A stretch of DNA of 64,000 bases from Flavobacterium fluvii (GTDB lineage Bacteria; Bacteroidota; Bacteroidia; Flavobacteriales; Flavobacteriaceae), in the NCBI RefSeq assembly GCF_900129545.1, contig NZ_FQWB01000007.1:1-64000 (forward strand). Direction: 5' to 3'. Of this stretch, positions 1 through 64,000 are shown piece by piece (within the stretch, counting starts at the first letter, position 1; every line of letters starts with the position of its first letter). Both the position numbers and the translations under genes were made by a program. The notes under the pieces were generated by a model. It had not been told where the DNA came from, did no database searches, and saw nothing but the letters and a program-made list of their open reading frames with translations.

Positions 1-21
1 AAATGAGATTTGAGCTTCCAT
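1..21 (-). CDS. possible 5' end of a gene running off the left edge
   Basis: Only seven codons (Met-Glu-Ala-Gln-Ile-Ser-Phe) are inside the window, reading leftward from an ATG at 19-21. The reason for listing it is a TAACTTTG box on the minus strand (40-47), which matches the Bacteroidota -7 consensus TAnnTTTG, just upstream. No -33 TTG is seen at the usual distance. The product cannot be named and the call may be wrong. Confidence 0.2.
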
Positions 22-155
22 AACATTAAGATTTATACACAAAGTTACGCATCATTCCATTTTCATCCGGGTTTGTGATTGCTCTTTAATCATGACTATT
101 TCTTTTCGAAAATAATTCTTCGCATCCAAAAGAAAATGAAAACAGTGAAAAAATC

Positions 156-605
156 ATGTTTAATTTTTTAAACCATAAAGCCATGCTGAATTTCATCATC
201 AAAACCCACCAAAAAGACACTGTTTACAAGGGAAACCAAATCTTTATCCTCAATAAGGGAATGAACAGTGGAAAACCCCAAAAAGAACCCTTTTCCAACA
301 GCTTCGTAATTGTATTCCCTGATGAAAGGGATGCCGAAACAGTCTATTGGCTGGCCTACAGCCTTTGGAAATCCAACTTCTGGCACCAATTTTTAATCGG
401 GTCTGTTATTCCATTCTTGCGTATCAAGGATTTCAAGGAAGAATTTGACTCTAAAGTCAATGAAATGATGCTGGAACACGAGCTGCACCAGAAACAAGTC
501 CAAGCGTTGAGGTTACTGGAACAAAAACAAGATCAACTGCATCAAGACATCGTGCTTATCAATGACTTGCGTAGAACCATTTTATCCCGCTTCTGCAGAA
601 AATAA
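156..605 (+). CDS. DUF6943 family protein
   Basis: Small soluble protein of 149 residues resembling the Bacteroidota family DUF6943. The recognisable core runs from the FIIKTH segment through LNKGMNSGKP to the hydrophobic SVIPFLRIKDF segment near residues 82-92, and is followed by a Gln- and Leu-rich helical tail. There is no signal peptide or membrane segment. The family has no known function; in my recollection it occurs in accessory regions of Flavobacteria. A second in-frame ATG at 183 gives a start more typical of the family, so the first nine residues may not be translated. It is followed by a 59-residue gene 28 bases downstream on the same strand. Confidence 0.6.
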   Translation: MFNFLNHKAMLNFIIKTHQKDTVYKGNQIFILNKGMNSGKPQKEPFSNSFVIVFPDERDAETVYWLAYSLWKSNFWHQFLIGSVIPFLRIKDFKEEFDSKVNEMMLEHELHQKQVQALRLLEQKQDQLHQDIVLINDLRRTILSRFCRK

Positions 606-633
606 TTATTTAATAACTTAAAATATCAATACT

Positions 634-813
634 ATGAAACTATTCATTTTGTACCAAACCGACAGTTGGAAGTCCAAGGCATCGAGAGTGTGTTTTGGAG
701 TTTTTGACACCAGGGCCAAAGCCATCGACAGCGCAAAATGGCAGGAATTATACAACCACTATTCGGAAGTGGTCGTTTTGGAAGTGACCCTCAATCTATT
801 TGAAGAAGTTTGA
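634..813 (+). CDS. small hypothetical protein (59 aa)
   Basis: An open frame from ATG 634 to TGA 813 encodes a 59-residue protein beginning MKLFILYQTD. The product is mixed alpha/beta in appearance, without a signal peptide or membrane segment. It lies 28 bases after the DUF6943 gene on the same strand and just before a hairpin terminator, so the two are likely co-transcribed. I do not recognise the family. Support is the frame, the base composition in line with its neighbour and the position directly before the terminator. Confidence 0.5.
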   Translation: MKLFILYQTDSWKSKASRVCFGVFDTRAKAIDSAKWQELYNHYSEVVVLEVTLNLFEEV

Positions 814-824
814 TTTTTGGCAAT

Positions 825-860
825 AAAAAAATGCCCTATCCAAACGGAAAGGGCATTTTA
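825..860. terminator. bidirectional intrinsic terminator
   Basis: The arms AAATGCCCT (near 828-836) and AGGGCATTT (near 850-858) are exact inverted repeats around a 13-base loop. An A-run precedes the left arm and T residues follow the right arm. The hairpin sits between two convergent genes (ends at 813 and 892) and can serve both. Confidence 0.6.
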
Positions 861-891
861 GAGTTTAACCCAAAGGTCACCACAACTAGAG

Positions 892-1074
892 TCAAACTAT
901 TTTTTTGTGCTTCTTGATCAAAAGTTTGAGTATCAAAGATATCAAAAAACTGACAACCGCACCAACGGTGGCAAGAATGATCGTTTTCAGGACATCCTCC
1001 GAATGCAAATTCGGCAAAACACTCAAAATGGTACCGCCAGCGGTACCAACCACGGTGGAATCACTGTGTTGCAT
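892..1074 (-). CDS. small membrane protein, holin-like topology
   Basis: A 60-residue protein with a polar N-terminus, one long hydrophobic segment (about residues 30-52: IILATVGAVVSFLISLILKLL) and a very basic tail (IKKHKKIV). This is the layout of small holins or of class-I bacteriocin-like membrane peptides, but the sequence is not one I recognise. It overlaps the upstream gene by 14 bases and is the last gene of a four-gene minus-strand cassette that includes a DUF5675 protein. A lysis or envelope role is inferred from topology and context only. Confidence 0.5.
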   Translation of the reverse strand: MQHSDSTVVGTAGGTILSVLPNLHSEDVLKTIILATVGAVVSFLISLILKLLIKKHKKIV

Positions 1075-1285
1075 CTTCGTTTTCGGTTGAGGTGGTCAGT
1101 TGACTAACCGCGGAAATCACGCCTCCGGCTACTGCCAAATAACCGCCTATGGAGGTTACCACCACCGGCAAAGCTATGGGAGCGGCCAAGAGGGTTCCGC
1201 CTACGGCGGCCAATGCCAAACCAATATTTCGAAGCACTTTGAAAAATTTTGGCGTTGGGTTTTTTATTCTTTTTATGAGGTTCAT
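1061..1285 (-). CDS. small hydrophobic protein of the DUF5675 cassette
   Basis: About 74 residues: a basic amphipathic N-terminus, then a long Ala/Gly/Val-rich hydrophobic stretch (about residues 24-62) that could form two membrane helices joined by a proline turn, then a polar acidic tail. The start at 1285 was chosen because it falls just after the stop of the upstream DUF5675 gene; an ATG at 1309 in the same frame would overlap that gene. The family is not recognised. Together with the next small membrane protein it could form a holin-type pair. Confidence 0.5.
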   Translation of the reverse strand: MNLIKRIKNPTPKFFKVLRNIGLALAAVGGTLLAAPIALPVVVTSIGGYLAVAGGVISAVSQLTTSTENEDATQ

Positions 1286-1295
1286 AATAAGTGTT

Positions 1296-1691
1296 TTAAG
1301 ATTCAACAATTAACGACACGCTTTCATTGTTTTCGATTGCTTTATAGACCAAGTTTTTTAATTGGGTAAAAGCTTTTCGAGACATCAGGCCTAAACCGGA
1401 TCCTGAAAGTTTCGTTACGGGAGCAATGCAGCCATTCAATTCCAGCAGGGCGTTATTGGCTGGATGAAACAAAATCAAGCTTCTGTTCTTTACGTCAATT
1501 ATTTCCAAATGCCACTTGAATTTTGGACTGTAACGCTTTATGATAAAATATTTCCCCTCCGGAATGCAGGAAACCTTCGTTTCGTTATTCTTCCAAGGCA
1601 ATTCAATCGTGTTGCAGATGAATTTGCCCTCGCATTCGAGTTTGCCGTTGGTTCCGTCGGGGAAATAAGTTCTGGACAGTTTTAAAACCAT
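1296..1691 (-). CDS. DUF5675 family protein
   Basis: The protein has 131 residues and matches the DUF5675 family found in bacteria and phages: LxRTYFPDGTNGKL at the start, CNTIELPWKNNE, IPEGKY, then LFHPANN...LNGCIAP and an S-K-A-F helix. The spacing of His (in FHPAN) and Gly-Cys-Ile about a dozen residues later recalls the His/Cys catalytic pair of YkuD-type L,D-transpeptidases; this likeness is my inference. There is no signal peptide, as in phage lysis proteins that need a holin. It starts two bases before the end of the 251-residue gene and precedes two small membrane proteins. Confidence 0.75.
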   Translation of the reverse strand: MVLKLSRTYFPDGTNGKLECEGKFICNTIELPWKNNETKVSCIPEGKYFIIKRYSPKFKWHLEIIDVKNRSLILFHPANNALLELNGCIAPVTKLSGSGLGLMSRKAFTQLKNLVYKAIENNESVSLIVES

Positions 1692-1692
1692 C

Positions 1693-2448
1693 CTACAAGC
1701 CGCTCACCTGAACCAAGGCCAATGGATTGTAGGCACCATTTTTCAATGGGTACATCTGGCCGTTCACTTCTTGGTAAAACTCGACACCCAAAGCCAAAAA
1801 CAACGGTTTGGTACTCGCTGGAGTAACCTGGTTGGTTTGACTGATGGCCACCGTTGGAACACTGTCCCAAGGCAAAATCGCAGTTTCTGAATGTGCTTCA
1901 ACAAAAGTTTCCGCCTCAAAATCAATTTCTGCACCGGCCGAAATAATCTTGAAATGGGTTGTTCCGCTTGGTGCGGCAATCATGTTGGCCGGTACAAACG
2001 GATCCAGGTCAACGGTGATTGCACCGGTCGCACGATCAATTGCTCCCACGAATGGGGCAAACAAACTGGTGCCCAATTTTCCCCTGATGTTGAATTCAAA
2101 GCCGGCAAGCAATTCCGCCTCGCCATCAATAACGTTTCTCAACCCTCTCACGCTGGTCACGTCCGCCTGGATTACCTTGACCATTGCCTGTGTCAATCGA
2201 CTGACCATTCTGCCGTCCGCAGAATTCAAGAGCAAAGCTCTCAAGGAGGTTCTCAAAATCTTCCCGGCCTTGCCGGCTCTTCCAAATTCGGAACCGTTCT
2301 CGCGGGTTCTCTGGAATGCTGGATCGCTCGCAATTCTGCTCGCATCGATGCCTCCTTTTTCACGAGCCAAATGCCCGTCTTGGGTTTTGTAAAAAGTAAT
2401 ATCCCCGATAGTACCTTTCAACTTGATTATGCCTTTTTGCCTTGCCAT
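1693..2448 (-). CDS. conserved hypothetical protein, first gene of the DUF5675 cassette
   Basis: A 251-residue soluble protein without a signal peptide. The N-terminus (ARQKGIIKLKGTIGDITFYK) is basic and looks like a small beta element. Residues 45-110 are helical with Arg/Lys-rich segments. The second half is rich in Val/Thr/Ala and looks like beta-sandwich. I recall similar proteins in Bacteroidota next to DUF5675 genes, but no function is known to me. The coding sequence is G/C-rich for this window. It probably heads a four-gene operon running to 892; a structural or phage-derived role is possible but not shown. Confidence 0.55.
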   Translation of the reverse strand: MARQKGIIKLKGTIGDITFYKTQDGHLAREKGGIDASRIASDPAFQRTRENGSEFGRAGKAGKILRTSLRALLLNSADGRMVSRLTQAMVKVIQADVTSVRGLRNVIDGEAELLAGFEFNIRGKLGTSLFAPFVGAIDRATGAITVDLDPFVPANMIAAPSGTTHFKIISAGAEIDFEAETFVEAHSETAILPWDSVPTVAISQTNQVTPASTKPLFLALGVEFYQEVNGQMYPLKNGAYNPLALVQVSGL

Positions 2449-2652
2449 AATTTCTAAAATTTAAATTAATAATGTTTCAAAATCCCTCAATCATCATCCT
2501 GTTGCAACATCCTTCGATTGATTTCGAAACAAAGATTACACTTAAACCAATAATTTAAAATAGGGTACTGTTCCATTTGTCTTACAGTGGCATAAATGAC
2601 ATTTTTAAACACAAATGTCATCCTGTATCGGAATTGATTACCAAATAGAACC

Positions 2653-2671
2653 TATATGCTTTTACATATAA
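2653..2671. promoter_or_regulatory. operator-like palindrome, copy 1 of 3
   Basis: TATATG-CTTTTA-CATATA, a 6-base inverted repeat around a 6-base spacer. Its core is identical to copy 2, with a centre-to-centre distance of 40 bases (about four helical turns). It is probably a binding site for the HipB-like repressor encoded downstream, since HipB proteins autoregulate through palindromes upstream of their operon. Confidence 0.6.
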
Positions 2672-2691
2672 ATTAATTTTATTAATCAAAA

Positions 2692-2711
2692 TTATATGCT
2701 TTTACATATAA
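2692..2711. promoter_or_regulatory. operator-like palindrome, copy 2 of 3
   Basis: TTATATG-CTTTTA-CATATAA, a perfect 7-base inverted repeat with the same spacer as copy 1. It lies directly upstream of the TACATTTG promoter box (2717-2724), so occupancy would block RNA polymerase. Confidence 0.6.
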
Positions 2712-2716
2712 TTTAC

Positions 2717-2724
2717 TACATTTG
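2717..2724 (+). promoter_or_regulatory. putative -7 box of the hipBST promoter
   Basis: TACATTTG matches the Bacteroidota -7 consensus TAnnTTTG exactly and lies between operator copies 2 and 3. Transcription would begin near 2730, inside or beside copy 3. No good -33 TTG is present at the expected spacing. Confidence 0.5.
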
Positions 2725-2730
2725 TCTAAA

Positions 2731-2750
2731 ATCAATGCAAAAGCATATAA
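2731..2750. promoter_or_regulatory. operator-like palindrome, copy 3 of 3 (inverted, degenerate)
   Basis: The arm AAAAGCATATAA repeats the motif of copies 1 and 2 in the opposite orientation; the other arm is partly degenerate (ATG retained). Its centre is about 39 bases from copy 2, which continues the regular spacing and brackets the predicted promoter. Confidence 0.5.
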
Positions 2751-2796
2751 TATGACATCGCCAACATAAAGTTGAAATCATTAAAATGGCGATTAC

Positions 2797-3048
2797 ATGG
2801 GACCAATAAAAAACAATAAACTTCAACCTATGAAACCATTAGCCGATTTTGTAAAAGAGAAACGAAACGAAGTAAAACTTACCCAGGAAGCCTTTGCGGA
2901 ACGCGCGGGTGTGGCACTTACCGTGATTCGAAAAATAGAACAGGGAAAGGAAAACCTCAACCTCGAAAAGGTAAACCAGGTGCTCAAAATGTTCGGGCAT
3001 ACCCTGGCTCCGGTCAATGCAAGGGAATTATCCAAAAATGAAGACTAA
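2797..3048 (+). CDS. hipB: HipB-like XRE family antitoxin and repressor
   Basis: This is an 83-residue helix-turn-helix protein of the XRE/HTH_3 class. The HTH runs from about residue 20 to 70 (VKEKRNEVKLTQEAFAERAG ... VIRKIEQGKENLNLEKVNQVLKMFG). It ends in LAPVN, as in HipB/y4mF-type regulators. An in-frame ATG at 2830 (MKPLADFV) gives a more usual HipB N-terminus, so the true start may be there. It is the first gene of a three-gene operon, five bases before the HipS-like gene. HipB proteins bind operator palindromes and repress the operon; three such palindromes lie just upstream. Confidence 0.85.
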   Translation: MGPIKNNKLQPMKPLADFVKEKRNEVKLTQEAFAERAGVALTVIRKIEQGKENLNLEKVNQVLKMFGHTLAPVNARELSKNED

Positions 3049-3053
3049 AGAAC

Positions 3054-3386
3054 ATGAGAAAAGCAGCCATATATTACAAAACGTTTCTGGCGGGCATCCT
3101 CACGGAAACGGACGACGGGGACTACACCTTCGAATACGATGAAAAGTATGCGTTGGAACATCCCAAAGAAGGCATCAGCCTGACAATGCCGGTACGCTCA
3201 AAAAGCTACACCGAAAAACGTTTGTTTCCGTTTTTTGAAGGCTTGATCCCGGAAGGCTGGCTTTTGGATATCGCTTCCAAAAATTGGAAAATAAATCCAA
3301 ACGACCGTATGGGTTTGCTTCTGGCCTGTTGCCAGAATTGCATTGGAGCCGTAAGTATTCAACCAATACAAAACGAAAATGAGTAA
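3054..3386 (+). CDS. hipS: HipS-like protein (HipA N-terminal subdomain as a separate gene)
   Basis: The product is 110 residues and corresponds to the N-terminal 'couple_hipA' subdomain of HipA (AxVYYKTFLAGIL..., LTMPVRS, LFPFFEGLIPEGWLL, NPNDRMGLLL, CIGAVSI). In classical HipA this part is fused to the kinase; here it is a separate gene that ends eight bases inside the start of the kinase gene. This is the arrangement of the tripartite HipBST systems, in which HipS, not HipB, neutralises the HipT kinase. Trp69 in the LIPEGW segment may correspond to the HipS Trp reported to plug the HipT active site; I have not aligned it. Confidence 0.8.
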   Translation: MRKAAIYYKTFLAGILTETDDGDYTFEYDEKYALEHPKEGISLTMPVRSKSYTEKRLFPFFEGLIPEGWLLDIASKNWKINPNDRMGLLLACCQNCIGAVSIQPIQNENE

Positions 3387-4335
3387 GAAGTGTTTATACT
3401 GTTATAAGTCATTAGACGATACGGCAATTGTGGATTTCCACGAACAGTGCAGTCTGGAGTTTTTCGGCACCAAACAGCCACCGGCATTCGAACATTCACT
3501 AAAACAAATGGCGGAATTAGCCAAAAACGTGGTGGAGCGTAGCGTGGCGGTTCCCGGCGTGCAGCCCAAACTATCTCTGTCCATCGTCAATGACTCTCTG
3601 CAGGACGGCAACAAGGGTCGTCTAACCGTTGTCGGAGCCTTGGGAGGAAATTACATTTTCAAACCACCCTCAGACCAGTTTCCGGAAATGCCCGAAAACG
3701 AACACCTGACCATGCGAATCGCGGAAGCTTTCGGAATCAACACCGTAAAGTCGAGCCTGATCCGATTGCAATCGGGCGAACTGTCCTATATCACCAAACG
3801 AATCGACCGAACGGATACCGGAGAGAAAATCCACATGCTCGACATGTTCCAGATCACGGAAGCTTTCGACAAATACAAAAGCTCGATGGAAAAAGTCGGC
3901 AAAGCCCTAAACGAGTATTCGGACAATACTTTGTTGGACAAATTATATTTTCTGGAATTGGGCATTTTCAGTTTCCTGACCGGGAACAACGACATGCACC
4001 TGAAGAACTTCTCCATGATCCATTCCGGCGAAACCTGGACATTGGCGCCGGCATACGATTTATTGAACGTGGCTATAATAAATCCGGACGACACCGAGGA
4101 ACTGGCCTTGACCATCGAAGGCAAGAAGAAAAAACTCAAATGGGAAAATTTCGAAAAGCTGGGCATCAACCTCGGTCTCAACGAAAAACAAATAAAAGGC
4201 ATCGCCAAGCGTTTCCAGAAAAACAAGGCCGTCGCCATCCAATGGATCAACAATTCATTCCTGTCGGAGGAATACAAGGAGAAATACAAAACCCTGATGG
4301 AAGAAAGATACCGCAGCTTGTTTCAGCGGGAATAA
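3379..4335 (+). CDS. hipT: HipT-like serine/threonine kinase toxin
   Basis: The 318-residue protein is a HipA-fold kinase without the N-terminal subdomain. Features in order: a Cys-rich start (C5, C8, C24), the Gly-rich loop around residues 58-67 (VPGVQPKLSL), the nucleotide-binding FKPP at 94-97, the catalytic loop GNNDMHLKN with Asp205 and Asn210, and the metal-binding Asp227 in APAYDLLN. Family members phosphorylate aminoacyl-tRNA synthetases (GltX for HipA, TrpS for E. coli HipT) and stop translation. The loop has Ala57 and Pro59 where I recall autophosphorylated serines in E. coli HipT. The gene overlaps hipS by eight bases. Confidence 0.85.
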   Translation: MSKKCLYCYKSLDDTAIVDFHEQCSLEFFGTKQPPAFEHSLKQMAELAKNVVERSVAVPGVQPKLSLSIVNDSLQDGNKGRLTVVGALGGNYIFKPPSDQFPEMPENEHLTMRIAEAFGINTVKSSLIRLQSGELSYITKRIDRTDTGEKIHMLDMFQITEAFDKYKSSMEKVGKALNEYSDNTLLDKLYFLELGIFSFLTGNNDMHLKNFSMIHSGETWTLAPAYDLLNVAIINPDDTEELALTIEGKKKKLKWENFEKLGINLGLNEKQIKGIAKRFQKNKAVAIQWINNSFLSEEYKEKYKTLMEERYRSLFQRE

Positions 4336-4428
4336 ACGCATCCTTTTTTTGATTAATTTTACTCCACTAAAGTTTGGCCAACAGTACTTTGCCGTACATC
4401 AAAGCCTAATCAAAGCTATAGATAGTGT

Positions 4429-4632
4429 ATGAAAATCGAAAACAAGAGGTTGTGTATCTACCCGAAGGACATACAACGCATTACCGGGAAGAGTTATCGC
4501 CAAAGCGTGAGAATGATGCAAACCATCCGCAAAGAGCTCAACAAGCTCCAAAACGAATTGGTGAGCATAGAAGAATTCTGCCAATACACCAGTCTGAAAC
4601 AGGAACAGGTAATGACCTTGATCGTCGATTAA
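4429..4632 (+). CDS. small conserved hypothetical protein, possible HTH
   Basis: A 67-residue, highly charged helical protein (KRLCIYPKDIQRITGKSYRQ ... VSIEEFCQYTSLKQEQV). The two parts 'IYPKDIQRITG' and 'VSIEEFCQYTSL' look like helix-turn-helix or winged-helix elements. I recall similar short proteins in Bacteroidota accessory regions, without assigned function. It lies 93 bases after hipT on the same strand, with no visible terminator between them, so it could be read through from the hip promoter. Confidence 0.6.
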   Translation: MKIENKRLCIYPKDIQRITGKSYRQSVRMMQTIRKELNKLQNELVSIEEFCQYTSLKQEQVMTLIVD

Positions 4633-4857
4633 AATCATTCTCGAAAATCAAAAATCCCGAGGCAACCCGTTCATTTTTTGGCTGACTTAATACGAATAAT
4701 TGGACTTAATTTTGTAAATTTGGACTATGCAATTTAGGTACTAAATTGAGTCAAAAAAAAAGGGTGCATAATTCGGTGCACTCATTTTGAGAATTGGCTT
4801 TAAAGTCAGTAAATACAGGAGGGTTCATAATGTCACAAGTCCCTCTTTGTCCCTCTT

Positions 4858-4967
4858 TCAAATAAAAAACGCATTCAATCCCAAAACCAGCAGAGCGATA
4901 AAAATTTGGCCTAAAGAATAAGTTGGTCTAAAAAGGAAGAATTCAATATTTCTTCCCTCCCCTTAAT
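4858..4967 (-). pseudogene. C-terminal remnant of a membrane protein
   Basis: The minus-strand frame ending at the TGA at 4858-4860 reads about 34 codons, including FRPTYSLGQIFIALLVLGLN and a final AFFI, with an in-frame stop upstream. The hydrophobic end looks like the last helix of a membrane protein whose 5' part is gone. This rests on composition alone. Confidence 0.25.
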
Positions 4968-5089
4968 TGAACTCTAAAAGCTTTTGGCGTTTTATCAAAT
5001 TCTTTAGAGAATTCGTTCATAATAAAGTAAATTTCTGTATTTTTATTCGCCTCTAACAAAGAAGGCACTTTAAATCTAATTGGTAGTCA
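4943..5089 (-). pseudogene. possible transposase fragment
   Basis: A minus-strand frame ends at a stop at 4943-4945 and includes NKNTEIYFIMNEFSKEFDK. An acidic/aromatic pattern of this kind occurs at the N-terminus of IS982-type transposases (I..IF..VDDFC..F). The frame is closed on both sides after about 48 codons, so it would be only a relic. The family assignment is tentative. Confidence 0.25.
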
Positions 5090-5192
5090 GCTATCAATTC
5101 ACGGCAATCATTTCCATTTTTCAAATATATTTTTACTTTTTTTAAATCGAGCGCACGTTAATTAAAAAACAATAATTACATTTTTTTTCAAA

Positions 5193-7940
5193 ATGCTAAA
5201 AACAAAAACTTTTGCTCTCCTTTTATTCCTAATTCAAAATTGCTATTTGTATTCACAAGAAATACTGCCATTTGTTGAAAATTACAGCAAGTTGCATTAT
5301 CATGGAGACAACCAGATATGGAATGTTGCCCAGGGAAATGACAAGGCAATGTATTTTGCAAACAATCATTATTTGTTGCGATATGACGGCGTGATGTGGG
5401 AAAAATATACACTTCCCAACAAAACCATCATTCGTTCCATCATGATAGAAGGAGACAAGATTTACTCCGGCTCTTATAAAGAATTTGGGTATTGGCACAG
5501 AAAAGACGGTAAAATGCATTATGTGTCTATTACCAAAAACCTGCGACTATTTGATGAAAAAGACAATGAAGAAATCTGGAAAATTTTCAAATTTAACGGG
5601 TCAATTTATTTTCAGTCCTTTAATGTTGTTTTTATCTATAATGGCAAGCATATCCAAAAAACCAGATTTCCATTTCTAATATCTTATTGTTTTGTAGTTG
5701 AAAAAAACCTGTATGTGGCATCTGTGGAAAAAGGAATTTTCAAGATGGATGGCACTAGAATTACTCGACCAAAAGGATGGAATGTTCCCAAAAACACAGT
5801 TGTTCATGCCATTGAAAAACATCAGGGCAAAGTATATGTTTTTAGCCAGAAAAAAGGAATTTTTATCCACGAAAACAACAATCTCACAGCTTGGCATAAT
5901 CCCTTAAATGAAATATTAAAAACAGTCACCATCAATGTGGCAAGGTTTACAAAAAACAATCAGCTGATTATCGGTACAGGCAATAAGGGGATTTATGTTT
6001 TTGACTTGAATACCAATACCTACAAAAATATCGATCGTGACAATGTCTTGATGAATAACTCCATTTTGAGTATCGGTTTTGATAAAGAGGACGATTTGTG
6101 GCTGGGACTGGACAATGGCATTGCCCATGTTGAAGTAAATTCTCCCATCTCCATATTTTACGATAATTCCGGAATTTTAGGCTCTGTATATTCCGTGGCA
6201 ACTACCACGAAAGGGTATCTGATTGCTTCCAATCACGGCGTTTTCGAATATGAATCAGGGAAATTTACCATGCTTCCCAATACTCAAGGACAAGCTTGGA
6301 ATATTACCAAAATTGATGATAAATACATTATTGGCCACAACGATGGCACATTCTGTTACGACAATGGTTCTTTTTATAAAATCAACAATGTAAACGGTGG
6401 TTGGAATTTATCAAAAAGCAGCATTAACAATACCTGTTTTCAGTCAACCTATAGTGGAATTTTAGTTTATGACGACATTACTAAATCAACCGAGCATAAA
6501 ACAATTAAAGAGATACTGAAACCCATAAAATATGTGGCACAAAATAAAAAGAACGAAATTTTTGCTGCCGATAATTATCGTGGTTTATACCGGGTTCTAT
6601 ACAACGATGGGTATCAAACAATAAAGGTTGAAAATATTACCCAACTAAGCAAGATAGAAAATGATTTTGGAGTCAAGATTTTCGAATTCAGGAAAGAAAT
6701 TCTCTTCTTGATCAACAATTCTTGGTATACTTATAATTCATTGACCAACAAGTTGGAAGAGAACGAAATGTTCAATGAGAATTTCAAAAACATTTCGGAT
6801 GTCGTGGCCATTGACGAAAGTCATTTTGTGGTGCTTCAAGATGGAATTTTATATCATATTTATGCCAATGGCAATAAGTTCGTTTGGAATATCATTCAGG
6901 AGAAATATTATAAAGGAAAATTGATTAACGACAACTTGAAGATTTTTAGAGACAAAAATAATTACTTGTTGAATCTGGATGATGGTTTTATTTCACTTCA
7001 ATTAAAAACCGGCAACAAGCAAAATCTAGACCTTAAAATAGAAGCCTTCAACAATCAAAATCTTGTTGGTGATGATGATAAAATCAATTTTAATTCAGAA
7101 TTAAGAATTCATGTCGTTTCAGGAATTTATGGCGCCAGAAAACCCAATTTGTTTTACAAACTCAATGACACAAAAAACTTTGTACCCATTATTGATGGTT
7201 TGATTGTATTGAACAACTTAAGCAGCGGACTTCATTCTGTTGTTATTTACAAGAACGATGGCGTTAGTTATGATGAGCTTTCCAGTTTTGATTTTAAAGT
7301 GGCGCAACCTTGGTATTTTTCTTTTTGGATGATATTGTTGTATGCCGTTTTGATTGGAGTTGTTTTCTTTTTCTATTATAAATGGAACAAGTTGCGTTAC
7401 ATTCAAAAATTGAAATTGCAAGAAGAAGAACTAAAACACCAGAAAGAAATTCTAGAAATGGAATTGAAAGCAGAGAATGAATTGAATATCCAAGAATACG
7501 AAAAACACATCCTGGAACTTGAATTGCAAACCAAATCATCCGAAGTTGCAGGAAAATCATTGTCCATAGCCAAGCAAAGTGAAATGATTGACAATATTAT
7601 TCAAATCTTGGATTCTGAAAAAGATTTCAACAAACTAAAAAGCGAAATCAAAAAAGCAATCAAGATTAATGAGGTAAACAAACACGAATGGGAAATCTTC
7701 GAAACCAATCTAAACCAGATTCACAACGAGTTCATCATTAGTCTTTCCAAAAAGTTTCCAAACCTTACTTCAAAGGACATAAAATTATGTGTTTATCTCA
7801 AAATGAATCTTTCTTCCAAAGAAATTGCTCCGATGATGAACATCTCGTTTAGGGGTGTGGAACTTCACCGTTATCGTTTGAGAAAGAAATTAAACCTCTC
7901 TCAAGAGGAAAATTTGTCCAATTTTTTAGTTACTATATAA
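5193..7940 (+). CDS. membrane-spanning beta-propeller sensor with LuxR-type HTH (PUL regulator)
   Basis: The 915-residue protein has a signal peptide (about 1-21), a periplasmic part with repeated propeller-blade motifs (for example WNVAQGNDKAMYFANN, DDLWLGLDNGIAHV, KGYLIASNHGVFEY) to about residue 610, a triple-Tyr-like beta-sandwich (about 640-703), one membrane helix (about 707-730), a long coiled coil (about 733-800) and a cytoplasmic LuxR-type helix-turn-helix at about 857-910 (LSSKEIAPMMNISFRGVELHRYRLRKKL). There is no histidine kinase domain, so signal and DNA binding are on one chain. Related proteins sit beside SusC/SusD pairs and activate them on glycan binding. It is followed by the SusC gene 244 bases downstream, which is its likely target. 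Confidence 0.85.
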   Translation: MLKTKTFALLLFLIQNCYLYSQEILPFVENYSKLHYHGDNQIWNVAQGNDKAMYFANNHYLLRYDGVMWEKYTLPNKTIIRSIMIEGDKIYSGSYKEFGYWHRKDGKMHYVSITKNLRLFDEKDNEEIWKIFKFNGSIYFQSFNVVFIYNGKHIQKTRFPFLISYCFVVEKNLYVASVEKGIFKMDGTRITRPKGWNVPKNTVVHAIEKHQGKVYVFSQKKGIFIHENNNLTAWHNPLNEILKTVTINVARFTKNNQLIIGTGNKGIYVFDLNTNTYKNIDRDNVLMNNSILSIGFDKEDDLWLGLDNGIAHVEVNSPISIFYDNSGILGSVYSVATTTKGYLIASNHGVFEYESGKFTMLPNTQGQAWNITKIDDKYIIGHNDGTFCYDNGSFYKINNVNGGWNLSKSSINNTCFQSTYSGILVYDDITKSTEHKTIKEILKPIKYVAQNKKNEIFAADNYRGLYRVLYNDGYQTIKVENITQLSKIENDFGVKIFEFRKEILFLINNSWYTYNSLTNKLEENEMFNENFKNISDVVAIDESHFVVLQDGILYHIYANGNKFVWNIIQEKYYKGKLINDNLKIFRDKNNYLLNLDDGFISLQLKTGNKQNLDLKIEAFNNQNLVGDDDKINFNSELRIHVVSGIYGARKPNLFYKLNDTKNFVPIIDGLIVLNNLSSGLHSVVIYKNDGVSYDELSSFDFKVAQPWYFSFWMILLYAVLIGVVFFFYYKWNKLRYIQKLKLQEEELKHQKEILEMELKAENELNIQEYEKHILELELQTKSSEVAGKSLSIAKQSEMIDNIIQILDSEKDFNKLKSEIKKAIKINEVNKHEWEIFETNLNQIHNEFIISLSKKFPNLTSKDIKLCVYLKMNLSSKEIAPMMNISFRGVELHRYRLRKKLNLSQEENLSNFLVTI

Positions 7941-8097
7941 TTTATCTCGTTAAATTTTAAGGATATTTTATTTTTAAACCACTTTTTATACATTATTACA
8001 ATACATCATTACTACATCATATCAATATGTTAAAGCTATTTTTGTTAGCACACAATATATTGATTTTCAGTAAAATATATCTATTTTTTTTGATTTT

Positions 8098-8132
8098 GAT
8101 GTACTCATGTAGTAGGACTACATGATGTACTA
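8098..8132. promoter_or_regulatory. palindromic site upstream of susC, candidate operator
   Basis: CATGTAG (8106-8112) and CTACATG (8118-8124) are exact inverted repeats around TAGGA. They are flanked on both sides by GATGTACT or its near copy (8098-8105 and 8124-8131), so the whole block is a nested repeat. A related ACTACATCAT lies at about 8010-8019. The block is about 55 bases before the SusC start, downstream of a TATTTTTG box at 8037-8044. It is a good candidate site for the preceding HTH regulator. Confidence 0.5.
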
Positions 8133-8184
8133 CAACGTTGTAATTGCTTAAATTGGCTCTACTAACTTAATCAATCAAAAACTT

Positions 8185-11178
8185 ATGAGAAATTTTATTT
8201 TTAGCTTTTTAGCACTATTGCTACTACCGGCTTACATGTCGGGTCAGGCAATTAAAGGAAAAGTAGTGGATGGTAGTGGATTGGGAATTCCCGGAGCCAT
8301 TATTGTTGCTCAAGAATCCAAAACTACCGCTGAGACAGATTTCGACGGTAATTTTACCATAAATGCCAAAACTGGTGAAATTCTGAAGATTTCAATGTTG
8401 GGGTTTGACGCTGTTTCTGTAGCGGCAACTTCCGATTTAATGAATATCAATTTAAAAGAATCGCAAGACACCGCACTGAAAGAAGTTGTGGTCATTGGTT
8501 ATGGAACTGCCAAGAAAAGAGACTTGACAGGTTCGATCGTGAAAGTTCAGGCAAAAGAAATTGCCGACAAGCCCAACCCCAACCCCATAGTTTCGGTTCA
8601 GGGTAAAGTGGCCGGTCTTTCAATCGTCAATTCTGGAAAACCAGGTGAAGATCCCGATGTCAGAATTCGTGGTACGGTGAGTCGATATCAAACCAAACCA
8701 CTCTACGTGGTTGACGGAATATTTTGTGACGACATCAAATTCATGAATGCTTCCGACATCGAATCCATGGAAATTTTGAAAGACGCCTCCTCTTTGGCTA
8801 TTTTTGGTGTGCGAGGTGCAAATGGTGTAATCATTGTTACTTCCAAAAGAGCAAAAAACGGTAAAACCACCGTAAATTACAATACTTCCATCGGATTTAA
8901 AAACATAACCGATACGCCGTCATTAACAAATGCAAGTCAATTCAGGACGTTATATGATGAACAAAGAAGCAATCAAGGCTTGGCACCTTATTCTCAATAC
9001 GCTTTGTTCAATGCTGACACAAATTGGATTGATCAAATTAAAAATGACAATGCAACCATCATTACACATAACTTGAGTGTGTCAAATGGCACAGATAAAA
9101 ACAAGTTTTATTTAGGATTGGGATATATAGAAGATCAAGGATTAATTGATTACGAAAAATACAAAAAATTCACCTTCAATATTAACAACGAAACTCAACT
9201 AACAGAGTCCATCAAAATTGGAGTGGCAATGAATGGTTATACTTCTTCTCTACCCCAGTTGCATAATTTTGAAAGTTCCTTGAGAGCAACCCCAATTGTT
9301 GCTCCACGAAATGCCGAAGGAATCTACAATCAATTGCCGTTGGAAATTGGCGCCGCCCAAATTGGCAATCCACTTGCAAATGTGGAGGGAAAACAATTCA
9401 CGCAATTGAATGAAGAAACCAAATACATTGCCAATGCTTTTGCAGAAATAAAAATCATTGAAGGTCTAAAATTCAGAGGGTCTTATTTGTCTGACAACAG
9501 TTACAGTAAAGGAAGAGGCTATACTCCTGTTTTTGATGTTTACGTATCCGAGACGGATCAGTTAACTCCATACGGAGGAAATGCCCTTACAAACGTCAAT
9601 CAGTTTAAAAATGATTTCAAAAGAGCACAACAGGATTATAACTTTACCTATAATAAAGTTTTTGGAAAACATGATTTTACGCTTTTGGCCGGCTACAACC
9701 GATTGGAAGAAAATTTTGAAGGACTGAACGGAACTGTCAAACAATTTGTTGGCGGCGAACCCATTCCTTATGATAAAAGATGGTGGTATCTAAATGTTTA
9801 TCCTTACGGAGACCCTACAACGCGTTTTGCCAATTCAGACCAATGGGACAGGTCAAGCGTGTCGTATTTGGCTCGTATTTTGTACAATTATGATGGAAAA
9901 TACATAGTGAATGCCTCTTTCCGTCGAGATGGTTCTTCTGAACTTAGCGAAGAAAACCGTTTCCAAAACTTTTGGTCTGTTGGAGCCGCCTGGGACATCG
10001 TCAAAGAAGATTTCATGAAAGACCAAACCATTTTTAACCAATTGAAAGTTAAAGGTTCTTATGGTATTTTAGGGAATCAATATTCATCCATTCATTATCC
10101 GGCATATCCAGCATATACTACTGGAAGTTCGGCTATTTTTGGAGAATCCGTGGTTCCGGCCTATGTGTTGGCCTACCGAAACAATCCAAATTTGCAATGG
10201 GAAACCGTAACTTCTTATGAAGCAGGATTGGAAATGAAGCTTTTGGATAACAGATTGAGTTTTGAAACGGCTTATTTCAACAAAACAACCAAAGATTTAT
10301 TGACTTTTGTTGACCTTGGAAGCGAAAAATTCTATACCAATGCGGGAGAAATCGAAAATAAAGGATTTGAATTTACGGCTTCTTGGAATGATGAAATAAA
10401 TGATGATTTGAGTTATTCAATCAGTGGTAATGCCACTACACTAAAAAATGTCGTGAAATCAGTTTACGAACCTGGATTCCAAGTTTTTGACGGCCCTTCC
10501 ATACTTACGGCAGGTTCTCCTATTGGTTCATTCTACGGATATGTCGTGGATGGCGTTTACCAATCGTATGCCGATGTACTCGCCTCTGCACCAAGTTCAT
10601 TGGGTGATTACGGTCCTGGAGATTTCAAATATAAAGATGTAAACGGTGACGGAAAAATCAATACCGATGACAGAACCATAATTGGTAATCCAACTCCAGA
10701 TGTCATGTACGGTTTCTCATTGAGTGCAACGTATAAACAATTTTCATTGTCGCTTGATTTTCAAGGGGTTTATGGAAACGAAATTTACAGGGATTGGGGT
10801 AATGGTTCCACATTTGCACCATTCAATTATAGAACGGAAAGATTGGACAGATGGACCGGAGCTGGCACATCAAACTGGGAACCAAGGCTAAACGATGGTT
10901 CTGGTTACAATAAATTGGCTTCAACTTACATGATTGAGGACGGTAGTTACTTGAGACTAAGAAATGTACAGTTGGCTTATGATTTTGATTCCAAATTTTT
11001 GGAGAAAACATTTATCCAAAGTTTAAGGCTATTCTTGAATTCACAGAATCCAATTACTTGGGCTCATAATTCAGGGTTTACTCCAGAAGCCGGCGGATCG
11101 CCAATTTCATTTGGAAAAGACACGGGAGGATATCCTCTTCCAGCGATTACATCTATTGGTTTGAACGCAACTTTTTAA
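8185..11178 (+). CDS. SusC/RagA family TonB-linked outer membrane transporter
   Basis: The 997-residue protein has a signal peptide (about 1-20), a CarboxypepD-reg-like domain (about 21-95, IKGKVVDGSGLGIPGAIIVA ... TDFDGNFTI), the SusC signature VVVIGYGTAKKRDLTGSI (about 100-118), a plug domain with VRIRG and LYVVDG, and a long C-terminal beta-barrel ending in an aromatic residue (LNATF). It imports oligosaccharides across the outer membrane with the SusD lipoprotein encoded 19 bases downstream, driven by TonB. The adjoining GH144 and GH3 genes suggest beta-1,2-glucooligosaccharides as cargo. Confidence 0.95.
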   Translation: MRNFIFSFLALLLLPAYMSGQAIKGKVVDGSGLGIPGAIIVAQESKTTAETDFDGNFTINAKTGEILKISMLGFDAVSVAATSDLMNINLKESQDTALKEVVVIGYGTAKKRDLTGSIVKVQAKEIADKPNPNPIVSVQGKVAGLSIVNSGKPGEDPDVRIRGTVSRYQTKPLYVVDGIFCDDIKFMNASDIESMEILKDASSLAIFGVRGANGVIIVTSKRAKNGKTTVNYNTSIGFKNITDTPSLTNASQFRTLYDEQRSNQGLAPYSQYALFNADTNWIDQIKNDNATIITHNLSVSNGTDKNKFYLGLGYIEDQGLIDYEKYKKFTFNINNETQLTESIKIGVAMNGYTSSLPQLHNFESSLRATPIVAPRNAEGIYNQLPLEIGAAQIGNPLANVEGKQFTQLNEETKYIANAFAEIKIIEGLKFRGSYLSDNSYSKGRGYTPVFDVYVSETDQLTPYGGNALTNVNQFKNDFKRAQQDYNFTYNKVFGKHDFTLLAGYNRLEENFEGLNGTVKQFVGGEPIPYDKRWWYLNVYPYGDPTTRFANSDQWDRSSVSYLARILYNYDGKYIVNASFRRDGSSELSEENRFQNFWSVGAAWDIVKEDFMKDQTIFNQLKVKGSYGILGNQYSSIHYPAYPAYTTGSSAIFGESVVPAYVLAYRNNPNLQWETVTSYEAGLEMKLLDNRLSFETAYFNKTTKDLLTFVDLGSEKFYTNAGEIENKGFEFTASWNDEINDDLSYSISGNATTLKNVVKSVYEPGFQVFDGPSILTAGSPIGSFYGYVVDGVYQSYADVLASAPSSLGDYGPGDFKYKDVNGDGKINTDDRTIIGNPTPDVMYGFSLSATYKQFSLSLDFQGVYGNEIYRDWGNGSTFAPFNYRTERLDRWTGAGTSNWEPRLNDGSGYNKLASTYMIEDGSYLRLRNVQLAYDFDSKFLEKTFIQSLRLFLNSQNPITWAHNSGFTPEAGGSPISFGKDTGGYPLPAITSIGLNATF

Positions 11179-11197
11179 CATTAAAACTTGAATAAAA

Positions 11198-12664
11198 ATG
11201 AGAAATTTTAAATCTATACTATATATATCGCTACTGGCCGTTGTTGCATTACCGACCTTAAATTCATGTAATGACGATGATTTTTTAGACAGGAAACCAT
11301 TGGGTACCGCAGTGGAAGGAGATTTGCCGGCGGGAGGTTTTGAAGAAAAAGCTTTTGGTCTATACGGAAAAATGAGGACCCAAGGAGGTGTTACGGATTG
11401 GGACAGGTACTGGTTCCAAAATATTCGTTCAGACGATGCCATGAAAGGAAGTTTTCCCGGAGATGCCGCAACTAGAGGCAACATAATGGATCGTTTTGTT
11501 TATTCCACAACTGAATTTGCTGCCAATTGGGATGGTCATTACAGCTTGATTTTTGCCTGCAATGATTTGATTGCCGATGTTGACAATTCCGGAAAAACGG
11601 ATGCCGGAAGCATTATAAACAAAGCAGAGGCTTCAGCCATTCGTGGACTTGCTTATTTTGAATTGCGCAGGGATTATGGCGAAGTGCCCATTATCTTGAA
11701 AAAAATAGTCAGTCCAAGCGATGGAATCAAAGCAAAATCTACCGTTGCTGAAGTAGATGTCCAAATTATAAGTGACCTGGAATTTGCAGCAACCCATTTA
11801 CCTCTTAACTGGCCTGCTTATCCAGGCAGGGCAACCAAAGGTTTTGCCAATTCGATATTGGCCAAACTTTATTTGTACCAAGGCAATTGGGCAAAAGCAT
11901 TGGAAAAATCTGAAATCGTAATCAACTCAGGGCAATATACCCTTTTCAATTCGTACGAAACTTTATTCAAAGAGCAAGGTGACAATTGCAGTGAAGCCAT
12001 TTTTGAAGTGCAATTCCTGAGACAAAATGGTGTTGATTATTCGAACAATTATTTTGAATCACAAGGTTATAGGGGTTCGGGTGCTTGGGATTTAGGATGG
12101 GGATTCAATGTTCCTACCATTAATTTGTTCAATGCTTACGAAGTGGGAGATCCACGTAAAAACTCCACGATTCTTTTTTCTGGACAAGACGATGGCTACG
12201 GCAATGTGGTTCCTCTTAGTGTTGATCAGCCGTATTGGAACAAAAAAGCATATTCCACACCAAGTTACAGAGCCCTTCAAGGAACAGGAAAAAACTTTTG
12301 GTTTAACGTGAAAATCATTCGCTATGGCGATGTTATTTTAATGGCTGCCGAGGCTGCAAATGAACTGGGAAACAGAACAAAAGCGGCTGGTTATGTCAAC
12401 CAAATTCGTAAAAGAGCAAGAGGCAACACCGCTGGAATACTTCCTGACGTACCTGCAGATGCCAACCTCAAAAATGCAATAAAACACGAAAGAAGAATAG
12501 AATTGGCAATGGAAGGAGAACGTTTCTATGATTTAGTTCGTTGGGGTGATGCCACAACGGTATTGAGCAGTTTAGGATATCAGGACAAAAACAAATACTA
12601 TCCTATTCCCCAAACAGCCGTTGATCAATCTGGAGGGGTTTTAAAACAAAATCCTAATTATTAA
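11198..12664 (+). CDS. SusD/RagB family surface glycan-binding lipoprotein
   Basis: A 488-residue lipoprotein. The lipobox is LNSC followed by NDDDFLD, an acid-rich sequence like the Bacteroidota lipoprotein export signal for surface exposure. The helical SusD/TPR core is visible (KAEASAIRGLAYFELRRDYGEVP, AKLYLYQGNWAKALEKSE) and the C-terminal signature (HERRIELAMEGERFYDLVRWG) is complete. SusD proteins cap the SusC barrel and bind the incoming glycan. It is co-transcribed with susC. Confidence 0.95.
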   Translation: MRNFKSILYISLLAVVALPTLNSCNDDDFLDRKPLGTAVEGDLPAGGFEEKAFGLYGKMRTQGGVTDWDRYWFQNIRSDDAMKGSFPGDAATRGNIMDRFVYSTTEFAANWDGHYSLIFACNDLIADVDNSGKTDAGSIINKAEASAIRGLAYFELRRDYGEVPIILKKIVSPSDGIKAKSTVAEVDVQIISDLEFAATHLPLNWPAYPGRATKGFANSILAKLYLYQGNWAKALEKSEIVINSGQYTLFNSYETLFKEQGDNCSEAIFEVQFLRQNGVDYSNNYFESQGYRGSGAWDLGWGFNVPTINLFNAYEVGDPRKNSTILFSGQDDGYGNVVPLSVDQPYWNKKAYSTPSYRALQGTGKNFWFNVKIIRYGDVILMAAEAANELGNRTKAAGYVNQIRKRARGNTAGILPDVPADANLKNAIKHERRIELAMEGERFYDLVRWGDATTVLSSLGYQDKNKYYPIPQTAVDQSGGVLKQNPNY

Positions 12665-12710
12665 TAACCATTCCACTTAAAAAATAAATAAGATGAACAT
12701 CAATATAGCA

Positions 12711-13523
12711 ATGATTAAGAAAGCTTTCGGAATAGTGTTTATTTCGATGGTATTTATAGGATGTCAGGACATGGACAGACCGGAATTGGGAAACTATCCT
12801 ATAGATGAAAATCCTGTGGGAGGACCTTTGAAATTCTATGTCCCTTTTGACAACAACACGACAGATCCACTGCGGTTTGCCGTGGACAATATTCGTGCAA
12901 AATTTCCCACTGACAATCCTCTAACCCAAACCGAAGGAATAAATGGAAAAGCAGCGCAAGGAGGTGTGGCAAAAAAATTCATATCCTATTCGTCTGCAAA
13001 TGATTTTGCAGCTACAGCAGCGAGTTTTACAGTTTCATTTTGGGCAAAACACAAAGCACCAACCCAAACAGAATTTGCATTTGCACTGACAAGTGACAAC
13101 TGGGCAAAGGCGGCAATGTTTGTAATGGTGGAAGGAACAACTGCAAACCCGGTTTTGAAACTTTTTGTGGATGAACAGCCAAGCACGGGAGGTTCCGACA
13201 AATGGTTTGAATGGGTAAATGCCAAAGCTGTTCCTGGCATATTTGACGATCAATGGCATCATTATGCATTTGTTTATGATGGAACAATTTCAAAAATGGT
13301 GCTTTACAGAGATGGTGTGGCATACGAACCTCTTAGCCAATGGACAAATCATGGAAACATAAAATTCAACACTTCAAAAGTGGGTAGTTTTAGAATAGGA
13401 GGATCAGGAAATCCAGAAGAAGGATGGATGAACTCCTGGACTGGCGCATTGGATCAATTCAGGTTGTATGCTTCTGCATTGACTGCCGCAGAGGCAAACC
13501 AGTTGTTTACCGGGAAACTTTAA
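12711..13523 (+). CDS. LamG-domain surface lipoprotein, likely surface glycan-binding protein
   Basis: About 270 residues. The start at 12711 (MIKKAFG) is preferred over the ATG at 12693 because it gives a compact lipoprotein signal with lipobox FIGC. After a Pro-rich linker, residues from about 40 onward form a concanavalin A-like/LamG jelly roll (LKFYVPFDNN, ASFTVSFWAKHK, DDQWHHYAFVYDG, GALDQFRLYASALTAAEANQLF). No catalytic residues of the related hydrolase families are evident. Its place after SusD is that of SusE-like surface glycan-binding proteins. A hairpin terminator follows the gene. Confidence 0.8.
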   Translation: MIKKAFGIVFISMVFIGCQDMDRPELGNYPIDENPVGGPLKFYVPFDNNTTDPLRFAVDNIRAKFPTDNPLTQTEGINGKAAQGGVAKKFISYSSANDFAATAASFTVSFWAKHKAPTQTEFAFALTSDNWAKAAMFVMVEGTTANPVLKLFVDEQPSTGGSDKWFEWVNAKAVPGIFDDQWHHYAFVYDGTISKMVLYRDGVAYEPLSQWTNHGNIKFNTSKVGSFRIGGSGNPEEGWMNSWTGALDQFRLYASALTAAEANQLFTGKL

Positions 13524-13540
13524 AATTTAAATAAAAAGGA

Positions 13541-13575
13541 TTTGCCAAAGTGCAAAAGTACTTTGGCAAATTTTT
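13541..13575 (+). terminator. intrinsic terminator or attenuator within the PUL
   Basis: TTTGCCAAAGT (13541-13551) pairs perfectly with ACTTTGGCAAA (13560-13570) around an 8-base loop and is followed by TTTTT. It lies between the LamG lipoprotein gene and the GH144 gene, 13 bases before the latter's start codon, so it may lower expression of the enzymes relative to the SusCD importer. Confidence 0.75.
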
Positions 13576-13587
13576 ATACTTTACAGC

Positions 13588-14955
13588 ATGAAAAAAATCA
13601 AACTTTTATTAATCCCAACTTTTGTGTTTCTTTTATGTTGCAACAACAGTACAAAAGTTAATGAACAACCCATACAGCAGGAATCAGTTCAATTGACTGA
13701 TGTCGAAGCAATGGATCAGGTTCAAAAAGATGCCATAAAGTATTTTTGGGATTATGCGGAACCCAATTCAAAATTAGGAAGAGAGCGTTACCACACAGAC
13801 AATCCAGGTTTTGAAGCCAGTAAAGTAACCACTGGTGGTTCTGGTTTTGGACTAATGTCCCTGATTGTTGGAGTGGAAAGAGGTTTTATTCCAAGAGCCG
13901 AAGCCGTTACCCGAATGACCACTGCCATGGATTTTCTGGAAAAAGCAGATCGTTTTCACGGAGCTTGGGCACATTGGATGGATGGAAACACAGGAAAAGC
14001 CATTTCTTTTGGAAATAAAGACGACGGTGGAGACATAGTTGAAACTGCTTTTTTGTGCCAAGGATTGATTGCCGTTCGGGAGTATTTCAAAAACGGCAAC
14101 GTCCAAGAAAAAGCATTGGCTGCCAAAGCGGATAATTTATGGAAAGGTGTGGAATGGAGCTGGTACACCAATGGAGAAAATGCGATGTATTGGCATTGGT
14201 CACCCACATATCAATGGGAAATGAAATTCAAATTGGAAGGATACAATGAGTGTTTGATTGCTTACATTTTGGGTGCTGCTTCAACAACTCATCCGATTCC
14301 TGCCGCTGCATATCACGAAGGCTGGACACGAAACGGAACTATTGCAACCGACAAGACACAGTATGGAATTCCATTAATATTCAAATACAATACCGTTAGT
14401 GGAAATGCCGGTCCTTTGTTTTGGGCACAATATTCATACTTGGGATTAGATCCAAATAACTTGAAAGACAAATATGCGGATTATGGCGTTTTGACCCAGA
14501 ATCATGCCAAGATTATGGTACAGCACAGTCTGGTGAATCCAAAAAAATGGAAAGGCTATTCCGAAAAATGTTGGGGACTCACAGCCAGTTATTCCCGAAA
14601 TGCAGACGGAACAACTGGGTATTCTGCCCATGACACCGACAATGATTTAGGCGTAATTACTCCAACAGCCGCACTATCCTCTTTTCCGTACACGCCAATT
14701 GAGAGCATGAAGTTTTTACATTATTTATACGATGAAAACAAAGCAAAATATATTGGAATTGCTGGGCCTTATGATGCTTTTTCTCCCCATTTTAATTGGG
14801 TAACGCCGCGTTATTTAGCCATAGACCAAGGAACAATTGCTCCCATGATCGAGAACTATCGAACAGGCTTATTGTGGAAATTATTCATGAATGCACCCGA
14901 GGTAAAACAAGGCTTGTTGAATCTAGGTTTTCATTCAACGAAATACGGATTTTAG
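13588..14955 (+). CDS. GH144-type endo-beta-1,2-glucanase (glucoamylase-like fold lipoprotein)
   Basis: The 455-residue lipoprotein has lipobox LLCC near residue 18. It matches the 'glucoamylase family' alpha/alpha-barrel proteins now classed as GH144: KYFWDYAEPNSKLGRER, TGGSGFGLMSLIVGVERGFI, FHGAWAHWMDGNTG, DDGGDIVETAFLCQGL, WSPTYQWEMKFKLEGYNECL and FSPHFNWVTPRYLAIDQGT are all characteristic. GH144 enzymes cut linear and cyclic beta-1,2-glucan (sophoran) endolytically to sophorose-type products. It lies directly before a GH3 beta-glucosidase and probably acts on the cell surface or in the periplasm. Family placement is from memory of motifs. Confidence 0.8.
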   Translation: MKKIKLLLIPTFVFLLCCNNSTKVNEQPIQQESVQLTDVEAMDQVQKDAIKYFWDYAEPNSKLGRERYHTDNPGFEASKVTTGGSGFGLMSLIVGVERGFIPRAEAVTRMTTAMDFLEKADRFHGAWAHWMDGNTGKAISFGNKDDGGDIVETAFLCQGLIAVREYFKNGNVQEKALAAKADNLWKGVEWSWYTNGENAMYWHWSPTYQWEMKFKLEGYNECLIAYILGAASTTHPIPAAAYHEGWTRNGTIATDKTQYGIPLIFKYNTVSGNAGPLFWAQYSYLGLDPNNLKDKYADYGVLTQNHAKIMVQHSLVNPKKWKGYSEKCWGLTASYSRNADGTTGYSAHDTDNDLGVITPTAALSSFPYTPIESMKFLHYLYDENKAKYIGIAGPYDAFSPHFNWVTPRYLAIDQGTIAPMIENYRTGLLWKLFMNAPEVKQGLLNLGFHSTKYGF

Positions 14956-14996
14956 CCATTCAAACAGGAACAACAAGAACATATAAATACCATAGA

Positions 14997-17297
14997 ATGA
15001 AAAACAAATTAGTCTTACTTTTTTTAGTATGTGCTGTTTTAGGTTACTCTCAAAAAAAGAGCACAAAAAGTACCGTAAAAATTAAACCTAAATCAGAGTT
15101 TGTATCAGAGTTAATGTCAAAAATGACATTAGACGAGAAATTAGGACAACTGAATTTACCAACTTCTGGCGATATAACCACTGGTCAAGCCAATAGTTCC
15201 GATGTTGCCAAAAAAATCGAAGAAGGCAAGGTTGGCGGTTTGTTCAACATCAAATCTGTACAGAAAATAAAAGAGGTACAACGAATTGCAGTCGAAAAAA
15301 GCCGTTTGAAAATTCCCTTGATTTTTGGCATGGACGTCATTCACGGGTACGAAACCACTTTTCCTATACCTCTTGGACTTTCCTGTACTTGGGACATGAA
15401 CTTGATCGAAAGAAGTGCCCAAATCGCGGCACAGGAAGCGAGTGCCGATGGCATCAACTGGACCTTCTCCCCCATGGTTGATATTTCTCGTGACCCACGT
15501 TGGGGAAGAGTTTCTGAAGGTTCCGGGGAGGATCCTTATTTAGGAAGCCAAATAGCCAAAGCGATGGTGAATGGATATCAGCAAAATGATCTTTCAAAAA
15601 ACAATACAATTTTGGCATGTGTCAAACACTTTGCATTGTATGGTGCTCCAGAAGGGGGTCGCGATTACAATACGGTCGATATGAGCCACATCCGAATGTT
15701 CAACGATTATTTCCCACCTTATAAAGCCGCTGTCGATGCCGGAGTGGGATCGGTTATGGCTTCCTTCAATGAAGTGGACGGTATTCCTGCCACGGGAAAT
15801 AAATGGCTGATGACAGATGTTTTAAGAAAACAATGGGGCTTCAAAGGTTTTGTTGTTACTGATTTTACCGGAATTCCAGAAATGATCGCACATGGCATGG
15901 GCGATTTGCAAACAGTAACAGCCATGTCATTAAACGCCGGAGTTGAAATGGACATGGTAGGTGAAGGATTCTTGACTACTTTAAAAAAATCATTGGACGA
16001 AAAGAAAGTGACCATACAGCAAATCGACAATGCGGTAACTCTTATTTTGAATGCCAAATATGATTTGGGATTATTCCACGATCCATATAAATATTGTGAT
16101 GAAAAAAGATCTAAAACAGAGATTTTCACGACAGCCAGCAGAAAAGAAGCGCGCCAGATTGCTGCCCAGTCATTGGTGCTGTTAAAAAACCAAAACCAGG
16201 TATTGCCTCTTAAAAAATCAGGAACTATTGCCCTGATTGGGCCATTGGCAGATGCCAAAGAAAACATGCCGGGAACTTGGAGCGTGGCCACAAAAATGGA
16301 AAATGCAGTTTCATTATTGGCAGGAATTAAGGAAGTAGCCGGAAAATCCACGAAAGTACTTTATGCAAAAGGAAGCAATTTAGATTATGATGAAACTTTT
16401 GAAACCAATGCAACCATGTTTGGTAAAACCTTGAACAGAGACAAACGTTCCAAAGACGAATTAATCGCAGAAGCCTTAAAAGTTGCCAATCAAGCCGATG
16501 TAATCGTGGCGGCACTTGGCGAATCTGCTGAAATGAGCGGAGAAAGCAGCAGCCGTACAAACTTGGAAATTCCACAGGCTCAAAAAGATTTATTGAATGT
16601 GTTGTTGAAAACAGGAAAACCCGTCGTTTTGGTTTTATTTGACGGACGACCTTTGGTATTAAATGATGAAAATGCAACTGTTCCCGCAATTTTAAATGTT
16701 TGGTTTGCAGGTAGTGAAGCGGGTTTCGCCATTGCCGATGTTTTGTTTGGTGATGTAAATCCTTCCGGAAAATTAACTGCCACTTTCCCGAGAAGCGTGG
16801 GACAAGTGCCCATTTATTATGCACACAAAAACACGGGAAGACCACTTTCCAATACCGAAGGCAAATTCGAAAAGTTCAGGTCCAATTATATCGACGAAAG
16901 AAACGAGCCGTTATTTCCATTTGGTTTTGGTTTGAGTTATACCAATTTTGAGTATTCAAACCTGAAAATTTCTTCCGATAAAATGAATTTCAGCGGGAAA
17001 TTAAAAGTAACAGTTGATGTTGCCAATACAGGAAATTTTGACGGAAAAGAAACTGTTCAATTGTACATCAGGGATATAGTTGGTTCAGTAACAAGACCCG
17101 TTAGAGAATTGAAAGGATTCCAAAAAATAACTCTCAAAAAAGGGGAAAAACAAACCGTGACTTTTGACATTGCGATTGAAGATTTAAAATTTTATAATTC
17201 TGAATTGCAATTTGTGGCGGAACCAGGGCAATTTGATGTTTTCGTGGGAGGAAATTCAAATGCCGACAAGAAAGTTAGTTTTGAGTTAACAAAATAA
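14997..17297 (+). CDS. bglX: GH3 family periplasmic beta-glucosidase (BglX-like)
   Basis: The 766-residue protein starts at ATG 14997, which gives a proper signal peptide (KNKLVLLFLVCAVLGYSQ); the longer frame from 14796 overlaps the GH144 gene and is rejected. Domains: GH3 N-terminal barrel (about 40-370) with nucleophile Asp289 in VVTDFTG, GH3 C-terminal alpha/beta domain with acid/base region GESAEMSGES (Glu516 is a candidate), and a fibronectin-III-like end (about 660-760). It hydrolyses beta-glucosides from the non-reducing end. Next to GH144 the likely substrates are sophorose and sophorooligosaccharides. It lies 41 bases after the GH144 gene. Confidence 0.9.
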   Translation: MKNKLVLLFLVCAVLGYSQKKSTKSTVKIKPKSEFVSELMSKMTLDEKLGQLNLPTSGDITTGQANSSDVAKKIEEGKVGGLFNIKSVQKIKEVQRIAVEKSRLKIPLIFGMDVIHGYETTFPIPLGLSCTWDMNLIERSAQIAAQEASADGINWTFSPMVDISRDPRWGRVSEGSGEDPYLGSQIAKAMVNGYQQNDLSKNNTILACVKHFALYGAPEGGRDYNTVDMSHIRMFNDYFPPYKAAVDAGVGSVMASFNEVDGIPATGNKWLMTDVLRKQWGFKGFVVTDFTGIPEMIAHGMGDLQTVTAMSLNAGVEMDMVGEGFLTTLKKSLDEKKVTIQQIDNAVTLILNAKYDLGLFHDPYKYCDEKRSKTEIFTTASRKEARQIAAQSLVLLKNQNQVLPLKKSGTIALIGPLADAKENMPGTWSVATKMENAVSLLAGIKEVAGKSTKVLYAKGSNLDYDETFETNATMFGKTLNRDKRSKDELIAEALKVANQADVIVAALGESAEMSGESSSRTNLEIPQAQKDLLNVLLKTGKPVVLVLFDGRPLVLNDENATVPAILNVWFAGSEAGFAIADVLFGDVNPSGKLTATFPRSVGQVPIYYAHKNTGRPLSNTEGKFEKFRSNYIDERNEPLFPFGFGLSYTNFEYSNLKISSDKMNFSGKLKVTVDVANTGNFDGKETVQLYIRDIVGSVTRPVRELKGFQKITLKKGEKQTVTFDIAIEDLKFYNSELQFVAEPGQFDVFVGGNSNADKKVSFELTK

Positions 17298-17320
17298 TTG
17301 GTTAGTTAATTTAGTAGTTG

Positions 17321-17352
17321 CCCTTCGTACTGGTTATGCGAAGGGTTTTTTT
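17321..17352 (+). terminator. intrinsic terminator after the GH3 gene
   Basis: CCCTTCG (17321-17327) and CGAAGGG (17339-17345) form a 7-base stem followed directly by seven T residues. It divides the PUL into an upstream part ending with GH3 and a downstream part (GDPD, GH43-like). Confidence 0.75.
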
Positions 17353-17382
17353 ATAAACAATCATAATTTCAATTTTATAAAA

Positions 17383-18168
17383 ATGAAGCCTATTAAAAGA
17401 TTTGGAGTATTTCTTTTTATGCTGGCAATAATTGTTTTCTCTTCTTGCAATGCGAAGAAAAACGCTGTTGTGGCACATCGTGGAGCTTGGAAAAAAAACA
17501 ATCTTCCGGAAAATTCCATTGCAGCATTACGGCACGCAATCGAATTGAAACTACCTGGTTCTGAATTTGACGTTCGGAGAACCGCCGATGATTCGCTGGT
17601 CATCAATCACGATCCACATTACAACAAATTGCCCATCGAGGAAACCAATTATGCCGACTTGATAAAGTTCAAACTTTCAAATGGCGAGAAGCTGCCCACT
17701 TTGAGCGAATATGTTACGGAGGGCAAAAGAAACAACAAACACACTCTTTTGGTTTGCGAAATAAAACCTTCAGAAATAAACAAGGAAAGAGGAAAAATGA
17801 CTGCCTTGAAAGTTGTTGAAACCGTAAAGAAACTCAAAGCCGAAAAAATAACCTGCTACATTAGTTTTGATTACGAAATTCTAAAACAAATCAGGCAAGT
17901 GGACAATAAAACTTCCTTGCAATACCTGGATGGCAATAAATCTCCAAAGGAAGTAAAATTGGATAACATCTCCGGAATTGATTATCATTATTCAGTCTTT
18001 AAAAAACATCCTGAATGGATAAAAGAAGCAAAAGAAAATAATATTACGCTAAACGCTTGGACCGTGAATGAGGTTGAGGTAATGGATTGGATTATTGAAA
18101 ATAATTTTGATTATATCACCACCAATGAACCTGAATTATTAAATCAAAAAATAAAGGATAAAAAATAG
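17383..18168 (+). CDS. glycerophosphodiester phosphodiesterase family lipoprotein
   Basis: This 261-residue lipoprotein (lipobox FSSC, Cys22) has the GDPD TIM-barrel signature: His32-Arg33 (AHRGA), Glu43-Asn44 (PENS), Glu61 and Asp63 (SEFDV), His76-Asp77 (INHDP), and the C-terminal NAWTVNE and ITTNEP strands. GDPD enzymes release glycerol phosphate from phosphodiesters. Within a beta-1,2-glucan locus the natural role may be to remove phosphoglycerol groups from decorated osmoregulated or cyclic glucans so that GH144 and GH3 can work. This role is inferred from the neighbourhood; ordinary glycerophosphodiester scavenging is the alternative. Confidence 0.85.
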   Translation: MKPIKRFGVFLFMLAIIVFSSCNAKKNAVVAHRGAWKKNNLPENSIAALRHAIELKLPGSEFDVRRTADDSLVINHDPHYNKLPIEETNYADLIKFKLSNGEKLPTLSEYVTEGKRNNKHTLLVCEIKPSEINKERGKMTALKVVETVKKLKAEKITCYISFDYEILKQIRQVDNKTSLQYLDGNKSPKEVKLDNISGIDYHYSVFKKHPEWIKEAKENNITLNAWTVNEVEVMDWIIENNFDYITTNEPELLNQKIKDKK

Positions 18169-18209
18169 CCTTTAGAGGTTTGTTTTAAAATAACATAAAA
18201 ATAAAAGAA

Positions 18210-20114
18210 ATGGATAAACTACCTTCACTATTACTTTTGTTGTTTTTGACAGGATTTAATGTCAATGTCTCAGCACAAAAAACAGAATGGTTCGACCCAA
18301 ACAAACCAGCGACAACGTATTGTAACCCGATAAATATTGGTTACAATTACACGACTTACAATCACAATGGAATTCCGGAATCTCGCCGTTCAAGCGCAGA
18401 TCCCGTCATCATTACTTTCAAAGGCGAATATTATTTGTTCGCGACCAATCAGGCAGGTTTTTTCTGGAGCAAAGACCTGTCTGATTGGAAATTTGTTTAC
18501 GGAAGTTTTCAAAGACAGCCGGGCGATGACGATCAATGTGCCCCAGCAGCCTGGGTTGTAAACGATACTTTGTTTTATGTGGGGTCAACCTGGAAAAGGG
18601 ATCATCCAATTTGGAAAACAGCCGATCCAAAATCGGGTCGATGGCTAAGGCACGTTGACACCGCCATGTTGCCAACCTGGGATCCCGCCATTTTTCAGGA
18701 CGATGACAAAAAAGTATACATGTATTACGGTTCAAGCGGAAAATTGCCTTTGGTGGGAGTTGAAGTGGATTACAAAACATGGTTGCCAAAAGGGAATCAG
18801 GCAGATTATGCAAAATTATATAAAGCTACAGAAGTTGAGGATATTCAGCGTCCGTATGGTGAAGTAAAAGCAGTTGTTGGCTTGGATCCTGCTTCACACG
18901 GTTGGGAACGTTTTGGGCCCAACAACGACATGGAACCTGCTCCTTGGGGGAATTTTATCGAAGGTGCCTGGATGACCAAACACAATGGCAAATATTACAT
19001 GCAATATGGAGCTCCGGCAACTGAATTTAAAGGGTATGCTAATGGTGTACACGTTGGCGATAATCCGCTGGGACCTTTCACATACCAAAAACACAATCCA
19101 ATGTCGTACAAGCCTGGTGGATTTGTAATTGGAGCCGGACACGGAAATACATTTGCAGACAATTATGGAAATTATTGGAATACGGGAACCTGCAAGATTT
19201 CCATAAAAGATCGTTTCGAGCGACGCATCGACATGTTCCCTGCCGGATTTGACAAGGATGATGTCATGTATTCCAACACGTCGTATGGAGATTTCCCCAT
19301 CTTGCTTCCCACAGGTAAACGCGATCATGTCAATGGGGCTTCGTCAGGATGGATGTTGCTTTCATACAAAAAAAAGGCAACAGTATCCTCTTCCGAAGAA
19401 TGCATGGAAGTGCAGACGCACAGAGTGGACACAGGCGGGAAAAAAGTATTCGAAAAAATCTGTTATGATACCAAAAATCTCACCGATGAAGATATTCAAA
19501 CGTATTGGTCCGCCAAAACGGACAAATCCGGTGAATGGTTGCAGATTGATTTGGGTAGTAAAATGCAAATAAATGCATTACAGATTAATTATGCCGATCA
19601 CAAAGCCACGCAATACAACAAGGCGATGGATATTTATTATCAGTATCAAATCTTGATGTCCGATGATGCACAAAACTGGAAATTGGTGGTTGATAAATCA
19701 AAAAATGACAAAGACGTTCCTCATGATTATGTTGAGTTGACAAAACCTATTGAAGCACGTTTTGTGAAAATGGTGAATATCCACAATGCTTCCGGATTGT
19801 TCGCCGTTTCAGATTTCCGGGTTTTTGGAAATGGATTGTCAGAGAAACCTAAACCAGTTTCCCGATTCAAAGTGGACAGGAATGCCAAGGATTCCCGAAA
19901 TGCCATGATTTCTTGGAATGCTCAGCCAGATGCTGTTGGCTATACCATTTACTACGGAATTGCTCCTGATAAATTATACAACAACATAATGGTTTACAAT
20001 GGAAACTCTTATGATTTTAGAGGATTGGACAAGGAAACTGACTTCTATTTCAGCATTGAAGCCTTTAACGAAAGTGGAAAATCAAAAGTAACCAAAAACC
20101 TAAAAGTCAATTAA
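18210..20114 (+). CDS. GH43-like glycoside hydrolase with discoidin and fibronectin-III domains
   Basis: A 634-residue exported protein with an N-terminal signal peptide (about 1-22). Residues 30-395 are a five-bladed propeller of the GH43 type with the three acid residues in place: Asp64 (SADPVI, general base), Asp158 (TWDPAIF, pKa modulator) and Glu251 (IEGAWM, general acid). An F5/8C (discoidin) carbohydrate-binding domain follows at about 410-545 (IQTYWSAKTDKSGEWLQIDLG) and a fibronectin-III domain closes the protein (about 548-634). GH43 enzymes usually cut arabinosides, xylosides or galactosides; the substrate here is not clear. It is the last gene of the plus-strand PUL. Confidence 0.8.
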   Translation: MDKLPSLLLLLFLTGFNVNVSAQKTEWFDPNKPATTYCNPINIGYNYTTYNHNGIPESRRSSADPVIITFKGEYYLFATNQAGFFWSKDLSDWKFVYGSFQRQPGDDDQCAPAAWVVNDTLFYVGSTWKRDHPIWKTADPKSGRWLRHVDTAMLPTWDPAIFQDDDKKVYMYYGSSGKLPLVGVEVDYKTWLPKGNQADYAKLYKATEVEDIQRPYGEVKAVVGLDPASHGWERFGPNNDMEPAPWGNFIEGAWMTKHNGKYYMQYGAPATEFKGYANGVHVGDNPLGPFTYQKHNPMSYKPGGFVIGAGHGNTFADNYGNYWNTGTCKISIKDRFERRIDMFPAGFDKDDVMYSNTSYGDFPILLPTGKRDHVNGASSGWMLLSYKKKATVSSSEECMEVQTHRVDTGGKKVFEKICYDTKNLTDEDIQTYWSAKTDKSGEWLQIDLGSKMQINALQINYADHKATQYNKAMDIYYQYQILMSDDAQNWKLVVDKSKNDKDVPHDYVELTKPIEARFVKMVNIHNASGLFAVSDFRVFGNGLSEKPKPVSRFKVDRNAKDSRNAMISWNAQPDAVGYTIYYGIAPDKLYNNIMVYNGNSYDFRGLDKETDFYFSIEAFNESGKSKVTKNLKVN

Positions 20115-20200
20115 TAAAACAATGATTAGGATATATTAAACTCGGACTTACTCCTTTTTAATTCAAATTACCAATCAATTTGAATACCCCTTGTTTTTTT

Positions 20201-20899
20201 TTAGCAAATCAACAACAAACGATATTCCCCTTCCTTTTCCATTGGTGCCCTGTGAATACAAGGTAGAACCTGCTGTTTTGGATGATCCACCGCCAGGCGC
20301 CAAAGATGTCCTAATCCTAAATTAATAGGCACTATATGGGGTTGCGCCTGATAATGCAAATCAAAATAATTTTCCTTCAAAAAGTTTTCAAATTCCTCTG
20401 ATGGGCCGTTATGTAGTTCTTCCAATTTTTTTCGAATTTCAGGAATTAGAATTTTTTGCTCGGCTTGCTCATTGGAAATAATATCACTTGCCACTCCGTG
20501 ATAGGTACATAAAAAAGTGTCTGTTGCGATGGGCGAACGATCGACATGATACGAATACACATCAGTGGATATGAAATCAAATTCATCATCTCGTTCATAA
20601 CATTTAAGTAAATTAAGAGAGGGGGAAGCTCCAAAATCGGTTAATAATAGTAAATCATTCAAGATAATTTCCCTTGCTCTATTCCCCTTTTCTGATAGTT
20701 GGAGTGCCAATAGATCTTTAGGATAAACTTCCGTCATATTTTCTTTTATTTGCAGTTTACCTACAATCTCTTTAAAATCTCCTTCCAAATTTCTGTACCA
20801 GCATAGTGCATTCATTTCTCCCTTAAAATCAGTATTTACAAGTTCAGAAAAAGTGGATACCATTCCAATTTGGTTGCTGTCAGAAAATGTATTGCTCAT
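20201..20899 (-). CDS. DUF1826 family protein
   Basis: The 232-residue soluble protein matches DUF1826: DxFLCTYHGVASD, EQAEQKILIPEIR, NLGLGHLWRLAVDHP and the closing CIHRAP...RLLLIC are hallmark segments. Conserved Cys and His residues (Cys-Thr-Tyr-His, Cys-Ile-His-Arg) suggest metal or redox chemistry, but the function is unknown. In other bacteria the family often occurs near zinc-homeostasis genes; no such gene is seen here. A TAATTTTG box on the minus strand at 20936-20943 may be its promoter. Confidence 0.8.
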   Translation of the reverse strand: MSNTFSDSNQIGMVSTFSELVNTDFKGEMNALCWYRNLEGDFKEIVGKLQIKENMTEVYPKDLLALQLSEKGNRAREIILNDLLLLTDFGASPSLNLLKCYERDDEFDFISTDVYSYHVDRSPIATDTFLCTYHGVASDIISNEQAEQKILIPEIRKKLEELHNGPSEEFENFLKENYFDLHYQAQPHIVPINLGLGHLWRLAVDHPKQQVLPCIHRAPMEKEGEYRLLLIC

Positions 20900-21102
20900 A
20901 GTGTGATATCAAGAAGTTAGTTACTTAATGTACCACAAAATTATGGAATTACACGGAGTTACAGCATTTTTATCGCTATATCCTTTATTCTTTTACTGGA
21001 TACCCAAAATGGCTGCATTTGAGTCAGAGGGCAATCAAGCGATCTCCCCCTCTCGTGTTTTCGTTAATCTGGGTATCTAAAAATGAAACTGATAAATAGC
21101 GA

Positions 21103-22785
21103 TTACCAATCCAATTTTACCAGAGCCACGCCTTGACGTTCTAAATTTAAAGGCACTACACTTTTGGCAGATTTGATTTTAATTTTTTTAGTCAAGATAC
21201 ATTTTAGTTTTCCAGATTTTTCAAGGGTATCTATTTGTTCTTGCGTAGGATTTTGTGGCGAACCCATTTTTTTCCAAACTTCATAAGAATTACTGTTTTC
21301 TTTGTCAATTAAGTAAATGCTTAGTGCAACTTTTTTAGCGGGAATATTTTCGATAGTTACAGTTACGTTTTCTGTTGGACCTGGTTTATCATCGTCGTGA
21401 TAATTCCAGACCATTATTGCTGCTGATTTTGAATCCTTGCTTGCCAATGCTCCAATATCTGACTGTGTGCCGCGAACACTTGATTTTAAGATTTCGCCTA
21501 TCGGATACATACGATTGCTTTTGACAACTAAACGGTTTCCCGACATCATGCCAAACATCCTGAAAACATTAAGTACGGGTTTGTCCACTCCGTTGGTTGC
21601 AAGGTCGCGAAAGCCATAGAACCATGGTTGGTTTTCAAACTCAAAAGACCATGAAACTGCACCAAGAAAATTTGCTTTTGTCTGGTCTGCCAATATGTAT
21701 TTTCGAGCAAAAGATGCCGCTGTATAACTGGAATACATGGTGCCATTTCGGTAAGCATTTTCAGGATTGGTGGCCATTCCGCAGGCTGCACAGCCTTCTG
21801 GGTCTGATTCTCCAATTATGATGGGCAATTTTTTTGTTTCTGGATACGACATCGTAAGTTTAAACCCTGTCTCTATATCATTTAACTGTGGTGCCATATT
21901 CATTCGAACAGAACCATCTACCAATTTAGGACTGCCTTTAGCGTGAAAAAGAATCGCATCCATAGGCGAACCTATTTTTCCCGTTGCATAATTGGTCCCG
22001 CTAATGCAGTGTTTAATAAAATCATTGGTCCACTCCTGGGCCCCCTTCCCTTTTGTACCGGCAATATTAATTCCACCTATTTTTGCAGTAGGTAAAGCTT
22101 GCTTTAGTCCATCGGCTGCATAGTCGTACATTTTCAAAAATTCTTCTCGCGTACCTTTCCAATAGTGACCATTGGGTTCGTTCCATACTTCCCAATACCA
22201 GCTTTCCACCTCTTTTTGACCATAACGTTCCACCGAATGTTTGACCCATTCGTACACCAATTTTCGCCATTTATCATAATCTTTTGGCGGATAAGCCCAT
22301 CCCGTAATAATATCGGTATAAGGATCACCGGGTTTCCAATAATGTCTATATGGTGTCGGATGAGTTGACAATGCTTCAGGCATAAAACCTATTTGCGCCA
22401 AGGGTTTCATACCACGTGAAACATAAGTATCAAAAATACTGTCCACGATTTTCCAGTTGTATATTGGATTACCCAAACTGTCTTCGGTATAGGCATTGGT
22501 AGAACCCCATTTAAGAGCTGCAACGCCATCACCGCTCACCAACATACTGTGAGTGCGCACATATACGGGAACTGGACTCAAAGCTGCAATTTCGCCAAGA
22601 AGTTTTTTACCGTCTTTCATATACGTATAGTTGGGCTCATCATAGCCAAACCAAGCCCATACCGGAGTCATCGGAGCTATCTCTTGTTTAAGATCCACGG
22701 TAATTTCAGGACTTTGGGCATACAATGGCGCAGCCAAATACTGTACTACAATAACTATCAGGCAATACTTTATTAGTTTATGCAT
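21103..22785 (-). CDS. GH39 family glycoside hydrolase
   Basis: The 560-residue protein has a signal peptide (about 1-23). A TIM barrel of the GH39 clan-A type carries the acid/base Glu203 in WEVWNEPNGHYW and the probable nucleophile Glu326 in IIIGESDPEG, with a C-terminal beta-sandwich from about residue 440. GH39 contains beta-xylosidases, alpha-iduronidases and exopolysaccharide-cleaving enzymes; the substrate cannot be told. It is transcribed away from the XRE-cupin regulator. A small hairpin (TTGCGG/CCGCAA, 22802-22817) lies in its leader, about 17 bases before the start codon. Confidence 0.8.
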   Translation of the reverse strand: MHKLIKYCLIVIVVQYLAAPLYAQSPEITVDLKQEIAPMTPVWAWFGYDEPNYTYMKDGKKLLGEIAALSPVPVYVRTHSMLVSGDGVAALKWGSTNAYTEDSLGNPIYNWKIVDSIFDTYVSRGMKPLAQIGFMPEALSTHPTPYRHYWKPGDPYTDIITGWAYPPKDYDKWRKLVYEWVKHSVERYGQKEVESWYWEVWNEPNGHYWKGTREEFLKMYDYAADGLKQALPTAKIGGINIAGTKGKGAQEWTNDFIKHCISGTNYATGKIGSPMDAILFHAKGSPKLVDGSVRMNMAPQLNDIETGFKLTMSYPETKKLPIIIGESDPEGCAACGMATNPENAYRNGTMYSSYTAASFARKYILADQTKANFLGAVSWSFEFENQPWFYGFRDLATNGVDKPVLNVFRMFGMMSGNRLVVKSNRMYPIGEILKSSVRGTQSDIGALASKDSKSAAIMVWNYHDDDKPGPTENVTVTIENIPAKKVALSIYLIDKENSNSYEVWKKMGSPQNPTQEQIDTLEKSGKLKCILTKKIKIKSAKSVVPLNLERQGVALVKLDW

Positions 22786-22999
22786 GTTGTAATTTGTTTT
22801 ATTGCGGGTTTCCGCAAGTTTGTATTAATAAAATTTGTTTCTTTGTATTCAACAATGTTGACAAATATAATTATATATTATTAAAACCAGTATTTTTAAT
22901 TTTATATTTTATATTTCATTTCTTGACTCCAATAATCAAATGTATTGTTGGATTATTCACACCTTAATAAACTACGAAATACTAATTAAAAATATTATT

Positions 23000-23563
23000 T
23001 TGGAAAAAGAAAAAATTGCCACAGTAAACACTCTTGAAGTGGGAACGAGAATAAAACTATTGCGCATAAACCAAAAACGCACATTGCAGGAAGTTGCGGA
23101 TAAATGTGGATTGTCTAAAAGCATGATTTCTAAAATTGAAAACGACAAAACCATTCCTTCGGTTGCCACTTTGGTTAAAATAGCAGCAACGCTAGGCACG
23201 ACTATTTCAGGTTTGTTGGAGGAAGAAGGCTGGGGCAAAACAATTGTCACAAGCCAGAAAACGGCAATGGAAAAATTAATAAAGACTGAAAAAGGATACC
23301 TGATTTTCCCATACGCTTCCGAGTTTCACGATAAAAAAATGCAGCCCTTTTTATTTGTGGCCCGCAAGGGCGAAGTGATTCCCCATCAGCTGTCACACGA
23401 AGGCGAAGAGTTTGTTTTTGTTATTGAAGGCAGCATGAAAATGCAAGTGGGAGAAACGGAATACATCCTTAAATCAGGTGACAGTCTATACTTTAATGCC
23501 ATGCACAAACACGGTATCATACCCATTACCGATGAAGTAACCTACATTGATATTTTTGCTTAA
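23000..23563 (+). CDS. XRE family regulator with C-terminal cupin sensor domain
   Basis: An N-terminal helix-turn-helix (IKLLRINQKRTLQEVADKCG ... SMISKIENDKTIPSVATLVKIA) is followed by a linker and a cupin barrel (VIPHQLSHEGEEFVFVIEGSMKMQVGE ... LKSGDSLYFNAMHKHG). I prefer the TTG at 23000 (187 aa); an ATG at 22940 would add 20 residues that look like untranslated leader. XRE-cupin proteins bind a small metabolite in the cupin and control adjacent catabolic or uptake genes. The TonB-dependent receptor 25 bases downstream is the likely target and partner; the divergent GH39 gene may be controlled too. Confidence 0.85.
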   Translation: MEKEKIATVNTLEVGTRIKLLRINQKRTLQEVADKCGLSKSMISKIENDKTIPSVATLVKIAATLGTTISGLLEEEGWGKTIVTSQKTAMEKLIKTEKGYLIFPYASEFHDKKMQPFLFVARKGEVIPHQLSHEGEEFVFVIEGSMKMQVGETEYILKSGDSLYFNAMHKHGIIPITDEVTYIDIFA

Positions 23564-23588
23564 AATAAATCTTATTTAAAAGAATAAA

Positions 23589-25673
23589 ATGCGACAAATA
23601 TCTTCCGGCGTTTTCCTTTATCTCCTATTCCTTTTGTATTGTCATTCTGTTTCAGGACAGGTAAAAAACGACACTATTGGACTTTCGGAATTGATTGTCA
23701 AAAGTTTACCCATCCAGAATTCCATTCAAAATTTGGCGGCATCAGTTTCCATTGTCACGGAAAAAGAAATCAAGCAAGCCGACGGAGTAATTCTTACCTC
23801 AATTCTCAACAAAGTTCCCGGAGTTTATATGCAACAAGGCAGCTTGAATACCAATAAAATTACCATTAGAGGCATTGGTTCAAGATCACAATACAGCACC
23901 ACTCGCATCAAGGCCTATTTTGAAGAAATTCCGCTTACCAGTGCCGAAGGGGAAACCACATTGGAAGATATTGATTTAGAAGCCATAGATGGCATTGAAA
24001 TCATAAAAGGCCCCAATTCAACTGGATTTGGAGCTGGACTTGGAGGCGTAATCAATCTACAGGCAAATAAAACCCCCAATGAAAATTCTTTTGTAAAAAC
24101 AGGCACCACCATAGGAAGTTTCGAGCTACTAAAACAGGTATTATCTGCTGGATACAGTGATGAAAAATCAAATTTTTACACCAATTACAGTACACTACAA
24201 AATGAAGGCTACCGATCCAATAGCAGCTATGATCGCAAGTCGTTCAACTTGTTTGGAAAACAACATCTTTCCAAGAATGGCATCCTTTCCCTTTTCGCAA
24301 TCGGCACCCGACTGAAATCTTATATTCCTAGTTCTCTCAGTGAAAATAACTACATCAATTCTCCTCAAAAAGCTGCAGCAACTTGGGAAGCTGCCAAAGG
24401 GTTTGAATCGTATGACAAAGCCTTGATTGGATTGGGGTATCAACATCATTTCTCTGAAAATTGGTCTTTGAACACAAGTATTGCCACTTCATTCAAAAAC
24501 GGATATGAAGCCCGCCCTTTTGATATCTTGGAAGACAAAAGCGGTTCTTTCAACTTTAGATCCAAAATCAACCATACAACCAACTTTTTTTCAATTCCTG
24601 CCACTTTTAGCATTGGGATTGAATCCATAACAGAAAATTATGACTTTTCGCTTTATAAAAATTTATATCAATCACAACCGGGACAAGGAAGCATTCAGGG
24701 TGAGCGTTTTAGCGAAATCAACCAAAAAAGAAACAATTCAAATGCCTTTGTGCAAATGAACATACAACTTCTAAAAAAACTGTACCTGGAATCCGGCCTC
24801 GCTTACAACTCCACCAATTATGAGCAAAATGATGTTCTTATCGAAAATAAAACAGACGAAAAGAATTATACTTTTGGATCGATTTGGTCACCTCGCCTGG
24901 GTCTTTCCTATAAATTATCCACTGGAAAAAATATGTTTGCTTCCATAAGCAAAGGTTTTTCAACACCTACCGTTGCCGAAACCTTGACGCCAGAAGGGCA
25001 AATCAACACGGATTTAAAACCAGAAACAGGAATTAATTATGAAGTGGGTTTCAAAGGCAATTTCCTGAATTCCAAACTCTATACGGAACTGGTATTTTAT
25101 GATTTAGAGGTAGAAAATTTATTGGTCGCCCGTCGCATTGCCGATGACCAATATATGGGAATCAATGCCGGGAAAAGTTCCCATCGAGGTATCGAATTCT
25201 TGGTGAATTACAAATGGATTCCTAATTCAAACCTCCAACTTCGTCCCTACTTTTCCGGGACGATAAATGATTTCAAGTTTACTGACTTTGTAGATAAAAA
25301 CAACGATTTTTCAGGAAACAAGCTTCCCGCCGTACCCAATGTTCAATTGAATTCAGGGTTTGATTTGAGTACTGATTTTGGCCTGAACATCAACGCCAAC
25401 TACGGCTTTTTTGGCAAGATGCCAATGGATGATGCCAATTCAAAATACACCAAAAGCTACCAATTATTCGATGCAAAAGTAGCCTATGCTTTTGTTGTTC
25501 TAAAAAAATTAAAAACAGAAATAAATACTGGAATGCAAAACATCTTGAACGAAAAATATTCGTCCAGTATTTTGCCCAATGCAGTTGGTGTTGGAACCGC
25601 TCCTCCCCGTTATTATTATCCCGGAAACCCAAGGAATTTCTATGGTGGATTTCAGCTAACTTATTTATTTTAA
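23589..25673 (+). CDS. TonB-dependent outer membrane receptor
   Basis: The 694-residue protein has a signal peptide (about 1-23), a plug domain (LAASVSIVTEKEIKQADGVI, ILNKVPGVYMQQG, ITIRGIGSRSQYSTTRIKAY, IEIIKGPNSTGFGAGLGGVINLQ) and a 22-strand-type barrel with a final FQLTYLF. It lacks the CarboxypepD-reg domain and SusC signature, and no SusD follows, so it is of the siderophore or cofactor receptor type rather than SusC. It follows the XRE-cupin regulator by 25 bases. The ligand is not evident. Confidence 0.9.
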   Translation: MRQISSGVFLYLLFLLYCHSVSGQVKNDTIGLSELIVKSLPIQNSIQNLAASVSIVTEKEIKQADGVILTSILNKVPGVYMQQGSLNTNKITIRGIGSRSQYSTTRIKAYFEEIPLTSAEGETTLEDIDLEAIDGIEIIKGPNSTGFGAGLGGVINLQANKTPNENSFVKTGTTIGSFELLKQVLSAGYSDEKSNFYTNYSTLQNEGYRSNSSYDRKSFNLFGKQHLSKNGILSLFAIGTRLKSYIPSSLSENNYINSPQKAAATWEAAKGFESYDKALIGLGYQHHFSENWSLNTSIATSFKNGYEARPFDILEDKSGSFNFRSKINHTTNFFSIPATFSIGIESITENYDFSLYKNLYQSQPGQGSIQGERFSEINQKRNNSNAFVQMNIQLLKKLYLESGLAYNSTNYEQNDVLIENKTDEKNYTFGSIWSPRLGLSYKLSTGKNMFASISKGFSTPTVAETLTPEGQINTDLKPETGINYEVGFKGNFLNSKLYTELVFYDLEVENLLVARRIADDQYMGINAGKSSHRGIEFLVNYKWIPNSNLQLRPYFSGTINDFKFTDFVDKNNDFSGNKLPAVPNVQLNSGFDLSTDFGLNINANYGFFGKMPMDDANSKYTKSYQLFDAKVAYAFVVLKKLKTEINTGMQNILNEKYSSSILPNAVGVGTAPPRYYYPGNPRNFYGGFQLTYLF

Positions 25674-25731
25674 AACCATCCCTAAACACTACTAAAGGCT
25701 TGAAATACTTTAATTAACAATGCAATACCAA

Positions 25732-27030
25732 CTAAAGTAAATTCTTTCTATTGTCAAAAAAATGAATTGGCTTTCTGCTCATTGGATTATAAATCAATGC
25801 CTGCAACTCTTCTTTGGTGGTAAATTCAATTTTTGGAGTCACTCTCAATTTGGCCCTGAAATGGTCTTTTATTTTATGCAAAATAGATTCTGATTCCTGT
25901 TTTACGGCAATCTTGATTACGATTTCATCCGTTCCCAGTTCATTGGTAGAAATTACGATGATGTAATTTTCTATAGTGTCGAAATCGTTCAAAATATCAA
26001 TCATTGCCGGCGGATACAAGGTAGTTCCCTTGTACTTTATCATTTGCTGTTTTCTACCAACAACTGGACCAACACGCAACGTATTACGCCCGCAAGCACA
26101 CGGAGTTGTATGCAATTGTACAATGTCTCCCGTTTTAAAACGTACCAATGGCATGGCTTCAATTCCCAAAGTGGTAAAAGTCAATTCACCCGATTCCCCC
26201 TCTTTTACGGGTTGGTTGTTTTCATCCAAAACTTCAACTATAATCAATTCGGGATGATGATGACCACCTATTGAATGCTCACATTCCGTAAATGCCGTGC
26301 TCATTTCGGTCGAAGCATAAGTCGAAAACAACTTGATATTCCATTTGTCGGTGATTTTTTTGGACAAAACGGTCATCGAAAAATCCTGGTTTCTAAGGGA
26401 TTCACCAATGCAAATTGCTCCTTTTATACCAGAGTTGTTGTAATCAATATTGTTTGTTTCGGCATATTCAATCAGTTTTAGCAAAAAAGATGGAACCGTG
26501 ATTAAATAAGTAGGCTTGTATTTCAAAATAGAATCCCACTGCAATTCCGGAATTCCGGCACCCACACGAATTACGCCTACTTTCATTTTTCGCAATCCCA
26601 AGAAATAGGCTAAACCGGCCATAAACCTCCTGTCGATTGTGGTCATCAACTGCACGATGTCGCCTTCTTTAATTCCGGCGCAATCAAACGAAATTGCTTC
26701 GTTATAAGCCAATCGGTCTAAATCTTTATCGGTCAAACCAAAGGTTACGGGATCTCCCAATGTACCGGAGGTCGTGGCATAATCTATAATTTTGTTGGCT
26801 GGCACACACAGAAAATCATCGTTGTATTTTTGCAAATCTTCCTTGGTTGTCACCGGCAAATACTGCAAATCCTCAATTGTCTTGATACTGTTGACATCTA
26901 TTTTTTCTTTAGAAAAAAGTCTTTTATAAAAAGGAGAATTTTGATTGACATAACTCAAAACTTCCAAAAGTTTTTGCTCTTGTAATGCCTTAATTTCTGA
27001 TGCAGCAGCTTTTTCTATTGGGGGAATCAT
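25732..27030 (-). CDS. PaaK-like aryl-CoA ligase of the flexirubin cluster
   Basis: The 432-residue protein of the phenylacetate-CoA ligase group has the ATP loop TTSGTLGDPV, the adenylation motif YASTEMS, RFKTGDIV and the C-terminal VGRKQQMIKYKGTTLYPPA. A CACGR pair of cysteines near residue 315 may bind zinc, as in PaaK. It probably activates 4-coumarate made by the tyrosine ammonia-lyase at the other end of the cluster, giving the aryl starter for the polyene chain. It is the last gene of the 31-kb minus-strand run, overlapping the C45 gene by four bases. Confidence 0.85.
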   Translation of the reverse strand: MIPPIEKAAASEIKALQEQKLLEVLSYVNQNSPFYKRLFSKEKIDVNSIKTIEDLQYLPVTTKEDLQKYNDDFLCVPANKIIDYATTSGTLGDPVTFGLTDKDLDRLAYNEAISFDCAGIKEGDIVQLMTTIDRRFMAGLAYFLGLRKMKVGVIRVGAGIPELQWDSILKYKPTYLITVPSFLLKLIEYAETNNIDYNNSGIKGAICIGESLRNQDFSMTVLSKKITDKWNIKLFSTYASTEMSTAFTECEHSIGGHHHPELIIVEVLDENNQPVKEGESGELTFTTLGIEAMPLVRFKTGDIVQLHTTPCACGRNTLRVGPVVGRKQQMIKYKGTTLYPPAMIDILNDFDTIENYIIVISTNELGTDEIVIKIAVKQESESILHKIKDHFRAKLRVTPKIEFTTKEELQALIYNPMSRKPIHFFDNRKNLL

Positions 27031-28703
27031 GATAATTTTCTTTTAATTTTCTTTAAATACTTTTGTATTTCTTCTTTTTTGGGAAGGGTCGTGATTTCTT
27101 TGGACAACGCTTTCTCAAAATGTTTTTGGGCCAATTGGTATGATTTTTTTTGATAATAATACAATCCAATTTTATAATGAACCACCCAATAATCAGGATT
27201 CAAAGATTGGTATTTTTCAACAAAATCTATGGGTAAATCCTTTTTATTTTCTCTAAAAGCATCCATCTTTCGGTCTTCAATCCTGAATTTTTCATAATTG
27301 GCATATTCGGTGGTTTCCAAAAAAGCATCTTTCGGAATGTTTGATTTTTCTACCTGTAATGAAACAATGGAATCTTTGGCACTCCTCTTTTCGAAGACTT
27401 TATTCAAATCATAACATACAAATTCGCCCAATTGATAAGGATTTGAAGAAATCCAAACCAAGCGTTCTTTGGGTTTGAAAATAATTGCATGATGTGCCAT
27501 AAGCTGATTCAGGGCTTTTTCATTGCCATAACCCAAAGCCAAATTACTCAAGCCTTCCTTGTTTCGAAGAATGTCGGCCGCAATTTGAGGATTTATTTTG
27601 GGGTTTGCATCAAATAATTGTTCCATTCTATCAAAACGGTATTTGGAATGACTGTTTTCTATTTGAAGCTGATTATTTTTCTCGTTTTTTAATTCCGTGC
27701 TTTGAAAATGATTGGAACAGATCAATTGGTTGCTGTTTGGAACTTCATAAACGCCAAAATTATGTGGCGTAACTTCAATTATAATTGCCTTTCCATCATT
27801 GGCACTGCCCACCATTATTGATTCCGAGACAAAAACCTTTCGTTTTTTGGCAATAGCGATGGCTTCGTCAAGAGTCGCCGCATATTGCAAAATCTCTCTT
27901 GTCAGAATTGAAATTGGAGTTTTTGCCACCAACGGAATTCTTGATTTTGCCGCATTTATGGTCACGGTCAAGCCTTCCCTATTCATTCCGGAAACGGCAC
28001 CAATCATTCCTGCCCATGTCACCATCATGAAAGGATGCCCTTCTTTCGGATTGATGAAGGCAACGATTTTATCTTTGGCAAAATCATCGCCCGCATAAAA
28101 ATCGAAATTGCGTCCCAAAATCAAGTTTCCGTCTTCGGATTTTTCGCCCCAAGCAGCAAATGAGGAACAACCCACCAACATCAAATCCTGTAAGGCGTGA
28201 CCAATATCGTGGGCGCCATGCAAATACAAACTCCTCAAATAGCGCGGTGCAATGTTGTCAAAATCGTGCGAACTGTATTCTGAAACCCCATATATTTCGG
28301 TTTTGTATTCTTCGGGAACGTTGAGATAAAGTTTCCTTCCGTACCATTTCAGAAAAGTCTTGAGTGTGTTTTGTTTGAATTTTGAAGGCAACATCTCATT
28401 TATTTTACCAAAGAAAACTTTTTGCTGCTTCTTTAACAATGAATCAGTCAAACTTCCTGTAGCCAAGCCCCTTTCGAGCGGATCACCTTCCACATAAAGC
28501 TCCCAGAGGTTTTGCTTGTTTTTCAACATAAAATTATTTCCCGTGGAAAAAGCAGTTTTCGATTGTTTGTTTACAACTGGAATTGCCTTGTTGTAACCCT
28601 CCAATTGAGGTTGATCGTGTAATGATTTTGAAATACCGCAAGAAACGATTGTCAGGAAAAAAAAGGATAAAAACAGGAACTGAAAAAGTGATTTCATATT
28701 CAA
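27027..28703 (-). CDS. C45 family autoproteolytic acyltransferase/hydrolase lipoprotein
   Basis: The 558-residue lipoprotein (lipobox IVSC, Cys22) has an N-terminal-nucleophile hydrolase domain of the C45 (acyl-CoA:6-aminopenicillanate acyltransferase) family. The likely self-cleavage site and nucleophile is Cys179 in MLVGCSSFAAWG, followed by NLILGRNFDF and GMNREGLTVTINA. The last 80 residues resemble a TPR unit (YQLAQKHFEKALSKE). Homologues are regular members of flexirubin clusters. As a periplasmic Ntn acyltransferase it could join the aryl polyene acid to the dialkylresorcinol, but this has not been shown to my knowledge. Confidence 0.8.
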   Translation of the reverse strand: MNMKSLFQFLFLSFFFLTIVSCGISKSLHDQPQLEGYNKAIPVVNKQSKTAFSTGNNFMLKNKQNLWELYVEGDPLERGLATGSLTDSLLKKQQKVFFGKINEMLPSKFKQNTLKTFLKWYGRKLYLNVPEEYKTEIYGVSEYSSHDFDNIAPRYLRSLYLHGAHDIGHALQDLMLVGCSSFAAWGEKSEDGNLILGRNFDFYAGDDFAKDKIVAFINPKEGHPFMMVTWAGMIGAVSGMNREGLTVTINAAKSRIPLVAKTPISILTREILQYAATLDEAIAIAKKRKVFVSESIMVGSANDGKAIIIEVTPHNFGVYEVPNSNQLICSNHFQSTELKNEKNNQLQIENSHSKYRFDRMEQLFDANPKINPQIAADILRNKEGLSNLALGYGNEKALNQLMAHHAIIFKPKERLVWISSNPYQLGEFVCYDLNKVFEKRSAKDSIVSLQVEKSNIPKDAFLETTEYANYEKFRIEDRKMDAFRENKKDLPIDFVEKYQSLNPDYWVVHYKIGLYYYQKKSYQLAQKHFEKALSKEITTLPKKEEIQKYLKKIKRKLS

Positions 28704-28711
28704 ATATCTTA

Positions 28712-30229
28712 TTATTTTTCTGAGAATTGATTGATTTTATTGACCAAATATTCTTTTCCTATAATTTCAGAACAAGTCACCACTGCGCCAATCGTCACAC
28801 CCAAAACGCCATGCATATTGATGCTTTGGCCTGTCAAATATAAATTATCCAGTTTGGTTTTTGAAGCAATGAACGTTTTCATCGGATTGTTGGAATCTTT
28901 CACGTAACCATACATGTTGCCGTTGTAACCGCCAATATAATCCCTGTAGGACAATGGCGTTGAACTATGTACTGACTGGATACAATCTCTAATTCCCGGA
29001 AATTTGAATTCAATTTCTTGAAGAAATTTTTCTGTTTTCTTGATTTTAAATGCTTCGTAGCTCTCTCCTCTATCCGATTCTTCGGCAGTAGTGTTGAATG
29101 TTTGTTCCCACACTTTTAAATCCTCATATTTCATGTAAGTGATAAACGTCATGCCCTCGGCCCAAACTTCAGTGTTTTTTGAAGTGTTCATCGAAGCCAT
29201 AAATGCTTTTGGCCAAGATTCATCATCATATTCGTGGGCAGTCCAGACTTCTTCACTATTCTTGAAATGATAATAATTGTGATTTAGGTATTTGAAAGTT
29301 TTAGGTTTGAAAACCACGTACAAACTAAAAGCTGAAATCCCTCCCTCCAAACTCTCGATTCGATTGTAAAACGATTTCCTGAATTTGTCCACTCCGGCCA
29401 TTTGCAATGTTGCTTTTGGGTCAACATTAGAAATAAAAATGTTGGCCAAAATTTCTGTTCCATCTTTCATTTTTACAGCAGAAACTGCGTTGTCTTCTAC
29501 TTCAAATTGTACAACTTCCTTGTATTTGTAAATTTCTCCCCCGTATTTTTTGAGTTGTTTTATCAACTGTTTCGTAATTTGACTTCCTCCATTTATGCAA
29601 CGCCAAGCACTTTGAATATAGGAATTAACGGATAATGCGTGGACATAAAAAGGTGATTTGTCGACTCCGGCATAAAGAAAATTAGACCCTGCCAGAACCG
29701 CTCTTAATTTCTTGTTTGGGATTAGTTCGTCAATATATTGTTTGGCATTTATACCCAGTATTTCACTGTCGTATTTCCCCTCCCACTCCAAATTATACAA
29801 AGGGAAAGAACTGCAGGTTTTGGCAACCTCTTGGCAATATTTCTGAATGGTTTCCTGCTCTTCGGGAAAAAACTTCACTAACTGATTGACAAAATTGTCG
29901 TAGCCTTGGGCATGGGGATATTCTTGGGAGTCATCTTCAAAAGAGATGATGTCGAAACCGTCTTCATCCATTTTTTGAAGTTTCAAATCGTCCATGATGC
30001 CTAAATATTTGAAATATTTATTCAAATTTTGACCTTCGCTCAACCCCCCTATGTAATGAATTCCCGTATCGAAAATGGTTTTATCGCGTACAAAAGTTTG
30101 GAGGTTTCCTCCAAATTGATTATTTTTTTCGAGCACGCAAACACTATAACCTTCTTTGGCCAAAATAATACCCGAAGCCAGTCCTCCTAGACCACTTCCT
30201 ACAATGACAACGTCATATTGTTTTTTCAT
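28712..30229 (-). CDS. phytoene desaturase-like NAD(P)/FAD oxidoreductase
   Basis: The 505-residue flavoprotein has an N-terminal Rossmann dinucleotide site (VVIVGSGLGGLASGIILAKEG ... VLEKN) and the CrtI-type C-terminal segment (YLTGQSINMHGVLGVTIGAVVT). CrtI/retinol saturase-like enzymes add or remove double bonds in polyenes. In this cluster it could introduce or reduce a double bond of the polyene or of a DAR precursor. It overlaps the MMPL gene by four bases. Confidence 0.85.
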   Translation of the reverse strand: MKKQYDVVIVGSGLGGLASGIILAKEGYSVCVLEKNNQFGGNLQTFVRDKTIFDTGIHYIGGLSEGQNLNKYFKYLGIMDDLKLQKMDEDGFDIISFEDDSQEYPHAQGYDNFVNQLVKFFPEEQETIQKYCQEVAKTCSSFPLYNLEWEGKYDSEILGINAKQYIDELIPNKKLRAVLAGSNFLYAGVDKSPFYVHALSVNSYIQSAWRCINGGSQITKQLIKQLKKYGGEIYKYKEVVQFEVEDNAVSAVKMKDGTEILANIFISNVDPKATLQMAGVDKFRKSFYNRIESLEGGISAFSLYVVFKPKTFKYLNHNYYHFKNSEEVWTAHEYDDESWPKAFMASMNTSKNTEVWAEGMTFITYMKYEDLKVWEQTFNTTAEESDRGESYEAFKIKKTEKFLQEIEFKFPGIRDCIQSVHSSTPLSYRDYIGGYNGNMYGYVKDSNNPMKTFIASKTKLDNLYLTGQSINMHGVLGVTIGAVVTCSEIIGKEYLVNKINQFSEK

Positions 30230-33200
30230 GGTCTTTTTTTCTTTAAAACAATTAAATTTTCACTTTCAATCTCAATATCAAAACCTAATGATGCTATAAC
30301 TTCTTTTAGATTAGACGAATTTACTAAAATAACGGTGTTCGCCAACTCACTTATTTCTATGCCTACCTCCTGTTTATCGTCAGAAATCAGTACAACCTCA
30401 TAGTTCTTCTTTTCAAAATTTTTCCTGTTTTCCAAATAATGAATCGTTCTTTTCCGAACTATGTAATTTGTTTTGGCAACCGCTCTTTTTTCTTCATCGG
30501 CAATAAAAGAATCAATTTTTCTTTGTGATTCCTGCAGCGAAAGCAACACGTCCAATTGACCGTAATCATTGGACAAATGCAAAATTTTTGCCTTTGGAGA
30601 AATCACCGAAACCAATTCATGATATAATTCTAAATGTTGGTCAAAATCTCTCTTTACATCCCTGACAACTTCAGGTTCTTTATAATCAAAACTGTTGAGA
30701 ATCATTTTCTTGAAATAGCTTGGTCCTTCCAACTCCTCACGCATTTTTTTGAAATGGGCTTTGAAAAAAGCACTCATTTTCTTTGTTCGCTCGGAATATT
30801 CTTTGCCAAAAGCAGCATCATTTACAGGAATCCTGTCCAATATTTCCACCGTGGTTCTCCCACCATTGATTACGAAATCCCCTTTTGGCAATACTTCGGA
30901 ATAACCATGAATGACAACGGGAACAATATCCAACTGCAGTTGTTCCGCCAAATAAAAAGCTCCTTTGTGAAAACGTTTAATAGAATTGTCCGAAGAACGG
31001 GTTCCCTCGGGAAAAACCATCAATGAAAATCCCTGGTCAACTTTGGCTTTCAAATGTTCAACTCCATTATCAATTCCGTTGGAAACCGGATAAAATCCCG
31101 CCAGACGAACGCCAGCACCAAAAATAGGCGAATTATAAACCCAATCACTAACCAAAAATATGATTTTTGGACTTAACATTCCAACCGCCAAAATATCCAA
31201 AAACGAAGTGTGGTTTGCAATGATTACAGCTGGTTTTTCAAAAGTTTCTTTTTGGACATTAATTATTTTTCGTTTAATCGACGGATAAGACATCAACACC
31301 GATTGCATGAATTTAGACATTAAAAAATGAAATGCCATCTCCTTTCTTTTTCTGGAAACAGGAATAATCTTCATTAAACCAACGCTGATGATCGACAGCA
31401 GGAAACCTCCCAATCCGTAATATGTAAAGGAAAGAATCGAATGCAACAATCTTTTGATTTCGAAAGGCGCTTTTCCGTTTTTGGGTCTATTGGACAAAAA
31501 TAATTTGAATAAAATTGGATAGAAAATAAACGTAATTATCAAGGCTGCAAAAACCCCAATCAGCGAAACCGAAGAAATGGAAATCAATGCCGGATGTTTC
31601 GCAAAAATCAAGGCTCCAATTCCTAAAATGGTTGTTATGGCGGCCAAAATTATGGAGGTTCGATAAATCGCAATTTCGTTTTTCCCGTTGGTATATTCTT
31701 TTTGCAAGGCACTGGTCATAAAAATACTGAAATCAACGCCGTGACCAAAAATTAAAGTACAAACAATCACGCTAAAAATATTCAACTGAATATTGAAAAT
31801 GCCCATAATTCCAGCCGTAACGACTCCAGTAATGACAATGGGAATGCAACTGATAATGACCAATTCTATTCTCCTGAAAAAGAAAAACAAGATAAGAATC
31901 ACGGCTATAAAAGAATAATTGACCAAGGTATTGAACTCGGTTTTGAGCTGGCCAAGAAAGGTTTCGTTCATTTGCTGTCTGTCGATAACCTTCAATTTGG
32001 CTTGGGACGACATCGATTTGACAAAAGTATCGCGTTGCTCGTTAGCCACTTTCACTAAAGTCGAAATCGTAAAAAAACCTTTTTTCTCGGTTACAAATTC
32101 CTGTAGCTGCAAAGCTTTTAGCTGCCCATATTCTTCAAAAGTCAGCGGTTGAAACTTCGTTTTCAAATGCTCGAAAAAAAGATGGTATGTCGATGGTTTA
32201 AAACCAAATTTTGAACCTTCAGAGACTAAATTTGATGTTAAAACCGTTTTCTTGTTTTCGTTCCAAAAGGAATTCCATTTATCAATTCTTTTTTGTTGCT
32301 CTTTTTCGGAAATCACGATGCCGCCAATGGAACTGTAACTTAGAATCTTCTGATTTTCTTTTTGTTTGGACAAGCTTGAAAATAGCTGGCTGTTGTTCTG
32401 TAAAACTTCTTCCAAGGAATTGCCGTAGGAAGCCAGATAGATTGATTTTGAAGTAATATTGGAACTTTCTTCCAATTCCTTTTCGGCAGCCCTAATTTCT
32501 TTTGGAACAAAATTCAATTGTGACAAATCGTTGTTGAAAACCACTTTATTGGAGGTGAAAAAACAAACAATCATGATGATGATGCAACTCCCGATCAGGA
32601 ATTTATTTTTATGAAAAGAGAAATCAGATACATTGTCGATAATATTCTTTTTGTGGGCACCATCTTCAGTTTTGGGATTGTACAAATGAGGAACAAAAAG
32701 CAACGAAAACACCGCCGAAGCCACTACAATAATTGCCGCAAAAATCCCTAAATCCTTCAAGGCTTCCGACTTTACGAAAAGCAGGCACAAAAAAGCGACA
32801 GCCGTTGTCGTGCTGCTCATGATCAAAGGCATCGTAATGTCCTTGTACAATGTTTTCACATCGCTGTTGTGTTTGTAATGCGTGAGAATATGCAGCGAAT
32901 AATCAATTGTTATCCCCAACAAAATGGAACCAATTCCCAATGAAATTGCCGAAATAGTTCCCTTTATAAAATACAATAACGCAATGGCGAAAAGTCCGCC
33001 AAAAACAGTGGGCAAAAAAACGATAAGTGGAATGTAAATGTTTCTGTAAAACAGGATTAAAATCAACATTAGTGCAATCATGGCAACCGAAGTCGTCATG
33101 ACAATATCGCTTTTAATCTGGTTGGCGTTGGCCACGGCTATAAGCGTGGAGCCAAAATAATTGGCTTCGGCTTTTGTTTTAAATTGCTGGTTTAAATGGT

Positions 33201-33909
33201 CTTTTATCGAATTGAGTTTGGCTACAAAAAAAGTGTTTTTTTCCGTTTCGCTCGAAGGTAAATTGGGCGTGATAAACAGAAGCAATTTTTTTTTGTCCTT
33301 GGTCATCACAAAACCGTTTTCCAATTGAAAGTCGTCGCCTATGTTGAGTTGTTGGAGTTTTTTCAATCCAATGAAAGAAATTCCCAATGGATCATTAAGT
33401 ATGAAATCTTTGGTAACAATTCCCGTTGGCGAAATTATGGTTTTGTAATTACCTGCAACAACAGCTGCAATGCTGTCTTTTTGCAATTTTCCCTGAATGG
33501 TTTCATAGTCTTTCTCGTCCAGAAATAACGGCAAATTGTTGTGTACAAAATCCATCGTTTCCTGAATGTTTTCCTCGTCAATTTTCCCCTGAATTGAAGT
33601 AATATAGGGTTTGCATTCCTTGGAAATGCTGTCTAGAAAAACTTGGGCATATTCGGCTAAATCCTCCGTGGTTCCATCTTTTTCGAGATGAATCGTGACG
33701 GTGATTTTATCGGCAAAATTCAATTGGTTCAACACCTTTGCCGTGACGTCGGATTTGTCGTTTGTCGGTATTAATTTGGTGATGTCTTCGCTAAATTTAA
33801 TTTTGGAAGCAAAGAACAGGAATATAAAAAGCATTCCAATAAACAATGCAACAGAAAGGAATTTCCTTCTATTCACAAAGGAATGAATGGCGAAAAAATA
33901 GTGGTGCAT
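30226..33909 (-). CDS. trifunctional MMPL transporter / lysophospholipid acyltransferase / SAM methyltransferase-like protein
   Basis: The 1227-residue fusion contains (1) an MMPL/RND transporter with a membrane helix at about 15-32, a periplasmic domain, two six-helix bundles and the GHGVDFSIF motif in the second bundle (about 1-800); (2) a PlsC-type acyltransferase with NHTSFLD (His near residue 898) and FPEGTRSS (about 880-1060); (3) a C-terminal domain of methyltransferase shape (about 1075-1227) whose first motif reads ILHLSNDYGQLD instead of the Gly-rich SAM loop, so it may be inactive. The same three-part architecture is known from Bacteroidota flexirubin clusters. It may acylate and flip, or export, pigment or its lipid anchor. 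Confidence 0.85.
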   Translation of the reverse strand: MHHYFFAIHSFVNRRKFLSVALFIGMLFIFLFFASKIKFSEDITKLIPTNDKSDVTAKVLNQLNFADKITVTIHLEKDGTTEDLAEYAQVFLDSISKECKPYITSIQGKIDEENIQETMDFVHNNLPLFLDEKDYETIQGKLQKDSIAAVVAGNYKTIISPTGIVTKDFILNDPLGISFIGLKKLQQLNIGDDFQLENGFVMTKDKKKLLLFITPNLPSSETEKNTFFVAKLNSIKDHLNQQFKTKAEANYFGSTLIAVANANQIKSDIVMTTSVAMIALMLILILFYRNIYIPLIVFLPTVFGGLFAIALLYFIKGTISAISLGIGSILLGITIDYSLHILTHYKHNSDVKTLYKDITMPLIMSSTTTAVAFLCLLFVKSEALKDLGIFAAIIVVASAVFSLLFVPHLYNPKTEDGAHKKNIIDNVSDFSFHKNKFLIGSCIIIMIVCFFTSNKVVFNNDLSQLNFVPKEIRAAEKELEESSNITSKSIYLASYGNSLEEVLQNNSQLFSSLSKQKENQKILSYSSIGGIVISEKEQQKRIDKWNSFWNENKKTVLTSNLVSEGSKFGFKPSTYHLFFEHLKTKFQPLTFEEYGQLKALQLQEFVTEKKGFFTISTLVKVANEQRDTFVKSMSSQAKLKVIDRQQMNETFLGQLKTEFNTLVNYSFIAVILILFFFFRRIELVIISCIPIVITGVVTAGIMGIFNIQLNIFSVIVCTLIFGHGVDFSIFMTSALQKEYTNGKNEIAIYRTSIILAAITTILGIGALIFAKHPALISISSVSLIGVFAALIITFIFYPILFKLFLSNRPKNGKAPFEIKRLLHSILSFTYYGLGGFLLSIISVGLMKIIPVSRKRKEMAFHFLMSKFMQSVLMSYPSIKRKIINVQKETFEKPAVIIANHTSFLDILAVGMLSPKIIFLVSDWVYNSPIFGAGVRLAGFYPVSNGIDNGVEHLKAKVDQGFSLMVFPEGTRSSDNSIKRFHKGAFYLAEQLQLDIVPVVIHGYSEVLPKGDFVINGGRTTVEILDRIPVNDAAFGKEYSERTKKMSAFFKAHFKKMREELEGPSYFKKMILNSFDYKEPEVVRDVKRDFDQHLELYHELVSVISPKAKILHLSNDYGQLDVLLSLQESQRKIDSFIADEEKRAVAKTNYIVRKRTIHYLENRKNFEKKNYEVVLISDDKQEVGIEISELANTVILVNSSNLKEVIASLGFDIEIESENLIVLKKKRP

Positions 33910-33912
33910 TCT

Positions 33913-35109
33913 TTATTTTTTGTTTCTAAAAGTACTAAAAATTGTCAATAATAAGTAGCCTGAAAGTCCAAAAAGTATTGCCATCAGTGCGGCTAAAATA
34001 AAACTTCCGACAAGATATTGATTAATATTAACCTGAATATCCGAAAAAGTCATCGAACTGTCAAAAAGCAAAGGCTTTGAGCTTTGAATGAAGTTGCTTC
34101 CAATTTTTAGGGAACCATAAATGATGAAAGGAATAAGTGGAGGAAAACTAATGTTGGAAAATGTAAATGAAATGACTTTGTTCAGTTTAAAAAGTACCGC
34201 CAAAGCCAAAACAATAACAGTCTGAAGTCCCCAAAACGGGGAAATTCCAATAAAAACACCTAAAGCAATCGAAAGAGATTTTGTTGTATTTGAATCGTTG
34301 CTTTCCAGGATGTTTTCCAGAAAAAATTTCCTAATTCCTTTTTTTTTTAGTTTATTAAAAATATCTCTTGGCTTGATGTAAAAAAGTGCCACAAAAACCA
34401 AGGCCGTGTTGAGAACACTTATTCTTGTAAAATCTTGAAATGGCCTGAAATGGGAAACCCTTTCCGTTGGGTCATATAAAACTTTGATCGGGATGTTTTT
34501 CACTTGAATTCCTTTCCATGCAGAACGAACGATTACTTCAATTTCGAATTCAAATTTATTGGTAAAATAATTTTTAGGAATGTGTTTCAACGGATACAAT
34601 CTAAAGCCGGATTGCGTGTCCTCCAAACGAGTTCCGGTTTCAAACCAAAACCAAAAATTGGAAAATTTGTTTCCAAAACTACTCTTTTTGGGAACACCTT
34701 CCTGCATCATGTTCCGGCTGCCTATGAGCAACAGCGGGCTGTCATTCGATAATTCACTTACAAAATTCGGAATATCGGATGCAAAATGTTGTCCATCGGA
34801 ATCAATTGTTATGGCATAATCATAGCCCAACCGAATGGCTTCCTTGAAACCTTTTCGCAGGGCCATTCCTTTTCCACTGTTTTTAGGAAAATGAATTTGG
34901 GCCAATTGCTGGTAATCCTCAAGAATCCTGGAAGTTTCATCCGTTGAACCGTCATTGACAACAATAATGTTTGCCGTATAAAGTAAAACTGAATCTAAAA
35001 CACGTTTCAACGTTTTGTGGTTATTATACGTCGGTACAATAACACAAATCTTATTTTGATTCATCCGTTCATTATTTGATAAATCCAAGCTTGTTTTTAT
35101 TTCTTCCAC
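33913..35109 (-). CDS. GT2 family glycosyltransferase fused to DUF2062
   Basis: The 398-residue protein joins a GT2 nucleotide-sugar transferase domain (about 20-240; CVIVPTYNNHKTLKRVLDSV, VVNDGSTDETS, TIDSDGQH, DTQSGFRLYP) to a DUF2062 membrane domain (about 285-395; two or three hydrophobic segments with GISPFWGLQTVI). The GT2 part resembles dolichyl/polyprenyl-phosphate sugar synthases. Flexirubins are not known to be glycosylated, so the acceptor is open. Its start codon overlaps the stop of the upstream 161-residue gene by one base. Confidence 0.85.
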   Translation of the reverse strand: MEEIKTSLDLSNNERMNQNKICVIVPTYNNHKTLKRVLDSVLLYTANIIVVNDGSTDETSRILEDYQQLAQIHFPKNSGKGMALRKGFKEAIRLGYDYAITIDSDGQHFASDIPNFVSELSNDSPLLLIGSRNMMQEGVPKKSSFGNKFSNFWFWFETGTRLEDTQSGFRLYPLKHIPKNYFTNKFEFEIEVIVRSAWKGIQVKNIPIKVLYDPTERVSHFRPFQDFTRISVLNTALVFVALFYIKPRDIFNKLKKKGIRKFFLENILESNDSNTTKSLSIALGVFIGISPFWGLQTVIVLALAVLFKLNKVISFTFSNISFPPLIPFIIYGSLKIGSNFIQSSKPLLFDSSMTFSDIQVNINQYLVGSFILAALMAILFGLSGYLLLTIFSTFRNKK

Positions 35110-35594
35110 TAATTTATCGTTTGCTTTTCGGCAGTTGAAAAACTTTTAGATTGCAGCATAAAGTTTTTTATGTACGCTTTCAAGTTTCCTGATTGCTCTT
35201 TGTAATGGTCTAACAAGAAGTCTTTGTCTTCCTTCTTGTTTTTGTTGTAATTGACTATTTTTGGAGCTTTTTCCTGAATACTCAATCGAATCAATCGTAT
35301 TTCGATGTTGTTGGGTTCGCTTGTGACAGCAAATTCAATCATCTTTGCTCCTACTTTAAAATTTTTGGACTTCTCCGAAATTTCTTTTTTGTATCTCGAC
35401 ATGATCACTATCGAAGCCCCTTTGTAGGCGACCAATGTTTTATTGTCTTCATTTTCAATATTGGCCAGCTTTGAAGCAAATTCTTTGGCATTGCCCTCAG
35501 AAATTACCACGGAAGAATACATTTTCCTAATATCCGCAATTTCAGGACTATTGGAAAGACTTAGAAAAAGGAAAATGGAAAGAAATAATTTCAT
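35109..35594 (-). CDS. exported hypothetical protein of the flexirubin cluster
   Basis: A 161-residue protein with a short signal peptide (MKLFLSIFLFLSLSNS) and a mostly helical, Lys-rich mature part (EFASKLANIENEDNKTLVAYKG ... SRYKKEISEKSKNFKVGAKMIE). No domain is recognised. Similar small periplasmic proteins occur at this place, beside the hotdog dehydratase and the DUF2062 glycosyltransferase, in other flexirubin clusters as I recall them. It may act as a periplasmic helper in pigment transport. Confidence 0.7.
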   Translation of the reverse strand: MKLFLSIFLFLSLSNSPEIADIRKMYSSVVISEGNAKEFASKLANIENEDNKTLVAYKGASIVIMSRYKKEISEKSKNFKVGAKMIEFAVTSEPNNIEIRLIRLSIQEKAPKIVNYNKNKKEDKDFLLDHYKEQSGNLKAYIKNFMLQSKSFSTAEKQTIN

Positions 35595-35610
35595 GTCTCG
35601 TGGTAGTTTA

Positions 35611-35982
35611 CTAAACTTTTCTATAAACGCTGTTTAGTTTCAAAGCCAGCGTATCGTTGAAATAAGTCACGTTTTTTACTTTTACCAAGTCATTTTCAGC
35701 CATTGAAATTTCAAGTTCCAATCGTAATTCCGGCGTGTTGAACGGATTGATCAATGCCATAAACTTGACATTGGACAAAGATTGCATGAACAGGGAGTTT
35801 CCCGAAATTTGTTCCACAAGTTCCTTGATGATTTGCATCATGCAAACGCCCGGCATAATTGGATTACCCGGAAAATGTCCCTTGAAAACCTCGTGTTCCG
35901 CATTGACGTGAATCAGGACCAAGTGTTTATTCTCGCCTGTGTTTTCTAGAGAAACAACTTTGTAAAAATCTTTTAGTAGCAT
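35611..35982 (-). CDS. FabZ/ApeI-like hotdog dehydratase subunit
   Basis: The 123-residue hotdog protein has the FabZ central helix motif GHFPGNPIMPGVCMMQIIKEL, but the catalytic Glu of that helix (GVxxxEAMAQ in FabZ) is replaced by Gln, and the N-terminal His-x-Tyr-Pro loop is absent. It is therefore either a thioester-binding partner or uses different residues. In aryl polyene clusters ApeI and ApeP are the two dehydratases; this gene resembles ApeI in length. It begins the second half of the operon, 16 bases before the 161-residue gene. Confidence 0.75.
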   Translation of the reverse strand: MLLKDFYKVVSLENTGENKHLVLIHVNAEHEVFKGHFPGNPIMPGVCMMQIIKELVEQISGNSLFMQSLSNVKFMALINPFNTPELRLELEISMAENDLVKVKNVTYFNDTLALKLNSVYRKV

Positions 35983-35987
35983 TGTTT

Positions 35988-36623
35988 TTATTTTACGTCA
36001 AATGTATAAGAAATTCCCAACTGAAAGGATTGATTCAAAACAACTTCGTCATAATTGCCGTTATTGTTTTGATCCATATTCATGTTGTAATTGTTTCCAT
36101 AAATATCTACCATTCCTTGCTTGAATCGCGCTTCAAAAGAAAGTCCATTTGGCAAAGAATAGCCAAAACCTCCAACTAGAGAGAAATCAAATCCAATTGG
36201 CTGTTCATAGTAAAAATTGTTGTCAAAGTTGTCATTCACTTTAAAATCCAATGAGGGTCCAACCAAAAGATGAAATCCAGTTCCAAAATGGAATTTATTA
36301 ATGGCACTTAAAGAAATATAGTCAATCGTATATATGATTTTATTGTCACTATAAAAAAGCATGTCGTCTATATTGTAAACATACCTATCTTCACTATTTC
36401 CACCTTGTCGTGAATACACCAATTCAGGTTGCAAAGTGTATAATTTATTGAATTTTATGGCCAATTCACCCCCTACATAAAACCCCGTTTTGAAATCGGT
36501 ATCATAATTAGTGAGCTTTGAAAAGTTTACACCAGCACGAATACCTGGTTTCAATGTTACCTGAGCCTCTGATGATTGAGCAATTCCAATCACCATAAAT
36601 AATGCGATAATCAGTTTTTTCAT
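35988..36623 (-). CDS. outer membrane beta-barrel protein (porin family)
   Basis: A 211-residue exported protein with a signal peptide ending SEAQ. The rest is an eight-stranded small beta-barrel of the OMP_b-brl_2 type (TLKPGIRAGVNFSKLTNYD, FYVGGELAIKFNKLYTLQPELVYSRQGG, VGGFGYSLPNGLSFEARFKQG) with the C-terminal LGISYTFDVK. It is a tandem paralogue of the next gene upstream, five bases away. Within the pigment cluster it could be an outer membrane receptor or anchoring protein for flexirubin. Confidence 0.8.
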   Translation of the reverse strand: MKKLIIALFMVIGIAQSSEAQVTLKPGIRAGVNFSKLTNYDTDFKTGFYVGGELAIKFNKLYTLQPELVYSRQGGNSEDRYVYNIDDMLFYSDNKIIYTIDYISLSAINKFHFGTGFHLLVGPSLDFKVNDNFDNNFYYEQPIGFDFSLVGGFGYSLPNGLSFEARFKQGMVDIYGNNYNMNMDQNNNGNYDEVVLNQSFQLGISYTFDVK

Positions 36624-36627
36624 TGTT

Positions 36628-37224
36628 CTATTTTAGGTCAAAAGTATAAGTGGCTCCTAAAGAGAATACAACATTTGTATGATAGGAATCCGTCAGATCA
36701 TTATATCTCACCGGAATTATTCCCTTTTTGACCCTTGCTTCAATCCCAAAATTTGGCGTAAAATTGAAACCTGCACCCAAAACAAAAGCCATGTCGACAT
36801 CTGCTTCAGTATTGAAATTTTGACTTACTACAAAATCAAGGGTAGGTCCTAAATGAATATTAAATTGATCGTTAAAAGTAAACTTGTTTACAACACCTAA
36901 TTGTAAATAATCAACATTATAATTTCTTGATTCTATATTTGAACTATAATTTGACCCTTGGGCAGAATAATCAATTTCAGGTTGCAAAGTATAATATTTT
37001 GATAGTTTTAATGCCCCATAAAAACCAAGATAGAAATCAGTATGCGTGTCATAATCGATATTATTATTGTTGGAATAATAATAATCTCCTTTCGTGAAAT
37101 GCGAAAAATTGGCTCCACCCCTTAATCCTGGTTTAAAAGTAACCTGGGCTTGTGTTTGCACTATTCCAAAAAGAGCAAAAATGACAACAATTAGTCCTTT
37201 GGCAATCTGATTATTTAATTTCAT
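36628..37224 (-). CDS. outer membrane beta-barrel protein (porin family), paralogue
   Basis: This 198-residue paralogue of the following gene has the same plan: signal peptide (to about TQAQ), VTFKPGLRGGANFSHF, YTLQPEIDYSAQGS, NIHLGPTLDFVVS, GAGFNFTPNFGIEARVKKGI and the end SLGATYTFDLK. The two genes are five bases apart and clearly arose by duplication. The role is as uncertain as that of its partner. Confidence 0.8.
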   Translation of the reverse strand: MKLNNQIAKGLIVVIFALFGIVQTQAQVTFKPGLRGGANFSHFTKGDYYYSNNNNIDYDTHTDFYLGFYGALKLSKYYTLQPEIDYSAQGSNYSSNIESRNYNVDYLQLGVVNKFTFNDQFNIHLGPTLDFVVSQNFNTEADVDMAFVLGAGFNFTPNFGIEARVKKGIIPVRYNDLTDSYHTNVVFSLGATYTFDLK

Positions 37225-37229
37225 AATGG

Positions 37230-37877
37230 TTAATTTAGTTTTGTCTGTAAATAATTTAGTTCAATCCTTAATTTTATATTATAATGCTGAATAATAATTT
37301 TTGTGGCAAAAATATTGTTTTCTGAAGTAAAAAAGAGGTTTATTCTTTCTTTTCTTTTAGAAGCATTGACTATTTTATCCAGTTTGTTATCCGCTTTCGA
37401 AATAAAAAGATAATTGTTTGTTTTAGCATCTTCCGTTAGATAAACTTTACTTTTCGAATTATCGTATTGTTGTTTAATCCGATAACTATTTTTCAAAAGC
37501 AATCTAAAATCAGTTCTCAAAGTGTTGATCAGTACTTTTCGATCCAATTCATCCACAATTGAATTGACTTTAAAATCCGTTTCCGAAATTTCAAAATCCA
37601 ATAGTTTATTGCCAAATTCCGTCGTGAAAACGACTCGATGCGTGCTGTCGTTTATTTTTTTGGCAATAAAAATACCCGACAATTCATTTCCATAAATCGT
37701 GATATTGGCTTTATAAACATAGTCCATTTCAGTACTTGAAAAATACGAAACTTCAAATGCTGTTTTTTCCAATGCTATCGGATTATATCCTTTTACAACA
37801 TCCAAGCTGGAACAAGAAGATAGAATCAGCGCTGAAAAAACACTAATTATTGAATATAGAACTGTCGATTTTCGCAT
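37230..37877 (-). CDS. lipoprotein of the flexirubin export system
   Basis: The product is a 215-residue lipoprotein (lipobox LSSC, about residue 22) whose mature part is predicted beta-rich (DYVYKANITIYGNELSGIFIAKK, FTTEFGNKLLDFEI) followed by a Lys-rich region. It overlaps the LolA-like gene by 35 bases, so translation is probably coupled. Together with the LolA-like protein it resembles a LolA/LolB-type relay that carries a hydrophobic cargo from inner to outer membrane. The family is otherwise not recognised. Confidence 0.7.
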   Translation of the reverse strand: MRKSTVLYSIISVFSALILSSCSSLDVVKGYNPIALEKTAFEVSYFSSTEMDYVYKANITIYGNELSGIFIAKKINDSTHRVVFTTEFGNKLLDFEISETDFKVNSIVDELDRKVLINTLRTDFRLLLKNSYRIKQQYDNSKSKVYLTEDAKTNNYLFISKADNKLDKIVNASKRKERINLFFTSENNIFATKIIIQHYNIKLRIELNYLQTKLN

Positions 37878-38478
37878 TTAATACTTTGTTTTTCAATACA
37901 ATTCTGGTATAATCTTCAGATGATTCCAGGAGTTTTACCTGAATTACGGTTGTGTCATCCTTGTCAAAAGTCAGCTCGATTTGCTTGATGTATTTCTTCA
38001 AATTGGCGTCTTTTGGAATGAATCTGGCAATCGTGTTGGTCTTGTTTTTATAATAGGAAATGGCAAATTCCTTGTCGTCAAACATGTCGCCGCTTACGCT
38101 GCCGGCAATCAGTTTGTTGATTTTGCCGAATATTTTGCTGTTGCCCACGTCAACCGCACTTTTTTTGCCTTCATCGTTAATCAAAATCTTGCCACTTTTG
38201 AAAACAATCGAATAATTGTACGGTTTTTTATATTGCCATTGCAACAAACTCGGCGCCACAAAAACCATTTTACCCGAAGATTCGATGTCTTTGGACAAAA
38301 AATCCAAATGCTTGTATTGCACAAAATCAGTACTCAAAGTTTTGATTTTTTTGGAAACTTCCTTGACATTTTGTTTGAAAATCACGATTTCGCTTTCAGA
38401 CATTTTTTGCTCCTGGGCGAACGAAACAACAGGACAAATACATAAAACCAACAAAACAAAATAGACTCTAATTTTCAT
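37843..38478 (-). CDS. LolA-like outer membrane carrier protein
   Basis: The 211-residue periplasmic protein with signal peptide (to about SFAQ) matches the LolA family open barrel: TLSTDFVQYKHLDFLSKDIESSGKMVFVAPSLLQWQYKKPY and IEL-T-D-KDDTTVIQVKL. LolA chaperones lipoproteins; dedicated copies in aryl polyene (ApeJ-type) and flexirubin clusters are thought to shuttle the pigment. It starts 10 bases inside the end of the deacetylase gene and overlaps the lipoprotein gene downstream. Confidence 0.85.
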   Translation of the reverse strand: MKIRVYFVLLVLCICPVVSFAQEQKMSESEIVIFKQNVKEVSKKIKTLSTDFVQYKHLDFLSKDIESSGKMVFVAPSLLQWQYKKPYNYSIVFKSGKILINDEGKKSAVDVGNSKIFGKINKLIAGSVSGDMFDDKEFAISYYKNKTNTIARFIPKDANLKKYIKQIELTFDKDDTTVIQVKLLESSEDYTRIVLKNKVLNAKIDSSIFNN

Positions 38479-39241
38479 ACGCTTTGATATTCAAAAGTTC
38501 CTCAATCGAAACCACTTTATATTCATTCTCCTCCAAATATAGCATTAACCGTTCCAAAATAGCTACCGTGTGTGACGTATCGTGCAAAAGAACAATTCCG
38601 CCTGGAGCTATTCTTTTTTTAATCCGGGCAAAGATAATTTTTTCATCTTTAAGAATGCCGTCCAAGGAACGAATATTCCAGCCGATGACTTTGTGTTTGG
38701 TCACTTCCAAAGCCCTTCTAATCGAAGGATTCGTTACGCCATAAGGTGGTCGAAAAAGTTGCACCTTCTTCCCGGAAATACTTTCAATTAAAGCATCCGT
38801 TTTTCGAATTTCGGCAATCAAACGTTTTTTTCTGTAAAAGTCAAAAAAGTTGGAATGACTGTACGAATGATTTCCCACGACATGACCTTCTTCCATAATT
38901 CGTTTCAAGATTCCAGGGTGTTTTTCGATGTTTTTTCCAATGCAAAAAAAAGTCGCATTGACATTATTTTTTTTCAATATGTCTAAAATGGATAACGTAT
39001 TTTCATTTGGACCATCATCAAAAGTAAGTGCCATTATCTTTCTGTTTTCCAATGAATTAGCACAATAAGTTTTAACGTGAAAATTCGAAGAAATAAAGAA
39101 AGAACCAATAAAAAGAATCACGAATCGAACGATGAAAACCAATAGAAACCACCACCAATTTATGGACACAAAAAAGCTTGAAGCCAGTAAAACAAGTAAA
39201 ACGGCAAGGGAAATAAAATTTGTTTTTTGGTAGTTCAACAT
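38468..39241 (-). CDS. polysaccharide deacetylase family (NodB) protein, membrane-anchored
   Basis: A 257-residue protein with two N-terminal hydrophobic segments (about 8-60) and a NodB homology domain: LTFDDGPNENT (metal-binding Asp-Asp), NHSYSHSN (His-x3-His), FRPPYG, GIVLLHDTSHT. All metal ligands are present. Family members remove N- or O-acetyl groups from sugars. A deacetylase recurs in flexirubin clusters, but no acetylated intermediate is established. It overlaps the CLF-like gene by seven bases. Confidence 0.85.
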   Translation of the reverse strand: MLNYQKTNFISLAVLLVLLASSFFVSINWWWFLLVFIVRFVILFIGSFFISSNFHVKTYCANSLENRKIMALTFDDGPNENTLSILDILKKNNVNATFFCIGKNIEKHPGILKRIMEEGHVVGNHSYSHSNFFDFYRKKRLIAEIRKTDALIESISGKKVQLFRPPYGVTNPSIRRALEVTKHKVIGWNIRSLDGILKDEKIIFARIKKRIAPGGIVLLHDTSHTVAILERLMLYLEENEYKVVSIEELLNIKAYEN

Positions 39242-40299
39242 TTTGAAATCAAGGTGAAACTATGGTCAATTCCTTTGTATTGATTGTATAAAAGGATTGT
39301 TTTATAAGCTGGTTTTTCCAAATTATTGACACTGATAATTTCCGGTACTTCTTGCGTTTTGATGATTTTTGCACCAACCCATAATCCAAAAGCGGATGCC
39401 GTATTGTATTCGCCGGACAGCTGTTTATAAAAGGCTTGTGGCGTGTTTTTGAAACTGTTTTCAGAAAGGATTTTGTAGTAAGGATCAAATTCCACATCGC
39501 CGTTAAAACCTAAAACGATGGTATCAATATCGGAAACTTGCAAACCATTGGCTTCCAAAAAAGCACTGCATTTTGATTCAACTTCATTTACATCCAGTTT
39601 GTTTATGATTTCCACATCCAAAATTTCGGCATAAGTAGTACTCTTTTTTTCATTTTCCAAAACAAAAAAAGTCGCTCCTTCTCCATAAACTGCCCCTTTT
39701 GTGGTAGCGTTTAAAACTTTGTATGGCCCTTCATTTTCTCTTTTTATAAATCCAGCCAATTTAAAAAGTGAAGTGGTATAATCGGCATTTTCGTCAATTC
39801 CACCAACCAAAATGATGTTGGCTTCCTCTTCCTCGATTTTCATTTTGGCATCCAAAAGTGCCGATTCAAAAGAAATGGAACCATTTACATAGGTCAAGTT
39901 ATAGGCTTTGCACTGCAATCCCAAAGCAATTTGCGCTCCAACCGTATTGTGTGTCGACTGAATAAAAGAAGTAGGTGTCAAAAATTCTTCTTTATTGTCG
40001 ATAATTGCTTTCAAAAATTTCTCCGAATCTTCTATGCAACCCATTCCAGTTCCGGTAATGATGGCGTCAACAGTCGAGACATTCGCCTCCTTCATTGCCA
40101 TCGCCGAAGCCACAATTCCGTTTTTCACTCCTTTTGCCATTCTTCTGATGGCAACAGGCGAAATGAAATCTTTGTAAACGGGAGTTTTTACAGGAAGAAT
40201 CGTGTCATTTTCATTGATTTCGGCTTTTTCTAAAAAAATCGTGTCGAATGTTTCCTGAACCGAAATACAACCTAATCCGTTGATATATGTCTTTCTCAT
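39235..40299 (-). CDS. ketosynthase-like chain-length factor
   Basis: This is a 354-residue thiolase-fold protein homologous to beta-ketoacyl-ACP synthases but lacking the active-site Cys: the usual ACxSG segment reads TYVNGSISFESA (Asn139-Gly140-Ser141). The His motifs of active synthases are also absent. It follows, with four bases overlap, a complete ketosynthase, giving the KS-CLF pair of type II PKS and aryl polyene systems, in which the inactive partner sets chain length. Confidence 0.85.
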   Translation of the reverse strand: MRKTYINGLGCISVQETFDTIFLEKAEINENDTILPVKTPVYKDFISPVAIRRMAKGVKNGIVASAMAMKEANVSTVDAIITGTGMGCIEDSEKFLKAIIDNKEEFLTPTSFIQSTHNTVGAQIALGLQCKAYNLTYVNGSISFESALLDAKMKIEEEEANIILVGGIDENADYTTSLFKLAGFIKRENEGPYKVLNATTKGAVYGEGATFFVLENEKKSTTYAEILDVEIINKLDVNEVESKCSAFLEANGLQVSDIDTIVLGFNGDVEFDPYYKILSENSFKNTPQAFYKQLSGEYNTASAFGLWVGAKIIKTQEVPEIISVNNLEKPAYKTILLYNQYKGIDHSFTLISKC

Positions 40300-41498
40300 T
40301 CGCTTTTAGAAAATATTAGGGTCGAACAATTTCCTCCAAATCCAAAAGAATTGGACAATACGTGTTCAATGTTTTTATGTTTCAAAGTCGTTTGCGGAAT
40401 CAGGTTAAATTCCTGCATTGGTGTTTGGAAATTCAGGTTTGGAAAAACCACGTTGTTCTGGATAGCCAAAACGCTGTAAACAGCCTCAATCGCAGCTGCA
40501 GCCGCCAAAGTGTGACCAGTCAATGGTTTTGTAGAACTAAAATCGGGTGCTTTTTCTTCTCCAAAAATCCTCACAATAGCCCTTCCTTCGGACAAATCAT
40601 TGTTGGGGGTTGCCGTTCCATGCACGTTGATGTAATCGATTTGTTCGGGCTTTAAATTGGCCACTTTCAACGCTTTTTCCATTGCCAGAAAAGCGCCATC
40701 ACCGTTTTCTGAAGAAGCGGTTTGATGAAAAGCATCATTCGCATTTCCGTAACCGGAAACCCGAGCCAAGACTTTTTTGTTTTCTTTCTTTACAATTTCA
40801 TCAGATTCCAATACCAAATACGCTGCGGCTTCTCCTAAATTCAACCCTTTACGGTTATCGTCAAAAGGGCTGTTGTAACCATCGGATAAAATCATTAAAG
40901 TCTTGAAACCGTTGATCGTGAATTTTGCCAAAGCATCGGTTCCGCCTACAATTACCCGGTCTAATTTCCCTGATTGTATCAGTCTTGCTCCCAGCATAAT
41001 CGAATTCGCCGCCGAAGAACAGGCCGTGCTGATTGTGGTAACCATTCCCTTTAAACCCAATTCATCGGCAATTTTATGGGCCACATCTCCGCCCTCGTGG
41101 CAACTGATGTATTTTACAAGATTTTCGTCTTCAAAATAGTCGTAATAATGAGCTTCCGTCATGTCCATTCCGCCAACGCTGGTGGCCGAAATCAATCCGG
41201 TTTTATATTCGTTAATCGAAGAAATCTGGGCTTCTTGAATTGCTTGTTTGGCCGCAATTGTACCAATCATTGCGGTTCGTGAAAAATTATTGTCTGGAGA
41301 AAGTTCCAATTCGGCAACCAATTGTTGATTCGTTTTTTTTATCTCGCCCACTTTTATTTCGCCAGAATGTACCGTCGAAATATTTTCGATGGTCGTAATT
41401 CCCATTTTATTATTTACCAACGAAACATAATTCTCCTCCACCGTATTCCCGATAGCCGAAATAATCCCCATTCCTGTTATGGCAATTCCTCTACTCAT
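40296..41498 (-). CDS. beta-ketoacyl-ACP synthase II-type, polyene elongating KS
   Basis: The 400-residue condensing enzyme has the full Cys-His-His set: Cys160 in ISTACSSAANS, His in NVHGTATPNNDLSEG, His in TGHTLAAAAAIEAVYS, and the Gly-rich end LSNSFGFGGNCST. It forms a translationally coupled pair with the Cys-less gene downstream and is probably the elongating ketosynthase that builds the polyene from malonyl-ACP. It resembles ApeO-type synthases. The 145-base gap upstream contains a 20-base inverted repeat. Confidence 0.9.
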   Translation of the reverse strand: MSRGIAITGMGIISAIGNTVEENYVSLVNNKMGITTIENISTVHSGEIKVGEIKKTNQQLVAELELSPDNNFSRTAMIGTIAAKQAIQEAQISSINEYKTGLISATSVGGMDMTEAHYYDYFEDENLVKYISCHEGGDVAHKIADELGLKGMVTTISTACSSAANSIMLGARLIQSGKLDRVIVGGTDALAKFTINGFKTLMILSDGYNSPFDDNRKGLNLGEAAAYLVLESDEIVKKENKKVLARVSGYGNANDAFHQTASSENGDGAFLAMEKALKVANLKPEQIDYINVHGTATPNNDLSEGRAIVRIFGEEKAPDFSSTKPLTGHTLAAAAAIEAVYSVLAIQNNVVFPNLNFQTPMQEFNLIPQTTLKHKNIEHVLSNSFGFGGNCSTLIFSKSE

Positions 41499-41521
41499 TA
41501 GATTTTTGATTTTTGAGTGTT

Positions 41522-41631
41522 GATTGACGATTTTTGATTTCTTGCCAATTTTAAAGATTAAAAAAGTGTAGACACCCTAGATTTTCAACGAAAACTCGTA
41601 GCTCTACTTCTGAAATCAAAAATCGTTAATC
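41522..41631. repeat. inverted repeat between two flexirubin genes
   Basis: The arms at 41522-41541 and 41612-41631 are reverse complements at 19 of 20 positions (GATTRACGATTTTTGATTTC) with a 70-base spacer. Shorter related words (TTAGATTTT, AAATCTAAAAT) extend the similarity outward. This looks like an extragenic repeat element inserted in the operon. It could also fold in the mRNA and alter read-through between the ACP and ketosynthase genes. Confidence 0.7.
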
Positions 41632-41643
41632 TAAAATCTAAAA

Positions 41644-41901
41644 TTATTTCGCTCTATTTTCTTTTATGTAAGCGGCCATTGTTTCAATGGATTTAAAGAT
41701 GACTTTCCCCTCTTTTGGATCCACCAATTTGATTCCGTAATCTTTATCCAACATCACGATAAGTTCCAATGCATCGATTGAATCCAAGCCTAAACCATCT
41801 CCAAACAAAGCATCATTATCATTGATTTCTTCCAGTTTAATGTCTTCCAAATTTAAAACATCTATAATTTTTTCTTTTAATTCTTGCTTTAATGCTTCCA
41901 T
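41644..41901 (-). CDS. acyl carrier protein
   Basis: An 85-residue acidic protein with the phosphopantetheine site Ser41 in GLGLDSIDALEL and the four-helix layout of ACP. It lies between the truncated ketosynthase-like gene and the KS-CLF pair and probably carries the growing aryl polyene chain. The cluster has a second ACP at 51.9 kb. Confidence 0.95.
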   Translation of the reverse strand: MEALKQELKEKIIDVLNLEDIKLEEINDNDALFGDGLGLDSIDALELIVMLDKDYGIKLVDPKEGKVIFKSIETMAAYIKENRAK

Positions 41902-41903
41902 GT

Positions 41904-42521
41904 TTATTTGTTATATTCAGTTAGTAATGTTTCTATTTTATGTTCTAAATTTCCTTCTTTTGCCACTAAATAAAGGAATGCTTTGTATTCTTCGTCATAA
42001 TATTCTACCCAACCGCAAAGCACTTTCTCCGCTTTATTTGAATTCAAAAGTATCTTGGCATAATTTGCCATAAAAACAGGATTGAAAGTTTCAAAGATAA
42101 AGAAAGAATTCTCGCTTTTCAGTTGATGCCTGATGCTAATTTCCCCCAGGCAAATATTGGGCAAGGTATAAACAAAAACTGCCGGACTGGGAAAATAATT
42201 TTCTGGGTCGGAAATCGAGTTTTGGTATTTCACGTCAGTGTCCAAACTCGACGAATTGTTGGCAAAAAGCAAGGCTGTATTGTTCTCTTTGGATTCACTA
42301 TTTTCATTTTTCAAAAGTAATTCTGCCCCAAGAAAAGCCAATTTACTCAAGCTGTCCATTTTGAAAAACTTGGGATAATTCATTTCGAAATTCTGGTAGG
42401 CTTTCTTTGAAAAGTCCGAAAACAATGTTGGTTCCAATTTGAAAATGGATGCTCCTTCCAAAATAATTTCGTTATTTTGAATGGTGCAAAAAGATTGTAT
42501 GTAGGTTTTGTTTTCCACCAT
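41904..42521 (-). CDS. truncated ketosynthase-like protein without active-site Cys
   Basis: About 205 residues from ATG 42521, whose A overlaps the TAA of the upstream ketosynthase; the longer reading from 42557 is unlikely. The pattern [17 protein letters not shown] ... [31 protein letters not shown] is that of the first half of a thiolase-fold synthase, but the protein stops before the second half and has no nucleophilic Cys. Short proteins of this type recur in aryl polyene and flexirubin clusters, so it is probably a conserved accessory subunit and not a broken gene. Confidence 0.75.
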
Positions 42522-43654
42522 TATCTCCCTTTTTCGAATAAAACCGCCGTATTGCAACCTCCAAAACCGGAAGCCGTTTTCAGGAAATAATTCATGTTCT
42601 TGTTTTCATTTTTTTCAATGATATTAATAGGCTGACTCACTCCCATTTCATCAAAACCCAAAGAAACAAACAATTTGCTTTCTAAAACAGATTCAATTCC
42701 GATGACGGTTTCCAGTAATCCTGAAGCTCCGAGAGTATGTCCGTAAAAACCTTTCAGGCTATTCACGGGAACATTTTCAAGCCCCAATCTATTGAAAGCA
42801 ATGGCTTCCATTTCGTCGTTAAAAGGCGTTGCCGTGCCGTGAGCCGAAATATAATCGATTTGGTTGGCGTTGATTTTGGCTTCCGCCAAAGCACTTTCGA
42901 TGCTCCTAAACAGCCCTTCTCCAGTTCTTGATGGCCCGGAAATATGGTTGGCATCGTTGATGGAACCGTCTCCAATAACTTTTATTTTGGCATTTTCTTT
43001 GTCAGAAGAAACTAAAACCGCAGCCGTTGCTTCGCCCAAAGTCACCCCGTTCCTATTTTTGGAATAAGGTCTGCAAGGCGAATCACTCATTGCTTGAAAA
43101 GAATTGAATCCCGATAAAACAAATTCGGAAACTTCGTCGCCGGCAATGATAAATACGTTGTCAAACATTTCGCCCTGAATCAGTCTTTTGGCAATTGAAA
43201 CAGCCAATATTCCCGAGACACAAGCGTTGGAAACAACAATTGGTTCGGTTGCAAAGCCGAAGAAATCAGCCACGTTTTTTGCCAAATGACCCAAATGTGC
43301 TTGTTGAAAATTGTCCGATGAAGGATTTTCTAAAGCGGTAATATTTCCTTTGGTCGTCGAAAGAATGAAACCTGTTCTCTCATCCAATTTTGATTTTTCG
43401 ACTATGGGTTGCAAAGCCAAAATCATCATTTTTTCCAATCGGGTGTACTTTTCCGCTGTCGAAATTTTGGCGAAAGCCGAGTTTAATGCTTCATCATTAA
43501 TTATGGAAGCATAAAAAGGCATTTTCATCAAGTCCGTATTTTGATGCCATTGAATACCGGAAACACTGCCAACAATATTTTGAATATTGGTAGCCACATC
43601 AAACCCTATGGGCGTGATACAATTGGTTTCGGTTATAAAAACTTCTTTTTGCAT
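42521..43654 (-). CDS. beta-ketoacyl-ACP synthase of the flexirubin cluster
   Basis: A 377-residue condensing enzyme starting at ATG 43654 ([11 protein letters not shown]). A GTG at 43678 would add eight residues encoded by a repeat element and is rejected. Cys145 in [11 protein letters not shown], His in [12 protein letters not shown], and His in [14 protein letters not shown] are present, so it is catalytically complete. It is closer to aryl polyene 'ApeR/ApeC-like' synthases than to FabF of primary metabolism, judged by its divergent sequence. It may perform the first condensation on the aryl starter. Confidence 0.85.
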
Positions 43655-43665
43655 ATATTCTTTTT

Positions 43666-43722
43666 GCCACGAATTCACGAATTTTTTAAATTTTAATTTA
43701 CGAAAATTCGTGAATTCGTGGC
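43666..43722. repeat. perfect 20-base inverted repeat, extragenic palindrome
   Basis: GCCACGAATTCACGAATTTT (43666-43685) and its exact reverse complement (43703-43722) flank a 17-base AT-rich loop. The element lies between the thioesterase and ketosynthase genes of the operon, directly upstream of the latter's start. Such 'CACGAATTCACGAATT' palindromes recur between genes in Flavobacteria as I remember them. In RNA it would form a strong hairpin. Confidence 0.8.
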
Positions 43723-43793
43723 TATTATTTTGTTAGACTTATGTCACTGTTAAGCATTTTTTCAAACTGAATACTGAGACTGGGCTCTGATTA

Positions 43794-44240
43794 CTAAATT
43801 AATCCAACTTTTTTCTTCCATTCTTCATAAAATGGCGGATTTGTCAACATCAATTCCCCATTTTTATCCAGAAAAACCTGGACGGTTTCGCCCGTGCAGG
43901 CAATTTCATTATTGGCATCAAAGATGGTGTATCTAAAAATCATTTTTGCTGCAGGAGTGTCCACAATCGTGGTTTCAATTCGGGCAACATCGCCGTAACG
44001 CAAAGACAATTTATGCTCGCAGATAGATTTGACAATGGGCGTCGTGAATCCTTCATCATTGACATCCAAATAGGAAATCCCGTGATGCCTCCCGAAAGCT
44101 TCGCGACCGTCTTCGAAATAGGTAATATAATAGCCGTGCCAAACGATTCCGAGCGGATCGGTTTCGTTAAATCGAACCCTGATGTCTTTTACAACAGTCA
44201 ATTCGGTTGCTTCCTTATACAGTTCTTTTCTTCTTGTCAT
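43794..44240 (-). CDS. 4HBT-type acyl-CoA/ACP thioesterase
   Basis: A 148-residue hotdog protein of the YbgC/FcbC type: VRFNETDPLGIVWHGYYITYFEDGREAFGRHHG carries the catalytic Asp in the ETDPLGIVWH motif, and IEHKLSLRYGD-type segments follow. It probably releases or edits acyl-ACP intermediates of the polyene. It overlaps the ABC permease gene by 26 bases. Confidence 0.85.
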   Translation of the reverse strand: MTRRKELYKEATELTVVKDIRVRFNETDPLGIVWHGYYITYFEDGREAFGRHHGISYLDVNDEGFTTPIVKSICEHKLSLRYGDVARIETTIVDTPAAKMIFRYTIFDANNEIACTGETVQVFLDKNGELMLTNPPFYEEWKKKVGLI

Positions 44241-45498
44241 ACAGCAATGCTATGGTTGTGGTGATTATGAAAAACAAAAATAACAAACTTATTTCCGGTA
44301 AAATGTCCAAAAGGGAACCATTTCTCAAAAGCACATCGTAAAAGGCATTCAACCCCCAGTTCATGGGAGACGATTCCGCTATAATTTGCATGGCTTTTGA
44401 CATGGCAAAAACAGGAACCCAGACGCCTCCTATTGCTGCGAGAATAATTACGGAGGTGGCGCCAAAAGGAGCTGATTGTTCTTGGGTTTTGGCGATTGTT
44501 CCCAGTAATATTCCAAAACCAATAGCCGCAAATCCAGCAAACAATGCCACGACACTCATCATCAATAAATGCCCTTGCACATTGAGCGAAGGTAACCCTA
44601 AATGAGGAAACAAGAAAATGGCGACAGCCACCATCATGTAAAATTGAATCATGCAAATGATTAAATAGGCCACGGTTTTTCCAGCCAATACAATACTGTT
44701 GGAAACCGGATTGGTTCGCAACCGAACAAAAGTCCCCTGTGTTTTTTCTTTTACAATATTGATGGACAACGGAAGGACAATGAAAAACATCGCGAAAAGT
44801 GTCCAAGCCGGAACATTGTGTTGCACGGAATTGGGAATAATTTCTTCGTCGTTAACTCTAGGGACAATTTCCTTGAAACTAATAAAACTTTTTTGTTCAA
44901 AACTAACGTCTCCATCACCCAATTGTTCCTGAAAAGTGGCATAGATGGATTTGGTTTCTATTTGCGAAATCATCTTGTCAACCGAACTCATTACGGCATT
45001 CTTGAAACTCATTTGCACCGCGGGATCAAAATAGAGTTTTACTTCTTTTTGATTGACAATGTTAGTCTTTTGAGTTTTCGCCAAAGTGTCGGTCATTCCC
45101 AAATTACTGGTAATTTTTTCGACATTTTGGTCTATTTTGGCTTGTAAATCAACACTTAATTTTTCGGGAATGATGATGGCCAATTGGTATTTTCCCTTGA
45201 AAACGGCTTCTTTGGCAATGGATTCCGTTAATGGTTCATTGTCAATTTTGGTAACAACCGTAAAAATGGTGCTTTGCTGCAAATTATCATAAACCGTTTT
45301 TGATACTTTTCCGTTGTCGTTATCCACCAAAAGGATGGGGATTTTTGCCTTGCTAGCTGAAACGAAAGTACTGTCCTGAATTATCGTCACGGCAATTAGC
45401 AACACCAAAGGCATCACGAACAAGGTCAATAAACCGCCTAAATCTCTTTTGAGAAGCAGGAATTCTTTGTATACCGACATGGCTAATTTATATATCAT
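44215..45498 (-). CDS. ABC-2 type transporter permease
   Basis: A 427-residue membrane protein with one N-terminal helix (about 20-42), a large extracytoplasmic loop (about 45-230) and five to six C-terminal helices (about 240-420; WTLFAMFFIVLPLSINIVKEK, GHLLMMSVVALFAGFAAIGFG). This is the YhgE/DrrB-like ABC-2 exporter layout. It overlaps the ATPase gene by 11 bases. It probably exports flexirubin or a precursor across the inner membrane. Confidence 0.9.
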   Translation of the reverse strand: MIYKLAMSVYKEFLLLKRDLGGLLTLFVMPLVLLIAVTIIQDSTFVSASKAKIPILLVDNDNGKVSKTVYDNLQQSTIFTVVTKIDNEPLTESIAKEAVFKGKYQLAIIIPEKLSVDLQAKIDQNVEKITSNLGMTDTLAKTQKTNIVNQKEVKLYFDPAVQMSFKNAVMSSVDKMISQIETKSIYATFQEQLGDGDVSFEQKSFISFKEIVPRVNDEEIIPNSVQHNVPAWTLFAMFFIVLPLSINIVKEKTQGTFVRLRTNPVSNSIVLAGKTVAYLIICMIQFYMMVAVAIFLFPHLGLPSLNVQGHLLMMSVVALFAGFAAIGFGILLGTIAKTQEQSAPFGATSVIILAAIGGVWVPVFAMSKAMQIIAESSPMNWGLNAFYDVLLRNGSLLDILPEISLLFLFFIITTTIALLYDKKKRTV

Positions 45499-46240
45499 CC
45501 CGCAATTCTTTTCCAGTTAACGAAATAAATACATCTTCGAGATTATTGGCATTTGCAGTCGAACGAATTAAATTTTCAGGAGTATCTTGGGCATACAATT
45601 GTCCTCTGTCGATAATGGCGATGTCAGTACAAAAATCCTCCGCTTCAGATAAATGATGCGAAGTGTAAATAATGGTTGTGCCGTTCTTGTTGAGTTGTTT
45701 TAGATAATCAATTATGGCACTTTTGGATTGTACATCAACACCAACAGTGGGTTCATCCAAAAAAAGTATTTTAGGATTGTGCAAAATCCCGGCAATTAAA
45801 TTCACCCTGCGTTTCATTCCGCCAGAAAAAGTTTCGATTCGCTTGTCGGCAAATTTTAAAAGTCCAAGAAAATCAAGGCTTTCTATTATTTTTTCTTTTA
45901 GATTCTCCCCTTTCAAACCGTACATACTCCCAAAATACATCAGGTTTTCCCTTGCTGTCAATGTTGGATACAAGGCATATTCCTGGGGAACGACTCCAAT
46001 AATTTTTTTTATTTCATTCGGATTGTCGGCATAAGTCAAATTATGGATTGAAAAACTACCTGAGGTAGGTTTTATCAATCCGCAAAGCATCGAAATCAAG
46101 GTTGTTTTTCCGGCACCGTTTGGTCCCAATAACCCAAAAATTTGACCTTCGGTTACCGACAATGAAAAGTCGTTCAAAGAATACGTTTCGGCATCTTTGT
46201 ACTTTTTTGAAAGTTTTGTTATTTGAATGATGGGTTGCAA
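45488..46240 (-). CDS. ABC transporter ATP-binding protein
   Basis: The 250-residue ATPase has Walker A (GPNGAGKTT), Q-loop (GVVPQEYALYPTL), signature (FSGGMKRRV), Walker B (ILFLDEPTVGVD) and the switch His (TSHHLSEAE), all intact. It pairs with the ABC-2 permease downstream; such DrrA-like ATPases drive drug or lipid export. Confidence 0.95.
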   Translation of the reverse strand: MQPIIQITKLSKKYKDAETYSLNDFSLSVTEGQIFGLLGPNGAGKTTLISMLCGLIKPTSGSFSIHNLTYADNPNEIKKIIGVVPQEYALYPTLTARENLMYFGSMYGLKGENLKEKIIESLDFLGLLKFADKRIETFSGGMKRRVNLIAGILHNPKILFLDEPTVGVDVQSKSAIIDYLKQLNKNGTTIIYTSHHLSEAEDFCTDIAIIDRGQLYAQDTPENLIRSTANANNLEDVFISLTGKELRDDI

Positions 46241-46249
46241 ATTTCGGCT

Positions 46250-47248
46250 TTAGCTAATGGCTAGTTTTAATTTTTTAAAAAACACTTCTTCTTTATTGGA
46301 AATATCCACAAGTTGGTCGGCAATGCGGTTGTAAACATCCACTTGAGTGCTTCTGTTTTTGTAAATCCTGGAAGCTTCGACGGCAAAATCTCTCCACAAA
46401 TCGCCAATTTCGGTCATTTCCTTTGACAATTCTTTCAACTTTGGATTTTCTAAAACTCCGGAAGCTTCTTCTAAAAAAGCCGCATATATAAATCTAAAAC
46501 CGCCACCTCCAGTACCAATTTCCTCCTGCATTCTAACCATTTGAGCCAGATAATGGTTTGCTTTTTTGGTTCCGTGTTTCACGGGCCATCTCCTGATTAG
46601 TCGGGCTACAAGTCGCATTCCTCGAACACCGATAATTGGCATTGGAGCCAGCATGTCGCGACAGGTATTTTTTATTCCTTTGATGATGGCTCCTTTCAAA
46701 TCGACTGTTTCAGGAATTTGAATTGGGTAATAGATTTGACCTCTTGGAGCAAAAGCACCTTTGGCAAAACGCACTTTTCTCAACTCCTCGTGTGTCAAGG
46801 TAGTCACGTTTTCCATGATGGGATCGCTGATTAAATAATCAGTCTCCGTTTTTCCATAAACCACCAAATTGTGGGCGTTAAAATGGAAACGATACTCATC
46901 AGGGAAATAAGTCAAATTATAAACCCCAACCTGTAATCCTGACGGTATATTATTTTTTAGATTGTCGTCCAAAGCCTTAACGGCATTGGCCTCACTGGAG
47001 AATTTTTGTCGTTTTATTTTCAGTCCCAATCGTTTCGCCACCTTATTAAAAATTAATCCGGGCAAGGGTCTATAACTTATTGCCGGACCATAATTCACTT
47101 TCAAAAAAGGCAAATAAACAAAGAAAAGGCCTGAGCCAATTCCAAAAACCATTGGCTCGCTAATATTCAAGCCATTGTGTTTCAACAAATTGGAAGCTAC
47201 TCCATTTTCGCAATGTGCAGATTGATGATGTATAAAGTTTGTTTCCAT
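46250..47248 (-). CDS. BtrH N-terminal / DUF4872 family protein
   Basis: This 332-residue protein resembles the butirosin biosynthesis protein H N-terminal domain (HQSAHCENGVASNLLKHNGLNISEPMVFGIGSGLFFVY, with Cys13 as likely nucleophile; later FHFNAHNLVVYGK with a His) followed by a DUF4872 helical region (about 190-332). BtrH transfers an acyl group from ACP to an amine through a Cys-His papain-like site, so this protein is an acyl-ACP acyltransferase candidate. Its start overlaps the upstream stop by one base. Confidence 0.8.
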   Translation of the reverse strand: METNFIHHQSAHCENGVASNLLKHNGLNISEPMVFGIGSGLFFVYLPFLKVNYGPAISYRPLPGLIFNKVAKRLGLKIKRQKFSSEANAVKALDDNLKNNIPSGLQVGVYNLTYFPDEYRFHFNAHNLVVYGKTETDYLISDPIMENVTTLTHEELRKVRFAKGAFAPRGQIYYPIQIPETVDLKGAIIKGIKNTCRDMLAPMPIIGVRGMRLVARLIRRWPVKHGTKKANHYLAQMVRMQEEIGTGGGGFRFIYAAFLEEASGVLENPKLKELSKEMTEIGDLWRDFAVEASRIYKNRSTQVDVYNRIADQLVDISNKEEVFFKKLKLAIS

Positions 47249-47652
47249 TAATGGGTTTTAAAATTTCTTAATTCGTCAATAGATATATCGAAAGTCTCGG
47301 CATACTTCTGCAAAATTTTGTCGTTTAATTTGGCAAATACTTTGGGTTTGAAATGTCTTTTCACGCGCCATTGCCACATTCCCACATAACTGGAAAGCAC
47401 CCCAACATCCATTCTGCAGTATTCCATGAAATACACAATCGGACTTGCTTCATTATTTTCTACCTGCGCTTTTGCAATGGCAACACGTTCACTTATTTCA
47501 TCGATAGAATTAGAAAGCGCAATGGTTTTTGGCTCCCAACCGGTGCTTAGAGCAGTCGTGTAATTGCCGTTTTCATCGGTGGCATAAACCAATTCTTTCA
47601 TGTTTTTATTGGAAAGATTTCCTTTGTCCTGCGGTACTTCTTCTTTTTTCAT
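47248..47652 (-). CDS. conserved hypothetical protein of the flexirubin cluster
   Basis: A 134-residue soluble protein: a polar start, then ELVYATDENGNYTTALSTGWEPK and a helical half (EISERVAIAKAQVENNEAS, YMEYCRMDVGVLSSYVGMWQWRVKRHFKP). No domain with known function is recognised. Similar proteins accompany BtrH-like and hotdog genes in aryl polyene clusters as I recall. It is tightly packed, four bases after the dehydratase gene and overlapping the BtrH-like gene. Confidence 0.7.
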   Translation of the reverse strand: MKKEEVPQDKGNLSNKNMKELVYATDENGNYTTALSTGWEPKTIALSNSIDEISERVAIAKAQVENNEASPIVYFMEYCRMDVGVLSSYVGMWQWRVKRHFKPKVFAKLNDKILQKYAETFDISIDELRNFKTH

Positions 47653-47656
47653 GATT

Positions 47657-48127
47657 CTAATCCTTTGAATTATTTTCTTGAATAAAAAGGTTGATTTCGC
47701 CTTCCAACAGTAATTCGTCCTCGTGGAAGGTTTTGCAATTCATCAAGCACAAGCTATATTCATTGGTCACAAATTTTGAAACCAATGTTGCAATGGTCTT
47801 GATGGTGTCTCCCACTTTTGGAAGTTTGTGAATTTTTACTGTTTTGATGGCACTTATAAATCCTACAACATCAACATCTTCTTTATGATGATTATTTGCG
47901 TCAACAAAAAAATCTTTGGCCACTACCGAAGAGCAAGTTTGTGCCATATTTTCAATCAATCCTGATTCTGCAAGAAAGTTGTTTTCAATAAAAATATTAT
48001 CGGCTTTAATATCAAAAATGGTTTCCACTTTTTCATCATCCATGATCAAAATTATGTCCACCATAAGCATGGGTGTCCTATGTGGCAAATATTTTGTTAT
48101 GTTGATTAAGGTTTCATCCATTCTCAA
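47657..48127 (-). CDS. hotdog 3-hydroxyacyl-ACP dehydratase, catalytically complete
   Basis: The 156-residue protein has the dehydratase residues in place: His in YLPHRTPMLMVD and Glu in AESGLIENMAQT. This matches FabZ/ApeP-type dehydratases, which form the trans double bonds of the polyene after each ketoreduction. It is preceded six bases away by a paralogue that lacks the His, suggesting a heterodimer. Confidence 0.85.
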   Translation of the reverse strand: MRMDETLINITKYLPHRTPMLMVDIILIMDDEKVETIFDIKADNIFIENNFLAESGLIENMAQTCSSVVAKDFFVDANNHHKEDVDVVGFISAIKTVKIHKLPKVGDTIKTIATLVSKFVTNEYSLCLMNCKTFHEDELLLEGEINLFIQENNSKD

Positions 48128-48133
48128 TGAGCA

Positions 48134-48580
48134 TTATTTAGCTAAAACTGTTTTCATCTGGCCGGCAGCAATTACAATATCATTCCATTTTGTAACCGCA
48201 TCGACTAGAGTAATGCCTGCAAATTCTTGAAGAATTGAAACCGTTGTTTGTATTTCGTCACCAAGTTTTGGGAGTTGTCGTATTTCAACATCTTTAATTG
48301 AACCGATGTAACCAGTGGGTGCCGGCTCATTTTTTAAAAAAAATTCATACCCGGTATGCAAAGCGATAGATTGTGCAATATGTTCAATCAACCCCGATTC
48401 CACGAAATTTCCATCCTGAAAAAAAATAGACTCTTTTTGAATTGTAAACCCCGAAACCAATGATGTTTCCGTATAATCATACATTTTGTCCACCATTACA
48501 AAAGGGAACTTTTGCGGCAATAATTTTTCCACGAAATCTTTCTCGAACACCTTACCAGACTCGCTCACGGCCCTTAACAA
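48134..48580 (-). CDS. hotdog dehydratase-like partner lacking the catalytic His
   Basis: A 148-residue paralogue of the next gene. The segment LLPQKFPFVMVDKM has Gln in place of the active-site His, while VESGLIEHIAQS retains the Glu helix. The complementary loss suggests that the two chains form a mixed dimer, as in fungal or FabZ-like pseudo-heterodimers. It overlaps the DarB gene by seven bases. Confidence 0.8.
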   Translation of the reverse strand: MLRAVSESGKVFEKDFVEKLLPQKFPFVMVDKMYDYTETSLVSGFTIQKESIFFQDGNFVESGLIEHIAQSIALHTGYEFFLKNEPAPTGYIGSIKDVEIRQLPKLGDEIQTTVSILQEFAGITLVDAVTKWNDIVIAAGQMKTVLAK

Positions 48581-49707
48581 ACTTTTAAATAGGCTAATGC
48601 ATACGAAAATCTACCGCTTTCTGGAATAGCAAGCAATATTGTATCTCCTTTTTTCAAACGGCCTGAATTCATTAATTCCTCCACCATTAAAAAAGCGGAA
48701 GCAGCCCCAACATTACCTACATCTTTCAAGTTTATAAACCATCTTTCTTTTGGTAAATCAATACCTAATTCTACGAGTCTGTTCGCCAGTCTGTCTTCAA
48801 AATAATAAGAAGAAATATGAGGCATCAAATAAGTAACCTCTTCTGGTTTGACATTATTTTTTTCTAATGCCATTTTTATGCAATCAGCTCCTTTTACAAT
48901 GATGTTTACATCTAAAAGTTTAACATCTTGTTTTATTGAAAAAACAGATTGTTCCAACCATTCGTCCGACTTATAATCACTCCAAGGTTTAATATCCCCG
49001 TTTTCCATTTTATCTCCTCCGGCATACATGCAAGTTTCCAATTCGTGTGCAAAAGAATACGCTTCCATCCACTCTATTTTTATTGGATTTTTTCCTTTTG
49101 GTTCATTCTCCAATAAAAAAGCAGATGCTCCATCTGACAACATAAAACGTAAAAAATCCTTTTTGAAAGCCAATATGGGTTGCTCCTCGAGTGTTTTTAA
49201 ATTGACTACCTCATATTCGAATCGGTCTGCAAGCAACATGGACGAAAATCTTTCGGAACCTGTACAAACTGCTGTTTTAGAATTCCCGGATCGTACCGAC
49301 AAAAAACCAAATTTCAGGGCATTCATGCCGGCATTGCAAACACCTGCCGACGAATTTAATTCCACCGATTTGTTTGTGAAAAATCCGTGAACCATTGAAG
49401 CATGAGAAGGCAACAAGTAATCAGGAGATGAAGTTCCGCAAGACAAAACTTCCATGTCGTCTTTTGTGAATTCATCGTCAAATAAAGCCTCAATTGCCTT
49501 GAATGTCAATTCTGCATTCGTGTGTGTGGCTTTTCCGTTTTTATCCAAGGCATAATAGCGAGAAGTAATCTTGTTATTTCTTAGAATCAAGTTTTTTACT
49601 TTTGATATGGTATTATTGATCAAGCCCAAATAAGATTCCATTTCATCATTAGAAATTACTTTATTAGGCAAAAACTTACTTGTCTTTGTTATATAAACAT
49701 CAAACAT
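48574..49707 (-). CDS. darB: DarB, KAS III-type dialkylresorcinol condensing enzyme
   Basis: The 377-residue KAS III-like enzyme has the Cys-His-Asn triad: Cys124 in SSAGVCNAGMN, His in LMPHISSYY, Asn in KDVGNVGAASAF. DarB joins a beta-ketoacyl thioester to an enoyl thioester to form the cyclohexanedione precursor, which DarA then aromatises to dialkylresorcinol. The darA gene lies 11 bases upstream, which is the normal partner arrangement. Confidence 0.9.
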   Translation of the reverse strand: MFDVYITKTSKFLPNKVISNDEMESYLGLINNTISKVKNLILRNNKITSRYYALDKNGKATHTNAELTFKAIEALFDDEFTKDDMEVLSCGTSSPDYLLPSHASMVHGFFTNKSVELNSSAGVCNAGMNALKFGFLSVRSGNSKTAVCTGSERFSSMLLADRFEYEVVNLKTLEEQPILAFKKDFLRFMLSDGASAFLLENEPKGKNPIKIEWMEAYSFAHELETCMYAGGDKMENGDIKPWSDYKSDEWLEQSVFSIKQDVKLLDVNIIVKGADCIKMALEKNNVKPEEVTYLMPHISSYYFEDRLANRLVELGIDLPKERWFINLKDVGNVGAASAFLMVEELMNSGRLKKGDTILLAIPESGRFSYALAYLKVC

Positions 49708-49717
49708 ATTTTTAATT

Positions 49718-50626
49718 TTAAATTACTATTCCTTTATAATACGATTTTTCTTTTTTTATTTTATTCATCATCAATGGATAAAAAATAAGGTAAAACACAA
49801 ACACTATTGGCGAGATTACCCAAATTGCAACAAACAAATACATTTTGAAAACTTTGAGCCATGTTTTTCTTGATTCTCCTTTTTTAATGATCAGATTGGA
49901 CCACATAGTAAAAATCTTGTTCCCCGTTCTATCTACAGTAATTAGAAATGGCTTCACTTTCACGGCATCAAGTTCAATTAATCTAGATTGCAAATTCTCT
50001 AAATTATTGTCATTTAAACAGGAAAGAATAGCTTTTCCAAATTTTGATGATTCTTCAACATCTTTATCCGAAACTCCCGGCAATGGAAAAATTCCCAAAT
50101 ACTTTCTTTTAATTCCTGAAAGCATCCAATCAAATATGGTAACAACGCTAATTAAATTTCCAGCTCGGTCTACCAAAGCAATATTTCCCTTGAGTTGGGC
50201 ATTGTTTTGCTTTAATAATTTTTTTATTTTTTCCTGGGCAAGTATCCACATATTTCTGGATCCGCTGATGGTTATTACAGGGGTATTATTAAAAAGTATT
50301 TTTGCTTCCGGACTTTTCAAAAAAGAATTCACGGGAATGGAAGGAGACAAATACCAAACCTGATAATTCAATAGAATCAAATCAAATTTTGTATTCAAAA
50401 TTTCTGTGGAAATTGGTTTTAAAGGCGTTGGGATTTGCAAAAAAGATTCCGGAAAAGCATCAAAAAAAGCCTCGCTATTCCAAGGAAAAGGAAATGGTTT
50501 TTCTAACTTAATTTCATGAAATACAACATTAATCTCATCTGAATCCAAAAGGGGCTTTGCAATGTTTCTTGCAATGGATTCCAATTGTCCGCTTTGGGAA
50601 TAATAGACAACAAGGACATTTTTCAT
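49718..50626 (-). CDS. darA: DarA, dialkylresorcinol aromatase/condensing enzyme
   Basis: About 302 residues from the ATG at 50626 (MKNVLVVYYSQSGQLESIA); an ATG at 50635 is less likely. The N-terminal half is flavodoxin-like (YYSQSGQ phosphate loop, LNYQVWYLSPSIP, ISGSRNMWI), as in DarA proteins, which are FMN-dependent aromatases of the dialkylresorcinol pathway. The C-terminus has two hydrophobic helices (about 258-285), so it is probably membrane-bound. The 264 bases upstream form a gap in an otherwise tightly packed operon, where an internal promoter might lie. Confidence 0.9.
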   Translation of the reverse strand: MKNVLVVYYSQSGQLESIARNIAKPLLDSDEINVVFHEIKLEKPFPFPWNSEAFFDAFPESFLQIPTPLKPISTEILNTKFDLILLNYQVWYLSPSIPVNSFLKSPEAKILFNNTPVITISGSRNMWILAQEKIKKLLKQNNAQLKGNIALVDRAGNLISVVTIFDWMLSGIKRKYLGIFPLPGVSDKDVEESSKFGKAILSCLNDNNLENLQSRLIELDAVKVKPFLITVDRTGNKIFTMWSNLIIKKGESRKTWLKVFKMYLFVAIWVISPIVFVFYLIFYPLMMNKIKKEKSYYKGIVI

Positions 50627-50899
50627 TTTATGCAATTTATGAAAGCGAATCTAAATAAAAAATATAATTTATCCTAATAACTAAATTCGATTAATATTTT
50701 AAAGTAAAAAAATTGTTTAAAAAAGAAACAACAACACATTCAAATTATTGAATTTCAAATATTTAAAAAATAACCCATATAGAATTAATTTTAAAAAAAC
50801 ATCATGGCTTTTTATATTGCCGTTGGGATATGCGGAATTTTTGATAATTGAACTAATTCTATTTTTTTTGCAAATCATTGGTGTTTGCAATATTAAAAT

Positions 50900-51793
50900 C
50901 TATTTTGTCTCATCATTATCCAATTGGTCCCAAAAATCAAAATAATTGAACCACTGCAGCGGATATTTTTGAAGCATCGACTCGACGTTTTCCGTGTAGG
51001 CTTTGAGCAACCCTTTTTCGTCACGGTGTTTTGTTTTAGCCTCTCTTGTATACAAATGGTAATGCAAATTATGCTCTTTCATCACATAAACAAAAACAAC
51101 CGGAACTTTCAAACGGGAAGCAATAAGAAAAGGTCCCGCAGGAAATTGGGCTTCTTGACCCAATAATTTTTCCGACATAGATTTCACTCCTTCAAAATAT
51201 CTGTCGCCCGTAAAACAAATCAATTCGTTTCTTCCCAAAGCAGCACTTATCTCAAAAACGTGGGACATGTCATCCTTTATGATAATAAATTTTACGCTAG
51301 GTTTTTGGGTGATTTTTTCGAGATATTTTTTTATTGCAGAATGCTCCAAGTCAGTTGTGACAAGGTTAATTTGAAAATCAATGTCAATTTCCCCAAAAAA
51401 ATGTTCCGCTATTTCAAAATTGCCAATATGGGCGCTGATAAGAATTCCTCCTTTTTTTTCAGCCAAAAGTTTTTTCAATATTTCTTCCCCATCAAATTCA
51501 TAAGTGAATTTATTTCGCAATCCTGCCGAAATGGAAATCTTGTCCAGAATAACTTGTCCAAAAGTATAATAACTCCAGAAAACCATTCTTTTTGACTTGA
51601 AATAGGAATAACCCAGTCTTTCTTTGAAATAATAAAAAATGGCTTTATTGCTTTTTTTGAGAAAAACAAAATAGTAAGAGGCTACAAAATAAAGGATAAA
51701 ATAAGCCGACTTGATTCCAACTTTTTTGATAAAAAAAACAAATATTTTGTATCCTAAAACTGTTCCTTTAGATTTTCCATCCCATTGACTCAT
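50900..51793 (-). CDS. LpxL/HtrB-like acyltransferase
   Basis: The 297-residue protein of the lipid A biosynthesis acyltransferase family has an N-terminal membrane segment (about 20-45) and the catalytic HxxxxE motif His122-IGNF-Glu127, with later FTGDRYFEGVKSM and FPAGPFLIASRLKVPVVFVYV. In aryl polyene and flexirubin clusters such an acyltransferase is the leading candidate for attaching the polyene acid to its partner (here dialkylresorcinol) or to a lipid. It acts on the inner membrane. Confidence 0.9.
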   Translation of the reverse strand: MSQWDGKSKGTVLGYKIFVFFIKKVGIKSAYFILYFVASYYFVFLKKSNKAIFYYFKERLGYSYFKSKRMVFWSYYTFGQVILDKISISAGLRNKFTYEFDGEEILKKLLAEKKGGILISAHIGNFEIAEHFFGEIDIDFQINLVTTDLEHSAIKKYLEKITQKPSVKFIIIKDDMSHVFEISAALGRNELICFTGDRYFEGVKSMSEKLLGQEAQFPAGPFLIASRLKVPVVFVYVMKEHNLHYHLYTREAKTKHRDEKGLLKAYTENVESMLQKYPLQWFNYFDFWDQLDNDETK

Positions 51794-51861
51794 GGTAGAT
51801 TTTAGATATTAGTCCCGAAGTTTTCAGGAGCCGTTTTTGTCCCGAAATTTTGGTTGAATTT

Positions 51862-52113
51862 TTAAACTTTCTGTTTGAGTTTGTTTTCAATTAAGTCGTA
51901 AAAACTTTGAAAAGAATCAATTCCAACGAAATCTATTTCAACTAATTTCACGCCAAAATTTGATTCAATAGAAACTACCAAATCAACATAATCCAAACTA
52001 TCTAATCCTAAAGTGTCTTTTAAATTAGCTTCAGATTGAATATCATCCCCATCTACTTCGAATTCTTCAATCAAAAATTCTTTTACCTTCTCAATTATTG
52101 CTTCTTTATTCAT
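51862..52113 (-). CDS. acyl carrier protein
   Basis: An 83-residue acidic ACP with phosphopantetheine site Ser39 in LGLDSLDYVDL. It overlaps the FabF-like gene by eight bases and is the second ACP of the cluster; one may serve the polyene and the other the dialkylresorcinol chain. Confidence 0.95.
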   Translation of the reverse strand: MNKEAIIEKVKEFLIEEFEVDGDDIQSEANLKDTLGLDSLDYVDLVVSIESNFGVKLVEIDFVGIDSFQSFYDLIENKLKQKV

Positions 52114-53341
52114 TATTCTTTTTAAACTTTTTAACTACTAATGCAGAATTTGTTCCTCCAAATCCGAAGGAATTCGACAAAAATATATCAATTTTTTTAT
52201 TTAATGTGGTTTTAACCAAATTTAATTTTGCAGCATCTTCATCCGGGTTTTCCAGATTAATGTTTGGAGCAATAAAATCGTTTTGCATCATCAGAATAGA
52301 ATAGATGACTTCGCTTGCGCCAGCCATCCAACATTCGTGTCCAGTCATTGATTTTGTTGAACTTACATAAGGATTGCTTTCGCCAAAAACTTCAAAAATG
52401 GCTTTGGCTTCATTGCCGTCACCCACTGGAGTCGAAGTCGCGTGCGCATTTATGTAATCGATATCGCTAGATTTTAAATTGGCATCGTCCAATGCTCTTT
52501 GCATGGCTATGGAAGGCCCTTCCACATTGGGAGTCGAAATATGTCCACCGTTGGATGAAAATCCATAACCCACAACTTCGGCAATAATGTTTGCGCCTCT
52601 TTTTATGGCTGATTCGTAGCTTTCCAGAATTAATGTTGCTCCACCTCCACTTGGGATTAATCCGTCACGACTAACGTCAAACGGTCTGGAAGCCTTTGTA
52701 GGCTCTTCTTCTCTAGGAGAAAAAACACCCAAACCATCAAAGCTGCACATCGCATATTTGTTGATTTCTTGTGCTCCTCCACAAATTATCATTTCCTGAA
52801 AACCGCTTTTAATCAAAAAATAAGCCAGACCTATTGAATGTGAACCGCTGGCACAGGCAGCACTAATGGTAAGATTGATTCCTCTTAACTTAAAAATCGT
52901 TGAAAGATTCATCGTTACAGTAGAATTCATCGATTTGAAAATAGCGCCGGAACCTATTAAAGCCGTGTCTGTTTTTTCTCGAATAATATCAGTGGCTTCA
53001 ATAATGGCTTTTGAAACGCTGTCATTGCCATACATGATTCCAACCTCGTTTTCATCAAAAAAAGCATCGTCAATATTGGCATTTTTCAAGGCTTCTATTG
53101 TTGCCATATAGGCATATTCCGTTTCTTCACCTAGGCTTATTCTTTGTCTCCTGTTCAGTAAATTTTTCAAATCCGGTTTGGGAACCACTCCTGTCAGAGC
53201 GGATTGGAAACCAAATTCTTTTCGTTCAGGATCAAACACAATTCCCGATTTTCCCTGATACAATGAATCTTTTACTTCATCCAGTGACGTTCCAATACAT
53301 GAGTAAATACCCATTCCTGTTATGACAACTCTTTTATTCAT
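52106..53341 (-). CDS. beta-ketoacyl-ACP synthase II (FabF-type) of the cluster
   Basis: A 411-residue condensing enzyme with the whole active site: Cys163 in ISAACASGSHS, His in NAHATSTPVGD, His in MTGHECWMAGASE, and LSNSFGFGGTNSA at the end. It stands with FabG upstream and ACP downstream, so the three likely form the core elongation unit. The Trp after the second His motif (CWMAG) is also seen in aryl polyene synthases. Confidence 0.9.
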   Translation of the reverse strand: MNKRVVITGMGIYSCIGTSLDEVKDSLYQGKSGIVFDPERKEFGFQSALTGVVPKPDLKNLLNRRQRISLGEETEYAYMATIEALKNANIDDAFFDENEVGIMYGNDSVSKAIIEATDIIREKTDTALIGSGAIFKSMNSTVTMNLSTIFKLRGINLTISAACASGSHSIGLAYFLIKSGFQEMIICGGAQEINKYAMCSFDGLGVFSPREEEPTKASRPFDVSRDGLIPSGGGATLILESYESAIKRGANIIAEVVGYGFSSNGGHISTPNVEGPSIAMQRALDDANLKSSDIDYINAHATSTPVGDGNEAKAIFEVFGESNPYVSSTKSMTGHECWMAGASEVIYSILMMQNDFIAPNINLENPDEDAAKLNLVKTTLNKKIDIFLSNSFGFGGTNSALVVKKFKKNNE

Positions 53342-53359
53342 TATCGTTAAAGTAATTTT

Positions 53360-54091
53360 TTAAGAATAAATACCTCCATTTATGTTAATAACTTCGCCAG
53401 TAATGTAACTTGCTTTTTTTGAAACTAGAAAGCTTACCAAGTCGGCCACTTCTTCGGCTTCGCCAAAACGATTCACGGGAATCATTTTTATCAATTCTTT
53501 TTCGTCCAATTCGCTGGTCATGTCGGTCCTGATGAAACCGGGTGCCACTGCGTTTACGGTTATGTTTCGTTTGGCAATCTCTTGTGCCAATGCTTTTGTG
53601 GCGGCAACAACTCCACCTTTTGCGGCAGAATAATTGGTTTGTCCGGCCGTTCCTTTTACTCCCGAAAGAGATACTATGTTTACAATTCGACCGAATTTAT
53701 TGCGCAACATTTTTTGCATAAAAAAGTTGGTCACGTTAAAAAATCCATTCAAGCTGGTATTGATAACGCTAGACCAATCTTCCTGACTCATCCACATGAA
53801 CAGCCCGTCTTTAGTAATTCCAGCATTATTTATAATTGCTTCAACAACTGCTTCAGGATTTGCATCCTGCCATTCAGTCAATACTGATTTCACTTCATCA
53901 AAATTAGTAACGTCAAATTTCAAAATTTCCCCCGTAGCTCCTTTTGCGATTATTTTTTCTAATGTATTTTCGGCTTCTTCTTTGTTGAATTGATAGTTGA
54001 TCAGGATATGATAATCTGTGTCAATTGCCAATTTTTGACAAATTGCACTGCCAATTCCTCTTGAACCACCTGTTACTAATGCACACTTCAT
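53360..54091 (-). CDS. fabG: 3-oxoacyl-ACP reductase (FabG-type SDR)
   Basis: The 243-residue short-chain dehydrogenase has the NADPH site TGGSRGIGSAI (7-17), NNAGI (88-92), catalytic Ser in VSLSG (141-143), Tyr154-x3-Lys158 in YSAAK, and APGFIRTDMT. It reduces 3-ketoacyl-ACP in polyene formation. It starts the KS-ACP block, 16 bases after the WG-repeat gene. Confidence 0.9.
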   Translation of the reverse strand: MKCALVTGGSRGIGSAICQKLAIDTDYHILINYQFNKEEAENTLEKIIAKGATGEILKFDVTNFDEVKSVLTEWQDANPEAVVEAIINNAGITKDGLFMWMSQEDWSSVINTSLNGFFNVTNFFMQKMLRNKFGRIVNIVSLSGVKGTAGQTNYSAAKGGVVAATKALAQEIAKRNITVNAVAPGFIRTDMTSELDEKELIKMIPVNRFGEAEEVADLVSFLVSKKASYITGEVININGGIYS

Positions 54092-54107
54092 ATTTTAACT
54101 TTAATTT

Positions 54108-55223
54108 TTATTTTTGGAAAAGCTCTGCGTTTTCAAACCATTGATTTCCCAACACTTGACCGTCTGGCTTAATAAATCCCCATCCTTTATCGCTTTTTAC
54201 CCTGGCTAAACCATTGATAAAACCTTTTTCATCGCTTCCAAACATTGCCATAATACCCGCATTTGTTGAAATTTCGTATTGCATTGGAATTACCTTAACT
54301 TCAGTTTCATCAATAAAACCCCATTTTGAGTCTTTCACGGGAGCTAATCCATCTTTGCTGAAAATTTCAGCGTCATCATATTTTGGTTCTATGACAAAAT
54401 CTCCTTTTAGATTGATATAACCCCATTTTCCTCCTGAAGCCACTGGTGCCAGATTTTTCACGAATGCTTTTGCTTTGTCAAATTTTGGTTCAACAATCCA
54501 TTTGCCTTCTAAATTTATAAAACCAATTTTATTGTTTTTTCTGGCATAAGTAACATCTTGAACATTAAAATCCCAGATTTTATCTACGCCTTCAACGACA
54601 ATAAATTTTCCATTGTTTACTAATCCGAAAGTCTTTCCTGATTTTGCCCAAGTGGTGTTTTTATAGAAATTACCAACTTCTTCGTATTTTATTTCAACTA
54701 CTACCTTTCCGGTATTGTCGATAATTCCCCAAAAATCACTGTTTTTCACTCTGGCATACCCTTTTTGGAACGATTTAATCACATCATATTTTGGTTCTAA
54801 AACAACTTCCATTTTATTGTTGATTAAACCAACCTTGTCTCCTTGTCTTATGAAAGCAACACCATCCTCAAAATCATAAACCTTGTCTGACGCAGGCGCC
54901 GTGAGTATTTCTCCTTTTGCATTAATGTAGACCCATTTTTTATTTTTTGACACTACACAAATTCCATTGGCGAAATATTTTGCATCGTCAAAAGTAGCTG
55001 GAATAACCCATTCTCCTTTTGCGTCGATAAAACCCCATTTTCCGTTTTCTTCGGCGGCAGCCAATCCTTCAGAAAAATTTTTTGCTGTTTTATATTTGGG
55101 CTGAATGGCAAATTCTCCGCTTTTGGAGATATATCCAAATTTTCCGTCTTTTCTTACCAATGCCAACTCTTGGGCATTCGCAAATTGAGTCAACAAGAAC
55201 AAAAGAAAAACTAGTTTTTTCAT
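54108..55223 (-). CDS. WG-repeat exported protein
   Basis: About 371 residues from ATG 55223, which starts a good signal peptide (KKLVFLLFLLTQFANAQ); the frame extends upstream to 55253 but with an unlikely leader. The mature part is made of about twelve repeats of the WG type (KFGYISKSGEFAIQPKYKTA, KWGFIDAKGEWVIPATFDDA, KWGYINLKGDFVIEPKYDDA). WG repeats form beta-rich binding surfaces of unknown role. Its place between the lyase and FabG genes is unusual for an enzyme cluster; it may be a periplasmic or surface factor for the pigment. Confidence 0.8.
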   Translation of the reverse strand: MKKLVFLLFLLTQFANAQELALVRKDGKFGYISKSGEFAIQPKYKTAKNFSEGLAAAEENGKWGFIDAKGEWVIPATFDDAKYFANGICVVSKNKKWVYINAKGEILTAPASDKVYDFEDGVAFIRQGDKVGLINNKMEVVLEPKYDVIKSFQKGYARVKNSDFWGIIDNTGKVVVEIKYEEVGNFYKNTTWAKSGKTFGLVNNGKFIVVEGVDKIWDFNVQDVTYARKNNKIGFINLEGKWIVEPKFDKAKAFVKNLAPVASGGKWGYINLKGDFVIEPKYDDAEIFSKDGLAPVKDSKWGFIDETEVKVIPMQYEISTNAGIMAMFGSDEKGFINGLARVKSDKGWGFIKPDGQVLGNQWFENAELFQK

Positions 55224-55257
55224 GACAGCACGATTATAATTAGAACAGACCAAAGTA

Positions 55258-56778
55258 CTAATTATTTATCAAATAATCTTTTACTTTTTGTACAAAAGGA
55301 TACATTACCTGATCTTCCTTGAATGTTGGGATAATGGCACGAACATCATCGTACATTTTTTTGGTCACGGACGAAATCTTGCCATTTTGTTCTAAATAGT
55401 CAATCGCCTGAACAATGGTTATCAATTCAATTGCCAAAACTTCGAATGCATTTTCAATCACTTTTGCCGTGATTACGGCCGCATTGGTTCCCATACTTAC
55501 GATGTCTTGATTGTCATTGTTGTTTGGAATACTGTGGACATACATTGGGTTGGACAACATTTGATTTTCGGCCGTGGTTGAAGTCGCCGTAAACTGCACG
55601 CCCTGCATTCCAAAGTTGAATCCCAAAGTTCCCAGATTCACGAACGGAGGCAGAATTTCGTTGATTTTTGAGTTCAACAAATAGTTTAATTGACGTTCGG
55701 AAAGCATTGTCAATTTGGTAATTACAATTTTTAACTTGTCCATTTCCAGTGAAATATAATCTCCGTGGAAATTTCCGCCGTGATACACATGTTGATTTTT
55801 TACGTCAATTATTGGATTGTCGTTTGCCGAGTTAAATTCGTCTTCAAGAATGGAAGACACGTTGTTTATTGTTTCAAGAACTGGTCCCAAAATTTGGGGA
55901 ACACAACGCAAGGAATAATATTCCTGCACTTTTTCCTTGAATATGTCTTCGGTATTTTCACCCGTGTATAAATGGTCTTCCCTTTTTCGAATCAAGGTGC
56001 TGTCGGCAAGATTTTCCCTCATTCTTGCGGCTACTTCTCTTTGTCCTTCATGACGTTTGGTGTTATTCAATTCTTCCGAAAAATGATCGTCAAAAGCTTG
56101 AACAATTTCGTTGATGGCACAAGAAAACTTTAAAGACCAATCCAATAATTTATTGGCATAATGAACATTCACGACACCAATTCCGGTCATTACCGATGTT
56201 CCGTTAATCAAGGCCAAACCTTCCCTGATTTCAACCTCGATGGGTTTCAGGTTTTCCAATTCGAAAACCTCTTTGGTTGATCTTCTTTCGCCTTTGTAAA
56301 AAACTTCTCCTTCACCAATTAATGTTAATGCTAAATGGGCTAACTGCACTAAATCGCCACTGGCTCCAACCCCACCGTGTTCAAAAATCAAGGGCGTAAT
56401 ATCTCTATTGATAAATTCCTTCATTAAATGAATCACTGATGGATGAACTCCTGAATTTCCTAGAGAAAGTGTGTTCAATCTTGCCAAAATAGCCGCTTTC
56501 ACGCAAATTGCATTTAGCGGTTTTCCCGTTCCCGAAGAATGGCTTCTAATTAAATTGTACTGCAATTGAAGCCTGTCTTCGTCTTGAATGCGATACTGTG
56601 CCATTGGTCCAAAACCAGTATTCACGCCATAAATAACTTTGTTCTGGGAGAAATCCTTCAAAAAATTAAAGCTTTCATTTACCCTGTTCAACACAAGATC
56701 GCTAATGGCTATTTTGCCGTTTTCAAAGATTATTGACTCAAACTCTTTGATGCTTAAATATTCTTTTATCGTGTTCAT
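55258..56778 (-). CDS. tyrosine ammonia-lyase (HAL/PAL family)
   Basis: The 506-residue MIO enzyme has the prosthetic-group triad Ala139-Ser140-Gly141 in GGVGASGDLVQL, Tyr50 in VIYGVNTGFG, and the conserved NPIIDV and GNFHGDY segments. The sequence is very close to what I remember of the characterised tyrosine ammonia-lyase of Flavobacterium johnsoniae, including RSHSSGTG at the selectivity site (79-86). It deaminates tyrosine to 4-coumarate, the starter of flexirubin. It is the first gene of the 31-kb operon, with a TACATTTG promoter box at 56859-56866. Confidence 0.9.
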   Translation of the reverse strand: MNTIKEYLSIKEFESIIFENGKIAISDLVLNRVNESFNFLKDFSQNKVIYGVNTGFGPMAQYRIQDEDRLQLQYNLIRSHSSGTGKPLNAICVKAAILARLNTLSLGNSGVHPSVIHLMKEFINRDITPLIFEHGGVGASGDLVQLAHLALTLIGEGEVFYKGERRSTKEVFELENLKPIEVEIREGLALINGTSVMTGIGVVNVHYANKLLDWSLKFSCAINEIVQAFDDHFSEELNNTKRHEGQREVAARMRENLADSTLIRKREDHLYTGENTEDIFKEKVQEYYSLRCVPQILGPVLETINNVSSILEDEFNSANDNPIIDVKNQHVYHGGNFHGDYISLEMDKLKIVITKLTMLSERQLNYLLNSKINEILPPFVNLGTLGFNFGMQGVQFTATSTTAENQMLSNPMYVHSIPNNNDNQDIVSMGTNAAVITAKVIENAFEVLAIELITIVQAIDYLEQNGKISSVTKKMYDDVRAIIPTFKEDQVMYPFVQKVKDYLINN

Positions 56779-56858
56779 TCAACTTTTCGTATTAATTTAT
56801 CTAAAAAACTTAAAAATTAGTTTTTATTTAGAATTTATTGTGGTTAATTTGAAGTGAG

Positions 56859-56866
56859 CAAATGTA
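56859..56866 (-). promoter_or_regulatory. putative -7 box of the flexirubin operon
   Basis: On the minus strand this reads TACATTTG, a full match to TAnnTTTG. A TTG (56893-56895 on the complement) lies 26 bases upstream, somewhat farther than usual for a -33 box. Transcription would start about 70 bases before the lyase start codon. The box lies in the 192-base divergent region shared with the methyltransferase gene. Confidence 0.45.
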
Positions 56867-56970
56867 GGATAATATAGCTTAGAAAAGAACATCAAAACTC
56901 ATTTTTTCCAACTATTCAAATTCAAACAAAACCTGCTAATAAACAACCACTTACAAATATAAAAGCAAAA

Positions 56971-58032
56971 ATGAAAGATTTTGGTTCTGATAAAAAAAAT
57001 GTTGTCCAAGCAAATTTGGATGCACAAAAAATTGCATTTGCGCCCATTATGTTTCAAGCGGCGAAATCTTTACGAAATTTGGGAATTCTGGAATACCTTT
57101 TTCAAAACAATAAAGCAACAATCAATACCATCGCCACCGAATTAAACCTGTCGGTTTATGGTGTAAAAGTATTACTGGAAGCAGGATTAAGTTTAGAAAT
57201 GGTTTATCTAAAAGATGACGAGTTCATCCTGACCAAAACGGGTTATTTCATATTGAGGGATAAAATGACCAATATCAACATGGATTTTACCCAAGACGTG
57301 AATTATCTGGCGATAAATCATCTTGAAGAATCAATCGTAAATGGAAAACCCGAAGGATTAAAGGAACTGGGCGATTGGGATACCGTTTACATAGGTCTTT
57401 CCGAACTACCCGAAAAAATCAAAAAAAGTTGGTTTGACTTTGATCATTTTTACTCCGATTATACTTTTCCAGAAATTATGCCCATATTATTTGGCAATAA
57501 ACCTAAGTCTTTTTTGGATGTAGGCGGCAATACGGGTAAATTTTCCATGCAATGTGCAAATTATGACCCTACGGTAAAAATTACCATTTTGGATTTGCCG
57601 GGACAAGCGGCCGTTGCTCGAAAAAACATTGCCGAGGCAGGTTTTGAAGATAGAATCTCGGCTATTGACACCAATTTATTGGACAATACCATTCCTTTTC
57701 CAAAAGGTTTTGACATCATTTGGATGAGTCAATTTATAGATTGTTTTTCATTGGAAGAAATAAGTGGACTCTTTAAAAGGGCTTATGACGCCATGACAGA
57801 TGATGCCAGTTTTTATATTTTGGAAACCTTTTGGGATTTACAAAAATTTCAAGCTTCTACCTATAGTTTGCATGCAACCTCGTTATATTTTACGGCTGTA
57901 GCCAATGGAAATAGCCAAATGTTTCATTCTGAAGATATTTTGGCTGTTATCGAAAAAGCAGGTTTTGTTGTTGATGAACTTCACGAAATGATAGGAATGA
58001 GCCACACGCTGATTAAATGCAAGAAAAAATAA
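56971..58032 (+). CDS. SAM-dependent methyltransferase (methyltransf_2-like)
   Basis: A 353-residue protein with an N-terminal winged-helix dimerisation part (about 20-110; NTIATELNLSVYGVKVLLEAG) and a Rossmann domain carrying SAM motif FLDVGGNTGKFSMQ (about 185-198) and ITILDLPG. This is the plan of small-molecule O- and C-methyltransferases. It is divergent from the flexirubin operon, next to the lyase. Flexirubins commonly carry a methyl group on the phenol ring, so ring methylation of the tyrosine-derived starter is a likely role. Confidence 0.85.
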   Translation: MKDFGSDKKNVVQANLDAQKIAFAPIMFQAAKSLRNLGILEYLFQNNKATINTIATELNLSVYGVKVLLEAGLSLEMVYLKDDEFILTKTGYFILRDKMTNINMDFTQDVNYLAINHLEESIVNGKPEGLKELGDWDTVYIGLSELPEKIKKSWFDFDHFYSDYTFPEIMPILFGNKPKSFLDVGGNTGKFSMQCANYDPTVKITILDLPGQAAVARKNIAEAGFEDRISAIDTNLLDNTIPFPKGFDIIWMSQFIDCFSLEEISGLFKRAYDAMTDDASFYILETFWDLQKFQASTYSLHATSLYFTAVANGNSQMFHSEDILAVIEKAGFVVDELHEMIGMSHTLIKCKKK

Positions 58033-58047
58033 TTTAAAAATAAAATC

Positions 58048-59310
58048 ATGTTAAAAGAATACGTAGATGTTTTAATAATAGGTGCTGGCCCGTCTGGATG
58101 CGTTTCGGCCTCATATCTACATAAAAAAGGCGTGAAAATAAAAGTAGTCGAAAAGACAAAATTCCCCAGACTTGTTGTTGGTGAAAGCCTGATTCCTCGC
58201 GTCATGGATCATTTTGCCGAAGCTGAATTATTTGAATGTTTGGACGCAATGAATTTTGAAAAAAAATTGGGAGCCCGTTTCATTCGCGGCGAAGAAATTT
58301 GCGTTTTCGATTTTAGCAAAAAATATGGTGAAGGTTGGGATTGGACTTGGCAAGTGCCGAGAGCCGATTTTGACAACACCATGGCGCAAGAAGTAACCAG
58401 AAAAGGAATCGACTTGGAATTTGAATCCGAGGTGATATCTGTTGCTTTCGAAGGAAAAAATTCGACAACGGTTGTCAAAGATATAAACGGAAATTTTAAA
58501 GAAATTCACGCCAAATTCATCATTGATTCCAGTGGCTACGGCAGGGTTCTACCAAGACTCCTGGACTTGGACACGCCCTCAAAATTAGACCCACATTCAT
58601 CAATATTCACACACGTCAAAGACATTAATCGTCCTGAAGGCGAAGAAGGAACGTTGATTTCATTCGATATTCTGGAAACCCAGGTTTGGCTATGGGTTAT
58701 CCCTTTTTCAAACGGAAACACCAGTTTGGGAGTTGTTGGTCCAACAGATTTCGTCAATTCACTCTCCGAGAACAAGGACAATCGAGAAGCCTTAAACAAC
58801 GCCATCAAGTTATCGGATTATTACATCCGCCGATTTGCGGGAGTTGACTTCTTGTTCGAACCCGTAAAATTGGAAAACTACTCCCGTTCGGTAAAACAAA
58901 TGTATGGAGACGGTTTTGCTTTGACAGGCAACAGTTCGGAATTTTTGGATCCCGTTTTTTCTTCGGGAGTTGCTTTTGCCACTGAATCGGGAATGCTTGC
59001 CGCAAAACTATATTTAAAAGAATCACAAGGAATTAGCGTAAATTGGGAAGAAGAATTTACGGGTTACATGAAACGCGGGATTGCCGTTTTCACCACTTAT
59101 GTAAAGGAATGGTACACTGGAAATCTTCAAACCCTGTTTTTCCACCAACCGGAAGATCCTGATGTCAAAAGAAAAATATGCTCCGTTCTTGCCGGTTATG
59201 TTTGGGACGAAACCAATCCATTTGTGAAGAAACACGACAATTTAATCAAAAACATGGCTTATTTAATAGAAATGGAAAGCAATAAAAACCAAAAAAAACC
59301 TAGCAATTAG
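58048..59310 (+). CDS. flavin-dependent halogenase-like oxidoreductase
   Basis: The 420-residue flavoprotein has the FAD motif GAGPSGC (12-18), GES at 45-47, a basic pair Lys72-Lys73 in FEKKLGARF where halogenases have a catalytic Lys, the halogenase motif Trp214-x-Trp216-x-Ile-Pro219 (WLWVIP), and DPVFSSGVAFA. These features fit non-tryptophan flavin halogenases that act on carrier-bound phenols. Chlorinated flexirubins are known, so chlorination of the aryl ring is plausible; a monooxygenase role is the alternative. It lies 15 bases after the methyltransferase gene, and its stop codon is inside the terminator hairpin. Confidence 0.8.
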   Translation: MLKEYVDVLIIGAGPSGCVSASYLHKKGVKIKVVEKTKFPRLVVGESLIPRVMDHFAEAELFECLDAMNFEKKLGARFIRGEEICVFDFSKKYGEGWDWTWQVPRADFDNTMAQEVTRKGIDLEFESEVISVAFEGKNSTTVVKDINGNFKEIHAKFIIDSSGYGRVLPRLLDLDTPSKLDPHSSIFTHVKDINRPEGEEGTLISFDILETQVWLWVIPFSNGNTSLGVVGPTDFVNSLSENKDNREALNNAIKLSDYYIRRFAGVDFLFEPVKLENYSRSVKQMYGDGFALTGNSSEFLDPVFSSGVAFATESGMLAAKLYLKESQGISVNWEEEFTGYMKRGIAVFTTYVKEWYTGNLQTLFFHQPEDPDVKRKICSVLAGYVWDETNPFVKKHDNLIKNMAYLIEMESNKNQKKPSN

Positions 59311-59322
59311 CTAGGTTTTTTT
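59291..59322. terminator. bidirectional terminator overlapping the halogenase stop codon
   Basis: CCTAGC (59299-59304) and GCTAGG (59310-59315) form a stem with an eight-A run before and a seven-T run after. It serves the halogenase gene (TAG stop at 59308-59310) and the convergent gene ending at 59325. Confidence 0.85.
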
Positions 59323-59324
59323 GG

Positions 59325-59918
59325 TTAAACAAATCTTTTCAATTGAATGAGCAAATTTTTGGCCAGTCTTTCATAAGCACCGGCAATTCTATAGCCTTGG
59401 TCAAAATCAAATTGGCCTTGTTCCAATCCAATCGATTTATAAAATTCCAAAGAAACCAAAATATTTTTTGGATTTTCTGTTTCTACAACAGTAATTATTG
59501 CGCTTATTTTTGCTGGTTCTGCTCCTGCAACCACGTTATAACCGGGATAAATCCAAGTCGTTTTTATATTCATGGTGTATTTTGCGTCGATATTTTTTCC
59601 GACTTTTATCTCCCCTTTTTCAAAACGTTTATTGAAATATTCAATGAATTTTGGTTCGTACTTATTTTCCCTGTCTTCATACCAATCTTTTTTGAATTTT
59701 TCGGCAGCACCATCCTTTTCTTTTCTTTTATCCATTTTCTCTTTTAGAAAAGCTTCTTCCGTTTCAAAACCTTGCACGTTCTGGCCTGAATAATCAAAAG
59801 TGACATTGTATAACGCAATCCCTTTGAGGTTTTTGAGATCACCCGACAATACATTATATCGTTGGGCAGACGCAATCGAAACAACAAACAAGAATATTAA
59901 AATTAAAGTTTTTTTCAT
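59325..59918 (-). CDS. exported hypothetical protein, paralogue 1
   Basis: The product is a 197-residue protein with a signal peptide (to SAQ). The mature part has YNVLSGDLKNLKG, a charged helical stretch (FLKEKMDKRKEKDGAAEKFKKDWYEDRENKYEPKFIEYFNKRF), then beta-strands around KTTWIYPGYNVVAGAEPAKI. The same plan, with WIYPG and KFxE/NPKFLE elements, is found in the gene upstream at 60.0-60.6 kb, so the two are diverged duplicates. The family is Bacteroidota-like but of unknown function. Confidence 0.75.
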   Translation of the reverse strand: MKKTLILIFLFVVSIASAQRYNVLSGDLKNLKGIALYNVTFDYSGQNVQGFETEEAFLKEKMDKRKEKDGAAEKFKKDWYEDRENKYEPKFIEYFNKRFEKGEIKVGKNIDAKYTMNIKTTWIYPGYNVVAGAEPAKISAIITVVETENPKNILVSLEFYKSIGLEQGQFDFDQGYRIAGAYERLAKNLLIQLKRFV

Positions 59919-60020
59919 TTTTAATCTTTTAATTTTTATGACGTTACCAATAAAAATAAATTAAAAAACGAAGAAAAACATAGTGAAAACTAAGTTTTTC
60001 TTCGTTTGACAGAAATTTGA

Positions 60021-60629
60021 TTAATATGCTTTTTTCAACAACATTTTTGCCAAGGATTTCGCGGTTTTGGCATATCCTTCACCAATTCTACTTTCATTGC
60101 TATAATTATTTCCCCATTGATCACCCGGAGCATTTTCGCTGGAAATTTCAAGTAAAACATTCGATTTATTGGCTGTTTCAACAAATTTTAAATTGGTGGT
60201 AACTTTTGCTGGCTGCTTCATTATTCCTGCATCCCATCCTGGATAAATCCATACCGTTTCAACTATTAAAGTATATTTTGCCGTTTTTAAATCTTCTTGA
60301 TAATTAACCTCTTTATCATCTTTCAACAAAACAACATTTATTAATTCTAGAAATTTAGGATTCCATATCATTTCTTTACTTGGATTCCATTTCTTTTTCC
60401 ATATATCTCCAACCCCTTTTTTGTCATCATTTAATTCCTTTGTCCTGTCTTCAACATATTGAGCTTCCGTTTTTTTCTCTTTCATCAAAGTCATTTTGCT
60501 ATAGTCAAATTCGACATTAATCTCTTTTTGATCTTTAAGAAACCCAAAATCACCTTTGACAACATTCAAGTCTTGAGACATCATTGTGCAAGAAACAAAC
60601 AATCCTGCAAGCATCATTAATTTTTTCAT
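60021..60629 (-). CDS. exported hypothetical protein, paralogue 2
   Basis: The product is a 202-residue protein with a signal peptide (to about MMSQ). It shares with its downstream paralogue the NVVKGDFGFLK start, the charged central helix (YVEDRTKELNDDKKGVGDIWKKKW), NPKFLELIN and VETVWIYPGWDAGIMKQPAKV, and the final helix AKTAKSLAKMLLKK. The two genes lie about 100 bases apart and follow the BamA-like gene. Function unknown. Confidence 0.75.
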   Translation of the reverse strand: MKKLMMLAGLFVSCTMMSQDLNVVKGDFGFLKDQKEINVEFDYSKMTLMKEKKTEAQYVEDRTKELNDDKKGVGDIWKKKWNPSKEMIWNPKFLELINVVLLKDDKEVNYQEDLKTAKYTLIVETVWIYPGWDAGIMKQPAKVTTNLKFVETANKSNVLLEISSENAPGDQWGNNYSNESRIGEGYAKTAKSLAKMLLKKAY

Positions 60630-60670
60630 TTTTTAAATTTTCAATTTAGTTATTATATTTATAAATTAAG

Positions 60671-61819
60671 TTAGAAAGCTTCTGCAAAAGCAAAATAGAC
60701 TCCAGAAATACCATCGGGTCCAAATCCATAATCTATTCTCAAATTGGTGTTGTGCTCTGTATCAACTCGAATTCTCAAACCTGCACCATAATTCAGTTTC
60801 CAGCCGTTAAGCGACAAATCCTTGTAATTACTGGCTACGCGCCCAGTTCCAACCCAACCGGTAACTCCAAAAATATTCCAGATGGGGGCACGATATTCTA
60901 TTTGGGAATCCACAAGCACGTTATCTCTGTAGGCTCCTTTATAATAACCCCTCATTTGGGCATCACTTCCCAACATCGAAAGCTCATAAAACGGAGTATC
61001 TCCCGTCGTGTTACTGGTGGTAGCCTGCAAAGCAATGATATGCTTTAGCCAAGGATTAAAATATTTTCGCATGTCGATTTCATACTTTGAATACTGATAG
61101 GTACTGCCCAGAAATTTTGGATGTGTCAATGCATAGCCTATCACATATCCGCCTTGTTGGGGATTGTATCGATTATCCCTGGTATCGTATGCAATCGCAA
61201 GACCCGAACCCACTGATGTTCCTCCTTTTACGCCTGTAATATTATCCGTTATCAGGAAACTGTCTGGTTCCGTTTTTATATTAAAATAGTGGGCAAAATT
61301 AATTGGGAAACCAACATAAAAATCTTTCTTTACCTGGAACATGTAGGTTGCAAAGAATTTTATCCTTTCCAACTGAATTTCTTCAATATCTTCTCTTTTG
61401 ACATCGTTTCCAATTCCAAAAATATAATCAGGCTGCTTTTGATAATTGATGTAAGCCACTACAACCCGTTTATTCTCTTTGAAAATTAATTCGGTCGCAA
61501 CAGAAGCATTAATTCTTCCATTGGAAGAAAAGGAAACCACCTCACTTAATTTTGAAGGTTTTGAAATCGTGTCTTTTTTGGATAAATTAAGCACATTAAA
61601 TTTTGCCAATCCATAAATATTGCCTGCTTCAGGAGTATGTGTATAAATTGGCACCGGACACACTTTAAAAAAAGCCTCGGCTTTTTTATTGAAATTATCA
61701 AATTTCGAAAGACTATCTGATTTTGTCTCTACTTTCTTTTTTGTTATGGTGTCCGTTTGGGCAAAGACTACATTGGCCAAAAAAAATAAAAATAGAACTA
61801 GTATGTTTTTTTTAATCAT
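60671..61819 (-). CDS. BamA/TamA family outer membrane beta-barrel protein
   Basis: The 382-residue exported protein (signal peptide to VVFAQ) consists mainly of a surface-antigen/D15-type barrel: VGSGLAIAYDTRDNRYNPQQGGYVIGYALTH, YKGAYRDNVLVDSQIEYRAPI, GAGLRIRVDTEHNTNLRIDYGFG and a final Phe (AEAF). There is no room for POTRA repeats, so it is a barrel-only member and not the essential BamA. Such proteins may export or anchor other outer-membrane proteins. It may be co-transcribed with the two paralogous genes that follow. Confidence 0.85.
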   Translation of the reverse strand: MIKKNILVLFLFFLANVVFAQTDTITKKKVETKSDSLSKFDNFNKKAEAFFKVCPVPIYTHTPEAGNIYGLAKFNVLNLSKKDTISKPSKLSEVVSFSSNGRINASVATELIFKENKRVVVAYINYQKQPDYIFGIGNDVKREDIEEIQLERIKFFATYMFQVKKDFYVGFPINFAHYFNIKTEPDSFLITDNITGVKGGTSVGSGLAIAYDTRDNRYNPQQGGYVIGYALTHPKFLGSTYQYSKYEIDMRKYFNPWLKHIIALQATTSNTTGDTPFYELSMLGSDAQMRGYYKGAYRDNVLVDSQIEYRAPIWNIFGVTGWVGTGRVASNYKDLSLNGWKLNYGAGLRIRVDTEHNTNLRIDYGFGPDGISGVYFAFAEAF

Positions 61820-61971
61820 TGTAGTATAGGATTATTGATTGAAATTTTTCGCTTACTAAATTTAACGAGTGTAAAGATACTTTTTAATATAATAAATAAA
61901 AATTTATGTACAAATTCATTTATCATTTTTGGAATTTAAATCTCAAAGCTTTTTTTAATAATTGTCTTAAT

Positions 61972-62001
61972 CAAAAATATGCCATTTGAACAAGAAATCA
62001 A
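61972..62001 (-). promoter_or_regulatory. putative promoter of the BamA-like gene
   Basis: On the minus strand a TTG (62001-61999) is followed after 19 bases by TATTTTTG (61979-61972), which matches the Bacteroidota -33/-7 promoter pattern. The start point would lie about 145 bases before the gene. The region from 61820 to 62161 otherwise holds only AT-rich sequence and the terminator below. Confidence 0.4.
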
Positions 62002-62062
62002 TGCGTTTTATCAAACCAATAAATTTGTGTTTTATGCTAAAAGTTTGTTTCAAAAGAAACAT

Positions 62063-62111
62063 AAAAGTCAAAGCCCTTTAAACTTTAAAGTTTAAAGGGT
62101 TTTGACTTTTT
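62063..62111 (-). terminator. long intrinsic terminator after the DUF2225 gene
   Basis: AAAAGTCAAAGCCCTTTAAA and its near-perfect reverse complement (about 62092-62111) form a 20-base-pair-class stem around CTTTAAAG, with T-runs on either side. It follows the end of the minus-strand DUF2225 gene (62162) by about 50 bases. Confidence 0.8.
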
Positions 62112-62161
62112 AGGATTAATCCGTTTTTATTTGCAATATCAATTACTCAAAAACTTGTTTT

Positions 62162-62863
62162 TTAAATCGTATTGATTTCATTTTTTTTAACGGCAAGTTC
62201 CTTTTGTATAACTACCATTTCTTCAATCCAAGGACTTTTTTTAGGATTTTTGACAACTACATTATAGAATTTTATTGCATTTTTAAAATCAGCCGTTCTT
62301 CTGTACATCTCGGCGATCAAGTAATTTATGGAGGCCAGTTCGTTTGGATTCTTGTATTCTTTATCGGCAACAGCTTTCATAAAATAGTGCCTGGCCTTGT
62401 TTTGCAACTCTTTTCGAATTTCCATTTTATTAGGCCTTATTTTCAAGATATACGAGCCAATCAAAAAACAATTACCAATTTTATCATTGCTTTCTTTTTG
62501 AAATTCTTTTAGTTCGCCTGCTATTTGGCATTCCTTGACATCGTCAATGGCAATACTGTTATACTTGGACAGGAATCCCTTTATTTCGCTTTTTTCTTTA
62601 TCATTGTACACTACTTTAAAATCAGCCAGGAATCCCGAAAAATGGCATTTGGGACAACTTTTAATTTGTACTTCGTAATAATCGTCTATGTCCACTTTTA
62701 GCTGAAAGTCAGTAAAAATTCCAAAAGCTGCTGAAGGTCCATAAACACAAAATTTCACTTCCGTATTGTCAATTGGACACTTGGCCAATTGCGGGAGACA
62801 ATCATGGGCAAAAAGCAATTTAGTTGTCAAGAAAAACACTAATAGCAATATTGTTTTTTTCAT
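62162..62863 (-). CDS. DUF2225-like exported protein with TPR-like C-terminus
   Basis: About 233 residues from ATG 62863, which begins a signal peptide (KKTILLLVFFLTTKLLFA). The mature part has two Cys motifs (CPIDNTEVKFC near residue 30 and CPKCHFSGF near 70) as in DUF2225, where they are thought to bind zinc. The C-terminal half has TPR-like helices (ELASINYLIAEMYRRTADFKNAIKFYNVVV). Cytoplasmic DUF2225 proteins are commoner, so the signal peptide is notable. The role is unknown. Confidence 0.7.
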   Translation of the reverse strand: MKKTILLLVFFLTTKLLFAHDCLPQLAKCPIDNTEVKFCVYGPSAAFGIFTDFQLKVDIDDYYEVQIKSCPKCHFSGFLADFKVVYNDKEKSEIKGFLSKYNSIAIDDVKECQIAGELKEFQKESNDKIGNCFLIGSYILKIRPNKMEIRKELQNKARHYFMKAVADKEYKNPNELASINYLIAEMYRRTADFKNAIKFYNVVVKNPKKSPWIEEMVVIQKELAVKKNEINTI

Positions 62864-63081
62864 ATATGTAATTTTATATTTTTTAGTGGTCATATATGGT
62901 ATCGCCTTTTCTTATCTGTGTTTGTTTGCAACAAACTCATTGTTAGTGGCGATTTCATCTTTTATTTTACTTATTGAAATTATAGGTTTGTTATAAATTA
63001 CAAAACTATCCATGAACTTTTATCATGTCCACAGATAGTATTTATTGTAATATCAGGTTACAGATTTAGCGCTAATCCCTA

Positions 63082-64000
63082 TTATTCTTTTGCTATTCTT
63101 TCGCTAAACGACAATCCTTCTTTAGAGATTTTGACAACATAAATTCCAGCAGCATAATTTTGAATATCCACTTTAACGTGTTCGTCTTTTGTTTGTATTG
63201 TTTTTAATTTTATGCCTAAAACATTGTAGATTTCAACAGTTGCTCCTAAAAGCTCATTTGGCAAATCGATTGTAAAACTATTTTTTACTGGATTCGGGAA
63301 AATGCTTATTTCACTGTCTTTGGTAACTGAATTTGTTGACAAAGCAGTTGACACTTTTAATATTCCACTGCTTTTCAACAATGAAATGTCCCAACTTAAG
63401 CCTGCCCCTGGAGTTGCAGGATTAATGGCGGCAAAATTCCCCGTGATTGTGGTCGCATTAAAGATTTTAAAGGAATTGCCCACTGCAAAATTAACTCCAC
63501 TTCGATTGACTACATTAAGAGTTCCGTTTAACGTTAATACATTAGCTCCCGTCGATAAAAGATCCGAAGTATTTGTGTCGGCATACACATCAGCTTCATA
63601 AGTACTTCCTGCCTGCATCGTTACGGCTTTGTTTACCGTAAGTGTTCCCAATAAAGGATATCCTGGAGCCAAAGTTCCTCCGCTGGCAACACTGATCGTG
63701 TTGGACAAAATCCCCTTTCCAGATAATGTTCCTCCAGTATTGATGGTAAGGGCTCCTGTACCGGCACCGCTTCCTGTTGTATTGTTTACAACCAGTTTTC
63801 CTCCATTTACATTGGTAACGCCTGTATAAGTATTGGCATTTGTCAATATCAAAGATCCCGTACCCACTTTGGTAAGCAAATTACTGGAAATCACTCCATC
63901 ATATTGTGAATCAATATTTTTAGCTCCAATTTCCCAATTGGCACTAGATAGTTTTGAAGTAGCAATACCATTTAGCGCTCCAAATTTAATTGTTCTTGAC
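63082..64000 (-). CDS. T9SS-secreted passenger protein, 3' end (5' part beyond the window)
   Basis: The minus-strand frame stays open to base 64000, so only the last 306 codons are seen. It has autotransporter-associated repeat motifs (GTGSLILTNANTYTGVTNVNGGKLVVNNTTGSG, GGTLSGKGILSNTISVASGGTLAPG) of the PATR type, then a type A sorting domain (about the last 75 residues: ISIFPNPVKNSFTIDLP, VEIYNVLGIKLKT, AAGIYVVKIS) that directs secretion by the type IX system and attachment to the cell surface. The passenger function is not visible. Confidence 0.9.
   Translation of the reverse strand, partial: SRTIKFGALNGIATSKLSSANWEIGAKNIDSQYDGVISSNLLTKVGTGSLILTNANTYTGVTNVNGGKLVVNNTTGSGAGTGALTINTGGTLSGKGILSNTISVASGGTLAPGYPLLGTLTVNKAVTMQAGSTYEADVYADTNTSDLLSTGANVLTLNGTLNVVNRSGVNFAVGNSFKIFNATTITGNFAAINPATPGAGLSWDISLLKSSGILKVSTALSTNSVTKDSEISIFPNPVKNSFTIDLPNELLGATVEIYNVLGIKLKTIQTKDEHVKVDIQNYAAGIYVVKISKEGLSFSERIAKE

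Follow-up and report, generated by a model that had tools for sequence, protein, structure and literature searches.

A glycerophosphodiesterase-family lipoprotein in a predicted beta-1,2-glucan utilisation locus of Flavobacterium: a candidate enzyme for the removal of phosphoglycerol decorations

Glucan decorations and the closest described enzymes

The closest solved relative of the GDPD lipoprotein analysed here is formed by the first ~235 residues of a Pedobacter terrae 'beta-1,3(4)-glucanase' (7WWC/7WW4). According to a portion of PMC12448869, the 7WWC glucanase was crystallised with laminarin and has no accompanying publication, and another sentence of that paper gives the code 7WWC to a xylanase. 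Among the matches listed for the open-access literature, we found no record of the activity of its GDPD domain. The phosphoglycerol of such decorated glucans is described as 1-phosphoglycerol, and its origin from phosphatidylglycerol implies an sn-1 configuration. GlpQ enzymes act strictly on sn-glycerol-3-phosphoryl esters, aided by the free C2 hydroxyl, and reject sn-glycerol-1-phosphoryl esters (excerpt of PMC7086022); therefore, if the glucan group is sn-1, the GDPD described below would need a handedness opposite to that of GlpQ.

Cyclic beta-1,2-glucans bear phosphoglycerol, succinyl or malonyl groups (passage of PMC11071196), and excerpts of PMC4881576 and PMC11071196 document the premise of a preliminary description of this DNA, namely that beta-1,2-glucans carry phosphoglycerol. 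Phosphoglycerol, succinate and phosphoethanolamine are the substituents listed for the OPGs of E. coli in part of PMC10514313, a beta-1,3;1,6 cyclic glucan of Bradyrhizobium bears phosphocholine to judge from the title of a reference in PMC4881576, and a section of a 2025 review (PMC11842490) states that the positions of the OPG substituents have not been identified. Among the matches listed from titles and abstract openings in open-access PMC, there was no paper on a phosphodiesterase with beta-1,2-glucan as its substrate, nor on a GDPD in GH16 or GH144 loci, and among those listed for an enzyme that takes a phosphate group off decorated periplasmic or cyclic glucans, again in open-access PMC, none was found. 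The words 'phosphodiester' and 'glycerophospho' have 0 occurrences in the available text of two papers on beta-1,2-glucan enzymes (PMC12102758 and PMC11842490).

The GDPD lipoprotein and its locus

We analysed a stretch of 64,000 nucleotides from Flavobacterium fluvii (contig NZ_FQWB01000007.1, positions 1 to 64,000), hereafter referred to as the window. A SusC/SusD pair and glycosidases in one gene order (Table 1) make this a polysaccharide utilisation locus as predicted from gene content. Its predicted beta-1,2-glucan target is well founded because the GH144-type protein matches the endo-beta-1,2-glucanase 5gzh with 511 bits (E = 1.8e-152). The GDPD gene lies between the GH3 gene and the GH43-like gene, with GH144 and GH3 as neighbours just as the preliminary description had it. 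The GH43-like F5/8 protein, which regularly accompanies GH3 and GDPD, is only weakly similar to solved GH43 enzymes. For a gene of ~235 aa between GH144 and GH3 in related loci, an SGNH hydrolase had been expected; Pfam assigned the one member scanned to Abhydrolase_2. This carboxylesterase gene, which could encode a desuccinylase, is found in 72/80 related loci (best 80 of 159) and is absent from the window (14955-14997).

Table 1. Features of the predicted glucan locus in the window
Feature	Position	Strand	Basis and remarks
Probable locus regulator, 915 aa, C-terminal LuxR-type HTH	5193..7940	+	PF00196, 24.3 bits; role inferred from position
SusC-like TonB-dependent transporter	8185..11178	+	TIGR04056, 822.3 bits
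SusD-like lipoprotein	11198..12664	+	Pfam
LamG-type lipoprotein with acidic residues after lipid Cys; probable surface glycan-binding protein	12693..13523	+	Pfam
GH144-type endo-beta-1,2-glucanase (predicted), lipoprotein	13588..14955	+	PF10091, 241.6 bits
GH3 beta-glucosidase, BglX-like	14997..17297	+	Pfam; NCBIfam PRK15098, 962.6 bits, cut-off 666
Terminator-like hairpin with T-run in the GH3-GDPD gap	17320..17346	+	Conserved position; putative function
GDPD lipoprotein, 261 aa	17383..18168	+	ATG-start ORF; Pfam GDPD domain
GH43-like protein with F5/8 type C domain	18210..20114	+	Pfam; after GDPD in 78/80 related loci

The assignment as a GDPD lipoprotein, made at the outset from the letters and open reading frames, agrees with the reading frame, the Pfam score (88.1 bits for GDPD, PF03009, over residues 32-251; cut-off 23.6) and a lipobox-like stretch with Cys22 (codon at 17446). 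GDPD is the sole Pfam domain of the chain, which contains no GH16 and is therefore not a GDPD-GH16 fusion. The catalytic set consists of His32 (codon at 17476), Arg33 and Gly34 (HRG), Glu61, Asp63, His76, Glu126 and Lys128, of which Glu61, Asp63 and Glu126 are the putative metal ligands by analogy. The residues first singled out as catalytic (His32, Glu61, Asp63 and His76) are thus all present, and the active site is invariant across an alignment of 20 clade sequences. The AlphaFold model (pLDDT 93.8, pTM 0.87) has the predicted TIM-barrel GDPD fold, and its top Foldseek matches carry GDPD domains (best 7ww4, E = 1.5e-31). The protein falls short of the NCBIfam equivalog cut-offs for GlpQ/UgpQ, scoring 28.7 of 254 bits with PRK11143, presumably the GlpQ type of E. 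coli, and 56.2 of 264 bits with PRK09454. The same genome encodes a second GDPD elsewhere, in which the stretch corresponding to His76-Pro105, close to the active site, spans 44 residues and is longer than the 29 residues found in 32/33 clade rows (one row was unresolved by the pattern).

Surface lipoproteins of Bacteroidota have acidic residues after the lipid cysteine, with a consensus of SDDFE in F. johnsoniae that also works in a relative (passage of PMC5080379). We scored this export signal in 79 loci as at least two D/E at positions +2 to +6 after the lipobox Cys called by a simple lipobox rule. Among the proteins with a called lipobox, the signal was present in 43/56 SusD and 23/24 LamG proteins and in just 2/67 GH144 and 1/51 GDPD proteins; the rule called no Cys in 28/79 GDPD, 12/79 GH144 and 2/58 SusD proteins, and a position filter passed just 58 SusD. 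The GDPD of the window reads CNAKKN from the lipid Cys. Judged by these signals, both the GDPD and the GH144 protein probably face the periplasm, and the glucan would therefore be imported intact and still decorated.

The terminator-like hairpin ahead of the GDPD gene recurs between GH3 and GDPD in 78/79 related loci (77/78 by another count), and co-transcription of the two genes is therefore not assured. Similar hairpins lie 3' of SusD (44/55) or LamG (21/24), and 6/7 loci without GDPD also have one 3' of GH3, while a scan of 78 loci found none between GDPD and the GH43-like gene. Terminator-like sites are not enriched in 4800-21200 (12 found, against 14.6 expected from shuffles), and the terminator argument draws on the conserved position only. 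We interpret the hairpins as points within a single locus at which expression is stepped down, with separate units as the alternative. A promoter of the GDPD gene's own was considered and rejected: TAnnTTTG, which we take to be a Bacteroidota promoter element, occurs within 200 bases upstream in 62/78 loci, but mostly inside the end of GH3. The final 120 bases of GH3 contain it in 67/79 loci, the GH3-GDPD gap in only 2/79.

Linkage within Flavobacterium and across the phylum

We scanned named genomes for GDPD relatives and, of the 159 obtained, kept the best 80, selected by GDPD similarity (identity of at least 74%) and belonging by name to 78 Flavobacterium and 2 'Flavobacteriaceae bacterium'. 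The locus is also present in F. johnsoniae strain CI04 (L022). The order SusC, SusD, GH144, GH3, GDPD is conserved in 79 of these best 80 of 159 loci and is followed by the GH43-like gene in 78; in L046, the contig stops after GDPD and no GH43-like gene is seen. The exception to the order (L004) has a 90%-identical GDPD at 1764-2546 of a 6.6-kb metagenome contig, among unrelated genes and with no SusCD, GH144 or GH3. This GDPD may be a moved copy, in which case it counts against the link being strict, or the product of a misassembly. Compared with the window, loci L005-L083 show a SusC identity of either ~32-36% or 72-84%, with SusD and GH144 likewise replaced or strongly diverged. The identities of GH3 (82-93%), GDPD (74-90%) and the GH43-like protein (83-88%) are steady in the same comparison, as if the transporter had been swapped around a fixed GH3/GDPD/GH43-like core.

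We then used a second sample that was not picked by GDPD similarity. In 149 Flavobacterium genomes, there were 42 GDPD matches in 40 genomes, and GH144 was present in 69 genomes. All GDPDs of at least 75% identity (29/29) were located 2.4-3.2 kb from GH144, and this type was present in 29/69 GH144-positive and 0/80 GH144-negative genomes (Fisher P = 3.7e-12 for presence against presence, with kinship ignored); 40/69 GH144-positive genomes were without it. The 13 matches of at most 66% identity were not seen near GH144: seven occur in genomes without GH144, two are far away (484 kb, or on another large contig), and in the remaining four draft assemblies (G346, G431, G331 and G418) GDPD and GH144 fall on separate contigs and may in fact be close together. 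Nearness of GDPD to GH144 gave a Fisher P of 3.9e-11, with these four scored as not near and kinship ignored. One in-frame stop lies inside the matched stretch in each of 2/29 matches (G394 and G222). The GDPD-GH144 arrangement in Flavobacterium is not due to chance. As a separate observation, PF10091 homologues occur in open frames of ~1400-1500 aa on contigs apart from the GH144 locus in G394, G337, G377 and G359.

The picture changes beyond the genus: the association with GH144 anticipated by the preliminary description holds in Flavobacterium (29/29 near GH144) and is rare in other genera (1/69 loci examined). In a phylum sample of 296 Bacteroidota genomes, PF10091 was detected in 105 and the GDPD clade in 33, the latter delimited by a clear gap in E-value, from 2.3e-52 to 1.1e-17 for the match that follows. 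The context of the 25 non-Flavobacterium members was read from surrounding genes and that of the eight Flavobacterium members from coordinates. Nine of the 33 are linked to GH144, namely the eight from Flavobacterium and L144 from another family. Among the 25, seven are linked to GH16 (six fused and one beside it; three fusions were confirmed by Pfam and three by a custom profile), five (L148, L162, L163, L164 and L166) have SusCD plus a metallophosphoesterase but lack a glucanase, two have an EEP-family gene only, and 10 have none of the scored partners; two of these partnerless members adjoin a GH3 gene (L158) or lie ~2 kb from a SusCD pair (L161). The context counts of the 33 members thus reject, outside Flavobacterium, the idea that the clade is generally paired with GH144. 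Because GH16, or SusCD with a metallophosphoesterase, is the more frequent partner in the wider clade, the substrate may extend beyond beta-1,2-glucan, and the loci with a metallophosphoesterase, SusC/SusD and GDPD are possible phosphodiester-scavenging loci. A phospholipase C-like phosphoesterase adjoins the GDPD-GH16 fusions in L153 and L154.

Conversely, 97 other genomes carry GH144, and we examined the GH144 loci of 76 of them; the 21 omitted were partly low-scoring or unlisted and partly not taken, and seven of the 76 were Flavobacterium loci chosen because GDPD was absent. GDPD was present in a single locus (1/76, or 1/69 for the non-Flavobacterium genera). A GDPD tree of 34 rows was built from 25 phylum-sample loci, seven hand-picked named Flavobacterium loci, the window and, as a very long outgroup, the genome's other GDPD. 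In this tree, the Flavobacterium group (support 100/100) joins a group of five rows (84/72), four GH16-linked and one with EEP only, inside a 95/91 set. As its neighbours in the tree are mostly GH16-linked, the link to beta-glucanases is wider than that to GH144. The GH144 label requires two changes on the tree, and one change suffices in 0% of bootstrap trees; the topology thus indicates that this beta-glucan-associated GDPD clade arrived in GH144 loci at least twice.

An EEP-family gene adjoins GDPD in 5/25 non-Flavobacterium clade loci, and a profile seeded from the same EEP subfamily found one in 9/76 GH144 loci (L169, L175, L177, L178, L185, L197, L200, L234 and L239), against an expectation of 2.8% per stretch that ignores kinship and derives from 20 genomes chosen partly for having such loci. 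Three more EEPs lie at 6.9, 12.5 and 12.8 kb from GH144, beyond the fetched stretches (G273, G103 and G226). In a quick tree of 54 rows, 16 EEPs (five beside the GDPD clade and 11 near GH144) fell in one group (SH-aLRT 99), which also takes in 7/38 other EEPs; a Pfam EEP scan of 20 genomes likewise placed 16 near GDPD or GH144, by coordinates the same 16. The nearest structures of this subfamily include one named mannosyl-6-phosphatase (4c1r, E = 3.5e-50). The family is common elsewhere (110/296 genomes). None of the 76 fetched GH144 loci holds EEP and GDPD together, and EEP is found in 0/80 GDPD loci (best 80 of 159). Given how common the family is, these counts are no more than suggestive of EEP replacing GDPD in GH144 loci, and repeated recruitment of phosphate-removing enzymes to such loci fits them. 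The EEP subfamily also adjoins GDPD-GH16 fusions. Sulfatase-family genes were noted in 9/76 GH144 loci (L177, L178, L179, L185, L213, L215, L224, L227 and L233; one Pfam-scanned), and some members of the sulfatase superfamily act on phosphoesters.

Candidate roles and comparison with known systems

The intact catalytic residues, the predicted fold, the lipoprotein signal without the acidic pattern and the tight linkage to GH144 are sequence-derived traits, and on these grounds we give about an even chance to the reading that the GDPD assists a beta-1,2-glucan utilisation locus by stripping phosphoglycerol decorations. We infer a sequence of steps in which SusCD would import cyclic or linear beta-1,2-glucan of other bacteria, the GDPD would hydrolyse the phosphodiester between glycerol phosphate and glucose in the periplasm to give glycerol phosphate and a neutral glucan, and GH144 would then cut the backbone, leaving the oligosaccharides to be finished by GH3. 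MdoG was not found in the genome by a search whose control was positive in E. coli, and PF10091 matches nothing in the genome except the GH144 protein of the locus; turnover of the cell's own glucan is therefore unlikely, and the second GDPD together with the lack of MdoG makes a foreign glucan the likelier substrate.

The familiar activity of the family suggests another role, for which the GDPD fold and residues are suited: the enzyme may scavenge phospholipid-derived glycerophosphodiesters of dead cells and share the locus since dead Gram-negative bacteria offer both substrates. The five clade loci with SusCD and a metallophosphoesterase in place of a glucanase are in keeping with scavenging, as is the GDPD of L004 outside any glucan locus, but the Flavobacterium type stands beside GH144 without exception among the 149 genomes, fusions to GH16 occur elsewhere in the clade and the cell owns another GDPD, and we consider this role unlikely, though a serious rival. 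The spread of the clade over beta-1,2 (GH144) and beta-1,3 (GH16) loci would suit an enzyme that takes off some other phosphorylated group, for instance phosphocholine or phosphoethanolamine, or acts on phosphorylated beta-glucans generally, with GH16- and GH144-linked members sharing one chemistry. Both substituents have precedents, phosphoethanolamine on OPGs (part of PMC10514313) and phosphocholine on the Bradyrhizobium glucan (reference title in PMC4881576). The grouping of the 16 EEPs near the GDPD clade or GH144, with a mannosyl-6-phosphatase among their nearest structures, points the same way, and the shorter His76-Pro105 stretch might leave space for a bulky substrate. However, GlpQ-type chemistry uses the C2 hydroxyl of unmodified glycerol (excerpt of PMC7086022), which is absent in a phosphocholine ester, and a substituent other than phosphoglycerol seems to us quite unlikely, if still a serious rival.

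It is very improbable that the GDPD is a mere passenger, inserted in the Flavobacterium locus and kept by linkage with no role in glucan use. Such a history would account for the GH144-positive Flavobacterium genomes that are missing the type (40/69) and for the terminator-like hairpin that precedes the gene, whereas the active site is invariant, the place of the gene has been kept while SusCD and GH144 changed, and linkage to GH144 arose a second time. Returning to the removal of phosphoglycerol, we tentatively extend it to the whole clade, although we doubt that so broad a proposal will hold: its members would be sn-1-specific glycan phosphodiesterases that strip phosphoglycerol from beta-1,2 and beta-1,3 periplasmic glucans and entered GH144 and GH16 loci in separate recruitments, in many cases with a gene of one EEP subfamily next to them. 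If true, Bacteroidota would have in common a set of enzymes for feeding on decorated proteobacterial glucans. In the Flavobacterium locus, a GDPD acting in this way would explain the use of decorated glucans and yield phosphate besides sugar, and it may offer a tool for making neutral glucans or for mapping substituent positions.

Among the known systems, the GDPD domain of 7WWC/7WW4 has 53% identity to the GDPD of the window, an rmsd of 1.2 to 2.1 A and the same catalytic motif. It stands in front of a GH16 laminarinase domain, whereas the GDPD of the window is a single domain, and the GDPD-GH16 fusion suggests that both activities meet on one substrate. Parabacteroides distasonis BDI_0402 (3NO3), whose structure is titled by family alone, is likewise a single-domain GDPD and falls in the same clade by score (173 bits; 313 with the clade profile), with a Foldseek TM-score of 0.87 between 3no3 and the model of the window's GDPD. 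The B. subtilis GlpQ 5t9b shares the GDPD fold and catalytic residues and matches the model with an E-value of 2.0e-16. The GH144 protein of the window groups with the endo-beta-1,2-glucanase 5gzh and with BDI_3064 (5z06).
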